From the NCBI GenBank assembly GCA_950295325.1, contig OX485805.1, positions 31,855,501 through 31,919,500 on the forward strand: DNA of 64,000 nt, given 5' to 3'. Position numbers and translations under genes: made by a program. The number at the start of each line of letters is the position of its first letter. Positions within the stretch are counted from its first letter, which is position 1. Below the pieces are notes generated by a model. It had not been told where the DNA came from and searched no databases. It saw nothing but the letters and a program-made list of their open reading frames with translations. Of this stretch, positions 1 through 64,000 are shown piece after piece. This DNA is from Polytrichum commune. Its lineage: Eukaryota > Streptophyta > Polytrichopsida > Polytrichales > Polytrichaceae.

Positions 1-1735
1 CCAAACAAAGTAGTTTCTCTGATTGGATAGACAATAAGGTACTATGAATTCTGACCATGCGAACAAGTTTGCTGCTGCAAGTCTCTGAATAAGTTTAGTC
101 ATGTTGGAATTACTACAAGCTAAGTCTTCTTTGTGTGGATTAGAGGTCGCTAGATGTGATCAGTGTGCTGTATCTGTATGGTCTTGAATTTTCGTGACGG
201 GGTGACGGAGGCCTCTGGTATCTAGTGCTGTGAGCATCCTTTGTGGTTTTGTAATGATGCAGCACCTCGTAAACGAGGCTGATAATAATTTGGTCAAGCG
301 CGACGTGGGTTGGGTTGTCCCTTCACCATTACTTTTGTCCTGTTCACAAAATGTGGCAAGGTTGGGATTCCAATTAGACTTTCAATGTCAGTTCATAGTT
401 TTATCTTGATTTCGTAGTTTGGCCGATGATTGTTACCTATAGGTGGAATTGCATGCGGCGCTGAGAACTTGTTTCACAAGGAGAACCTGGTGAGTGTGTC
501 TTCCTCATCGTGTAGGTTTACAGTCACGATGCAGGCATGAATCCATTCATGTATGTACAGATCGCACTCGAAAGTCACATCGTCTAGGTGTGTACTAGGC
601 ATCTCCTGCAGCATGCTATGATCACACTGGTTAACTGCTGAGAATTACCATCTCGTGATCCGGCGCTTGACTCGTCTTGGTTTCTTCGCTCCAGCTAGCA
701 AGTGCTTCTTCAATCTCAAACGTTGTCGGAGAGAGCTACCTTGAGACAGTGTTGCTTTTCTCGATATGCCAGGCGGCCCGTTTTAGTATATCCTATTGAA
801 TACGAACAGCGTGCAGTGGACTTTTTCCTCAACATATTGCAATTGCAACTGCATAGAATTGTGGGATCGGTTTTATCCTCAGACAGGGTTGTGTCGGCCA
901 GATCCATCTATTGATAAGTCTCGAGCGTTCATATAATTAGCTGCTCAGACAGATTTTCTGACAGCGTGGAGAATTAAATGGAAAGAAGAGTGGACGAAAT
1001 TAGCTCAAACGTTGTCCGGCGGGATTTGTTGGACTATGTGACAATTAGCGGCGCAGGTGAACCGGGGATACCACAACAGAGTGCTTTTGCGTGGTATCCT
1101 TTGGATGCACCTCTCCCAACTCTATGTGTGAGTACTACTTTTCAACCTTGCCGGAATCACCGCTTCATGATCTCGTTCATTTTCATATTCATTTCAATTT
1201 CCTTTTAGTTCTGTTGTATGGGATGTTGAAATTGAACTTGGTGATTTTCCAGGTTATGTCAATTCCACTAGGATAAGTTCACAGACGTACTGTACAGAAT
1301 CGTGACAATCGGTACCCGGTACGTACATCTGGGGTCCTGCGAGGAGACACATGATTGAAAATTCACGAGCACAAGCTGCCAGCGCAATAAGCGGCACCGT
1401 GGCTATATGTGATGCATAAATGTGTACCCTGCAATGGGAGTAGATTTCATGTTACATGATCAGGAAGTAAATAGAAAAGAGCTGGGCAATATTACAGCTC
1501 TTCTGCGTTGTACCTGTAGTGCAGGTTAATAATCAGTTCCGAGCCGGGACTATGAGTTCAGGTTAGATTCTCGTGGCACCTTGAATGTTGCGTTAGGGTT
1601 GCCAGTGCACTTTGCATGTGACTTTTCGTGGGTGAGTGTGGATTACCAAAGCTGTCTGCATGTGAGTTGAGAGGAAATTCAAACTATGGTACGCTTCAGG
1701 ACCACAACTAACCTTGAGCTGCTCTTGCCTAGGAC
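1..1735. other. Sequence without a recognised gene, upstream of the first gene
   Basis: Only short ORFs (up to 76 codons) occur here and none resembles a known family. It probably holds the promoter and 5' untranslated region of the gene beginning at 1736. A pyrimidine-rich stretch ending in cctag at about 1723-1733, just before the start codon, could be the 3' splice site of a 5'-UTR intron. No clear TATA box could be tied to a transcription start. Confidence 0.4.
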
Positions 1736-4074
1736 ATGGAGATTGCGCGAGACAATGATGGCAGTTGTTTCATAACTAGTTCCAGGTGTGCAACTATTTT
1801 TCTTCCTCACCAGTTGCCAAGGGCACGCGCTTTGCTTGCTCAAGCAGAAGAAGAAGAACTGCATGCAACTACAAAGCGAACGGGCTTCAATGACAATGAG
1901 GTTGACAATAAGCAGTGTGTGGCAGATCTTGCTGCTGAGAAGAGATTCATCGAAAGAGAAGAATCTGACGTTAATTCTACTTATTGTAAACTACTCCACC
2001 AGATTTCACAGTATCACAAAGAAATTTCGGAGGCAGAGGAGAAAGCACGGTCATTGGTAATGACTGCAACTCCAGAGCAGCTGCAGGTTGTTCGCACTCA
2101 TGTTTTAAGGATCACCGACCAATTGAAAGTAGCAGAAAGGGACTCCGACTTGCAGAGTTATTTGCTTGATAGGATGCGAAGCAAATTGCAGACTACAGAG
2201 AAAAACCTGGAGGAAGAATCCACCAAACTTGTAGAAGTGAGCTCAAAATTGATTGACTTTGATCACGGTCAAGAGTGCAATAAGCTTTGGATCAGCGCCC
2301 TAAAGGAGCAAATACTACAGATGTCGGAGGGGCAAGGTGTAACAGGACGTCCTGTGCCAATGGATGAAACAGATGAAATACCAATAGGATCTGATGCTGT
2401 GTTGTTTGTACGTCCATGCCCTGTGTGCGGGAAATTCTTTAGTAGGAAGTCTTTTTGTGTCACTAGTTGTGGTTGCATGTACCATCCCTTCTGTTTGGGA
2501 GCGCACTTGGAAATATTCAAAAATCCAATCTGTGCAGGCCGTTCTTGTGGTAAGTTATTTGAGGATGGCATGATTGAGCTCTTTGGCTACCACCAACACA
2601 GGATGGCTCTGAAGAAGCCTAAGGTTGAGAGGGGTCACAGTCGGCGAAGTTTGACACCTGATTCATCGAACACTAGACCAAGTAAGTTACTCCCCCATTA
2701 TGCAGACAACGCCCTCATTCTAGGCTAGTGACATTGCAGATCTCTCCTATTCCTCACTTGTTGTTAATTTTGGACACTTGCTTTTGAGACAACACTGGCA
2801 TTTCTAATCGGCAACACTTGATTCTAGATTTGGTACTTGCTACTACATTAATTTGTGTCAATTTCCTATAATATGCTTCACTTGGTTTTGGTCGCTAGCA
2901 CTTGCTACTATATTGTGTCAATTTTGTGTAGTATGTAGCACTTGGTTTTAGTCACCTCACTTGCTAGTACTCAATTACACTTTGCTGCTTTCATTTCTAC
3001 TTGCCATATTGTACAAGCACTAGCAATCACTTACTTGCACTTTGGAATCCATGATGCAACTAAGGATTCTTGAAACCCACTAGAGCCACTAAATTGCTAC
3101 TTGCAGTTCTTCCGAGGCACTTTCAACACTGTTGTATAACTTGTTGGTGGAAGTGGAACTTTCTCTATCACTTTCCATCACACTAGGGTAAACATGTTTT
3201 AAATGGTTATTTTAAATGCCAGTTAAGTGTTGATTTTCTTTCTCATTCTTTGGCAGGGTACAACAATGATGATGTAATAGCGATTGAGGATGAAATGGCA
3301 CCTGAAGATGCGGTCGATGGGAGTCAGGGTCATGCACTCTTTGAAGTAGGACCAACTGTTAAGGATGCACCCATTTTGCAGTTGCAAGATACCCAAATCT
3401 CCATTACAAACCCAAATGGTGTTGCAGATTTGATTAAGAAGCATGCACATTCAAGAACACCTGTGATACTGCCTTCCAGTGAACATCAACAATCATCTGC
3501 TGGTATCTTGAATCCAATTCATGCTGCAAATGCCGAATTGAGCATCCAAGCAAACTGCATAGAGCCCCAATCATGCCCATCAGTGCTTCCAATTCATGAC
3601 AGTGGAGTCAATTGTACTGCACCAAGTGAACCTGCCTCTGTTGTAATGGAAGAACGATCTACTGAAGGAGGGAAGAACATCACAAAGACACATTTGTCTA
3701 ACGAGGAAGTCAAACTTTGGTTAGCCAAGGGTCAATATGCTCCACCAACTCAAAAAACACCTGCTACAACTGACAAAAAACGTGGCAGGCCTACTGGTTC
3801 TACAAAGAAAATGCCTAACTCAAGGGCTGGTGGTTACGAGAGAGGGATGCAAATGCTAGAGGAGCGTGCCAAGGGTATACTGGGACGGACTATAACAAGA
3901 GGGTGAGAGTAATCTTTGAGTTGTTTCTTGGAGTAATCTTTGAGTCGTTTCTTGGAGTAATCTTTGAGTTGTTTCTTTGAGTAATGTTTGAATCCATTGT
4001 TGGAAAACATATGTTATTCTTTGACTTACAATTACTGTGATTTCTTCACGTGCAGAACCTCCAAGAGGACGTGA
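1736..4074 (+). CDS. Unrecognised coiled-coil, Cys/His-cluster and AT-hook protein, three exons
   Basis: My model joins exons 1736-2681, 3257-3902 and 4056-4074 (536 aa). The introns start GTAAGT at 2682 and GTGAGA at 3903 and end in tggcag at 3256 and tgcag at 4055; the frame is kept across both. Residues about 25-205 are charged and heptad-like, so probably a coiled coil. Residues 228-271 hold a compact cluster: CPVC, then C241, C245, C247, H250, C253, H257, C266 and C271. This resembles a RING/zinc-ribbon fold but does not match a canonical RING spacing. Near residue 490, RGRP among lysines is an AT-hook. The architecture suggests a nuclear DNA-associated protein, possibly transposon-derived; that is inference. 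The start is the first ATG of the long frame. The short third exon is the weakest part: reading through 3902 would instead stop at 3906. Confidence 0.6.
2682..3256 (+). other. Intron 1 of the 1736-4074 gene, with CACTTG-rich imperfect repeats
   Basis: The intron is bounded by GTAAGT and tggcag. Between about 2750 and 3060 the word CACTTG/ACTTGCTA recurs many times in imperfect units (for example the pair around 2835 and 2900, both reading on to a TGTGTCAATTT stretch). This looks like an old degenerate minisatellite. Confidence 0.55.
3906..3990. repeat. Short tandem repeat of about 25 bp inside intron 2
   Basis: The unit GAGTAATCTTTGAGTTGTTT occurs three times nearly perfectly and a fourth time degraded, all within the 153-bp intron 3903-4055. 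Confidence 0.85.
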
Positions 4075-4716
4075 CATGGAAGTATTAGGAGACTAGATAT
4101 TTTGTTTTATCATTGCCTATAGCAACATCAAGTGTAATGATTCATTATCGAAGTGAACAACAAAATTTTTGTGCCATGTTACATTGAGTTTTGTCATGTC
4201 CAAAGTGTTGGGAGTCTTCTGTGTGCCAATTGAAACGTTGACTAACCTTAATAATGATTTGAGGATTTGAATTGGAATACGAATAATACGAATTTGGATT
4301 CGGACTCATTGGAAAGAGTGGGAAGAGACCGTGGTATTCAACAAAAGGTTTCATGATCAGTAGAATTGCTGGTGATGATGGTGCTGGATTCCATGCTATG
4401 ATTTCGAGAAGCCCTGGTAATCTCTATTCCTTGAACAACTTTTGGTTTATGGGGATGTGGCTGTGTGGTGCTTGTAGGAGCCTCCAGTCGGCTCCAATAG
4501 CATGCATTTGTTGGATTCTTGAAGGTCACTTCAATTTATAGAGTCAGTGGATTTATTCTGATGACCTTCGATTACTTGATACCTATGTCATATGTTAATT
4601 TCCTATTGTAAGAGAATTTGTGCTTGTGGATAGATTTGACTAGAGCTTTCTTCAGCTAGATGGGTTTTGAGGAATGTTGGTGATGAGCTAAATTGAGTTT
4701 GATGTTTGGGTTTCAG
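4075..4716. other. No recognised gene; 3' flank of the first gene
   Basis: Small ORFs only. Unless the exon at 4717 belongs to the first gene, this is its 3' untranslated and intergenic sequence. A polypyrimidine tract and tttcag at 4711-4716 form a good 3' splice site for the following exon. Confidence 0.4.
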
Positions 4717-4967
4717 TGAAAGAGAGACGGGAGGAAAGGCCAGAGAAGCGGAGGAGAAAGGAGAAACCAAAGAAACGTGAGGAATCTAAGAAAGAAGAGA
4801 AGCCACAGAATGGTCGAAAGACAATGGAGGAGTTGAGAGCTGAGAGAGTGAAACGGGAGCAGCAGGAAAAAGACAAGGCTCGGAAATTGGTGGTTGCAAA
4901 TGGAGGTGTCGCGGTTAACAGGAATAGTCGTCCTTACTACAATCAAAGCTTTGGAAATTCACGATGA
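4717..4967 (+). CDS. Terminal exon of a LENG1-like (leukocyte receptor cluster member 1-like) protein
   Basis: After the 3' splice site at 4715-4716 an open frame of 82 codons runs to TGA at 4967. It is almost wholly Arg/Lys/Glu, then has KTMEELRAERVKREQQEKDK followed by a basic, Asn/Tyr-rich tail ending YYNQSFGNSR. The KT(I/M)E(E/Q)LRAERLRRE pattern near the C-terminus and a short aromatic tail are what I recall of LENG1-like proteins, conserved from plants to animals; that match is from memory. No N-terminal LENG1 exon is visible upstream. The piece may be the last exon of a gene whose other exons are lost, or an alternative 3' exon of the upstream gene, since the phase fits the donor at 2682 but not the one at 3903. 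Confidence 0.45.
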
Positions 4968-5500
4968 TCAACCTTCTTGTGGAGATCCTTGTCATGGGAC
5001 TCCGTGTTATATAGTTTCTGTTGATAACTTCTAGTGCAAATTCACCATTGCGAGACACTTCATGTATTATATTTGAGAAGCACATGAAAAGATTACTACT
5101 TGATCCAAGTTCATAAGCCTCCTTGCAAGTATGTCCATAGATGCCACTGTTGGTAGCTTCTATTAATACCGCTTCTATTAAGCCTTTATTAAGCTTCCAA
5201 GTTTTCTTGATGTGCGTGGCCACTAGGATGTAACCTAAGGCGTTTGGAAAAGGAGGTTTATGACCTATGGAATGAATAGCACTGTTGGAAATATGCACTA
5301 TTGGCTCAGACGCAAGCGAAAAATTTGGAATTACTTGATACAAGCTTGGAAGGAAGACAAGATTGCAAAATACTGTTGCGATCTGACTCCCCAATTGTGC
5401 CTCATAGGGGTTGATTCTGGTGTGAATTTCACCAACGATGATGATTCTTCATGTTCTTGGCAATCGAAGAGTGTAAACGCAATTTTTGGGCTATCGCCTA
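4968..5500. other. No recognised gene; unassigned minus-strand ORF
   Basis: A 159-codon open frame runs on the minus strand from 5394 to 4915 and overlaps a 141-codon plus-strand frame from 5260. Neither shows a family motif I recognise. The minus-strand frame has ordinary amino acid composition and could be an exon relic. Confidence 0.25.
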
Positions 5501-6850
5501 GCTGGAGAGCTACCATTTTCAAATTAGTGACAATTAGCGGCAATAGTCGTTTAAAGGCAAATCACCAGTGTGAAACGAGGGCAATAGTCGCTCCTAGGCG
5601 GTTGCAACTGCCTTCACCTCCCCCGCCGATAAGGAGGAGGCTGACCATCGCCAAGACAGGCTATTTTCCATTTGATAGAATCTGACATAGTCTCCACTTA
5701 GGATAGCAATAGGCTTTAGCGACATCAGATCTCAGTGATTGAGACTGAGTGCAATTAGTCTTTCTCCGAGAGGGAGAAGCAGCAATAGACGTGTGAGAAC
5801 TGAGTGATTCAGTCTCAAGCAATGTGACATTTGAATATGAGTAAAGTTTCATTTCAATGAGCAATAGTCTTGTGTGTGTGTAATGTGATTGTGATGGGGT
5901 CGTCTGAGACTGAGGCAATTTATCTTGGGTTGAATTGAGTCTATAGTAGTAGCAAGCAGTAAAGTGTGTGTGCTTTGATATGAAAGAGAGGCGTGAGGCC
6001 AAGTATATCTTGAGAGATTCAGGCAATAGCCGTGAACACTGAGAGAGATGTATCATCCGCCGAGAGGGCGAGGAACTTTGTAATCGAGTCTGGGAGTTGC
6101 AATGGTTGAGGTCGAACTATGGCCATCGCCTTGTGAGTGAGTCGTGTCAATGAAGCAAAGGCTGATTGCCGAGAAAGAAGGGCAATAGTCTAGTGGAAGA
6201 AGGAGGAGTCGGAGTTTGAATATGGCCATAGACATGAGAGAGACTTCTCTCAGCCTAGTGCACAGGTTAAAGACTATTTGCCTGAGAGAAGGACAAAGGC
6301 AATGGCCGCAAGAAGGACAGAGAAGTGTTGGCAATTAGGCAGGGAGTGGTAGAGTCTTGGAAGCCTGTAACTTCCGTGAGGCAAGGCCTGGGCAATAGGC
6401 TGTGTCGAGAGAAGCCTGTGAAGGTAAGTAGTCTGAGAAGGGCCATCGCCTTCTCGGACAGAGAGCCGAAGTATCGAGGGAGGGCTATCGTCTGAGTCCT
6501 TTGGCTATCGCCCATCTGGTTAATGAGAGACCTTGAGCGAGAGTTGAGAGAGTAACGTCCTGTAGGGCTATAGGCCTAGCAGGTGTCGTCCCTGAGAGAG
6601 AAGAGAGAAAGAGAAGAGAGAGGCCGCTCATGGGAGCATAGCCAAAGGCCTACTCTGAGACATTACCTGGCGTGTAGCCGTTGCAGTGACTGCAGAGACG
6701 AGATGGGTTATTCGCAGGCGTGAGCTGCAAAAGACATTACCATCTCAGGAAAGAGAAATTGCTTACTTAGTGTAAGACATTACCAAAGGCTAATACTTTC
6801 GAGCTTAAAATGTAATTAGGCCTTAATCAAGGAATATCGCCTACATTGTT
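5500..6850. repeat. Region of dispersed degenerate ~10-bp words and GAGAG-rich sequence
   Basis: A word of the form GGCNATAGNC or GGCNATCGCC recurs about twenty times at irregular spacing. Examples are ctatcgcct near 5507, gcaatagtcg near 5542 and 5580, ccatcgcc near 5647, gcaataggc near 5706, gcaatagtct near 5861 and 6181, ggccatcgcc near 6121 and 6441, and ggctatcgcc near 6503. It is embedded in purine-rich GAGAGA tracts, densest at 6580-6625. Copies are not in register, so this is not a simple tandem array. No coding frame of note overlaps it. Confidence 0.6.
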
Positions 6851-7280
6851 GATGCATTGATTATATATAATGCTGTGGGGATTTGTGTGGACAAGTTGCC
6901 AATCAGTTGAAGATGAAGATGATGATTACAGTCTTGTGAAGATGGGCCGAATGCCTGTAAGTTAAATTAAGATGAATTAATTTGAAGTTATTGCAAAACT
7001 CAATTCTTGTTATGCAAAGACGATGTGGTTACAAAAAGACATTACCCCGGACTTCGGTCCTGACGAATTGCCAAGGACTACTTGCCAAGCTTTTGAGCTT
7101 CACGACTGAAATAGGTCAAAGACATAGAGTGATAGAAACTTTCCCTAAAGATAGGACATAATCACTTTTGACGGAGGAAGCACAAGGAACCATAAGAGTG
7201 GGGAGTAAGTGGAATTAAGAAGGAATGAAGAAAGAAAGATCCTAAGTTGTTATTATAATCCTTAAATCCAATATGACATT
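6655..7280. repeat. Dispersed GACATTACC words
   Basis: GACATTACC occurs near 6659, 6733, 6776 and 7038, with a GACATTAACC variant near 7274. They follow directly on the preceding repeat-word region and may be part of the same element or an unrelated simple motif. Confidence 0.5.
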
Positions 7281-7375
7281 AACCCTTATAGACACTATCT
7301 CAGTCTTCCTGGAGACTTTGTTCCCTGGGTTTTGTTGTTTTGAGCCATAGCAAAAACTTACTACAAAGAGCACTA

Positions 7376-7703
7376 CACTAAATATGATATTTAGTGTTTG
7401 ATAATATTTAGTGTTGTTACCCCCCTATCCTGTTCGACACTAATTTTCAATTCTTTGATAATTAGTGTTAGACATAAATGTGCTGCCACCTTCCTTATCG
7501 CCACCTCCCTTCTCCTTTTATCATTGATTTTTTTCGTATCCTTACACTAAATTCGTGCATGTAACTTCCACATATTACCATGATAGTTGATATTTAGTGT
7601 TTGAGTTTACATTTAATGCTACTTTCATAGGGTTAGTGATATTTAGTGTATGCGTTCGTATACAGTGTATCAAACACTAAATATCATATTATGATATTTA
7701 GTG
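7376..7703. mobile_element. MITE-like element with CACTAAATAT inverted ends and TA flanks
   Basis: The left end begins CACTAAATATGATATTTAGT followed by GTTTGATA. The right end carries the same words inverted (TATCAAACAC then TAAATATCAT...ATATTTAGTG). The right end has six extra bases in its centre. The terminal repeats are themselves nearly palindromic, so each end can also form its own hairpin. TA lies on both sides (7374-7375 and 7704-7705), which could be a TA target duplication. The roughly 330-bp body is AT-rich and non-coding. Confidence 0.65.
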
Positions 7704-7815
7704 TACTCCTTTGTTCCTAGATATGCAAGTTTCCACCTGGAAATTATTGATGAAGTTGGCTGCTTTCACTATCATCAAAGGCAACCGCTTGGTGGTTGCA
7801 AGCAGGAAAACAGAA

Positions 7816-7890
7816 GCAAATGGAGGTGTCGCGGTTAACAGGAATAGTCGTCCTTACTACAATCAAAGATTTGGAAATTCACGATGATCA
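7816..7890 (+). pseudogene. Duplicated tail of the LENG1-like terminal exon
   Basis: 75 bp here match 4896-4970 with a single difference (c at 4949, a at 7869). The copy includes the last 23 codons, the stop codon and the bases after it. Just upstream, agcaggaaaa (7801-7810) also matches 4861-4870, with the 25 bases between reduced to 5. So this is a partial copy with an internal deletion, about 2.9 kb away from the source. Confidence 0.85.
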
Positions 7891-8940
7891 CGACGCACTT
7901 TGATGCAATATAACTTGAAGTGCCTTCTTCTCATTGACCACTGACAGTGTCGAAACCTGTACGCTGCCTAGCACTGAAATTTGCCTCTGCTTGGTCATGA
8001 AGTTCAAAGTTGGTCATGTCCAACCTCCATCTATGACAGAAGCAGCACTGGTCACCTTCTGTGACGCAGCAAAGGGAGGATTAGGTATGACAAGCACAAT
8101 GAAGAGTCGATGTTTGCAGTAGTATAGGGCAACCGCATCAGCTGCTACTATAACTGACACATTTGTTCAAATAATGCTTACTAGGTGATCACATCAAGTA
8201 CTTAAACAACCTGAGTATTGTTCTTACGTTCACAGAGCTAGCTGGCGTTTGAGCATAGTGTCACGATCAATTCAGAACTAGATTAGGATGATGAAGGTGA
8301 TCAATCACGTCAGGTTACCCAACCTTGTCAAGCAGGCACATGAAGTAGTGAGGACATAGCATGCTACAACAATCACTACATTTTCAAAACATGCAAGAAA
8401 TCTTTTTGAAATGGGAAGTTAAAATATATCGTAAGCTAACATTCGTGCACCTTAGCCTGTAGAGTTGGATCCTTACAAAGTTCGCATTGCAGAGAGCCTA
8501 TGCACAACCACAATCTACAATGAAATGAGAGATTACTATCCATTGAACCAAATCCTATATCAATAACAACACTATTGGTATAGAGAAATATGTCTTCATG
8601 AAGGCTTATGCATGGGAAATCATACCCAATAGATCTCTCAGAGCGCAACACACAACATTGCCTCCAAAGTCTCCTTTACCAACAACCAGTAATCATGTAG
8701 CAGAATTTGAAGAAATCAGTGTAAACCTTTATGATACTAGAGGATCAAGTTAGAATACAAGCATACTAGAAACTTAGCACTAGTAGAAAACGTGACGAAA
8801 AAGAATTTAGGACTAGTAGTAAATCAATTACACTCTTGAATAAGCAACCAGAACTTGTAGAAAATAAAAGTAAGACATGTCAAATTGAAAGAACGTCATC
8901 ACCTCAATTCATGTATGCTTGTATTGGCACACCAATTACG
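7891..8940. other. No recognised gene
   Basis: Small ORFs of 60-70 codons only. The sequence lies downstream of the minus-strand transposon-like gene and probably includes its 3' flank. Confidence 0.4.
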
Positions 8941-11900
8941 TTATGAGATGATGTTGCTCCTGCAATCGAGAGCATTCAACACCACACTTCTGACTTCTGA
9001 TGACATGCCATATCTTTGAAGGCCCTTCTTGGCGTATGTTGGTAGCATCAAAAAATCTGAACAAATTACGTGGTGCGAACAAGCATAAGCTGGTCTATCT
9101 TTGAGAATTTCATACATCACATTTGGGCCCCTTTGTCCACTAGATATTCTTGAATAGTAAAATCCTCTTATTAGCATATCACCTTTAGACCATGTATTCC
9201 CCCAATCGTCAACAAAGGTTTCAGGGTTACTATAGAGGACTCTGTCACATAGAATCACAAAAAAAGGGTCCCCTTTTTCAACACCATCACACATTATAGC
9301 GACATTAAACCCGATCTCTACTTTATGTGCCTCCTCCTCAAGGTCAATGTCATCATCATCATTCTCTGCAGCTTCCAGTATATCATCTTCATTTTGTAAA
9401 TCAAATTCCTCTTGAAGACAATCCTCTTCAATATGTTCGGCAAATCCTTCTGAAGCAACATCGACAGTTGAGGCAGCATGGCACGGAGCATTCATTGCAA
9501 CTTGTCGAACCTACAAATATACATTGACATGAGTTCATGAAAACATGGTAAGAAATTGACTCTTAGGCCTGCTTAATGAAGATTTTGGAGCCACAAAGAA
9601 ATAAAAGAAGGACTTGGAATATTGTAGTATAATACCTGTGTTAAGACCTTGGGTGACAGTGTCACTAGCTTCCAGTCCTTCATGTGTGATGTTTGAAGGC
9701 ATAATTGACTATTATCATCTATGCATTCTTTGCAGAAGCAAGCGAGATGTCTAACCTTCAAAATAGTGATATCCCGATGTGAAACAGACACAACATAATG
9801 TAATGATCGAACACCTTCGAAGTAACTGCAGTCATATTTGTGCCGGCGGTCAACATTTTCTATCAGGTGGAAGAACCGCACTACATCTCTTCTTGCAATC
9901 CTGTAATCTTTGAGCTTATCGCGTACAACTGCTTCTCTAGTTTGTCTACCCTTGCAAAATGCTACCACATCTGAGGCATTCAAGAGTTTAGGAGTTTCCA
10001 TCTTCATTTGTTCCTTTCTAATTGACTGTTTCAAGATAGCCCCTGCACCATCGTGCACCCCTTTCCATGACCTGATCCAAATAAGGACCAAACCATTTGG
10101 CAACCATTTGGAAGTACTAAATCCTCCCTAGTTCGTAGTTGGTACCTGTTGCAAATTGAAAGAGTTTTAGTAAGCTGATGAATTTGTAATTGGTTGCTAA
10201 ATTTACCAAACATATAGCAATAAAAATAATTGTGTCATGATTGAAGGAAAAATAACAATAATAAGGTAAAGTATACCCACATAGCAACTTGATACATTGT
10301 TTTCCTAGACTTAAATTGCGCAGCACAACCGTCACTCCACACAATATGTTGGTTGTACACCAAACCACGATCTCGAAGATTTCTCCAGTGCAAGTCAAAA
10401 CAATGTCGTACAAAAAGTACATCATGATTCATATCATCAGATATATAGTAATGATATTCTGTGATGAGCTTACTTGCACCAGAATCAGGATTTTGGATGT
10501 ATTCTTCGTTCCACCGGTAGGAAACATGCACTAAGATTGTTAGTTGAACCGAAGAGAAATGCATCTCTTGAATTTCGTTCCATTCTGCGAACGAATAATT
10601 CTCTGCGAAATCAACAACTGATAGAACCGAGGAAGGTGGGAATGTGGCCAAGCTGACCCGGTATTGCTCAGCTTCCCATTGAGCAACAAAATTATGTGTG
10701 ATGAACTTGGTTAGTCGAGGCCTAAAATAACTTAAGAACTGTCTAGCTAGGGTATACTTGTACTGTAATCGAAGAACTAAGTATTCTTTCCCTGCCTTTG
10801 TCTTACCACCTTTCACTTTCTGGTAACAATTCCATTGCATCAAGCTCTTGTTATTTCCACTCAACTCTAAAGGACAATTAATTAACATATCCACGCCACA
10901 TTGACCACACTGTCCCATGAGACAATCCAATTTGTGCCATCCATCTTCTTGCATAGGACAGAGTACCGATATCCACATATCTATCAATCCTCCAAAATGT
11001 GTTGTATGAGCTGCACAAACTCCATGTACCCCACCTTCGCAGACATCGCAAGTACACGCACAAATAACACCATGGATACCTTTTGTTGCTGATCTCATAT
11101 TGTTCCAACCGTGAAGTAACTCCAAAATCTCAACATGCTGCTTGCAGGCACAAGTGTTTCTTTCTTTTAACCTTCTCACATAATATGGTTTGAGGAGCTC
11201 AAAAGCTCTCAATCCAACTTTCACAGATGGATGGTGCGCTTTGAATTGAACGTAGAATTCCAACTGCAATTGCAAATGAATGTGAGAATACGATACAGTT
11301 AGTATGTTTGTGGTCTACAACACATGATAGGACTTGAATAGGCTAACAAATGACTCCAACACTTACTTAGAGGGAGATTCACTATGTCACTATACACAAA
11401 ATGCGTAAGTACAATTTCCAGTGGTGGACGTTCAATATGAAATGAAAGTGAATATGTCACTTGATATCAAAGAGCATGGTGTAGTTAGTGTTAGCCTAAT
11501 CCAACAAGTGGTTGTGCGCATGTGCAAGTGCTAAAAAATTTGACTGCAAGTTTTTGAATTGGAAAATGAGTAAGTCATTTATACAATGCAAGTGAAATGT
11601 CAAATGTCTCAAGTACAAGTAGTGGAGTGAAAATGAATGTCAGAAATTGCAATATTATGTCTAGCATGACGTAGATTTATTCAAGTGAAAACAAATAAAT
11701 ACACATGATGGTCCCACTTTGGAAGGATACATGTTCACAAGGGTTCAAGTAAAAGTCCAAAAAAAGGGCAAAAGAGAAACTAATCAGGAATTGTGGCTAC
11801 AAATATTTTCTATCCAATAATTGTAAATCAAATCAGTTGTTCTCCAAGTGGATAATGAGAGGATTGCAATTGAAAATTATAAAAATTTAGGGTGTAACCT

Positions 11901-12065
11901 GAGATTCTTGAAGATAATGCTTTGGATGCTCATTAAACTTCCACGGTTATGTTCTTTGGTACAGAATGTCCTTCGATATAGGGGAGATTGTCGTTGATGT
12001 ATCCCAAAAATTCACAATTTTTTGTCGATCATCTTCATTAACATAGTCATTTCTGTTCTTTCTGG

Positions 12066-12070
12066 GCATT
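12066..12070. repeat. Target-site duplication GCATT, left of solo LTR A
   Basis: GCATT at 12066-12070 is repeated at 13525-13529, immediately outside the two ends of LTR A. Confidence 0.9.
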
Positions 12071-13524
12071 TGTGAGACCAAAATGGTGTTCACATGTGTT
12101 TTTAAGTCTTTGCGACCATTAGAAGTTATGTTTTAACGGTTATTAATTATTCACAAAAATATAAAAAGAGTGAAGTGTGGTATGAATTAAGTTTAGACAT
12201 TAAAGGGCATTGTGTGATTGTCTCAAGGTTTAAGTTCAATGAGGTAATGCCTTAACTAGGTGAGTATGGAGTAAGGTGAGGCGAGAGGGGATCCGCGGGT
12301 TAAATGCCCACATTAGGATCCACCTTGTTGGTTTAGGAATGGAAGAGCCTTGTGGATGGGATGAGTCCCTACTTAGAATGAAAAGGTTAAGGGGTTGTGA
12401 TTGGAGGCTCTAATCCTCTCACCCTATCCTTACCTCATGTCCTCTCCTCCTCTTTGCTACTTAAGACTTCCCTCTTTCATTTCTTCTCTCTCTCTTTCCT
12501 TCGTGCTCCTTGGCACCCCACGTGTTATAAGTGTGGGTGCGTGGGAAGCAAAATAGGAGCACGTGTGTGCATGGGTGTAAGGTTAGGAGCCAAGGCTAGT
12601 TGGCCTTGAAGAGGGCTTAACCTCTCGTTAGTAATAGTTGGGCGTGAATGATTTAAAGTTCAATTTATGGCTTTGTTTGAATACTTGGATTTACATTGAT
12701 TAGCCTTATACTTATGCGGATGTGCAAAGTCTCTTATTGGAGCATTTAGTTTTGTTGGACTTCATATGAATTTTTGAGAGCTAAAAAACGGATATTATGT
12801 CCAAACTTCCAAAAACTAGTGAAAAAATGCAGATTCAGAGGGAACAGCGTAGAATTGTGACCATATACTTTGTGGCAGTAGAAATATTATTGCATATTCA
12901 TGTAGAGGACTTCATTACCTATCCATGGATACCAAGAACTCATTTTTTGGACTTCATATGAATTTTTGAGAGCCAAAAAACCGAGACTATGTCCAAACTT
13001 CCAAAAAAATAGTGACACACTCTTATAGTTTTTGACTTATGATGTTTAGACTTAAAGTGTTGGATTCATTAGATAGGAAAGGGTGTGTGTAACTTTAGAA
13101 TGTATTGGTGATTGACCATTGATATTGAACTTAGTAATGGAATGTGAAGGCCTGTAAAGGAGAGGCCACCATAGGTTACACAAGTATTTGTTAATACTTA
13201 AACTTATGTGCTTCATGGAATCAAAAAGCGAAGATTCGTGCAGTAGTGTGGAATCAATGGCGATGACTCGATTCACACGAGGAAAATCATTGAAGGCAGG
13301 CGTAGCCAAGGCGGCCGGGTGAACATTGGAGAAGGCTAAGGATGTGACCTTACCCGAAGTTAAGGAATATAAGATGACATAGTGTGGGATTAGTCAAGTT
13401 GTGTATATTCCAAGGGTATATTGGAATCATACATTGAATTACCGAGGGATGATTTTCTACGTGTCATTATAACTTTTCCACTCGGGCTAGGACAAAATCG
13501 AAGGGTGGGGAATTTTTGGTGATA
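12071..13524 (-). mobile_element. Solo LTR A, family 1, minus orientation
   Basis: This 1,454-bp block begins TGTGAGACC and ends GGTGATA. Its reverse complement is a family member of solo LTR B (18502-20178) and of the outer LTR at 48174-57229. They share a 5' part reading CACCCTTCRATTTYGTCCTA then TATAATGACAYGTAG, a middle part around CACCCGGCCGC, and a 3' part with CAAGCCCTCTTCAAGGCCAA and CACACTTATAACACGTGG. The canonical terminal CA became TA at the right edge. Exact GCATT duplications flank it. It landed within coding sequence of the transposon-like gene; removing it and one GCATT restores an open frame across the site. Confidence 0.9.
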
Positions 13525-13529
13525 GCATT
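13525..13529. repeat. Target-site duplication GCATT, right of solo LTR A
   Basis: Partner of 12066-12070. Confidence 0.9.
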
Positions 13530-14352
13530 CCACCCCAAAATTTCTCACCAATGTCATCAATGTATGCCCTACGAACTAGGGCTTCCTCAAAGTATGTCTT
13601 GTTGCATTTAAGGTGCATGCCAAGAACAATTGAGAAGGACCAGCAGTAGGGGACACAACTGCTGATAGTAGTGCATTTCTGTAGATGGAATTTTCAGTGG
13701 ATTTGTTGGCCACCATTTGGCTATAGGCTTGTTGGACACTACTCACAAGCTTTAGTTTTTCTTCAGTTGCTTTTGTTTCCTTCATGAATTCGGGAAGCAG
13801 TCCTATAATTCGTGAGTCTTCCACAAATCGCCTGAGCACATCCTTCCTCTCACCGACTGTAAGCTCATTGGACCGGGAGTTTACCTTATGCGCAAGCTCC
13901 TCTACAACTGAGTTACATTTCCTCCACCTTCGAACACGATTATTTTCGTAGGGGTTGTCAACTTCAGGGGTGGTTGCATTTTCAACAATACTTTGTTTTC
14001 GTTGTTCCTCACGCATCCGTTTTTTGGACTGTATGTCATCAATTCTTGTTTTTTCTCTACACCAAATGAGCATTAAGCAATGTAATATTGTTAATTTTTT
14101 GAGTTGAAATGTTACCATCAAAACTATTGAATACTTGCTTACATGACAAAGACCATGAAATGCCAAAATAAATTGGATATTCAAAAGGAGTGAGGATATG
14201 GCAGAAGAGAAACTGTACCTTTCAACTTCATCTTCTTGTCGATGTAGACGTTGTTCCGCTTTCTCTGCAACCAAGTCCCGTCGTTGGGCAGCAGTTAGTC
14301 GTTTACTCTTGTTGTTTCCTATTTTATGAACCCCTTCACATTTCAGACACAT

Positions 14353-17300
14353 CCTAGACTGCTGTAAATACTTTGAAATATTAAATTATGTTATGTTGTA
14401 GATATCAAAATCAATACGTTTCAGATTCAGAATTGACGATTCAAAAATCAAACGCATGCGTACAAGAAAAATATGAGGAAATATAAACTAGCTATTATTT
14501 TTCTGTTGAATTCAAAATTGTTTAAATGACAAACTATATACCTGTAACAGTTGCGCAATGCGCCCATCCGGCAGCTGCTTGGTTAATAGAAGACTCGGTG
14601 TCCAGTGAATACGGCTCAGGGCATTCCTGGTCAAGCATCAAACATAACGATGAATGTACTTGCAGCTTTATGAGCTAAATAACTGTGTGACGTCAAAGAG
14701 AAGTAACCGCAAATTGGTAAAAAGACCTCTACGACTTCATAGAGCAGTTGTTCACATCTCCATCAGCAACTCTTAGCAACTGACTTCGAATTCACCAAAA
14801 TATGCATCAAATTGAACTTGTCCTCAAAACATCGAGTTTAGTGTCCAGAACATGAGACTTCTTAGATGGCTGCATTGTTGCGCGGTTGGTAGCTGCAGCT
14901 CAAAATTCTACAGGATGAGCCTGTCAACATAATTGTATAGCAAGTCACTGCAATTCAGCTAATTAATCACCAGAGTTTCCACCAAACCTATATCACCTCT
15001 CTTCGTCATCTATGTCCACCAATGACATTTATTTACACGTGTGTGGAGGTCACCTCACAGATTGATAGATGAATACGGCAACTCACATCCTCAACTACCA
15101 GATTATTCAAAGAACATCCTGTTAGCTTATAGGCAGACCTTAAAAGTCCTGTAGTTGTCATAGGATGATCATATGTATGTAATGACCCCTGAAATCGACC
15201 TCTCTAGTCTCACAGTAGGAGCAAACAACAGATTATCTACGTGTGGCAACATGCACTTACCTGCTGCTTGCCAGAAATTAGGTAGCACTGCCCAAGGTCT
15301 GTGGTAGAGCCCCACGTATTGAGCTTACCAGATTCTGCACACACTCCACAACCTCTAATCATGAGACATAGTATGCGACGTTAACGTGGATTTATAGTAT
15401 TCACCGAACCGTTCGAATGTTGATGGCATGCAACGCCTTACTGATTACCTCTAGATGACCAAAATTGATAGTGAACATCCTCTACTACCTTTTCGCAATG
15501 CAATGAGATGCTAAGCACGTTCAGTAAACATTGCGTTCTTCTCACTTGCGATTTTGCGTCAAACTCCCCGTCCAAGTTGAAAAGGGCAACGTTAATGTCC
15601 TTATATGACATAGGACTAATGAATTGCGATTAAAAGTTCTCATGTTATTGACTGTGTCAATCCATGGATATACACGCTCCAATCAGTTCGTTGCCTTGAA
15701 CGATGTGCGAAACACTCAATCCCGCTTTTTTCAGCATGGCATGACTTCTAATCAATCATGACAAATTGAACCAAATACACAATCTTGCTCTCCGATCTTT
15801 AGTCAAGTGTACCAAATTTATATGTATAAGGCCTTCAGGATCTATTGGCGAGATCTCTTAACATTGTTGCAGTAATTGAAAATGTGCTACAAAATTTTGT
15901 CTATGACTTGACGTTGTCGTCCTCGAGGACCGTAGAACTCATCTAATACAGCTCCGCCTTCTAGAAACTTATTTGCTCGCATTGGTCGTAAGCACTCGGA
16001 CTTTTCATCTACCTTGAGGCTGCAGTAATTTCGCAGAAATTCGCCAAGCACTCTGACTTTGGCCTAAGGTAGAGCGTACACCCCCAGTGTACACTGCGCG
16101 ACTCGAAACCTAGAGGCCAACGTCAAAATTTGCTGAACTCTGGTGTACCAAATTCATAATCTTTTTTTTTGTTCCCATCATATTATCGGAAGTTGGAACG
16201 CTATATAAAATTGCACAGATGACTGGCGGATTGAGAAATTTTCATTCATCATCACGGTTGTTTCCCTGCATCAGGGTTTTTGCCCTCGGTTTGCCTGATC
16301 CCTTATACTCGATAAGAGTAGAGGAAGGAGATCTCTCTAATGATGTTGACAAACCTCATGCAATAATCCTGTGTGAAGCATGACGAGATTTCTGTTGCCT
16401 GCTACCTCACTCAATCAGCTCTTTTACTGTGCGTCGGTTGCCAGCTGCTCAAAAACACTCGGGATAGCAGACCCGCTTGCATATTCGCGTTGAGCACTTG
16501 ACTTGACTTGGACTTGTGATGACATCATTTCGCAATGTTAAAACCACTAAGGCATCGCCTAAAATGCTAACCATAGCATATTTAAGATGATGTTGGAGGC
16601 CAGCATCAACGCTCTTCCAACATCATCGCCCTTCCAGCACGACCTATTCTGATGACACACCAAATGCTGTAGAGGGCAGTTGCGCGAAGGCAGGGAGGGA
16701 GGAAGGAAAGGAAGAGGAGTTGCAGTAAGTAATTGATACATCTAGAATCGACAACACTTGTTCAATGCTTGTTCAATGCTCAATGCTGATGATTTTGATG
16801 TTGATGAGAAGATGATGACAAACCAAGGGATTGGTTCATTCATTACCAGAGATTGCGACCGCGAAGCCGCATCCACCATTGCACACCGATTTCAAAGGAT
16901 CATTGGCTACCGTGGAGGACAGCACGGACGTCGGCTACAGGAATGGTGCTCGCTACGAGGAGGCGGCTCTGCCATGATAGGGATTAGGTCAAATGTGCGC
17001 ATTTCTATCCACTCGGCCTCGCAATCCTGGCGTCCCGAAAAGAAAGTAACTCCACGATCGACAGTCTTCCCCGCATTTTTAAACCTTCAATGATTGAAAG
17101 TGCTATCTTGGGTCTTGCAAGTGGAGTGATCTTCTTTAGATATTTGAAACTCCCTCTTCAAAAACTCACAACTTCGGAGCTCACAAGTCTTCCGGATTTG
17201 CACTCCAGCTCTTCCGGATCGGATTTTGAAACTCACCCCTCAATCTGCATATAGTGGGTGTCTCTACCAGTCTGAGACTGAGAAAGAAACGATCAGTTCG

Positions 17301-17540
17301 TTATGCTTGCCACGATTTGTTGGTGGCCTCACCTCCGGTGCAGCTCCTTGGTATAGCTCCTCCACTACGGCTCGTGCGGCTCCTTCGGGTCCCTAGGGTT
17401 TGGGAAGAGCGATACACATATTCTCTGTGGACCTCAAATACACATATTAAGGACTGATAGTTCTTGTTGGTGTCACTTGCGGCAAGCAGAAGATTACTTG
17501 CTTAGAAGTCTCTCATCTTCGGACTCACATCACTACTCAA
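14353..17540. other. No recognised gene
   Basis: About 3.2 kb upstream of the transposon-like gene. The longest frame is 111 codons (16758-17093, plus) and matches nothing I know. A (T)9 run lies near 16163. No transposon ends were identified. Confidence 0.4.
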
Positions 17541-17703
17541 CTTCTAGAGAGCCAAACCCTAGTCACAAACTTCACCGTTGGCAAAGTGAAACTCCACCCA
17601 CATCAGTGCTTGGGAGAGCCCCAAACCCTAGCCACAACTTAGGACTTCAACGTTGGGAGAGTCAAACCCTACCCATGACGGGAGAGTCAAACCCTACTCA
17701 CAT
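17541..17703. repeat. Imperfect minisatellite with AAACCCTA cores
   Basis: Four units contain (A)GAG(A)GYCAAACCCTA, with the cores near 17550, 17620, 17661 and 17690. Unit lengths vary (30-70 bp) and the motifs CGTTGG and CACATCA recur between them. AAACCCTA resembles the plant telomere repeat, but single copies in a larger unit do not make this telomeric. Confidence 0.6.
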
Positions 17704-18369
17704 CATTATTTGTTGACCAACCCCACCCTAAACCTAGCTCCCATTACAGAGCATCCCAAGTTGGTTGCTTTTTCTCAATCCCCCCGATCATCTCACTTGC
17801 ATTCCTAGTGCTCCTTGCATTAGAACTAGTGGATCAAGCACTTTGTTCCAGTTTTGGTCAAAATTTGACTATGTAATGTTAATTTTTTTTTTGCAAATAT
17901 ATTGTAATTTAATTTATCATGACCTCCGTGTATATGACACTATCACAATTCTACAAAAAAATGAACAAAAAATATTTAATTAACCCTTTAAATGGTACGC
18001 ATAAGTATAGTTGTCAAATTTGTGCTTCATGCAGGCATTTCATACATTGAAATGAATGGTTTTGTAGATTTTTTCTAACAAATAGGTGCATATAAGTATT
18101 TTCTAGGTCATCATACAAAAATTACAATTTAATATGTTGTTATGAGATTACTTATATGTCACTTTCAACCACTTGCAAATCCTAACATCTTTGCGTAGGT
18201 GTTGAAAAATGACATATAGAAATTCTAAAACACATGTTTTCTTTACTTTTCTTTCACTCATTTGATTCTTATACAAATGTACTATAAGAACAACATTTCT
18301 ATATTTATAGAAGAATTACACTTATATTTAATAATGGTCACTTTCTAAAGGCACCTCCAAATTTACATT

Positions 18370-18412
18370 GAGCGGAGTACTTTTTTGGTCCACTTTACCA
18401 TGCTTGCACCCA
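18370..18412. repeat. Fragment of a dispersed repeat (GGTCCACTTTACC motif)
   Basis: GGTCCACTTTACC followed by ATGCTTGCACCC is also found at 27447-27475 and, inverted and slightly diverged, near 26365-26395. Here it abuts the start of the LRR remnant. Confidence 0.6.
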
Positions 18413-18496
18413 TTTCAGTAGATGCAAATTTTTACGGAAAATACCAGAAGGACTAGGTTAACTTGTTTGAAGAAATTATACATGTTGGAGTTTGAG

Positions 18497-18501
18497 GCCC
18501 T
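18497..18501. repeat. Target-site duplication GCCCT, left of solo LTR B
   Basis: GCCCT is repeated at 20179-20183 directly after the LTR. Confidence 0.92.
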
Positions 18502-20178
18502 TGTCACCAAAAAGCCTCCACCCTTCAATTTCGTCCTAGCCTGAATAGAGAAGTTTATAATGACATGTAGAGATTTCTCTCTTTGTAACACAATGTATGA
18601 TTCCAATCTATCGTTGGAATATACACAACGTAGCCAAATCTATACTATGTCTTCTTACACTCCTTAATATCGGGTAATGTCACATCCTTGTACTTCTCTA
18701 AAGTCCACCCGGCCGCTTTGGCCACGCATGCCTTCAAAGATATCCCTCTTGTGAAGCGAGTCCTTGTCGTCGACTCCACACTACTACATGAGTTCTCGCT
18801 TATTGATTTTATGAATTATACAAGTTTAAGTATTGATAAATACTTGTCACTTATTGTAGTTTTCTCCTCACGCTTCAACCACTATATTGGTTTAATGAAC
18901 TAATGGTTATCCCTAATGGAACCAAGCAAACTTCCTTTGCTCCCCTAGACTTTACTAGCTAATAGTGTAACTTTCCCATTATTTCTCGGAATGTCCTGAA
19001 ATTTTATCTGTAACTAGGGAGACAAAGCAAAAAAACATCTCACCAATTTGTGAGCCTATCCCATTTTCTGTCCGACAGTTATGACCATTTTAGTGTGTCA
19101 GTCTACCCAGATTTCAGAATGTCATAACTTCCTCTCACAGGTTCCAAAGAACTTCAAATTTTGGGAGCAATCACAAAAAAACTAATTAATTATGACCCCC
19201 TGAAATTTCAAACTATTTTCATTTTTTGCCAAAACGTTATGGCCTTTTTAGTCTGCAACTCTTGAAAACACTTCAGAATGATATATCTCCTTCTCATCTA
19301 CTCGGAATGACTTGAAATTTGTACCACAACTAGGAAACCTAAGAACAAAGCATCCCTCAAAATTTCATGAGTTTCCAAGCCTCTGTCCAGGAATTATGCC
19401 CATTTCAGCTCGAAAATATAGGCAAAGTTCAGAATGTCATAACTGCTGCTCTAGTACTCCAAACATCCTCAGATTTTGACCATGTTCATATAAACAAGTT
19501 GTTTACTAACCCTATAAATTTCAACGAAGTATCTTCTTCTGCTCGAAAGTTATACTCCTTACAACTTAGACTACTCAAGAAATACCCAAGAAATATGAAC
19601 TCAAGTACTACAACTTGAAGCCATAAAATATCTTAAAATTATTCACACCAAAACTAATTCTAACAAGAGGTCAAGCCCTCTTCAAGGCCAACTAGCCTTG
19701 GCTCTCCAACTAAAAACTAAGCACACACATGTGCTCCAATCTTGCTTCCAACACACCCACACTTATAACACGTGGGGTGCCTTGGAGCACGAAGGGAAGA
19801 GAGGATGAGTGAAGGAAGAATGAGGGATTATATAGTGAGTTTGAAGGGGTGAGCACCCTCAAGGCTCACGATAAGCCCTCGAGATCTCCTCCTATTTTGT
19901 AGGCTCTAATCCTATCTCCTAAGCCTTCCTCCTTCAAATGATCAACAAGGATCTTAATTCAAACATTTAACTAACTTTGGCTTTCTACCTACCACACTTT
20001 ACCAAGGTTTGTCTTTCTCCTACTTAAATTCACTCCACAAAAGCCTAATGCTTCAAACTAAGCTTTCTTCAAGCTTCATTCTTTTTATATTTTTGTGAAT
20101 AATCATAAATCACCAAAACACCACTTGTAATGTTTTACAAGTGTTAACAACCAATGTGGGCATCAATTTGGGCTCACA
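18502..20178 (+). mobile_element. Solo LTR B, family 1
   Basis: This 1,677-bp block starts TGTCACC and ends GGGCTCACA, so it has canonical TG...CA ends. GCCCT lies on both sides. It splits an LRR codon series: GAGGCCCT stops at 18501 and GCCCTTGAGGAG resumes at 20179, exactly where the intact units read GAGGCCCTTGAGGAG. No internal retrotransposon region remains, so it is a solo LTR formed by recombination between the two LTRs of an ancestor. Confidence 0.93.
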
Positions 20179-20183
20179 GCCCT
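20179..20183. repeat. Target-site duplication GCCCT, right of solo LTR B
   Basis: Partner of 18497-18501. Confidence 0.92.
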
Positions 20184-21990
20184 TGAGGAGATCCCTTCGG
20201 GAATATGCACTCTCAAGGCTTTGGAGGAATTATCCTTCAATGGATGCAAATCTTTACAGAAAATACCGGAAGGGTTGGGGGGGTTGATTTGTTTGAAAAA
20301 ATTATATATGTTGGAGTGCGAGGCCCTTGAGCATATCCCTTCGGGAATATTCACTCTCAAGGCTTTGGAGGAATTGTCATTCAAAGGATGCAAATCCTTA
20401 AGGAAAATACCGGAAGGGTTGGGGGGGTTGGCTTGTTTGAAGAAATTGTACATGTTGGAATGCGAGGCCCTTGAGGAGTTCCCTTCTGGAATATGCACTC
20501 TCAAGGCTTTGGAGGAATTGCTTTTGCATGATTATAAAATTTTGACGGAAATACTGGAAGGGTTGGGGGGGTTGACTTGTTTAAAGACATTTATTATGTG
20601 GGATTGCGAGGCCTTGGAGGAGTTATGTTCCAGAATATGCACTCTCAAGGCTTTGGAGGAATTACATTTCAATGGATGCAAATCTTTACGGAAAATACCG
20701 GAAGGATTAGGGGGTTGACTTGTTTGAAGAAATTGATTATGTGGGATTGCGAGGCCTTGGAGGAGTTCCCTTCGGGAATATGCACTCTCAAGGCTTTGGA
20801 GGAATTGCTTTTGCATGGTTGTAAATTTTTGACTGAAATACTGGAAGGGTTGGGGGGGTTGATTTGTTTGAAGAACTTGATTATGTGGGATTGCGAGGCC
20901 TTGGAGGAGTTCCCTTCCGGAATATGCATTCTCAAGGCTTTGGAGAAATTACATTTCAATGGATGCAAATCATTGAGGAAAATACCGGAAGGGTTGGGGG
21001 GGTTGACTTGTTTGAAGAAATTGATTATGTGGGATTGCGAGGCCTTGGAGGAGTTCCCCTCCGGAATATGCACTCTCAAAGCTTTGGAGGAATTATCATT
21101 CAAAGGATGCAAATCTTTGAGGGAAATACCGGAAGGATAAGGGGGGTTAAGTTGTTTGAAGCAATTGGGCATGAGGGATTGTGAGGTCTTGGAGGAGTTG
21201 CCTTCTAGAGTATGCACTGTTAAGGCTTTGGAGGTATCAAAGGGTGCAAATCTTTGAGAGAAATACCAGAAGGGTTGGGGGGGTTGAATTGTTTGATAGA
21301 ATTAGGCATGAGGGTTTACAAGGCCTTGGAGGAGTTCCCTTCTAGAGTATCCACTCTCAAGGCTTTGGAGGAATTAGATTTGGATGGATGCAAATATTTG
21401 TGGAAAATACTGGAAGGGTTGGGGGGGGGGGTTGACTAGCTTGAAGAAATTGATCATTTGGGAATGCGATGCTCCAAAGGAGTTCCCTAGAAGAATATGC
21501 ATTGTGAAGGCTTTTGACAAACTATCAATCCGTGAATGCTTATGTTTGAAGAAAATATAGGAAGGATCGGAGGTTGATTTGTTTGAAGAAATTGTACATA
21601 GCTTATTGCGAGGCCTTGGAAGAGTTCCTTTCTGGAATATGCACTCTAAGGCTTTAAAGGAATCATCATTCAATGAACGCAACTCTTTGAGGAAAGTAAC
21701 AGAAGTGTTGGGGGGTTTGACTTGTTTGAAGAAATTGAGATGGTGAGGCGTTGGAGGAGTTTCGTATTGGGCTATGAACTTAAGGAGTTTGGAGGCGTTG
21801 TCATTGTACTGTAGGATATCTTTGAGGTATGTGCGGGATGGACTTGAAGGTTTTTGGTGTTTGAAGGAATTGTCCATGGCTTGATATAAACTGACTTTAT
21901 TTGTTCAATGATTTGTTTGTAAGATATGTTAAACAATTTGTGACTTTTCAACTTGGCATACAATTTCACCATTGGATCTTATTGGGCATT

Positions 21991-22328
21991 AGAGTTATCC
22001 TTTAACTCAACCGGAGTTTTAGTAGGGAGTTGGTTGTTTCGCATGCATAACTTTCCATGTTCGGTAAGTTGTGGGTGCATGCTTGGAGTCAATGTGGAGG
22101 TTTGAACGAAGAACCTTCCATATTAGTTCATTGGGTATCAAACTCATTTTGGCGTCTCATGGCATGCCAAAATGAGTTTGGTACCCAGTGAACTAATATG
22201 GAAGGTCCTTCGCTCAAACCTTCACATTGACTCCAAGCATGCACCCACAACTTACCGAACATGGAAAGTTATGCATGCGAAACAACCAACTCCCTACTAA
22301 AACTCCGGTTGAGTTAAAGGATAACTCT
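21991..22328. mobile_element. Foldback element, 163-bp arms and 12-bp loop
   Basis: 21991-22153 and 22166-22328 are inverted copies without indels and with only a few mismatches. The ends read AGAGTTATCC and GGATAACTCT, and ATT lies outside on both sides, which could be a 3-bp target duplication. The loop is 22154-22165. It is either a MITE-like palindrome or a source of long hairpin RNA. Confidence 0.85.
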
Positions 22329-25300
22329 ATTGTCTCATCCCTGTTATTTGTTGTGTATCATGTAGTTTGTTATTTCAGGTTCAAATTGGGAGTTCGGATG
22401 CAAAAGTTAAAGTTGATCACAACGAGGATTTTATTTTCCTTTAGAGAGTGCCAATTGAGGATGCAAGGGTAGGACGTTGGGAAACATGCCTCCATGAACT
22501 GTGAGGAGGATGAATGGGGTTGTTCAAGACACGACAATGGCTGAAGAGAATTTTATTTGGTTTTGCATGTGGACATTCCTAGATATGAGAGTTTATGTTC
22601 TGCATCCTATTGTGGGCTTGAACTATTCTGCAAATAAGTTTTTTTTTTTTTTTTTTTTTTTTGGTGATGTTGAAATCCCCGTTTAAATTAAGGTTGAACC
22701 ACATTTTACAGGTTGCTTCAATGGGGCGGAGGTGCGCCTCTTTATTGACATGGGCTTTGGTTGACTTGGTAGAAAATTGCTCGCCATCCGTTTGCTTAAC
22801 ATTTTAGTTTTGAAATTTAGGATCCCTTGGACTTTCGTCTGATTTATTTTCATTCTTTGTTGATTTAACATTGTCAAGAAATGCTTGTTTATTGAACCTT
22901 CTATCGTCGAGAAAATCTATACTAAATCAATATACAAATCCGACTATATCTATTAAAGTCAACGCAGTTACCTCTACACGGATCCTCTTGGGATGGCCTT
23001 TGGACCTACAAGGAATATTCATCAACCTCAAAAAATTTAAGACAATTAAGTCTTTATCCTTAATTATCTAATTTTTCTTAGCTCCCTTAAATAACTTGTA
23101 CATAAAAATTTAAAATCTGTTATTTATGTCCTCTTCACCTTAAGCTAATTTCTATCACTAAAACCTCATAATTAAAAATACCACTCTCTTAATAACCCAA
23201 ATAATGATAATATAAAGATTGTTTGTTGAAAGAATCAAATCAACCCATCACAATTCCTTTCATTCATACCTTCAATATTGAGAATAATATGTAGAAGTAG
23301 ATAAGAAATCTCTTAATTTTAAAATCAATTCAATCTTGATCTAGTGAAGGAGTAAGTACTGATGTTTGTGGGTGTGTGTTTTTTGAAATATAGCTTCACA
23401 CATTTCAGCTTAATCATGCCTACAATAATAAACTTTATGCCGTTGTTAATTTCTTACTTGTGAATTATAGGAAGTGCGGCACAAAGACAACCACGATCCA
23501 CCATTAAAGGTGAAGAAGAGTTTAGAGTTGGCGTATTTGCATTGTGCAATTAAGCTAGCTCCCCCTATGGAAAATGATATCATAGCACCATAGCTGGTTC
23601 GTGCAAATAAAAATTTGAAAAAAAATCAAGAATTATGAACCCAATCAAATGAATGAGTGAAATTTTATATTAGGGGAAAAAACTAATTAATGGAAATTTT
23701 GGACTCTTCTAAGCTCCAACCACGTCACGCAACATGAGAGGTTGCATGCTAACGCGTTAATGACTCGGCGCCCGGCTCACTCAAAGCGGCAAACTCTCTT
23801 TCTCTATCCATCTCCCTCTCCTCCTTGCTAATAGGGAGAAAAGCAAAATCAACCTGTTCATTCTTTTGGTGCCAATTCCAACACTCTTTTCACACATGCC
23901 AAAGTGCAAATACATACAAATGACCTAATTCATACATTTTGCAAAGACAAACAAGAGCCACACTAAGTAAAGTTAAGGTGGATACTTAGGTTTAAGGCCA
24001 AGAAGCCACCATGAATGATGAAGAAAACACCAACCTACTTTGAGTACTGCTGGACCGTACCCAAAAAACAAATTAATTTTTTGAAATCACAAGACTAACG
24101 AGGTTTCATAAATTATATTTTTAGTTGACGGTTATTCAAAAAATAAATGAATGTTCGTTTCGAGGTGCACGAGCCAACTATGGTGCTACGGTAGTGACCA
24201 TGATGAGCTGCTAGAGAATAGCACCGCCGCAAGAGGAGGCCGAGATGATGCCAATCATGTTTCACTGAGCTCCAAACATCCTCAGAATTCCATTGCACGC
24301 GTGTCTCCAAAAGAATCAGAAAACGGGTCACAAGCGGAGGATACCTCAATTCATCCTAAACAAATCCTTTGAACATCATCTTTTGAGCATTCAAATTTTG
24401 AGATGCTTTGGATCTAGTCAATGTGACCGAAGATGAACGTGAGTCTCCTAGCAAATCTGACAGGAGAACACATCTAGAAACGAGAGCACAAATCAGTACA
24501 CTAAATATGATGTTTAGGGTGACTTACTGTTTGGAATTACGCAATGCTATATCTATTTACTATACATCTCATGTTTTATCAACAAATGTTGAATTGGACA
24601 TTATAGAACATTGACAACGTTACTTGGTAAAAAATTATTTCAATGGTAAAAAGATATAGCACCGTGTAAATCCAAATGGCAAATCACACTAAATATCATA
24701 TTTGTTGTATTGAAGTTCTCGCTGCAGTAACACAAGACACACTAATAAAATTACAACCATAGTGTGTGTGTGTGTGTATATATATATAATTATATATAAT
24801 TATTTTCATGAGGTGTAATTTAGGAAGACCAAATTTTGGTTTTAGAGAAAGCGGCCTTGTTTTGACGGCATGTTAGCAAACATGTTCATTTGATGTGGTG
24901 AGTATATATGAGATAATTTGGGTTGAAGACCTTCAGAGAACACTAGGAGAACCAATCATGTTAGCTAATTTTGGATGTGGATAGTGTATCATGGTCAATG
25001 AGATTTAGTGCATAGGCACTGTTGTGGCGACAACAACACGTTTGCTAGTTTCTTGATGTATTGAAAAGGTTTGTCAATCAACCTCTTGGCAGTCCCAACT
25101 TAAGAAACCAAACTTCAAGCTTTGGTCCAACCTTGAGTCAAAAAATAAGGTCCATGAAGGAGTATTTTGGATCCCGAGATTTGTCCTTAACTTAGTTATC
25201 AACAAGAGAAATCCGTTTGACAAATTGGACTCAAGCTAGATTTATCCGTAAAGTCCTTCGACTCAAAGAGGCACTAAACAGTGGGTTTAATCCTTCTTTG

Positions 25301-26335
25301 GATAAACTTTGTATTAAGAGCTCACTCACATGGGATTTGAACATGTATGGGTAGGCTCCTCATTTGATTTATAGTCAATACCATTAGATCTTGTCAACTT
25401 GTAATACTCCAATGATACTTTGCACTTTAATGAACTTCGAGTAATGATAATGATTTTTTAACACTAATCATGTTATTATTCTTCAAAATTATGCATTGGC
25501 AACTATCTATCAAAATAATATGTTTTATCACATATATATGGGCCAATTGACGAGGAAGATGTCGAACCAACTTTTGTACTCAATCATTTCAATTAATTAA
25601 AATTGAGGGCCAAACGCATGACAAGTGACATCCAACCTTACTCCCTCTAACTTCAAGAATGCATCATTTTGGAGTTGGTTTGTCAAGGTTCGGCTAGTTT
25701 ACTTAATAAAAGATGACCAACATACTTTTTATTTATTTTGAATGTGGATATTCTTTTGGAATGAGTGTGGTGTTGATTACAAAAAAAATTTATAAAAAAA
25801 TTTCAATGTTCATGTGCTCCAACAACATGACAATCTGGTCATTGAAGAAGGTAAAGTGGTAGGTCTTTGCTTAAGGGCTTACATGTTATTTTTTATAAAA
25901 ATTGATTCTTTTATAAAAATAAACTCAACAATGTGCAAGTTGTTGCCAACCGGTTGTTTCACTAGCAAAACAAACTTAGAAGATTAAATATATTTGAAAA
26001 GAATCTTGAAGCAAAACTGAGATGAGATGGTGTTGGCATAGAACCCTACTATTATTCTGGTTTTTTTTTCATTCACTAAGTATATTAGAAATTTGTGAAC
26101 ATCTAATTTTTACACTACAACTCGCACTACAATTATCATTTGATATTTGATATATTTTTTATTTTTTATTTTTTTTATTTTTTTTTCCTTCTTCTGCAAA
26201 TCAATTGTGAGGTCAACTTGTTGCATAACATTATTAAGCAACTACATGATGCTCCCTTCCCAAAGAAAAAGGTCGCAATTAAGAATCTATGATAATCTAT
26301 AATTGCTTGTTGGAAGGTTCATAATACACAACATG
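22329..26335. other. AT-rich sequence without a recognised gene
   Basis: About 4 kb with ORFs no longer than 83 codons. It includes a T-run of more than 20 bases near 22640, a TG/TA microsatellite near 24763-24800 and two short words like the end of the 7.4-kb MITE (ACACTAAATATGATGTTTAG near 24499 and ACACTAAATATCATATTT near 24688). No gene or complete mobile element was found. Confidence 0.4.
24763..24800. repeat. TG/TA microsatellite
   Basis: (TG)n passes into (TA)n and an ATTATATATAATTAT stretch. Confidence 0.85.
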
Positions 26336-26395
26336 AATGCTCCCCATAAACGAGGAATTATGCTCGGGTGCAAGCACGGTAAAGTGGACAACTTC
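26336..26395. repeat. Dispersed repeat fragment, inverted relative to 27447
   Basis: GGGTGCAAGCACGGTAAAGT is the reverse complement, with one change, of the motif at 27447-27475. The two face each other about 1.1 kb apart, on either side of the MITE at 26515, so they might be the ends of an older element. Confidence 0.5.
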
Positions 26396-26511
26396 TGATC
26401 CCTGCCTAGTGTTAAGTGAAAGTGATTCAATTTTATGTACTAACTTTGAATTTTGTGAAGAAATAAACCATAGACATTTTAAAAACATCTTGATCCACAA
26501 AGCCAAGCAAT

Positions 26512-26514
26512 TTA
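26512..26514. repeat. Target-site duplication TTA, left
   Basis: TTA immediately precedes the MITE and is repeated at 27011-27013. Confidence 0.85.
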
Positions 26515-27010
26515 GGGGCGGTTTACACTATGGACCATGAAGTCGTCCCACGGCTGTCTAAGCGATGTGATTGGACGTTGAAGTCGTCCTGGGACGACTT
26601 GGGTTTACACCAAGGAAAAAATGGCAGAGTGACCACGGAGGTTGAGGTCCACAAATTTGTTTTTTTAAGCCTACTCTATCCATTGCCATGGTCCAACGGG
26701 TTTTCCGTTGGGACAAGCAAAAGAGGTGGTCTAGGAAAAATAGCAAGGGCCCATGTCAGAAAAATGCCGTTTTAATGATGTTTTTGGATTTTTTTGATGA
26801 TTATTTTTCCAACTTAGTTAATGACTTCACTTTTTGGTGCATGGTCATTCTTCATGGTCCACATTCGGTTTACACCTAGTGAAGGGCCCACGAACCATGA
26901 AAACTAATATTTTAGTAACTTGGACCATGGAAGTCGTCCCATGAAGTCGTCCCACGCAAAATAGGCCTCTTACGTGGGACGACTTCATGGTCCATAGTGT
27001 AAACCGCCCC
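26515..27010. mobile_element. Tourist/PIF-Harbinger-like MITE, 496 bp
   Basis: The ends are identical inverted repeats of 38 bp (26515-26552 and 26973-27010) beginning GGGGCGGTTTACAC. TTA flanks both sides, the usual 3-bp target duplication of PIF/Harbinger elements. Inside, AGTCGTCC and GGACGACT recur, giving subterminal inverted repeats. It has no transposase. Identical ends suggest a fairly recent insertion. Confidence 0.92.
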
Positions 27011-27013
27011 TTA
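27011..27013. repeat. Target-site duplication TTA, right
   Basis: Partner of 26512-26514. Confidence 0.85.
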
Positions 27014-28624
27014 TGATGACAAAAAGAATTCCAAGAAAAGTCTACCTATTTTAGAAGACGGTGCAAGTGGCGTGCAAGTAGGTGATATTGAATAAGTGAC
27101 TGTCTAAAATTTGTTTAAAATATGATAAAATTACATTAAATTGATGGTTCTTTTACAAAGTTTTGTGGTGATGCCCTCAAGTAGATAATGAATTCAAGGA
27201 ATATAGAAAAAATCTAACTTCAAAATAGTTAAGGTCATGAAATCTACATCCAAAACCATACTCAACCATTTGTTTTTGAGCATCACTTTTGATGCTAAGT
27301 ATTGAAGATCTCAACTTGATATTCTACATTTGAGTATTTAACACAACAATAGAGGTCATCATAAAAAAAATTCCAATTTAAATAACTCTTTGCTACTACA
27401 TTTAGGCCTTTGACCAAAAAAATTATGGTTTTAGTATACCAGAGCATTTTTTTGGTCCACTTTACCATGCTTGCACCCGCTCCTCGTAAAGAAGAATTAT
27501 GTTCACGTGCTACATGGTCCCAAAGAACGCAACCAAGGAGTTGTGTAATGTTATGCGAGCTTACATGGAGTAACCTGATTGGAATATTTGACCCATCAAA
27601 TCAATAATTTAGGTTGACTAGACTAATTAGGTTGACTTGAACAATCAAATTGATTTTTTTAATATTGTATGTGTGTGTCTATTTTAATTTTAATTTTCAA
27701 GTAATGAAAATTTTCCTTAATGTTTACTAACCAACACGTCAATAAGGGTAATCAATTTGTCAAGTTGGCTGCTAGGTTGACTAGTCTACCCATGTAGAAT
27801 GTTTTGATTGGTTGATCTTTATGGTCCAAGATGACTCTAAACTACTCTATGATAGTGGAAAGGTAACCAAACCGAACAGAGTGGTTGGCGGTTTGATTCC
27901 CGACCATGACATGAACTCTCTACTTGACGGAAACTAGCCAGGTGGTCAAGTGCCTCTTGTTATCCAAAAATAAATAAAAATGGTTGATCTTTACCCTATA
28001 GGGGAAATGTTTTTTAATCCCTTCATATCTTACAAATGAGATGGAGACAATGGTGTTCACATTGAGGCATGTTTAATGTATATCATTACAACATATGCCC
28101 AAAGAAAGCAAGCATTCAAGTTATATTTGCTAAACCATAGTGCATATAGAAATAAGCTATAAGCGAGAGAGTTGGCAGGACTCAAGCACGCAACATGTAT
28201 ATGGATAGATAATTAGGAGTGTGACATTGCCTCTTGTGATAGGGGAATGAATATGAATACACATGAATGAAATTGAGAGCCCGATCACACCAAACGGGAA
28301 GTTTCTTTTCTATAGGTGAATAAGTCTCCCATAATGACTTTCATGATGGGTCATCATTGTCCAACTTGTATGATGGCGCTGGAGATGGCCACTACCTACA
28401 CTATGACATCCACGTTTGGATGTGGGTCGGATGTATGGGACTCACCATCCAAAAATGACAACCCCTCCAAGATTAGCCTCTGTTAGTCACTCTTTTCTGG
28501 TTGCTACACATTGAAAAGTTTCTTATACGACACTTCCTCATTGTGTTGTGCATATATGGATTCAACACAACTTCAAGTTAGTTCTTTTAACTCTTCATCT
28601 TCAAGTGTTATGATGTATTTGATG
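27014..28624. other. No recognised gene between MITE and LINE
   Basis: AT-rich. It includes the dispersed motif at 27447-27475 (GGTCCACTTTACC...CTTGCACCC) and, near 27888, GGTTTGATTCCC, which resembles a pol III B-box; no convincing A-box or tail could be paired with it. Confidence 0.4.
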
Positions 28625-28636
28625 TGTAATGCCTAG
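28625..28636. repeat. Candidate LINE target-site duplication, left
   Basis: TGTAATGCCTAG occurs here and at 41993-42004, on either side of the LINE. Confidence 0.55.
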
Positions 28637-29115
28637 GAGGTTAGCCCGAGGACCCGGGAGGTGATGGAGTGAGAGGACGCTCCGTAAAATGCGGTTAGGG
28701 ACGGAGGATGGATCGGGGAGTTAGCCGCAGAGAGCTAGTGAAGCCCTCTACCTCATGAACAAAGATCGTTGCAATGAACAAGGAGCATGATGGGCTAGCG
28801 ATGCGCTGGGGCATCACTCAAGACAAGCAATGGGATGGTAAGCATGCAAGAATGATATTGCAACATTTGTAGATCTTGATCTAAACTTGTTGAAGTTATT
28901 GCAATGCATTACAAAAGGGTGAAACATGATACTAAGTGGGTGTTGGCACAAGGCGAGTGTTGCTTCTTAGAAGGATAGGCTGGGTTGTTCTTCTTCACCA
29001 TTGCTTACCGTGACTAGCCCACCATGCTCCTAACTCAGTACAAAGATCCAAACTCTTAGGCTACTCTCCATCCAGATTTGAATCGCCCCAACCCGCACAT
29101 GCAAGGCACAACAAA

Positions 29116-30615
29116 ATGACGCATACACCAACACCCAGGCTTGCACATTCTTACATTACTCTTGAAATTGTCTTTATTCCGCAATGTTGTACATCCTACC
29201 TCTCCATACAATATAGTCATCTTTCTACTAACAAATCTTCTATACTAACCATGTATGACAAAAATATGCCCTCTTTTGCAACAAAAGAACTAGCCACGAA
29301 GACTGCCAGCATCAATGTTGGACTACGCCAAGAACTCCACACCAATCTGCAACATCCAGCAAGGAGTCAGATGGAGATGCAGCAGCAAAAACCACACAAA
29401 ACAGTAGATCGGCATCAAAACGGCCAGCCCTCATCCCAACACAGAAATCCACAACCAAAGGTAAGAGCTATAACCTTTAGAAAACACCACTTACCTGGTT
29501 GCAATCATCGCACACTGCAGATCGCCTACAACAGAGCCAGCAGGGTAAAAAGGTTCAAAACAACAAAACAACAAGCAACAAACTCCAGAGCAAGTCACCC
29601 CAGCAAGCAGACGAACACATCACCGATAAACGATCGGCCCACAAACACAGTCCCAGCCCCAAAGCCACGGAAACAACGCACAAAACAGATAACAGACAGA
29701 AGAAGATTACATGCAGTACCAAAATCGACTCCCAAGAGGCAACAACTCGCCAACTCTGCAACGACGACCCCGAACACCTGCCAAACAAGACACCCCAGCA
29801 AGCGAAAAGAAACATCAACAAGCAATCAGCCTACAGATGCAACCTCAAACCCGAAAATACTGCAACAACGGAGACAACATACATCACCAACAAAGTACAA
29901 CAAAAGAAGCATACCTGAAGCATTGGTGCCGACCCAGTCACGACAGCAAAACGCCGACCCTTCGACACCGAAAAACAGCTACACCGACCAGGAGACAGCA
30001 TCCCAGAAGATCGGCACACCGAAGAGTGGCAAACTCGGCCAGGCAACACCGACTTCGAAGAGCATCACCAGCCCCACACCAAACACCAACAGCCCCAACA
30101 CGGTACTAAAGGTGAGCACTTCGAAGACTGACAGCATCAGCCCGGCAACACCGACACCGAAGAACAGCACCAGCCCGGCATCAGAACCCAACAGTACCGA
30201 CCCCGCACCGAAAGCAAGCAGCGCCGACCCTACACCGAAACAGCCTCCAACGACCAGCAGCACTGCAACAAAAAAAAAAAATGCTGAACCCACCGAATCA
30301 CCTCAAACAAACAAGACAAACCAGCAAACCCAGTTGAATGGCATCATAGACGAACCAAGCACAAGCAGAGGCAACTTAAATACAAATGACACAGGGGGAA
30401 AGCAAACACAGAAAGGGGGAAGCTGCCATCAGTGGAAACCTAACAGAGGGTGCAATATGTCATTTCTGTCCAAAATCTCCCATGACAGAAAACATCGACC
30501 AAATGCTACCTCAACTAGCCACTATAAAAGAGTGATGCACACACACTCTCACAATCACAGCTTCTTACTGCCAAACTCTCTCTTCACCCCCCCCCTCATG
30601 TTCAAGCTTGCCTAG
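29116..30615 (+). CDS. Low-complexity open frame in the LINE leader
   Basis: 499 codons from ATG at 29116, dominated by Thr, Ser, Pro, Gln, Asn and Lys, with repeats around TPKNSTSPASEPNSTDPAPK at 30150-30240. The strand is poor in T, so stop codons are rare by chance and a second frame is also open at 29499-29918. It overlaps the next frame by 8 bp. It may be a real disordered N-terminal protein of the LINE or a composition artefact; I lean to the latter. Confidence 0.3.
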   Translation: MTHTPTPRLAHSYITLEIVFIPQCCTSYLSIQYSHLSTNKSSILTMYDKNMPSFATKELATKTASINVGLRQELHTNLQHPARSQMEMQQQKPHKTVDRHQNGQPSSQHRNPQPKVRAITFRKHHLPGCNHRTLQIAYNRASRVKRFKTTKQQATNSRASHPSKQTNTSPINDRPTNTVPAPKPRKQRTKQITDRRRLHAVPKSTPKRQQLANSATTTPNTCQTRHPSKRKETSTSNQPTDATSNPKILQQRRQHTSPTKYNKRSIPEALVPTQSRQQNADPSTPKNSYTDQETASQKIGTPKSGKLGQATPTSKSITSPTPNTNSPNTVLKVSTSKTDSISPATPTPKNSTSPASEPNSTDPAPKASSADPTPKQPPTTSSTATKKKNAEPTESPQTNKTNQQTQLNGIIDEPSTSRGNLNTNDTGGKQTQKGGSCHQWKPNRGCNMSFLSKISHDRKHRPNATSTSHYKRVMHTHSHNHSFLLPNSLFTPPLMFKLA

Positions 30616-31642
30616 ATCGGACCCCTTGTCCTCCTTAACCTCCTATCCAACTTGTCAACTCCTCTATAGACATATAGCTAGTAGAAATGTGCACATACAA
30701 GTAGTAGTCACCCTTAGAAACCACACTACAAAGGCCTTGGAGCCGAGAGTAGGTTACAGTTGCGAGGGCCGGGAGCACCACACGAACCACGGAAGAAGCG
30801 ACAGCGGCAGAAACGAGAGCGACACAGAACCTGCAGCCGAGAAGAAAGCCCCTGGAGAGACCAGCGGAGGCAGCAGCCGAAGCATTCGAAGCGGCCGAAG
30901 CAGGGACCCGAGCATTCGAAGGCAGCAGCCGACCAAGGAGCAGGCAGAAGGACACCGGCAGAGAAACAACGAAGGACTCCGACACCGAAACACCGAGAGG
31001 CGCCCAGGAGAGGAGTCAGGCTCGGGAGCTACAGGAGCGACCCAACAGAGACATCACATCAAACTTCCTATTACCAAGGAAGACCAATCAGGTTCTCCAC
31101 ACAATAACTCATCAAATAGGGCCCCTCTTTATATCAGTAACTCTCATAGTATTAGTATTAGAACTAGGTACTTGTATAAACTCTTAAGGCACAAGGAGAT
31201 GCTTATTTTGCAAGCATACACCCTTGGCCACCACAAAAACATGAACAGAGGGTATGTCCGAAAATGCATGCAAATTCTTAGGACTAAAATAAAGTATGTG
31301 TACCAAAACATAGGACAACAAAACAACTCCTACCCTATTATCGTCATAGATAGATATGCCCACGGCACCCCTAGAAAAGCACATGCTTGGATAAAAATCA
31401 CTAGACAACCCACAGATGATAAATCAAAGCACCACCCCCCTTATTTCAGAAATTACTCCCATATGCATAGATATTTGTATAGTAACTCTACTCAAACAAA
31501 ACACATCTCCCTCTCAAAAGTCATACTTCACCCGGCCCCACAAATTAAGTTGTGGGGAGAAGCAGACCATGAGATTTTAGGGAGAAACCAAATGATACAA
31601 AAAAACTTCAAAATATTAACGATAAGTCTTTTCATGTTCAGA

Positions 31643-33268
31643 ATGTCTCAACGGGCCACAAACTCAAGCTCCTCCCAAAGATACAAAGAGAAACTCCTAG
31701 CCCTAGAAAATAACCCCGATGTTGAAATGTTTGTAACTCAAAAACGTTCATCCTCTACCGCTCAAGCCACCTCAAACCAAAAGAAGGCTAAAGGCAAATC
31801 AAACTCCGGTTTGAAACGCCCTCCCTTTTGGCTAGGGTACCAAGCTATGAATTGGACTAATAGAGGAAAAGGACTCCCCATGGATAGCAATGTCCCGGTA
31901 GCCACGCTAGTAAAAAACGGGATGAGAGAGAAAGAAGCTAGAGAATGTCAATCCGTCATATCTTCCTTCCCCTTTGTCATCCAAGAAGAATGGCCTAACT
32001 CTAGAGAGGACGGTAAGGAGGGTCAACACTTCAACCTCACACAAATCCCTTCGGATGTCGAGGTTGATAAATTTGGCTTCTCATTTGATGACCAAATTGC
32101 AATCATATTTGAAATGGGTGAAATAGATTGGGAAAAAGATACGGTCATGATATTGGTAGAGTCAAGGCTCAAAGAAATGAACATTGAGCTAGGGGACATA
32201 ATAGGGGAACCCATTGCACTCATGTGTTATCACAAATCCACAAAGTGGAGTGGGGTAATTAAGCTACATTTGAAAACCCCCGAGATTGATGGGGTGGGGC
32301 TCCTCCAAGGACTCCGCCCATTCATTCTCAAACTTGATGAGGGTAAATTCAAAAGGGGAAAAATATGTAAAACATATGACTCCCTAGCCTTGAATAACCT
32401 TTTGTCGGTCAAGATCACAAGTGAGGGGCTAGCATCCAAAGAATGGTACGAAATGTTCGAAAAAATCGTAGAAGAGAGTTTCCAAAGGGGAACGGAATAC
32501 GAAATAACTAACATCCAAAAAAAAAAAAAAAACCTCTTCGCATGGATAGTAGCCTCGTCTCCAGAACAAGCACAACGGATGAAAGAGCATCAAATCACCT
32601 ACAACAACGAAATTTTGGACGGGAAACTAGCCGATCAATCACTCGCATCCAAGGATGACATCGCAAGGAAGAACGCCCTCATCCTCATCGCCAAAAATCT
32701 CAACAAAGCAAAAAGTGTGGAAGAAATTGAGAAGAGCATCGAAGCACATATGGGACCCAAGAACGCAATCAACTTCTTCTTCAAACGCGATGACAAAAAC
32801 GGTAAGCATCTAGGCTCATGCAACATTCAATGCCTAAATGCTATGGTATACAAGAAATTTGGCAAGAAAACGGTAAAACTACTCGGTAAATATGTAGAGT
32901 TTACCCCCCACCCTAGGAGCCTTGATGGAGCTAATGCACCTAGTGCAATTGAACTTACCAGACTAGGGTTTAGTGATGTGAACACTGCCCTTGCAAGTAC
33001 CATTGAAACACTTGAGAACATCCCCACAAAGGGAAACCTACACAAAGATCTCATGAAAGAGATAGTCGGAATAAGAGAGGAAATTACCACCATGAAGGAA
33101 GAGCTACGAAGCGAGCAACAACAAATTGCAGAAAAAACCGCGGAAAAATCAACATCAACCCTCTACACACAAATGACACTCCTAAAAAGACAACTCGCCA
33201 CAACCATGCAAGCACTAGAGATGGCTAGCTCCTCGGCCATTGAAGGCAACATGGATACGACAAACTAG
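31643..33268 (+). CDS. LINE ORF1 protein (RNA-binding, coiled-coil)
   Basis: The frame is open from 30608, but I place the start at the ATG at 31643 (541 aa), because upstream the frame is arginine-rich low complexity. A basic Ser/Lys-rich N-terminus follows, then a globular region. Within it, about residues 345-430, ALILIAKNL ... FFFKRD ... HLGSCNIQCLNAM ... KYVEFTPHP has the beta-alpha-beta-beta-alpha-beta look of an RRM. The last ~90 residues (EIVGIREEITTMKEELRSEQ and onward) form a coiled coil. ORF1 proteins of many LINEs bind their own RNA and trimerise by such coiled coils. A 12-A run near 32519-32530 encodes four lysines and is a slippage risk. Base composition is far more even than in ORF2. 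Confidence 0.7.
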   Translation: MSQRATNSSSSQRYKEKLLALENNPDVEMFVTQKRSSSTAQATSNQKKAKGKSNSGLKRPPFWLGYQAMNWTNRGKGLPMDSNVPVATLVKNGMREKEARECQSVISSFPFVIQEEWPNSREDGKEGQHFNLTQIPSDVEVDKFGFSFDDQIAIIFEMGEIDWEKDTVMILVESRLKEMNIELGDIIGEPIALMCYHKSTKWSGVIKLHLKTPEIDGVGLLQGLRPFILKLDEGKFKRGKICKTYDSLALNNLLSVKITSEGLASKEWYEMFEKIVEESFQRGTEYEITNIQKKKKNLFAWIVASSPEQAQRMKEHQITYNNEILDGKLADQSLASKDDIARKNALILIAKNLNKAKSVEEIEKSIEAHMGPKNAINFFFKRDDKNGKHLGSCNIQCLNAMVYKKFGKKTVKLLGKYVEFTPHPRSLDGANAPSAIELTRLGFSDVNTALASTIETLENIPTKGNLHKDLMKEIVGIREEITTMKEELRSEQQQIAEKTAEKSTSTLYTQMTLLKRQLATTMQALEMASSSAIEGNMDTTN

Positions 33269-33695
33269 CTTGGTCAAACAACGCTATGGTAATAAACAAT
33301 CCATACGTACTACTAGTATCTATAGATACTCTAATATATAATAAAAACCCCAAAAGAAAAACAAATCCAATAAAAAGGGTCAAACCAACAAAATCACAAC
33401 TCCTAAACAAAAACAAAACTCAACTAAAACGGGCTCGGCCTATCGGCCTCGCCAAAAAAAGAAAAGATGAAAAACAACAACCACCCACCCAAACTACTCA
33501 AAACCAACAAAGAATAAGAACACACCAACACAAAAAACATATACAGCAATCAAACAACCCAAACACACAACAAACATCAAAACCAAAGAAACCCCCACTC
33601 TAGGCATCCCTCATAACAACTACAATAGCAAAACTACCAACAAACCAACATACCTACAAAATAAATACAAACCTTTCCACTCACACAAAGATGAG
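33269..33695 (+). other. ORF1-ORF2 spacer of the LINE
   Basis: A 105-codon Lys/Asn/Gln/Pro frame (33286-33603) lies here without a recognisable domain. The sharp shift to A+C-rich, G-poor sequence begins here, just after the ORF1 stop. Confidence 0.45.
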
Positions 33696-36600
33696 ATGAT
33701 AACAAACCCAACCCAACTACATACCAAACCAACTCACATAATGGCAATAGAAAACTCACATCTACTAATAACCATATTCAACACAATACACCCCAAATCC
33801 AGAATAACAATAAACCCACATACCAAAAAGAAAGATGCAAAAACCCACTACAAAACTAATACCCAAAAACTAAACAAGGACACTATCATATTTGAACAAA
33901 CTCGGCCTACCAACCTTACCAAAATAATAATAATAATCAAAAGAGAAAATAAAGGAAAAAAACTAAAAACAAATAATAATAAAACAAATACTCTCCAACT
34001 ACTCAACCTAGGCCAAAAAAGGCATATGATCAGGCCACCTCACGAAAATAACAAACATGCACACTCTAGGCCAACACACAAAAACACTAGACCCCCTAAA
34101 AACACCAGTAAATACAATAACAACCCGCCACACGGGACCCAACAATACACATACAACACCACAAAAAATTACCAACATCAAACAACTACCACCAAAAGTA
34201 AAAAACCTTGGCCCACCGGCCTCGGCCAAAAAACATACGCAATCATACTACCCCATATAAATAATAAAAACCAAATGATATATACATCATCCAAAACCCA
34301 TACAAAAAATACTCGAAAACACAATAACCTCCAACACCAAAACCATAATACTCACAAATACCCTAATCCCCCCAAAAAAATCAACAAACAAAAACACCTT
34401 ACTAACAAAAACAACATCACCAACATATCAAACTACCTAAATAACCACTTCTCGAAACTCCTACTACTCCTGTGTGGAGACATCAAAACTAATCTAGGAC
34501 CAATGCCAAACATACTTAAAACGCACCCACCATCACACAAAAGTAGGAATAAAACGTATTTTATACCTTGCACAATAAAACTACACCCAGAGTACCAACA
34601 TTTAGCAAAACAATTTGCAGCATGTCTAAAAACAACACATCCAAATCACACTGCCACATCTATAGAACATCCACACCTCTCAAGATACATACAAGAAAAC
34701 CAACATCACCCACCTCAACGCATATTATACGCACTCATTACCACGATAAGTCCATTACTAGAAACATGTGACCACCAATTAATACACATACCCAACCCAG
34801 ACTGGACAACAACACTCCTTGAAAAAATAGCACTTCTCCAAAACCCCCCAGAGAGACACATCCTAAAAACACACCCATACACAGAATTTATAAACACCAA
34901 CCAAAACCTAATTAACCCCCCCAATACCATTCACAAACAACTATATGATTTTATAAAACAAAACAATAATCCCCCAAACCTTCAACTACTAACAAACAAA
35001 TTCCCATTCTTACCCGATAATTTACTAATAGAATCCCTCAAATACAACGAACCCATAACAGAATACTCACACCCACCCCCACTACCCAATATACCATTAC
35101 CGCAAAACCAAGAAATACAAACAACTAACCATAACACATACATCATCACATGGAACGCCTCATCCCTAAACACAGCCCTTCCAAACATATATAACTTAAT
35201 CGCAAACACCACAACAAGCCCAGCAATCATTACAATACAAGAAACCAAACTAACCGCAACAAAATCAACAAAATATATACAAAACCTATTTCCAGAATAC
35301 AAGCTAATTTTTAATAACACACATGCTCTAACACGATGCATACAACAGAGAATGCCGTATACCCCGGCAAGAGGAGGACTCCTCACTCTAATAAATAACA
35401 AATATTCATACCCAGGAAATATCACCAAAATACCTACCCCAACTGAAATTTCACCATATTTACAAATCATACAAATACAAAACACACCACTACAACCATG
35501 GCTAATCCTCCACATGTATATGCCGTCCCACTTAGAAGACATCCAATACATCGCAACAATTCAACAACAAATAACACAACAAATCTTGGCACACCCAAAC
35601 CACTCTTACATACTATGCGGTGACTTTAACAGAGACATAGCCCTTATAGGGAGACAAAACGAATCCAGCATAACACCACCACAAACAGAAGACATGGAAT
35701 GGCGTACATTCACAGACACTCTAAATTTAACTTACATCCCAACAAATAGCACAGTTACTAGACAAGGAGGACAAAACTATACTCAAACAAGCTTAATTGA
35801 TGGATATTATATTCAAACGCCCAATAACACACTATATACTTCAACCACAAACCATGACTACAACCTAAATTCAGACCACTCACCAGTCACACTACAAATA
35901 CCACCCAACACACTCTTAGCCCGCCCCACACAACAAAAAATAAACAAACCACCAAGGATTCTAAATCCCATTCCAAAAGATAACATTGAAAAACTTAAAA
36001 TATTATTCTTCGAAGAAAACTCCCTCCAAATAAACGAACTCACCTCAATACTGATAAATAAACACTTAACAGACAACCAATGGCAAGCATCTTGCACCAA
36101 ATTAGACTACTTAATACAACAAATATCAGAAAAAACCCAAGAAACTTGCAGCACCCGCCCTTTACCTGCATTAACACACCGCACAACTCAACAAGGAGGA
36201 TTCTTGCCAAGAAAACTACAAAAACAATGGAAAAAACACTTATCTACATACCACCTAATAAGAAAAACAATTCACATTACAAAAACCATACCATTATGGC
36301 AAAACCACCCATTAATAGAAGAACTAAAAAACCACAACCACATTAGCATCCCCCCACCACCTCACCCAGATATAAACCCACAAGAATGGATCAAAACATT
36401 AGCAGAACTAGCCAAAACCGCAAACAAACAAGCACGAAAAATTACAACTAAATACACCCAAGAATGTGTCAAAAAAACCATCGCGAAATACAGACAACTA
36501 TATGAAAAAAACCCAAAAAAAATAAATAACAAATTTTTTAAGAACCAAGACACACCACCGTTAGACTGCATTAGAGATAGAAACAACAACATGCTAACCA

Positions 36601-37064
36601 GCCCAGAAGACATAGCAAGCGAAATCCATATACAACAAACAATTAGTAACAAACCTACAGTTCCAACATGCTATCACCAGCCAGAACACACAAATAATTA
36701 TACATGTGGAGTTAAACAATACCCATGGCATGACCTTGATGGATTTATAATAGATACAAGAGGAGACCCACAAATACCACTGCATAAGTACTTCGACCAA
36801 GAAACATATGACTTATGTTTAAAACATCTATCCAATAACAAAACACCAGGCCCAGACAAAATTCCAAACTCAATACTAAAAAACATGTCTGACAGCTTTC
36901 ATAAAATGCTACTTCTTTTTTTCACACACTGCTATAAAAAAAAAAATACCAACATCATGGAAAACAAGTCTAACCATACTTTTATACAAAAAATGAGACC
37001 CATCACTATTAACAAACCACAGGCCCATAGCACTTGCAAACACAATCTACAAACTATTTACTAG
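33696..37064 (+). pseudogene. LINE ORF2, part 1: 2A-like motif, AP endonuclease, start of reverse transcriptase
   Basis: 1,122 codons. The first 250 residues are Lys/Asn/Thr-rich low complexity. At residues about 253-270 (34456-34506) stands LLLLLCGDIKTNLGP, a 2A-like sequence. The AP-endonuclease runs about 35138-35905 with WNASSLN, IQETKL, GDFNRD, SLIDGYY and SDHSP, matching the Asn, Glu, Asp and Asp-His catalytic landmarks of exonuclease/endonuclease/phosphatase nucleases that nick the target. Then come TPGPDKIPNSILKN and the reverse transcriptase N-terminus. The frame is lost at an A-run near 36938-36948; in the other frame RPIALANTIYKLF continues, but with a TGA at 36993-36995 where Gly is expected. 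Both lesions fall within about 55 bp. Confidence 0.88.
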
Positions 37065-39867
37065 CACACTAACACTAATACTATCAGCATACGGTGAAAA
37101 ACATCAAATATTACACAATAGTCAAGAAGGATTAAGAGCAGGAAGAAGCACTTCTAGACAACTACAACTACTCATAGCAGCCTTGGAAGACGCTAGATTT
37201 ACAAACCAAAACATATACCTCATATACATAGATTTCAAAAATGCATTTGGCTCCCTTGACCACGCTAGACTTTTAGCTATAATGAAAGACCTTGGGTATC
37301 CATTAGATGCCGTAACACTAATTGGAAATATCTACACACATTCTACCACCATATTTACCGGCGAACACTTCGGCAAAACAAAACCAATACCCATACAAAG
37401 AGGTACCATCCAAGGTGACACCCTAAGCCCATACTTATTTCTAATATTCCTTGAACCATTACTCAGATGGCTACAAAGGGGCAAAAACAGGTACACATTT
37501 GGCACATCGAACTTAACCATCAGCACTGCAGCATACGCAGACGACCTAGCCGCTATAACAAACAATCTCCAGTCACTACAAATACAATTAAACAAACTAG
37601 ATAAATTTTGCGAATGGGCTGGAATGGATTTAGGTGTACAAAAATGTGCCATCACGGGTTGCCCCAACAAATCCAAATTAAACCCTGAAAATTTCAAAAT
37701 CCAAATACAAAACCACAACATATCTTACAGAAACCAACCAATTCCCGTTCTACACCAAAACGAACCTTATGTTTACCTAGGTATTCAACTAGTACCCTCA
37801 CTAAAATGGAAACTCCAAACACACATCACCACAAATAAAATAAACCACCAATGCAAACATCTAGCCAAATGCCCTGCCACAATTAAACAGAAAATCAATA
37901 TGGTCAACACCGTCATCAGAGCAGGCATAGCATACAGTTTCTACGCAGTCCCATACTCACTTCCGACTATCAAAAAACTAGACAAAAAGATTATAGGAAT
38001 CCAAAAGACAATATGCGGACTACCAAAATGCACAGCAAACGTAATAACCCAACTACCCCACGAACTCTTTGGCCTTGAAGCCTTTTCATTAAAAAACGCA
38101 TACTTACGATGCATCAGCGAACAACTAAGAAATGCACTTAACGACCAAGGGAGACTAGGTATAATATACAAAGGACTTATACAGCACATATTAGCTAAAT
38201 ATGGAGGCGCAGAAGAAATCCCAAGAATAACACAACACGATTGCATTAGATCACCGACCATACGTACATTATTTCTCTTAAAAACTGCAAGAGGAATTCA
38301 CCTCAAAAGCACAAATGAAAACTTCCAACTACATATGACAAAATTGGAACAAGAATGGCGTACACAAGCTACTAACGAACTCCCACACCTCAACCCCGAT
38401 CTATCACTCAAACTTTTACACAAACTATTAATCCATAACATCTATAAAATACAACACATCACCCTCCCTAACGGAACAACCCTGATGACATCAGACGACT
38501 TCAGAACCTATCACAAAACACCATCCAAACTAGAAAAAAACGCACTTCAAATAGCTGAACAATTGTTTTGTCACCCAAGATGCACACCAAACTGCCCAAA
38601 TCCCTGTACAAGACATCCACCCGCCCGTACGCTTAAACCAAAATACATCACAAACAACCAAAACCTAGTACCAAGAGCACCAAATAACCCACCCCAACTC
38701 CCAATCCCACAACAACAACTTCACCCAAACCCACCCCCAAACGTAAAAAACAACCCCACAAGATTCGCCATTAATATAATAATAGATCACAAAACAAAAA
38801 TCATAAAAGACAAATATAAAATAACGAAGAAATTCAACATATACCTATGTCAATGGACTCTCCAAAATAATATTATATACAACAAATGGATGCCACAAAG
38901 AGAACTCTTCCCCTTCAACCACCCAACAGTCATCGCGCATAACATTACACTATTAACAGAATACTACACAAAGGTGCAACATAGACATTATAAAACAATT
39001 CTTAACACACACTTTATTCCTGAACAAAACAGAGATACAAGATTCATCCCCCCATCCACAGCTATCCCACTCACACAAATATTCATAACCGAATGTAACC
39101 CAAAAAAAGATATCCTTACCAACAAAGATACTATACAAATACACAATGAGGAAGCCCATATATATGAGGACACTGGAAAACACCTTATCACCATACCAAC
39201 AACTAGACTAAACTGGCTATGGCAACAATACAACAAAGCAAGATACAACTCACACGGGCTAGTACCACAAACACAAACATTTGAAAAGGAAGTGGTATGG
39301 CTTTACCAGAGATACAAAAGTAAAGTCCCCAAAAATGGCTCAACAAAAACAACACTACATACCTTACCCACAAACATAATAAACTCCCTCATTACCACCA
39401 TTAATATCTCACACTCCTACTTTTCTTCACCAGTAACATGCTCAACACAAATATCAAAATTCTACTCCCCTTTTGTAAGAGACAAAGTCTTCGGAGCACT
39501 AGGAACCGCCTTCCAATATAAATGGGAAGGCATAGGCTACGCTCACCCACATAATGAAGAAACAACCCAACAAACAATCCATTGGGCGAGGTTAGCAGCC
39601 AAAAATGATCCTAACACCATCACTATAGTAGTAATACCAAACACAAACTGGTATCAAGACCCCTCCCCTTACATCGGACCATTCCCAGATACCCACGTCA
39701 TCATCCACTTCGCTGCAGACACAATCACATACGAAGAACCAACAATCCCACAAGAAAGACAAAAAAACAAAAACAGAGCCACTTGCAATACAAATTCTAT
39801 GCATACACCATCGAAATCACAATATTGGCACATCCCATCAAATGTACACACTCAAAATAATACCTGA
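37065..39867 (+). pseudogene. LINE ORF2, part 2: reverse transcriptase catalytic core and methyltransferase-like domain
   Basis: The open frame 37183-39867 and the 40 codons before it carry the polymerase core: YIDFKNAFGSLDH (motif A, catalytic Asp), RGTIQGDTLSP (motif B) and AYADD at 37531-37545 (motif C), then a thumb-like region to about 38270. After a Cys/His patch (CHPRCTPNCPNPC, about 38570) and a long unassigned linker, 39460-39735 reads FYSPFVRDKVFGALG, GYAHPHNEE, TITIVVIPNTNWY and PDTHVIIHF. That order resembles PCIF1-type adenine-N6 methyltransferases, though NPPF is AHPH here. This assignment is tentative. Frame shifts near 39780 and 39840 lead into the RNase H. Confidence 0.85.
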
Positions 39868-40445
39868 AAACCTACAAATCCCACAATACTACCTCCATAA
39901 CGCCCCACCCACCCCGCACAACACACCAGTTAATAAAAGCAAAAAATGGAATAAACTCATATACCCACCTGCAACTTATCAGTCCACACTTAACACACCA
40001 CCACTTCCAAACTTTGTAACAAACACCACACTCAAATTCCAACCACAACACAGCTACTATACCGATGGCTCCTTCATACCTCCCACCCAAAAAGCTAATA
40101 GACATTGGAAAAAAGAAAAAGCTGGCTATGGAATATACAACCCAACCAAGATAGACATGCAAATCTCGAAAAGACTACCAGGGCTACAAACATGCTACCG
40201 AGCAGAACTAATGGCCATCCATAAAACACTCAAATTAATATCTACTAAATACCCAAACGAACCTGCACATATATTTACAGATTGCCTCAATTGCCTATAT
40301 AATCTAAACACACATATTAAACACCCTACCACGCATAACAACCATGCAGATAAAACAATATTAACAAACATGGTAGAAATATTAAAAACCCGCACCCAAC
40401 CTACCACATTTTACAAAGTCAAAGCACATAAACATTGAAGGAAAC
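39842..40445 (+). pseudogene. LINE ORF2, part 3: RNase H
   Basis: The frame carries YYTDGSF (Asp at 40063), CYRAELMAIH (Glu at 40204), FTDCLNCLYNL (Asp at 40279) and KVKAH (His at 40427), which are the four landmarks of type I RNase H. The enzyme removes the RNA strand after first-strand synthesis. The frame ends in TGA at 40436-40438, while the next frame continues INIEGNEQADKLAKIGA, the usual sequence after the His. So one small indel near 40430 breaks it. Confidence 0.87.
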
Positions 40446-41507
40446 GAACAAGCAGACAAACTTGCAAAAATAGGAGCCAAAAAACTATACTCTACCGCTT
40501 CAAAATCATACGAGCACGCACATACCACACCATTCTATTTTCAAAAAGACATATGGCCAGGACCTATGAAACGACCAGACAAAGGTCCTGTGAGATGCCT
40601 ACAAACATATCTAACCAAACACGACCAAGAAAATAATATTGTAATCATGACAAACCAATTCCCTAACATCAGCAAATGGACTAGGAACCCAGATATTGAT
40701 AACGAACTATCCAATGTTTTTTGGCACAACCCTATGATCACAGATGCACAAAAAACTAATATACTAAAATTTCGCACCGGCCAATACATGGGCAATGCAA
40801 GGAAACAACTATTTTTTGGAAGAGAAAGATTCCCCTCGATAACATGCTCTATATGTAACTCTGAAGATGCGGACACATGGCTTCACGTACTGCTGAAATG
40901 TAACCACCATCATATCCACGCCCTAAGAGTTAAAAGACATAACAAAGCAGTATGGGAATTGAGGAAACTAATCATATCATCACAACAATCAAGATGCTAT
41001 ACCCTCATGAACGCAGGAACATTTAATAATAACCCCCAAGAAAACACAGTACCCCCATGGCTATTAGCATGCGCCTGTGAACAAAGATGTCACTGTAATG
41101 CCAAATTTAAACCAGACATTCTTTGTGTAAAAGGTCACCCGTACAACAATGACCCACCATCAAACCCATCAAACAACCTCACAATACAATTCGTTGAATT
41201 TACCTACTGTAACGACAGATTCCCACAAGAAACAAATACTAATAAAATCCAGAAATACCAACCCCTAATAAATAACATTACAAAATTAGGATGGAAAGTT
41301 GACCCACTCATAGTCATAACAGCAGGCGCTAGAGGCACAACCCACGCCCCCTCAATAAAACTCCTTGAAACAAATTTCAAGATACCAAAAACCACCATTA
41401 AACACACATTCAAGGAAATCAACACCATTGCCATACAACATGCCGGATCAATTATCCTACATAAAAGGAAAATAGAAAACAACCAACCCCTACCCCTTGA
41501 CCAATAA
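40446..41507 (+). pseudogene. LINE ORF2, part 4: CCHC motif and restriction-like endonuclease module
   Basis: The frame is open to TAA at 41507. It contains CSICN...H...C (C-x2-C-x9-H-x4-C, first Cys at 40845), then VKRHNKAVWEL, then KPDIL at 41109-41123, FVEFTYCND with Glu at 41197, KIQKYQPL and a hydrophobic strand VDPLIVITAGARG. CCHC, R-H-N, K-P-D and a following acidic residue and K-Y-x-x-L are the signature of the restriction-like endonuclease in R2/NeSL/CRE-type LINEs. The gap between KPD and the acidic residue is 26 residues, longer than the 12-14 usual in R2-like proteins, because of a Pro/Asn/Ser insert. APE-type LINEs normally lack this module. Confidence 0.75.
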
Positions 41508-41992
41508 ATAACACAAAAATTAACAACAACAAAATATATATTTATATATTATATTACAGGATTAGCTCAAAGCGAACACTTGTCTCAGGACGAAGGGATA
41601 GGGCCGGCTGGTTCTCAACAAACTTTCCTGCCTATGATAAGAATCACTAGCAGCACCAAGCCATGTATACCACTATAAACGCTCAAACGGACACAAAGGG
41701 AATCGAACCCGGACCGTTTAAATGGTAGCACAAACACTCCAACCAACCTTGGAACCATGACTTGGTGTCCTCAAACAAAAGCCAACACCTATATATATCC
41801 ACACGAATAATCAACACCAATAAGGTTACGAGTACCTATCCCTAGTTACTAAAGTGTCTATTCCCGAAAGGGGAGAGTAGTCTTGATACAATGGCCCTTT
41901 GTCCTGTGGGCTTTGGCTCATTGTCGAGACGAACAGACACTCTATTCACGCCGGCCCTCCAAAGAGGACATGTGTTCATATCTACATCTATC
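41508..41992 (+). other. LINE 3' UTR with an antisense tRNA-like box
   Basis: About 485 bp, less skewed in composition than ORF2. Near 41700-41712 GGAATCGAACCC is the reverse complement of a perfect pol III B-box (GGGTTCGATTCC). About 35 bases away in the same reversed reading is TGGTTGGAGTG, a weak A-box. No poly(A) or simple-repeat tail precedes the candidate target duplication. Confidence 0.55.
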
Positions 41993-42004
41993 TGTAATGC
42001 CTAG
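41993..42004. repeat. Candidate LINE target-site duplication, right
   Basis: Partner of 28625-28636, identical over 12 bp. Confidence 0.55.
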
Positions 42005-43490
42005 ACTTACTTGATTGAAGAGGTTGTGCCTTCGTATGAGTATGGCGAGTTGATTTTGAAGAATTACAAGTCCAATCTTAGTTTATACAAACCTACTTCA
42101 TTCTATCTAGGTGATAACCAAAGTCCTTGAGATATCCTATTGAGCAAATTTGTTGTTTTACAATGAGGTACTTCATTCTCATGTCTACAAATTATGGCCT
42201 TGTTCATTAAATACATTGCTAGAATTTCAATTTTCTAACAATGCATGCATTAACCTAGTTGTGGATATCATGAAACTGTCTTTTAGCTTGATTGTAAGAT
42301 ATTTGTTCAAGGAATCAAACGACTCAGATTGCAAAAGAAATTGGAGCCACAAAGAAGGCCACTGAACTATATTTTTAAGAATTGGGCATGTAGGATTGTC
42401 AAGTCTAGATCTTGTATTGGTTTCCAAGATGTATCATCCACTAAACCTTGCTTGATATCATTAATTCTTAAACTCTACCGGTTCATTTGTAACTAGCAGT
42501 CGATATTTTTGGAAATTGCAAGGGTATTTTAATAATTGTAGTTTGTCTCAACCTGATGCTAGAAAAGTGGAGCTAAAAAATTGTATGGTGCGGAATCTTG
42601 TTGTTAGTGGAAGTTCAATGGTTTGCATGTTTCATTGGACTCATGCTGCATGTATTCCTCTTTTTCCTTCAGTTTGTTTTTTAAAATCCCGTCCAATGCC
42701 TCTTAAGTCAAAACTTTTACATAATTTATCCGCATCACATCCTTCTCAAGTTTACCTTGTTTGATATTCTTTATGGTGTTCGCTTTGTGATCCTTACCGA
42801 ACCCCATACCAATCAAATCTAGCTAGGGGTTTGATTAAGAAAATGAGCCACTTAAGATCCATCTACCTTAGTAGTTACAAAGCGGTGTACTATACTCATG
42901 CACATAACAAATGTGTGACTTATTATAAATATGTTTTGGAGGATGACGCTACCAAATTTGGATGCAAACGAGTCAAGTTCTATGGGACCTGCCACCAATT
43001 GGTTGGATGCATAAATTATTATTTTATTGGTTTTTTTTTGGACCAATACTTTCATTTAAGACAAGACAAGACAATGCAAAATATCATCATTCGGATAAAC
43101 TAAAATCTTCGTTTAATGAAGAAGAAAGGTCTCAAATGATTAAACAAATATTTAGAAATAAAATTGATAATTTTTTTTAAAAAATATAAAAATGAGCATG
43201 TAGAAGTTGTCAAAACTTCAGACTGGACACTTTCAACTTAGGTTTGGTATGAGGAATGCAATAAAAATGTGGGCTACTACACCGAAATACTTTGGTCTAT
43301 CAGGATTACAAGATTGAGGTGAATTGCCTTACACAAACACAATTATTAATTTGGATCAATATATGACATTGGATTTGAACTAGAAGAGTACTACAAGTCC
43401 AGTGCACATGACGTCAACAAATCCCGAAGTAGAGGTTATGGATACCACACTTTTTGTGGTAACTGCAAAATTTCCATGAAAGAGAGCTTG
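42005..43490. other. No recognised gene
   Basis: Short ORFs up to 90 codons, none recognised. AT-rich. Confidence 0.4.
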
Positions 43491-43740
43491 CAATTTATCC
43501 AATATGGAGGGCAAATTGAATTCCAAGCGTAACAATACTCCTAGCAAATATATTGCAAACTCTTTATATGGATTTGTAAATGTTTACAAGTCTTTAGAGA
43601 AAAACAAAATATCATTAGCCAAAAAATATTTAACATTAATTGCTCAAATGCACTCTAAGAATCAAACATTCTAGCTACGGCTACACGATCTAGATAAACA
43701 AGCTAAAGAACGAGTTGAAGATTTGAAAATCTAATTGTTC
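43491..43740 (+). pseudogene. Possible Harbinger accessory (Myb-like) gene relic
   Basis: A frame with few stops reads SLYGFVNVYKSLEKNK and KYLTLIAQMHSKNQ and then, past a TAG, LRLHDLDKQAKERVEDL. It lies about 1 kb from a Harbinger transposase relic on the opposite strand. PIF/Harbinger elements carry two genes, transposase and Myb-like, so position suggests this role; the protein itself I do not recognise. Confidence 0.25.
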
Positions 43741-43847
43741 CGCATAAAAATCGAAGTTGGTATTTCCACCAAGTGCAAATGATAAGAAGAAGATGATGTT
43801 TTTTAATGTTTTTAATGTTTAAATTGGACTAGTATATTGTATATTTT

Positions 43848-43851
<4 letters not shown>

Positions 43852-43885
<34 letters not shown>
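43852..43885. repeat. (TA)n microsatellite
   Basis: About 16 consecutive TA units. Confidence 0.9.
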
Positions 43886-43890
<5 letters not shown>

Positions 43891-44639
43891 AATTTGATTG
43901 AAGATACCAAATTTTTATATGTAGTATATATTTTTATATTTAAATAAGGGTTGATTTGAATAAATGATTGGAATATATCTTCAAAATCAATAAGGACTCT
44001 ACACTGAATAGTAAACATAATTGGGAGGACCTATGTATCCAATTAAGAAATCCACAAATATGCAGTTCCGATATTCACAACTAAATCAAAGGAGGTCTAA
44101 CTTTCAATCCAGTTCTTACATATGTATCATCATAGATTTTCTATTAAAATTTGATTTTTTAATGAAAATCTAATTAATAGAAGTTGGAGATTATGAAAAA
44201 AAACCAAATAACATCCAAATATCTTAAGTGGTTAATATCCTAGTGTTTCTAAGTCAAACTAGTTACATGTTCACATCATTATGTTATTGTGGTGCCGATT
44301 CTTTTTGTTCAGTGATCACAATCTCACCCCTTAAGAGCACTTCTAAACAACCCACAACTAGTGCATATTTTTATAAATATATTACCATATAGATATCAAA
44401 AATAACAAAATAAAATACAATAAATTGATATAATCACATATGTATTAAATAAAATATGTGAATTTCAAAATTCACATCATAATATAATAGATGAATCATT
44501 ATGTTCAGTCATCTAAATGAAATCTAACCATTTTCCAAAAATAACATGGCAAGTGTAGCAAATATGGATGTTTTCTTAGTAGTTGGTCTTCTTGGAACCC
44601 TCAAATCATTAAGGTTTGGATGAGAATCCACTAATTTTC

Positions 44640-45122
44640 TACTTGCAAGTCGTTCATTATTCATCCTACAAAAATTATGTAAAACTTAACACACAGTAAT
44701 GATTTGGCCTACATATGGGATAATAAAATTAAGACACTTAAGAACTTTTTGATTATTCTTGAGATGAGCAAAAACATTTTCAATTTTACCCCTACCTTTT
44801 TTAAATGCCCTATTAAAAGCATTTTTATACATATCATCATTGCCATGATCAGAAAATGCCTTCATAATGTGGATCATCAAAGATAAGAAGAATCACCCAC
44901 AATGTAAGGTTGAACTAGCTGAGAGCCTAGTTGAATAGTTGGTTCTTGCAAAATAGATTTCTTCAAAAAATCCTTGTACAAAAATGAATCCCGAAAGTGA
45001 GTAGCATCGTGAGTTCCTCCAGGTGCCCTTACACACACATTCCAAAACAGAAAATTAGCATCACAAACACCTTGTAATAATCCATACAAAAACATGCTAA
45101 ATTGTTTTGAAATGCTAAACAA
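44640..45122 (-). pseudogene. PIF/Harbinger transposase fragment
   Basis: Reading the minus strand: GVCDANFLFWNV, APGGTHDATHFRDS, YIVGDSSYL, then after a one-base frame shift near 44880 FNRAFKKGRGKIENVFAHLK. These match the DDE_Tnp_4 domain, which usually has D...(V/A)PGxxHDxxxFRxS, then GDxxYxL and finally a FN..L...R...E.AFG.LK segment with the catalytic Glu. Both the HD and the ENVF blocks are present, but the N-terminal half is missing. This could be a source family for Harbinger-like MITEs in this genome, though no shared terminal repeat is visible here. Confidence 0.8.
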
Positions 45123-46330
45123 AATTTGGAATTATTTGGAAATGATTCTTCGGGCCATGGGAGTTGATCTTGGATGCATCATCTCCTATTAAGAATGTAA
45201 TGCATGACACTTTTAAGTACAAAATCAGCATCCCCCTTTCATTTCCATCTTAAGCATGGGTGCATGGTGTGCAAGGCTTGCAAGTCCTGCAAGTCCATGA
45301 CCACTATTTAGATATCTCCCTCTTCTCAATTTCAATTCAAACAGTATGACATTCTAGAACAAATTCGAAAATATTCGGAACTAATTTTGTGGGCCCTGGA
45401 AGGTGCTTATTGCCTACTTAAATTCTTATCATGTCTAGAAAGAGAGACCTTGCGGAAGAAAGTTACAATCATAGGATCTAACGGAGTGACAATTTACAGT
45501 TGGGATGGAGGTTTCGCACATAAGGATCTCTAAGAGCCCAAATTGGTATGTTTTTGGCATCCCGAGGAGCTTTGATTTGGTGGATTCTTGGCCTACTGAA
45601 ACGCATTGCAGTTCAATTGAGGTTGAAGTTATGCATGCAACTGACAGTGCATACTGAAGCATTCTGAGTTTCTTGTAGAATTGAAATCAGTACATTACAG
45701 TGTTGGGAAGCAGGTTCTATTCTTAATTGCAGAATCAGGAACAAGCAACTCGCAAGAATCTATAAGTTCATAGTTTGGCAAAAGTATAAATTGTTCACGT
45801 AGTCAACTGTAGGAATGTGGTGAATCTGAGTTCACTGGCCGGCTATGAAGGTCAGTCGATTGATGGCAGTTACCTTCATAATAATTATTGTCTGACGTTT
45901 GGACTACTTTTGGAAGAATTTCATAAGTATGTATTCCTGGCTGGCTAGTCGCCCCTTTAAATAATTGGTTCTAAATCACTCCCAGAGCTTCCAATCACTC
46001 GATGCTTTGTTACTTCAGGAAGAGGAACAACATGCTTGGAAAGAGGACATTGAGAGATGTCCAATCTTACCATTAAGTGGTCTGAATCGTAAAAAGATTT
46101 ACAACTAATACTAATTAATAGCAATTTATCCTAAAGCAAGTCACCATCTAAAAGACCAACTTGGGTGGTTTTTTTTTTTTTTTTCACTTTTAATCAAACT
46201 TTATAGAAATTCTTACAAATTATGGTCTTTCCAAAGATGTTTGTAACACCAATTTGAAAGCATCTCCAGTAGGTGTTTTGTGAATTTAAAACAGTGCATA
46301 GAGGAATCATGACATACATGGCTTCTCAGA
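45123..46330. other. No recognised gene
   Basis: Short ORFs only; a T-run of about 18 near 46171. Confidence 0.4.
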
Positions 46331-47440
46331 GTGCGGGATTGCCGAAAATGCATAGTGCCCTTGTTTTGTCTTCACCCGGTGACCCTCCAGAAGTGAAGGC
46401 AGTTCTCACTCTTTTTCGAACCTCGGCAGCACGGTGGTCCGCATTGTCGTTGCTTGTTGGAGTACCATATATGTGTGACATTTAGAATGGGAGCTGCCAA
46501 TACCTTTACCCCACTCCTCTCCTCTTGTGATTGAATTTCGCAGCATCAAATGTGTGGCCGCCGTCGGACCCGACTCACACTCATGACCGTGGCCAACTCA
46601 TGTTGGTCGACTCACCCATCTGTGGCCCAGATGACCCTGTGGCGATCATTCTGAATGGGGTACATGAAGGGTTCACAGATGGCACTTGGAAGCTCATGCA
46701 CGGCGAGTGGAAGGACTTGACATACGCAGATTGCGTTGAAGTGTCCCTCGAGAATTATTTTGTGTTGAATGAGAGACGGTTCTTGGATGCACATCAACAA
46801 CTTGGCGTACATCTCTAAGTTGTAGGTGCCCTATGACGGGCTGAGGAATCATTCAACCTATTGGCTGGCAATACAGTCATCGTCTGCCTAGCAACAGGGA
46901 TGGTTGGCGGTGCCACGGTGTTGGTCGCCCTTGCGATGGGAGCTAGGGCTATTGCCATGGGGTCGCAACCTTGACGTGTTGAGAAAAATTGCAACATTAA
47001 GTTTGAGCGAGTAGAAAACCAAGGTTGCGCCTATCACGGGCGCCATGCTCGTCGTCACGGAAGCATTGCAGCAATTCGGCCCCATCGGTGTCGTCTTTGA
47101 CATTTCACCACCTGCTGCTGCAAAATCGACGCATATCAAGAGCGGCATGAAGGCCGTGTGAACCTCATGGGTGGTATTCGTGAGAATGTGCCCTTTCCCC
47201 ATGCGACGATCATGCACATGAATTTGCAGTTGAAGGGGAAATGGATGTATGATTAGGAAGCTATCAAAGGTTTGATTAAAATGGTGGAGGTCAGTCTGCT
47301 GAAGCCTGGGAAGGTGCAGGAGCAAGAGTGGTCGGAAATTTTGCGCTCAAGGACTGGGATAAGGCTTTTATAGCAGCAGCAAGTAACAATGAGGTGGGAT
47401 TGTTGGTGTTGATTTGCACCCTGAAGATGGACTACATAAA
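46331..47440 (+). pseudogene. Medium-chain zinc-type alcohol dehydrogenase (MDR) pseudogene
   Basis: From ATG at 46348 (MHSALVLSSPGDPPEV) the sequence follows a medium-chain dehydrogenase in several broken frames. 46531-46818 gives LVDSPICGPDDPVAIILNG and the EWKDLTYADCVEVSLENYF stretch, typical of the GroES-like part. 46860-46965 gives AGNTVIVCLATGMVGGATVL then MGARAIAMG, the Rossmann nucleotide-binding strand with its glycines. 47090-47300 gives FDISPPAAAKSTHIKSG-like and MGGIRENVPFPHATIMHMNL then GKWMYD, near the C-terminus. Stops at 46483, 46816, 46972 and later, plus several frame changes, rule out a product. I recall close relatives annotated as isopropanol dehydrogenases in fungi and some seedless plants. 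GC content is higher than in the surroundings. Confidence 0.8.
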
Positions 47441-48168
47441 CAGCGAGGGCAGAGTGGATGAGGAGTTGTGATAGTATTGTTGGTGTTTATTTGCACCATG
47501 AAGATGGACTACATAAGCAGCAAGAGAAAAGTGAATGATGAGTTGTGATAACAGCGAGACATCCACTACACAAGCCCTTTATGGGGGCATAATTGGTATG
47601 CTTATGGACATATGGATGAAATGTTGTTTGCTCGTATAGAAAAGCATGAGGGAGCTCTCGGAAGAGCTCTCAACTTGGATTAGTGATTGATTATGCTGTG
47701 ATCATTTGCATGTGACCACCTTGTAAACAAGGCATTTCATGTTCAAGTCTGGTCCTCATTTGGGCATCTGAAATGGCCCTCACATTCAATGTTCGTGGTA
47801 TGTCACCTATCTGGAGCCTTAAAATGAATGATAACTCCTAATGACTAACACAAACATGGTGTCAAGATCCAGTCAAGATACTTCATGATCATTCATACCA
47901 AAGCTCTACACTAAACACATTAACATTACGTATGTTGTTCTTCTAGCCTTAGTGACTGCACTATAGGTCTGATTTTGTTTAGTAGAAGAATACCCGAATA
48001 GGGAACTTCTATATTATATGTTGGTATTTTCGGCAATAAAAACTCATTACAGATTGGGAGTGATCATTTTAAATAAAAAACTTTAAAGGAACACAAGTTT
48101 TAAAATTTTGCCTTGACGCTTAATTACAAATGGAAAGAATATTGCCCAGGCTTGATTAAGCTAAGTAG
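47441..48168. other. No recognised gene
   Basis: Near 47733 GTTCAAGTCTGGTCC resembles a pol III B-box, but no A-box at the right distance was found. Otherwise nothing. Confidence 0.35.
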
Positions 48169-48173
48169 GGTAT
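48169..48173. repeat. Target-site duplication GGTAT, left of nested LTR C
   Basis: GGTAT is repeated at 57230-57234, 9 kb away, directly outside the LTR ends. Confidence 0.92.
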
Positions 48174-48292
48174 TGTCACCAAAAGTTCCCTACCCTTCGA
48201 TTTCGTCCTAGCCCGAGTGAAAAAACTATAATGACACGTAGAAAATACTCCCTCAGTAATTCAATGTACAATTCCAATATACCATTGGAATA

Positions 48293-51128
48293 TGTGGTAC
48301 TTTTGGGCCACCCCCTTTCGAGGGAGCCTAAAAGTATCACACAAGCCCTTCGGTGAAGGTGGCCTGCATTTGCAGGCGCCCAAGCCGAACCCGGATGATA
48401 GGTGTATAACGTGAGTAGTTAGATTTTTAAGGGAGATTAAATATGCGTCGTAGTACCTCCGGAGGTTAGGCCTTAGTTTTTTACTAGTGTGGCTTTAAAC
48501 TCCACTAACCAATTTCATATCTAGTTCTAACCTTAACCTACAACCTATTCTACGCGCAGACGCACCAGCCTTGAAACCAAGGCAATCCTAAATTGTGAAT
48601 TGGAATGGTTCTGATACACCCAACCGGGTGTGACTCATACCACCCTAACTCAACGAACGGAATAACGACAATTTGATGGACCATTCAATTCTTCCTATTT
48701 CTTTATTTAGTTCTATTTAGTTTTCTAAGCGGGGGAACTTGGCCTAAGTCCCACCCTTCACACAAATTCCTTCTTAATTACTTACTTTTGTTTGCACGTC
48801 CTAACTTACTACATTAACATATTAGGCATCACCCCTTACCTCGGGTCTCTTGCCAACAAGGGTTTACGATTTATTTGGTATGTTTTGATTGTTAAATGTG
48901 TTTACACTGGATAGACCACGAAATGCAACTCAATGGGACCAGGGTGACGGGCGACCTGTAGGTTCAACCTGTTGCGCAATCTTCATAAATTGGGGCCATT
49001 ACTCCCAATCTATGGGACCAACAACATAATAGTGGATTCGCGGGTCATTAACCCCACCTTTCCACCAACAACATTCAGAGTGGTCGTGTCGGTGATTAAT
49101 CCGACTTACCACACACGAAACTTGCTAATAAATGAAGCTACTACCACAAAACATACCAAGGGCCCCGAAAACAATGGAATTGGGTACTCCCTTGGCGGTC
49201 AAGTGGTCAAGCCACTTGACCTTACGAGATAGGTGAGTGGGTTTAGAGATGCGTACCTTAGCCGTGCTCCCTCCAATCCTAAATGGAAGGCTTAAGGTTA
49301 GTTAATTTACCTCAATTTTCCTCGGTTGATTTGGGCTTGATGTAGGCCGAGCCGCTACCTCCTTCCTTGCTCCACTTTCCGAGCGTCGACCTTGCCTCCT
49401 TCTTTGTAACTAGTTTGGTAGTAAGCGTACCTTAGTTAACAATTAAAATATAGTGTTATTTTGCCCTGTAATTTAATCCTAAGCATAATATTTATACTTA
49501 GTGCACCAAATTATCTTTCCAATGATCTAAAAATCACTCTAATCGGATAAGAAATGCAAAAGTTATGAGGGTTGGAAGTGTGAGGTCGATTCAACCGACC
49601 CTTCCAACCCACCTATCTACCTTCTAACTTCAAAAATTCATAGCACATTCCTTACTACTTGGATCTAGGCTTTCCTTATACCATTGGAAAGCTATGAACA
49701 AGCTCTAACTAGAAAAATTATGACATCAGCAGGTTAAGCTAATAGAAATTCAGCAGACTCCTTGTAACACAGCAGTCAATCAAGAAGGCTTAAACTATGT
49801 ATCTCGCCTTCAACAATTCATATCTAATTCAAATCTTAGTCAAATCAAACATTCTATATGACCCTGGAGAGATATTACAAAGATGTATTTGATAAAAATA
49901 TGTGATTAGAAAGGTAAGCCGAAGTGAACCCAGCAGGTCCTCTGTAATGCAGCAGTCAACCAAAAGTTCTCAAACTATGTGTCCCATCTTGCACAATTCA
50001 TATCTAATTCAAATCATGCTCAAATCAAATGTTCTAAGCCATTTTGGAAAGCTACACAAAAGTTCTACTTGGGAAAAATATAATTTCTTGGAATTAAAAT
50101 TCCTATTGGGCTCGCAGGTCTGATCCAGCAGCCGCTACCCACAAGACCACCCAATTTTTCTACTCCATCTTTGAAAATCCATAACTAATTGTCATCTCAA
50201 CCAAATCACAAATGGAAAACGGCTATGGATAGCTATATGAAATCTCTCTAAGAGAAAAATGATAAGTATCTTGTTCTAGCTTTTGAACTAAGCCTTAAGG
50301 CATTGGCAGATGAGGTCTATAATGCCTCTACTCAAAACTCTACCATCCAACCTACCTCTACAAAAGAAGGAATAATTTTGTTGGTGTGTTAATAAACACA
50401 CAACCTAACTAGGAGAGAGAGAGTAGAGGAGGTTCTCAAGCCTTTCTTTTAGACCATTGAGAATACATGCTAAAGGATTTTTTCCTAACTACATTGAAGC
50501 AGGGCTTCGCCCAAAAACTAGAGAAAGAGAGAGAGCTACAAGGTGGAAGGAGGGGTTTTTAAACCCTCTCACAAAAGGGTTGGACCCCTCCTCCACCGGA
50601 TCCATTTTTCAAACCCTTTCCCGAAATTTTGGCTCGGGGGTTTTCCCGGTTGAGGTTGCCACCCTCTCGCCGAGGTGGCTCTGACAAAAAACTTTTAGAA
50701 ATCTTTCTAATTTTTCCGCCATCGAGTTGGCAAGGGGGCAAGTGGGCAAGTATCCCCCTTGCTCTCTTTCTTTTTTGTCTTCAAAATTCTTCACGCCGAT
50801 TTTATCTTCTTACGTAAAACACCTCCAATAGTCTTGTGTGCCTCACACTAACTAATAAACTAACACTTGCTTAGCTAGCATCTACTAACATTTGCTTAAT
50901 AACTAGCATCTACTAATATTTGCTTAGCTAGTTGTTTTTACTAGCTAGCACATTTTTTCTACTTTGCTATCTTCTAGCACTACTTAGTTTCATTTTGACC
51001 TTCCTTCTTCTAGGCTAAATGCTAAATGAACTAATTTTTCCTAAATTCCCTATCAATTCTAACTTTTAGTGCTAACATTCTAACTAAAAGTGATCCCGCA
51101 GAGTGGTGGACCACTCAAAGGGTTCACA
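48293..51128 (-). mobile_element. Solo LTR D1, family 2
   Basis: 2,836 bp starting TGTGGTAC and ending GGTTCACA, with GAATA duplicated at 48288-48292 and 51129-51133. TG...CA ends and a 5-bp duplication identify it as an LTR inserted within LTR C. I set the orientation arbitrarily so that D2 is plus. The frames inside (for example 48972-49232) are short and recur in D2, but show no retrotransposon protein. Its left 50 bp can form a hairpin, GTGGTACTTTTGGGC with GCCTAAAAGTATCAC. Confidence 0.85.
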
Positions 51129-51292
51129 GAATATATATAACTTGACTAATCCCACACTATATCATCTTATATTCCTTAATTTTGGGTAAGGTCACATCCT
51201 TAGCCTTCTCCAATGTCCACCCGGCCGCCTTAGCTACGCATGCCTTCAATGATTTTCCTCGTGTGAATCGAGTCCTCGCCGTTGATTCCACA

Positions 51293-54284
51293 TGTGAATC
51301 CTTTGAGTGGTCCACCACTCTGCGGGATCACTTTTAGTTAGAATGTTAGCATTAAAAGTTAGAATTGATAGGGAATTTAGGGAAAATTAGTTCATTTAGC
51401 ATTTAGCCTAGGAGAAGGAATGTCAAAATGAAACTAAGTAGTGCTAGAAGATAGCAAAGTAGAAAAAATATGCTAGCTAGTAAAAGTAACTAGCTAAACA
51501 AATGTTAGTAGATGCTAGCTAAGCAAATATTAGTAGATACTAGTTATTAAGCAAATGTTAGTAGATGCTAGCTATTAAGAAAATGTTAGTAAATGCTAGC
51601 TAAGCAAGTGTTAGTTTATTAGTTAGTGTGAGGCACACAAGACTATTGGAGGTATTTTACGTAAGAAGACAAAACCGGCTTGAAGACTTTTGAAGACAAA
51701 AAAAAAAAAAACAAGGAGGCTACTTGCCCACTTGCCCCCTTGCCAATTCGATGGCGGAAAAATTAGAAAGATTTCTAAAGGTTTCTTATCGGAGCCATCT
51801 CGGCGAGAGGGTGGCAACCTCAACCGGAAAAACCCCCGAGCCAAAATTTCGGGAAAGGGTTTGAAAAATGGATCCGGTGGAGGAGGGGTCCAACTCTTTT
51901 GTGAGAGGGTTTAAAAACCCCTCCTTCCACCTTGTAGCTTTCTTTCTTTCTTTAGTTTTTGGGCGAAGCCCTGCTTCAATGTAGTTAGGAAAAAATATTT
52001 CAGCATGCATTCTCAATGGCCTAAAAGAAAGGCTTGAGAACCTCCTCTACTCTCTCTCCTAGTTAGAATGTGTGTTTATTAACACACCAACAAAATTATT
52101 CCTTCTTTTGTAGAGGTAGGTTGGATGTTAGAGTTTTTAGTGGAAGTATTGTAGACCTCATCTGCCAATGCCCTGAAGGCTTAGTTCAGAAGCTAGAACA
52201 AGATACTTATCATTTTTCTCTTAGAGAGATTTTATATAGCTATCCATAGCCGTTTCCCATTTGTGATTTGGTTAAGATGACAATTAGTTATGGATTTCCA
52301 AAGATGGAGTAGAAAAATTGGGTGGTCTTGTGGGTAACGGCTGCTGAATCAGACCTGCGAGCCCAATAGGAATTTTAATTCCAAGCAGTTGTATTTTTTC
52401 TAAGTAGAACTTTTGTATAGCTTTCCAAAATGGCTTAGAATATTTGATTTGAGCATGATTTGAATTAGATATGAATTGTGGAAGATGGGACACATAGTTT
52501 GAGAACTTTTGGTTGACTGCTGCATTACAGAGGACCTGCTGGGTTCACTTCGGCTTACCTTTCTAATCACATATTTTTATCAAATACATCTTTGTAATAT
52601 CTCTCCAGGGTCATATAGAATGTTTGATTTGACTAAGATTTGAATTAGATATGAATTGTTGAAGGCGAGATACATAGTTTAAGCCTTCTTGATTGACTGC
52701 TGTGTTACAAGGAGTCTGCTGAATTTCTATTAGCTGAACCTGCTGATGTCATAATTTTCCTAGTTAGAACTTGTTCATAGCTTTCTAATGGTATAAGGAA
52801 AGCGTAGATCCAAGTAATAAAGAATGTGCTATGAATTTTTGAAGTCAGAAGGTAGATAGGTGGGTTGGAAAGGTCGGTTGAATGGACCTCACACTTCCAA
52901 CCCTCATAACTTTTGCAATTCTTATCCGATTAAAGTGATTTTTAGATCATTGGAAAGATAATTAGGTGCACTAAGTATAAATATTATTCTTAGGATTAAA
53001 TTATAGTGCAGAATAAATACTTTATATTTTAATTGTTAACTAAGGTACGCTTACTACCAAACTAGTTACAAAGAAGGAGGCAAGGTCGACGCTCGGGAAG
53101 TGGAGCAAGGAAGGAGGTAGCGGCTCGGCCTCCATCGAGCCCAAATCAACCGAGCATAATTGAGGTAAATTTACTAACGCTAGCCTTCCATTTAGGGTTG
53201 GAGGGAGCGCGGCTAAGGTACGCATCTATAAATCCACTCACCTATCTCGTAAGGTCAAGTGGTTTGACCACTTGACCGCCAAGGGAATATCCAACTCCAT
53301 TGTTTTCGGGGCCCTTGGTATGTTTTGTGGTAGTAGCTTCATTTATTAGGAAGTTTTGTGTGTGGTAAGTCGGATTAATCACCGACACGACCACTCTGAA
53401 TGTTGTTGGTGGAAAGGTGGGGTTAATGACCCGCGAATCTACTATTATGTTGTTGGCCCCATAGATTGGGAGTAATGGCCCCAATTTATGAAGATTGCGC
53501 AACAGGTTGCACGTCACCCTGGTCCCATTGAGTTGCATTTCGTGGTCTATCCAGTGTAAACACATTTAACAATCAAAACATACAAAATAAATCGTAAACC
53601 CTTGTTGGGAAGAGATCCGAATCGGAAACTTAACTCGGTAGAGTGACACCACCCTTCGAACCATTGATGTCCGAAGGGCTTGAGATGTTATTCGACCTTC
53701 AAAGGACCTGCACGAGGCCTTAGAAGGTTTCGAGGTAAGAGGTGCACCAACCAGGTAAGGGGTGATGCCTAATATGTGAATGTAGTGAAGTAGGAGGTGC
53801 AAACAAAAGTAAGTAATTAAGAAGGAATTTGTGTAAAGGGTGGGACTTAGGCCAAGTTCCCCCGCTTAGAAAACTAAATAGAACTAAGTAAAGAAATAGG
53901 AAGAATTGAATGGTCCATCAAATCGTCGTTATTCCGTTCATTGAGCTAGGGTGGTATGAGTCACACCCGGTTGGTGTGTATCAGAACCATCATAATTCAC
54001 AAACTAGGATCGTCTTAGTTTCAAGGCTGGTGCATCTGCGCGTAGAATAGGTTGTAGGTTAAGGTTAGAACTAGATATGAAATTGGGTTAGTGGAGTTTA
54101 GAACCACACTAGTAAAAAAACTAAGGCCCAACCTCCGGAGGTACTACGACGCATATTTAATCTCCCTTAAAAATCTAACTACTCACATTATACACTTATC
54201 ATCCGGGTTCGGTTTGGGCATCTGTAAGTGCAGGATACCTTCACCGAAGGGCTTGTGTGATACTTTTAGGCTCCCTCGAAAGGA
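51293..54284 (+). mobile_element. Solo LTR D2, family 2, inverted relative to D1
   Basis: It starts TGTGAATCC, the inverse of the D1 right end, and follows D1 in reverse nearly base by base down to CTCCCTCGAAAGG. There the last ~23 bp and the right-hand target duplication are missing, and LTR C resumes with TACTACACGAACC. It carries about 140 bp near 53614-53752 that D1 lacks. Together D1 and D2 form a large inverted repeat with ~2.8-kb arms around a 164-bp piece of LTR C. Confidence 0.85.
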
Positions 54285-55543
54285 TACTACACGAACCTTC
54301 GCTTGTTAATTCCATGAAGCACATAAGTTTAAGTATTAACAAATACTTGTGTAACTTATGGTGGCCTCTCCTTCACAAGCCTTCACATCCCATTACTAAG
54401 TTCAACCTTAGAATGTATCGGTTAATTAATTAGTTAAACAACATAGTTGATTAAGCTATGTATTAACCCAACTTATATGTTAATATTCCTAGCCTAATTT
54501 CAATTGACTTCTATCCCCTTAATCCTAACTAGCCTAGCCTAATCTCACTTATCTACTAATCCCCTCAATAATTTATCAAGCCCTTTCACCCATCGGTGCA
54601 CAACCCCTATCCCTTTAAGCAACCGGTGTCATTTTAAGCTCAGTATTGATATATCATCCTAGATTCTACGTTGTTTGAATGGGACGGCAGCCCGTCAGGG
54701 CCCTTCCCCCGCCCGTCATTCGACAATAGGAATCGGATTCCAGCTGACTCCTCTCACTGGGACCTGGTACTAGCTTCTGTTTGACACCGAAAGGCCTCCA
54801 ATCCTCGAAATGCCTCATGGCCCAGCTCCTTCGGTCTCCTGTGTGAGACTGCCCTCGGTCTTGGTTCAACACTGAAGTTGCCTCCACAACTCAACTTGGC
54901 TACTGTCCTCAGCTACATTGTCCAGACCTACCCCCTTTGAGAGAACTCTACTGAATCCGACTCTGCCTCATCTCGCAGAGAGCGACAGAAACTTATTTAT
55001 GAGAACCAACAACTTCTGGTCTAATTATTAACCACCCTCTAATCCTAAAACTTAAGCACTATTAATATCTCTAAACTAAATACTATATATTTATGTGGTG
55101 GGGGTTCCAACCTTATAAACTAAGTCCATATCTATGAATGCTCTCCATCCAAATGTAAATTCATAACTTCTAACAATATCACATGCCCCAACTTTTAAAT
55201 AAGAGACTTTGCACATCCACATAAGTATATGGCTAATCAATGTAAATCCAAGTATTCAAACTAAATTTGAACTTTAAATCATTCACACCCAAACTATTAC
55301 TAACAAGAGGTCAAGCCCTCTTCAAGGCCAACTAGCCTTGGCTCCTAACCTTACACCCATGCATACACACGTGCTCCTATCTTGCTTCCCACACACCCAC
55401 ACTTATAACACGTGGGGTGCCAAGGAGCACGAAAGAAAGAAATGATGAGTGAGGGAAGAACGAGGTCTTAAATAGTGAGTTTGAGGAAGTGAGCACCTTC
55501 AAGGCTCACCATAAGCCTTCGAAATCTCCTCCTATTTTGTAGG

Positions 55544-55551
55544 CTCTCATC
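55544..55551. repeat. Target-site duplication CTCTCATC, left
   Basis: Repeated exactly at 56945-56952. Confidence 0.92.
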
Positions 55552-56944
55552 CTCGGGGGGTGCACTGTACTAAACATGTACGAGTATACGTGAGTGCACA
55601 GGAAGGGTATTGATTTGGACCTTGCCGTATTACGTATACATATGGTATACATGTTATAATTTATAGTTACGTACATATATGGAAGGCCTTTAAAAAATAT
55701 ACAATAATTGTACTTGTATGGTACTGTTATTATACTACATATCATAAGTTTTCATATTGGATGAAATTAGGATTAACTAGGATTAAAGATTTTCGTTAGC
55801 AACCTTATAGGGTAGTATGAATCATGTACAAGGTGTCAAGGTAATATCGGGGAAAGAGGCAGTATTAGGGTTTTGAAATGATTCGTTCAGCTCAAAGTAA
55901 CAAGGACCCTTTTCCCCTCCCATCCCTAGGTTTTGTTTTCTTTTTTTGTCGGGTGCTGAAGGTTTTTGTTTTCTCTTTTCGCATAGCCTGCTTCTTTTGC
56001 CGACAACTACTTCATTTTTCCTTCTTTCACCTGTTGCTCCAGCGCTTCTCAGCGTCCCTACGGTTACTGCCGCCGTGGGAATCACCGAAAGTCCTGGCAT
56101 TGTCATGGCCTCATTCTGAAATTCCCTCTCTATCAAATGCAAAGTCAGTTGTGGCTTATGTAATGGTAGGGGAGTCTAGAAATTTTAAAAATACACTTGT
56201 TAGTCAATTGAATGGCAATCCTTCTTTGTCTAAAGATCGGTTGACTCGAATTAAATCTAGTATATTATATATGAAGCCTAAACTCCCGAGTGTTGGAAAC
56301 CATGACACTTTGTTAAAGCTTGGTTGTGACTGTGGTGTGTGTTTTTTGAACACACCTGAAGCTAAAACTGTGAAAAAACGAGGTAGGCCAAAAAAATCTA
56401 CTCGAGTTAAGGTTTGGTTTGTTGGGAGAGTTTATAGGATGCGGAGGAAGTTTGATAATCGTTGGGTGGAGTATAGGGATCCAATTGACTTGATGGACCG
56501 TCCATCAAACGTGGAGATTGGTTTATGTTGGTATCAAAAAGGGGCTAACAACAAGTGGACCTATGATCTTACTGATCATTTGATGGTAGACTTAGAGACA
56601 ATAATTGCATTGGCTACAATGACATATATTGGTGAATCAAATGTTTATGAGTTACATCCGGGAGATGAAAAAGTTTTCAACGACTTTGCTGATGAAAGCT
56701 AGGATATTTTGTTATACATATTATAGGGGTTGATTATTGTTCAAAGTATATTTGTATACTTATGTTAATGACTATATATGAATGGATGTTTTTTTGTGTA
56801 TACATATTGTCACTTGTATATTTATTGTTGCAATTGTATGTGTATTACTTCATTTCACAAAAAATAACTTGTATATAGGGGGTTTTTAGAGTATGCAGTG
56901 AACGCACGTGATTCTAGGTTTTAATGAAAGGTGCACCCCCCGAG
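55552..56944 (+). mobile_element. hAT-like DNA transposon, 1,393 bp, carrying a non-transposase gene
   Basis: The ends are perfect 14-bp inverted repeats, CTCGGGGGGTGCAC and its complement. An 8-bp duplication, CTCTCATC, flanks it, a length typical of hAT elements (P elements too). It sits in family-1 LTR sequence: solo LTR B reads straight through the equivalent place (ggctctaatcctatctcc). It encodes no recognisable transposase, only the frame at 55878-56702, so it would depend on an enzyme from elsewhere. Confidence 0.88.
55878..56702 (+). CDS. Unrecognised AT-hook protein encoded inside the hAT-like element
   Basis: 274 codons from ATG at 55878 to TAG at 56702. Residues 1-75 are Phe/Leu-rich and may be leader rather than protein: the stretch is T-rich and a later start at the ATG encoding MVGESRNF (residue 96, 56163) gives a soluble 179-residue protein. 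That part has DCGVC, then KKRGRPKKSTR (AT-hook), then KVWFVGRVYRMRRKFDNRW and a mixed alpha/beta C-terminus rich in Asp/Glu. The AT-hook implies binding to AT-rich DNA in the nucleus. I recognise no further family. The frame is clean, unlike almost everything around it, which hints at recent activity or selection. It could be a captured host gene fragment or an accessory protein of the transposon. Confidence 0.5.
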   Translation: MIRSAQSNKDPFPLPSLGFVFFFCRVLKVFVFSFRIACFFCRQLLHFSFFHLLLQRFSASLRLLPPWESPKVLALSWPHSEIPSLSNAKSVVAYVMVGESRNFKNTLVSQLNGNPSLSKDRLTRIKSSILYMKPKLPSVGNHDTLLKLGCDCGVCFLNTPEAKTVKKRGRPKKSTRVKVWFVGRVYRMRRKFDNRWVEYRDPIDLMDRPSNVEIGLCWYQKGANNKWTYDLTDHLMVDLETIIALATMTYIGESNVYELHPGDEKVFNDFADES

Positions 56945-56952
56945 CTCTCATC
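56945..56952. repeat. Target-site duplication CTCTCATC, right
   Basis: Partner of 55544-55551. Confidence 0.92.
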
Positions 56953-57229
56953 TTATCTCCTAAGTCTTCCCCCCTCAAACGATCAACAAAGATCCTAATT
57001 CAAATATTTAACTAACATTGGCTTTCTACCTACCACACTTTCCACCAAGGTCATGTCCTCACACTACTAAACTTACTCAATCCACTCCACACAAGCCTAA
57101 TGCTTAAACTTAGCTTTCTTCAAGCTTCATTTTTTTTATATTTTTGTGAATAGTCATAAATCATAAAAATACCACTTGTAATGTTTTACAAGTGTTAACA
57201 ACATATGTGGGCATCATTTTGGGCTCATA

Positions 57230-57234
57230 GGTAT
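57230..57234. repeat. Target-site duplication GGTAT, right of nested LTR C
   Basis: Partner of 48169-48173. Confidence 0.92.
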
Positions 57235-58399
57235 CCTCTCTAATTCTCATGAGTGTTTGTGTCCCTTGGCTAGTCTTATCTGGATTTCTCAGAGCTTGGT
57301 CTCGGTAGTTTGGATGAAGCCATGGAGCTACTAAGAGCAGCTAGGAATGGTGATATGGCATATTTATATCCAGACCTCGCAGACTTGCTTCCCCATTCCT
57401 TACTGTGGGTATGAAAGTCTTCTCAAGCTTGAGAGATCATTGTACTTTGTAGTACTGCGCGTTGCTGCGTCCCAGTTGCTTGCATAGTCATAGTGCGAAC
57501 ATTCAACTGCAATTAAATCTGGATTACTGCCAGGCGACCATCAGCGTTGAACCGGCTTCATCTTGCTAAACCTGTAAGTCTTCGAAAAGCGCCTGAACTC
57601 CTGTCTCCGGTAAACGCTTCTATGCTTGCGTATTTCTTTTTTCTTTGAGTTTCTTTTGTTGCGAACAACAATTTATAAGCTTTGGACCAGGTCCTGCTTG
57701 TGATGAATTGGAGGCGGACACTGGCTAGATATCAGTGTGCAGTGATATTTGTTGGTGGCTTCTTGTGATCATATTTATGTCGACCTGATATTATTGTAAA
57801 GAGCGATACTTTTGTTCGCGATAAGATCAAGCATGGCGTAATCAGCCACCAAATTAAGGCCATTTAGTAATTCGAACCCTAGGGTAATCAATAAATCTTC
57901 ACTTGTCAAATCAAAAGCTAGATAGAATAATTAGCATATCCACATAAACGGGCACCTGGTTGCACATAATTATGTACACGGAGAGTGGATTCATTCAGGA
58001 ATATGCTTTGAGATTAGGTACGCAATGAGAATATCAGCTTATAGGTCAAATGCTTTGTGTCGGTCGCTCCTAGACGTCACCTGTAGTCAAGTCGACCTCT
58101 GAGACATTAGTACACCCTAAACATACACGCTGCATTGAAATGATGCGTCTGTTACTTTTCTCACACTCGGATTAGACCTGACCTTATTCACAAGCTGGAG
58201 ATTTGGAGGTGCATGCGCTGATTTAACTCAGCTACCCTCTTGGTGCTCGCAGTCATAGACAAACAATGGAAATATGGGCTGCATTTTTGCGATGATTAAG
58301 AGGTTAATAGAAATTTATATGTGAACCGCGAGCAACAAAATCTGATCAATGTTAAATGATGTTTGCAGTAAGACAGGGATTTGAGTTCAACCACAGACC
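57235..58399. other. No recognised gene; upstream region of the RING gene
   Basis: No open frame of note. It presumably holds the promoter and 5' UTR of the gene at 58400. The run ttgcag before ATG (near 58365-58370) might be the end of a 5'-UTR intron. Confidence 0.35.
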
Positions 58400-58909
58400 A
58401 TGGATTTGTCCAGCGGCGCAACCTCGCACGAGAGGACTGAAATACTCCTCAGCTGCAACAACTGTTTTCTTTTTGCTTGGACTCCCGTAACCATGACCTG
58501 CGGGCACGTGTATTGTAGGCCATGTCTTTACACCTGGCTTGACCGTCGTCAGCCCAGATCATGCCCTGTGTGCAGAGCTGTTGTGAGTCGCGACGCAAAT
58601 GTCATTCCATTTCGGTCGAATGGCAGGATAGAGTCAACAGATCAGTGTTTGCCTCATCATGTCCCACAAGCGGAGCATCCTCAGATTCAGGCTCCGAACA
58701 CACATGAAGGGATCCCAGCACCCCAAATTGATATCCTGCAAGATGAGGACGGCCTGCAAATATGGTTACCTTCATTAGAGAATAATTTCGATGTGGAAGA
58801 TATGAACTTCGATGACGAAGACATTTGTCTAGATGCGGAGGCACCTAAGGTTGATGAGGACCCTGATCTGAACGAGTTAGCATGGGCACTCGTCGGAGGA
58901 TTGAGTTGA
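58400..58909 (+). CDS. RING-finger E3 ubiquitin ligase, RMA/RNF5-like
   Basis: A 169-aa protein in a single exon. Residues 18-60 hold a C3HC4 RING: SCNNC, then MTCGHVYCRPCLYTWL and SCPVC. The CGHxxCxxCLYxWL core and a following VxxxANVIPFRS are typical of plant RMA and animal RNF5 ligases, which ubiquitinate substrates at the ER membrane together with an E2. Those proteins end in a transmembrane anchor; here the C-terminal 100 residues are acidic (DEDGL, FDDEDICLDAE, DEDPDLNELAWAL) without a hydrophobic segment, so this one is probably soluble. The stop is TGA at 58907-58909. The frame is undamaged and codon use looks ordinary. E3 activity is inferred from the domain only. Confidence 0.8.
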   Translation: MDLSSGATSHERTEILLSCNNCFLFAWTPVTMTCGHVYCRPCLYTWLDRRQPRSCPVCRAVVSRDANVIPFRSNGRIESTDQCLPHHVPQAEHPQIQAPNTHEGIPAPQIDILQDEDGLQIWLPSLENNFDVEDMNFDDEDICLDAEAPKVDEDPDLNELAWALVGGLS

Positions 58910-59812
58910 TCCGAGCTGATCGTATGCTTACATACGCTAAGTAGAGTAGCCTTCATTATTCTCCATTAAGCTTATTCTCTGTGTGTCCATGTCTAGTCTT
59001 ATGGTTATCACCCAAAGATTGCGTGCCAATTTGCGTGAAAGCGATTCATGATGGTTGAACATATATGATGTTCCCAACGCTAAATCAGACCAAAAATGTG
59101 GTGTTCTAAGTAAATATGTATGGATAGAGATTCAACAAGCATAGAGATGAATATGCATTTCTTGAGGTTTCTCACACGTCCTACTAGATCACATTGAGAA
59201 GCATTTATTCTCCCAACTGGAAAAAGGATTCACAAAATTCCATTCATACTTATTGAAAACACAACATGTTCAGTGGTCTTCATAAGTTAACACCAATCAC
59301 TTTGGGAACATTTTTGTCTTGAAAGCATAAGACTAAGTGTTTGAAAATATGCATGACAAGACATTGATCATGTACTTTAGGGTGGCTGGTCAAAAAAAAA
59401 ACACCCATGAACTAACCACACTATTCAAGAAAACAACATACAATTCTCATTTGCATCAAATGACAGATAAAACGAGCAGCTAGTTGCAAGAGTACTCTAC
59501 CCTATTTAACTTGCACACATGGCTAATTCCAGTAGGATGTCCAACCAAGGCCAAACTTTGGCTCATTTAAGAGACCACTTTATATCAACACTCACTTAAG
59601 TTGTAATTGGACTCCACTTGACTCCACTTGACTTACTAACACCACAAACTCACAACACATATGTGGCCACTTCAAATTGGCTATCAAACTTCAATTCATT
59701 TCACAGACCACCCTTAGGTCCCTTAGGTCTTTTTCCTTAAGGCAGAGCCAATAATATTTATAAAATAACAAAACCAAAAACAAACCATACAAGCGATGGA
59801 GCGTACGAACCA
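58910..59812. other. No recognised gene; 3' flank of the RING gene
   Basis: AT-rich, with no ORF of note and no identifiable repeat. Confidence 0.4.
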
Positions 59813-60395
59813 TGCGAGCGATGGAGGAGCTCAAGGAGCTCCAAGGTGGCTACGGATGCAGTTAGTTGAAGTTGTTGGCCGAGGCCGAATGTGGCTACAG
59901 GTGCAGTTAGTTTAAGCTGCTGGGAGGCCGAAGGTGGCTACAGATTAATTTAGTGTAAGTTGTTGGCCGAGGCCGGATGTGGCTACAGGTGCAGTTAGTT
60001 TAAGCTGTTGGCCGAGGCCGAATGTGGTTACAGGTGCAGTTAGTTGAAGCTGCTGGGAGGCCGAAGGTGGCTACAAATTAATCTAGTGTAGGCTGCTAGG
60101 AATCCGAATGTGGTTACAGGTTCAATTGGTTTAAGCTGCTGGGAGGCCGAAGGTGGCTACAGATTAATCTAGTGTAAGATGTTGGCCGAGGCCGGATGTG
60201 GCTACAGGTGCAGTTAGTTTAAGTTGTTGGCCGAGGCCAAATGTGGTTACAGGTGCAGTTAGTTGAAGCTGCTGGTAGAGGCCGAAGGGGCTACAGATTA
60301 ATCTAGTGTAAGCTGCTGGCCGAAGCCGACTGTGGCTACAGGTCAGTTAGTTTAAGCTGCTGGGAGAGGCCGAAGGGGCTACAAATTCATTTAGC
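59813..60395. repeat. Minisatellite of about 44-bp units
   Basis: About a dozen units each containing GGCCGAA(T/G)GTGGCTACAG then (G)TGCAGTTAGTTTAAGCTG or ATTAATCTAGTGTAAGCTG. The GGCTACAG landmark falls at 59893, 59936, 59981, 60026 (as GGTTACAG) and 60069, so the period is 43-45 bp. Two unit types (TGCAGTTAG and ATTAATYTAG) alternate in part, giving a higher-order pattern near 88-130 bp. No open frame runs through it. Confidence 0.88.
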
Positions 60396-61200
60396 CATGG
60401 GACCGGGTGTAGGACCGGACTGGGCCGGGTATGGGCCGGGTATGGCCAAGAACAAACGGCCAAAATCCAAGGGCATTAGGTTGATTTGACTCCACCATTA
60501 GAGGGTAGCTTAGGGGGATGAACTTTTGGTAGTAAGAGGAGGGTTGGTGTGTGATTTAGTTTAGAGAGAAGGGGATAAATAGAGAAGAGCATTTTTCAAT
60601 GCTTGTACTCTTATTATGGAATAAATTGGTGTGCAAGAATTGATGGGAATCGAATTGGAGTTTTATGAAGTTGGTAAGAGGGAGCTATGTGAACATGAAT
60701 GTGATACCCATTCCCTCACCCGGACGAGGACGCTTAAGGGTGGGTGATTTGGCCTCACACTGATACTAACAAACAACCACTTCATCGTCATATACGCTTT
60801 ACGTAGATGCCGATGGACTACTTGGTTGCCTCATTTGGGCAAGTATTGAGGACGTTATGCCTGTTCAAACCTTGGCAGTCCCGGGAGCCACTCCCAGGCC
60901 ACTGCTGTACCAAGGCGCTATCCCGGGACAGCGCCCCACTCAAATTGCCATATCTCCAAGCTCACACCTTCGATTGAGGTGTTCTTGATCATTCTAGAAT
61001 CCACATGCCGTAAGCTACTCATAGCTTATGGCGTTACCCTCGTGCCACCTAGTCTACATGGGTGGGAGGCGTTCCTAAGGCCGGGGCCCTCACCCACACT
61101 AGGATCACTTGGGCCCTCTCACGAACGGTGCCACAAGTCCCGAGTGTCACTCCGGAGTCCCCCTTGTGCTCATGGTATTTTGGGAACTCCTCATAGAGAG
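60396..61200. other. GC-richer sequence without a recognised gene
   Basis: Contains CCGGGTATGGGCCGGGTATG near 60427 and an 81-codon frame at 60979-61224 with no family resemblance. It may be part of the decayed retrotransposon that follows, but no gag, protease or RT motif is visible. Confidence 0.35.
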
Positions 61201-61261
61201 GTGTGCGACATCTTAGGATTCTAGAAGATTTGACAACGCATTATGTTAGTCCAAGTTAAGA

Positions 61262-61950
61262 TGAATGGGTCTTTATTTATCTTTGGTTGAGTTTGCATAG
61301 AATAATGTTTGGCAACAATCAATTCAAACCACTTTTTTTGTTGAATCATGGTCAACATCCCTTGATATCTTTGAGTATTGGGATCAACAGGTGTCACGTC
61401 CCTACTACAAAGGACTTAGTGCAATCGATGTCTAGTATTATGCAAGAGGCTAAGAAGCATGTGGTAGTAGCACAAAATAGACAAAAGTCCTATGTTGATA
61501 CAAAGAGATATGAAATCTCTTTTGATGTTGGAACTCAAGTTTTGTTGAGTACATCTAACATTAAGTTAAAGATGCCAAGAGCAAAGAAGTTGCTACCTAA
61601 ATGGATTGGTTATTTTAAGGTATGGGAAAGGGTGGGAAAATGGCTTACAAATTAGAATTGCCAGAGACATTGAAAATGCATGATTATATTTCATATCTCA
61701 CTTCTAGAGTCATATAAGACTTTTGGCAAAGTACCACCTTTGTCACCACCAATCCTAAAAGATGATGAATTTTCATTTGATGTTGAACGCGGTCTTATAC
61801 ATGATGTAAGAGGTAATCTTACGAGGCCTCAAAAATTTTACCTCATTAAGTGGCTTGGATATGGACTTGAACATAATTCTTGGGAGCCATAGAAGAATTT
61901 GAGTTCAGAAGTGATCAAAGAATATTGGGACAACATGACATGTTTATATG
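61262..61950 (+). pseudogene. Ty3/gypsy chromovirus polyprotein: integrase C-terminus and chromodomain
   Basis: From about 61270 the frame gives SLVEFA (followed by a stop where Tyr-Asn is expected), then, after a frame change, FLLNHGQHPLISL, YVDTKRYEISFDVGTQVLLS, KKLLPKWIGYFKV, LELPETLKMH, HISLLESYK and a chromodomain, FDVERGLIHDVRG ... FYLIKWLGYGLEHNSWEP with a TAG at 61890-61892 replacing Glu, followed by LSSEVIKEYWD. This is the C-terminal end of a chromovirus integrase, whose chromodomain guides integration to heterochromatin. At least two more frame changes (near 61632 and 61680) are present. Everything 5' of the integrase end is missing. Confidence 0.87.
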
Positions 61951-62090
61951 AACGGCTAATATAAAATAAAGGTGTTGAGAGTGTTAGTGTGTCCAATAAG
62001 ATCAATAAATTAAGCAATCATAAACAAAAGCAAGTTGATGGCTTGGGAGTCTAAGGTAGTGTACCATTTGAGCATAGATGCTCAGAGTTA

Positions 62091-62102
62091 GATGGGGAGG
62101 AG
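62091..62102 (+). other. Polypurine tract of the chromovirus
   Basis: GATGGGGAGGAG directly precedes the LTR start TGTAACATTGG and would prime plus-strand synthesis. Confidence 0.7.
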
Positions 62103-62900
62103 TGTAACATTGGCCATTATTGGTACATTCTGACTAGAACGAAGATAATGGTAGTCTAGAATTAGTTTAAAATTGAAGCATATAGTTCATTATATTTGCT
62201 AATAATGAACATGCTTTTGCTTTGGTTAAACTTAAGGCAATCGGGCATGGTGGGGAGGTATAAAAAGGACTCTTGCGCAAGAGTAACGGGGTGCTTTATC
62301 TAATCTCGTGGTTGGGTGGTTCATGCCAAAGAAATACCCAACAAAGAGTTAAACTTTTGTTACAATTGATCACATGTAACCATGATGCGACAGATGGTTT
62401 ATTTCCTTTATGGGCTAAATGAAAGCATATCCAAATAAAAGTATAGCAATATATGATGATAGTGCTATCAACGATTATAAACAATCTAGTTGTTTTAAGT
62501 TTTAATACAAGGGTTGTGAAGTATTTAACGGCATTTTGGTGTATGAATTTTTTTAAAGGTTGTTGAGCTTTGCTATTGATTGTTCATGTCCGGCGCCTCT
62601 CACCCTTATAGTGATTGTAATTAGAGGATTTACTTTCCATCCATTAGTTTTGAGTGTGTCTATTAATGAGACATTTGTTGTGCTTAATTGCAAGTGGTAT
62701 TTTTGGATATTAGTCATGGTAGTATGTTAATTTTATAAATTGTATTGTCAGTGATGGGGAAGGGCTTAGTGGTGTTTAGTTTTGGTCGGGATAACCTATT
62801 ATGCATAGGATGACATGTGAGTGTTTCTACACATTGGCACATTGTGGTGTGGCGAGTGTCTGGGAATAGCCATCATGGTATTGTCGAGTCCGGGGGTCTG
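62103..62900 (+). mobile_element. 3' LTR of the chromovirus (right end not determined)
   Basis: It begins TGTAACATTGG after the polypurine tract. A TATAAAAAGG box lies at 62259-62268, about 155 bp into the LTR. The right boundary could not be fixed because no 5' LTR copy is in the window for comparison; 62900 is only a guess. Confidence 0.55.
62259..62268 (+). promoter_or_regulatory. TATA box of the chromovirus LTR
   Basis: TATAAAAAGG, with transcription expected to start about 30 bp downstream near 62290. Confidence 0.6.
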
Positions 62901-64000
62901 GCATTGACTAAGATATTTAACTAATGCATTTGTTGGCTTGTAGTATTTGTGCTATTCGATGGATGTAGATAGGTTTTTGGATTGGATTCCAATCAAAAAA
63001 ATCACACAAGGAGGACTGAATAAGTGTCAGATTGGACTCTAGGTGTCATATTTAGGTTAATTGATAGGTCATAATGACTTTAAAGTGAATCTAGGGTGCC
63101 AATCCTAAGTAAGACCTTGTTTGATGTGGATTTTATGAAATTTCAAGAATAAGGGAGGGGGGATTATAAGGGTCACTCAATGCAGTACATGCATATGTGT
63201 GGTCTCTCCCTTACAACCAACCATAGTCCAATAATCACGACTCGCTATACCATTTGTTCGTTTTCAATGCAGGAAGCCACGACTCATGAGTAATCTTTTC
63301 AAGTATCCAATAACCACATTTAGTTAGGGCCAAGGGCACCTTGACATGAACAATAGCCTCTTCTTAATTAATTGATAACCTAGTGAATCAGGAAATACTG
63401 TAGAACAACCCCACGGGTTATCGGCATTCATTTAATTTATCTTTAATTTAATGATGCAATGGGTCCATTGTCCTTACTCGGACCAACTGAAGAACTTCCT
63501 CATGTAAAATTTTGGGTCCATAGGCCACGACAAGCAAATGCGCATATCTATGTCATGGTTCATTACCCGTTATCGAGATTTAATTTTAATAATATTTCAT
63601 GCATAAATCCATTTTGATAATGTTCATGTACTTCATCTATTCAAAGTTAATATTCTTAGTGTAATGTAATGTTAATCCAAATTATCTCTAGAGTTCATTT
63701 TACAGTTCACGGATCAAATGTTCCAATATCATAATCAATTCCTTGATTTAAGGACCGAAATATTTCATGAATTTGCAATAAAACAATGGCCAGTAGTCTT
63801 GAGAGCAAAGGGACTAGGTCTGTTGAACCAAATGACTTGAACATGGGGATAGGTGGCCAAGTGTAAGTCATAGGACAATAGTCAGGACATGTCAGGCGAT
63901 GGTCAAGTGTCTAATTCCATGAAAACCTCACCGAGGTTAATTGAGAGAAAACCAATACGCCAAGTGTCTAATACCTATTACTCACCAATGGACCTTCTCA
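62901..64000. other. No recognised gene to the end of the window
   Basis: No open frame of note and no repeat end identified. Confidence 0.35.

Follow-up and report, generated by a model that had tools for sequence, protein, structure and literature searches.

The 64,000-nucleotide stretch of DNA analysed here (the window) probably holds a LINE of the Dualen/RandI type, full-length but no longer active, that belongs to a multi-copy family in a bryophyte-like nuclear genome. The element would use both of its nucleases and bind the cap through a PCIF1-like domain. Its identity is read from architecture, homology, predicted fold, phylogeny and constraint, to which we add a proposed division of labour between the nucleases and a proposed cap-binding role.

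Structure of the insertion

The element lies between two copies of the direct repeat TGTAATGCCTAG, which occurs in exact form nowhere else on the forward strand of the window (Table 1). The distance between them, ~13,356 bp, agrees with the length of about 13.4 kb that a sequence-only reading had proposed. Similarity with the C1 0.9-Mb copy, the one copy compared on the 5' side, begins at 28663, similarity with four other copies ends at 41984-41996, and base-composition skew shifts near both insertion ends. A target-site duplication was sought for the C1 0.9-Mb copy, the sole other copy with both ends, and none was found, the longest common word being 6 bases. The 3' flanks of the window and four copies are five different downstream sequences; thus, the element has no single target site.

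Table 1. Features of the LINE insertion (window coordinates)
Feature	Position	Strand	Remarks
Whole LINE insertion	28637..41992	+	~13,356 bp; 3' boundary +/- ~4 bp
Direct repeat TGTAATGCCTAG, 5' copy	28625..28636	.	target-site duplication, 8-12 bp
Direct repeat TGTAATGCCTAG, 3' copy	41993..42004	.	identical to 28625..28636
ORF0, open frame of 499 codons	29116..30615	+	coding status doubtful
ORF1, probable ORF1 protein of the element	30608..33268	+	conserved core about 31919-33265
ORF2, order APE-RT-PCIF1-like-RNaseH-RLE	33696..41507	+	interrupted by one stop and three frame changes
2A-like motif GDIKTNLGP	34476..34502	+	deviates from D[VI]ExNPGP
APE-type endonuclease	35145..35888	+	Pfam PF03372, PF14529
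Reverse transcriptase	36768..37788	+	RVT_1 E 8.6e-20; one frame change and the stop in N-terminal part
Chromodomain-like stretch, tentative	38761..38913	+	pattern in alignment
PCIF1/CAPAM-like methyltransferase domain	39250..39642	+	catalytic motif lost
RNase H	40052..40480	+	PF00075 E 6.8e-9; frame change near 40430
CCHC knuckle and RHN	40845..40943	+	C, C, H, C, R, H invariant in 10 rows of RLE alignment
Restriction-like endonuclease core	41040..41504	+	PD at 41112-41117, E at 41196-41198
3' end, short ATCT-type tail, not poly(A)	41977..41992	+	same tail kind in four other copies

ORF0 has no Pfam match and a dN/dS of 0.63 against the C1 0.9-Mb copy. ORF1 is likewise without a Pfam match above the cut-off; against the same copy its core shows 97.8% identity and a dN/dS of 0.05 (0.28 for the whole of ORF1). 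Residues 438-852 of ORF1 match regions 5' of ORF2 in the sister loci L009, L012 and L011 at 27-30%, and a counterpart sought in L010 and L013 was not found. Near the start of ORF2, the canonical form of the 2A motif is present in L010 and the C1 0.9-Mb copy, and L009 retains NPGP without the E. Within ORF2, dN/dS between L009 and L010-L013 was 0.11-0.20 for the APE, 0.04-0.06 for the RT, 0.10-0.16 for the PCIF1-like domain, 0.04-0.06 for the RNase H and 0.08-0.16 for the RLE; these values are rough, because dS is mostly above 1 and L013 is itself decayed. No protease domain was seen in the window by Pfam. Chromodomain-like and PHD-like stretches occur between the RT and the PCIF1-like domain, all of them below Pfam cut-offs and none in the window segment; Chromo was recorded below cut-off in two of the eight segments scanned (E 2.1e-4 and 4.6e-4), and the Pfam scan of the window's own segment gave no match to it.

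A PCIF1-like domain within ORF2

By sequence and predicted fold, part of ORF2 is homologous to the methyltransferase core of PCIF1/CAPAM, which methylates the first adenosine downstream of the mRNA cap. Scanned by itself, the L009 domain matches PF12237 (E 8.7e-8), a family carried by 11 of 37 database matches according to a precomputed Pfam column. The Haematococcus proteins P0016 and P0020 align at this region, and the P0016 segment alone gave no match to PF12237. The catalytic NPP[FY] motif is absent from the window and from the five sister loci compared, L009-L013 (0/6), where AHP, AFP or AYP stands instead. Because the asparagine has been lost in these six sequences and the domain is nonetheless constrained, we infer a non-catalytic cap binder. 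Such a domain would bind the capped 5' end of the element RNA without catalysis; this role is a guess from homology, and the motif loss could equally mean a structural one.

That the domain is instead an active methyltransferase, working on element RNA through a divergent motif, seems unlikely, although it is the strongest of the competing explanations. Six relatives (P0001, P0009, P0010, P0011, P0024 and P0108) carry NPEY, and in the alignment, which was built from chosen rows, 7 of 26 rows keep asparagine-proline and 21 of 26 keep the proline, while the serine-proline belonging to 'FASPLN' of PCIF1 shows little or no variation. Against activity stand the replaced motif in the window and its sister loci and an asparagine kept in just 9 of the 26 rows.

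Extending the cap-binder reading, we suggest tentatively, as a scenario that is possible rather than probable, that Dualen-type LINEs captured a PCIF1-family methyltransferase, that in the plant lineage this is now a non-catalytic cap reader selecting capped, full-length RNA and perhaps finishing the 5' end of the insertion, and that the two nucleases cut one strand each. If true, this would amount to a 5'-end checkpoint and would help explain full-length copying of a 13-kb element; we know of no other LINE with a checkpoint of this kind. The domain brings the mRNA cap into the biology of LINEs and opens to direct test the question of whether a LINE reads the 5' end of its own RNA. Among the matches listed from the openly licensed PMC literature, in the portions available, no PCIF1 domain is reported in any LINE.

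Two conserved nucleases

The sequence-only reading had placed an APE-type endonuclease 5' of the RT and a CCHC, RHN and KPD...E module after the RNase H. Pfam and the catalytic motif columns (N 22/22, E 21/22, D 25/25, N 25/25, D 24/25, S 22/25, D 25/25 and H 25/25) bear out the former, and the latter proved to match the restriction-like endonuclease of R2 by profile and predicted fold; as a lone sequence, the window RLE gave no useful match in PDB. The CCHC/RHN columns and the RLE motif columns are each kept in 17-18 of the 18 rows chosen for the alignment, and the RNase H catalytic columns are similarly kept (D 20/21, E 20/20, D 19/19 and D 19/19).

Since catalytic residues and constraint are retained in both nucleases, each presumably has a job. 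As the simplest division of labour, each would cut one strand, and by analogy with R2 the RLE and its CCHC knuckle would grip RNA and target. It is rather improbable that a single nuclease functions and that the other is a relic being lost: other LINE groups are described, in the part of PMC4640811 available, as encoding either an RLE or an APE, Dualen alone having both, whereas here the catalytic columns of both nucleases are nearly invariant across very divergent relatives and their dN/dS is 0.08-0.20.

Placement of the reverse transcriptase

The RT clade of the element is supported at 100/100 for 19 rows and at 100/94 for 55 rows, in a tree with long branches and uneven composition; the 55-row clade unites the window with proteins of Haematococcus lacustris, a chlamydomonad, among others. 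By precomputed Pfam assignment, all four Haematococcus rows of the tree have the APE family, and three (P0016, P0020 and P0023) have CCHC-RHN and RPD motifs. In AU tests of 27 rows, with groups named after the first tree had been inspected, joining the six plant rows to five L1 rows was rejected (p 3.3e-5), as was joining them to two R2 rows (p 2.4e-6). The tree and the first of these tests place the RT outside L1 and exclude L1 membership; the second excludes R2 membership, and an APE is also present.

The proposal that the element belongs in or near the Dualen clade is supported by its architecture and by its grouping with Haematococcus, which together carry the assignment. We consider it very unlikely that this is an L1- or R2-clade LINE with an independently acquired second nuclease. 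A directly labelled Dualen/RandI reference is absent from the comparison, and in PDB the RT scores higher with L1 chains (73-75 bits) than with the R2 chains 8gh6 and 8ibw (55-59), though three R2 chains reach 103-107; against this stand both AU rejections and the Haematococcus clade.

Copies and host genome

Including the window, 52 matches of 64-100% identity were found, spread over every one of the seven large contigs, which total 408 Mb. As two of the matches belong to a single copy, they represent at least 51 copies; this is a lower bound, scoring having covered 51 of 3688 candidates. Six of the 52 lie inside open frames of 2,625-2,924 codons. One scan of viral contigs gave one pattern match and no relative.

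The sequence-only description of the genome as 'land-plant-like' held up as a streptophyte other than a flowering plant. The assembly includes a plastid contig with an open matK, chlL, chlN and an rbcL-accD-ycf4-cemA-petA block, read from translations, and CCCTAAA repeats occur at one chromosome end; we take these as marks of such a host. The matK had no match among plasmid records and was assigned no family by NCBIfam. Algal or protist contamination can be set aside with near certainty: the named database relatives are algal, save one distant match named as a bacterial MAG, but the window is part of a 59-Mb contig, copies are present on every large contig, and LRR repeats in the window match plant disease-resistance LRR families. 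Of the range extension or alga-plant transfer suggested earlier, a Dualen-type lineage in a land-plant-like genome fits the former; as to the latter, the window clade shows diversity and a long separation from the sampled algal rows, which old presence would explain as well as an old transfer.

The least credible alternative, a chance chimera of an APE-only LINE beside, or misassembled with, an R2-like element, draws on the spread of the window ORF2 over several frames and is refuted by L009, from the same genome, with the complete ORF2 order in a single 2371-codon open frame, and by unbroken relatives with the same domain order, P0077 and P0090 (57-59% identity; single predicted proteins that span the end of the RT through the RLE) and P0050 (57%; APE into RT).

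Significance and comparison with known elements

Dualen, whose position has been used to argue that APE replaced RLE (PMC4640811), came from green algae only in a 2015 survey (PMC4438587) and is described in cryptophytes in a 2025 paper (PMC12747079), as far as the available portions of these sources go. No Dualen in a land plant is reported among the matches listed from the openly licensed PMC literature, in the parts available. Dualen connects the RLE class of LINEs with the APE class, and a diverse Dualen-type lineage whose long frames are unbroken in a land-plant-like genome offers fresh material on the RLE/APE question in a tractable group. A LINE carrying two unrelated nucleases and a relative of a cap methyltransferase may also throw light on the way LINEs tell their own RNA from other RNA.

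The element resembles R2 in its RLE with a CCHC knuckle and the same predicted fold. R2 is not known to have an APE or an RNase H; in our element the RLE is not the only endonuclease, and there is no single target site. With L1 it shares APE and RT in ORF2, but its RT lies outside the L1 clade, an RLE is present and the tail is not poly(A). PCIF1/CAPAM has the methyltransferase core in common with it, by sequence and predicted fold, whereas the domain of the element is embedded in a LINE polyprotein and has lost NPPF in the window and L009-L013.

The paper cited for the Dualen/RandI LINEs of green algae is reportedly Kojima and Fujiwara 2005. These LINEs combine APE and RLE in one element and have an RNase H, according to the available parts of PMC4640811, PMC3636483, PMC3747384 and PMC4438587, and in Table 3 of PMC3747384, within the portion available, all eight green-algal RandI families have a non-poly(A) 3' repeat (8/8). 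The element has an APE N-terminal to the RT, a C-terminal PD-(D/E)XK RLE in the same protein and an RNase H, and its ATCT-type 3' tail, seen in the window as well as in four other copies, is likewise not poly(A). Whereas Pfam detects no protease in the window, the relative P0004 has an OTU domain. The element differs from Dualen/RandI in its host, a bryophyte-like plant, and may differ in the PCIF1-like domain that it carries between RT and RNase H, a region at which P0016 and P0020 of Haematococcus also align.

Phylogenetic placement of the element

The reverse transcriptase (RT) tree (76 rows, chosen from 130; long branches and odd composition were flagged by the software) is consistent with the sequence-only reading, which had put the element in or near the Dualen/RandI clade. 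The window RT and 18 other rows, including five loci of the same genome as the window, form a clade with support of 100/100, nested in a 55-row clade that includes Haematococcus (100/94) and stands apart from L1 and R2. AU tests on a 27-row set, with groups defined once the first tree was known, rejected both alternative placements of six plant rows, beside L1 at p 3.3e-5 and beside R2 at p 2.4e-6. Against PDB structures, the window RT scored 55-107 bits with R2 chains and 73-75 bits with L1 chains, ranges that overlap, so that raw scores by themselves are not decisive. Database searches gave 37 matches at E up to 1e-10, with Haematococcus lacustris as the sole named organism, and 102 at E up to 1e-3, the first 66 being 50-82% identical over the matched part; the sole name in the latter search belongs to a distant match, P0136, labelled as a bacterial MAG. 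Among related proteins, P0004 has an OTU domain (Pfam) preceding the AP-type endonuclease (APE), P0006, P0016 and P0018 show protease-like Cys/His patterns ahead of it by eye, and P0014 and P0016 carry PHD-like fingers below the Pfam cut-off.

Host genome and copy number

The contig that carries the window is 59 Mb long; the genome totals 408 Mb and has seven large contigs (77.9, 70.3, 59.2, 59.1, 52.9, 44.7 and 42.1 Mb); CCCTAAA repeats occur at one contig end. A 146.6-kb contig carries an open matK, a streptophyte marker, as well as chlL, chlN, atpB, rbcL, accD, ycf4, cemA and petA (translations read by eye), and has 27% GC within the 10-kb stretch read. Plastids so AT-rich are typical of mosses and liverworts; flowering plants are not known to carry chlL or chlN. 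A set of seven chromosomes totalling some 400 Mb might also fit certain mosses.

An ORF2 piece has at least 52 matches, counting the window, at 64-100% identity, and each of the seven large contigs holds some of them. This is a lower bound, since 51 of 3,688 candidates were scored; two matches are parts of one copy, and five related loci of this genome, L009-L013, are not counted. Among the 52, six fall within open frames (2,625-2,924 codons) and are stop-free across the match. We infer that the family was recently active; the window copy itself is dead.

Structure of the insertion

Features of the LINE insertion and of the surrounding window
Feature	Position	Strand	Remarks
Whole LINE insertion	about 28,637-41,992	+	13.36 kb, 12-bp direct repeat on both sides
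Open frame preceding ORF1	29,116-30,615	+	dN/dS 0.63 vs C1 0.9-Mb copy
ORF1	30,608-33,268	+	conserved core in C1 0.9-Mb copy
ORF2	33,696-41,507	+	interrupted by one stop and three frame changes
75-bp direct repeat	4896-4970; 7816-7890		99% identical, 2.9 kb between
Dispersed repeat, two copies	19632-20179; 55272-57230		equal order, 87-92% identity in three blocks
Tandem 144-bp units, about ten	20179-21738		code for leucine-rich repeats of plant type, with frames interrupted at some points
Nearly perfect palindrome, about 6 kb	48314-54283		89-98% complementarity between paired arms, midpoint near 51,210; both ends and the midpoint also match 13,125-13,522 by pairing; resembles a fold-back or head-to-head repeat
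Gypsy-type polyprotein end-like fragment	61260-61652		SH3_Tf2-1, E 3.5e-4, below cut-off

The length of about 13.4 kb proposed from sequence alone holds between perfect 12-bp direct repeats at 28,625-28,636 and 41,993-42,004. Similarity to the window ends at 41,984-41,996 in four other copies, and begins at 28,663 in the sole copy with its 5' side fetched. Since TGT or TGTA terminates two of these copies, the opening bases of the 3' repeat may belong to the element, giving a target duplication of 8-12 bp. In the C1 0.9-Mb copy, for which both ends were available, no flanking repeat was found, the longest word common to its two sides being 6 bases. The element has a short 3' tail of ATCT type. 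Downstream of it, the window and four copies have five different flanks, which indicates that the element is not bound to a single target sequence.

The ORF1 core is 97.8% identical to that of the C1 copy (dN/dS 0.05), and ORF1 resembles the sequence that precedes ORF2 in three of the five related loci L009-L013 (27-30% identity). The domain order of the window ORF2 is, by comparison with relatives, the natural one, because it recurs in single predicted proteins spanning RT end to restriction-like endonuclease (RLE; P0077, 57% identity; P0090, 59%) or APE to RT (P0050, 57%), and in L009, where 2,371 codons are open and all domains are present. A 2A-like motif near the ORF2 start has its canonical form in both L010 and the C1 copy and keeps NPGP in L009; the window version departs from it. 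L010 (about 1456-2300) has two tandem 2A-like NPGP motifs within a single open frame, a pattern that resembles a duplication of the ORF2 start.

Constraint and proposed mechanism

The two different endonucleases noticed in the sequence are both complete and constrained, in one open frame with all other domains in L009. Between L009 and L010-L013, dN/dS was 0.11-0.20 for APE, 0.04-0.06 for RT, 0.10-0.16 for the PCIF1-like domain, 0.04-0.06 for RNase H, 0.08-0.16 for RLE and 0.25-0.35 for the stretch preceding APE; with dS from 0.8 to 3.1, one value undefined and L013 decayed, the pattern alone of these values counts.

LINEs insert by target-primed reverse transcription, and the direct repeat and tail are consistent with this route for the window element. 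Completeness and constraint argue that both nucleases would be used; in the simplest guess, each would cut one strand. A relative of the PCIF1-like domain has been solved with capped RNA (6irz and 6is0, by their titles). As the domain itself keeps fold and constraint and has lost the catalytic motif, it is probably a binder.

Comparison with known elements

In the literature searched, in part the best-ranked papers only, we found neither a Dualen element described from a land plant nor a LINE described with a PCIF1 domain; the founding Dualen description may contain the domain under a different name. 2A is already known in non-LTR elements (excerpt of PMC4981915). In the available part of PMC4438587, Dualen/RandI is recorded from green algae only; the corresponding parts of PMC8226300 and PMC12747079 place it in Chlamydomonas and relatives and in cryptophytes, respectively, and Table 3 of PMC3747384 gives L1 and RTE alone for flowering plants.
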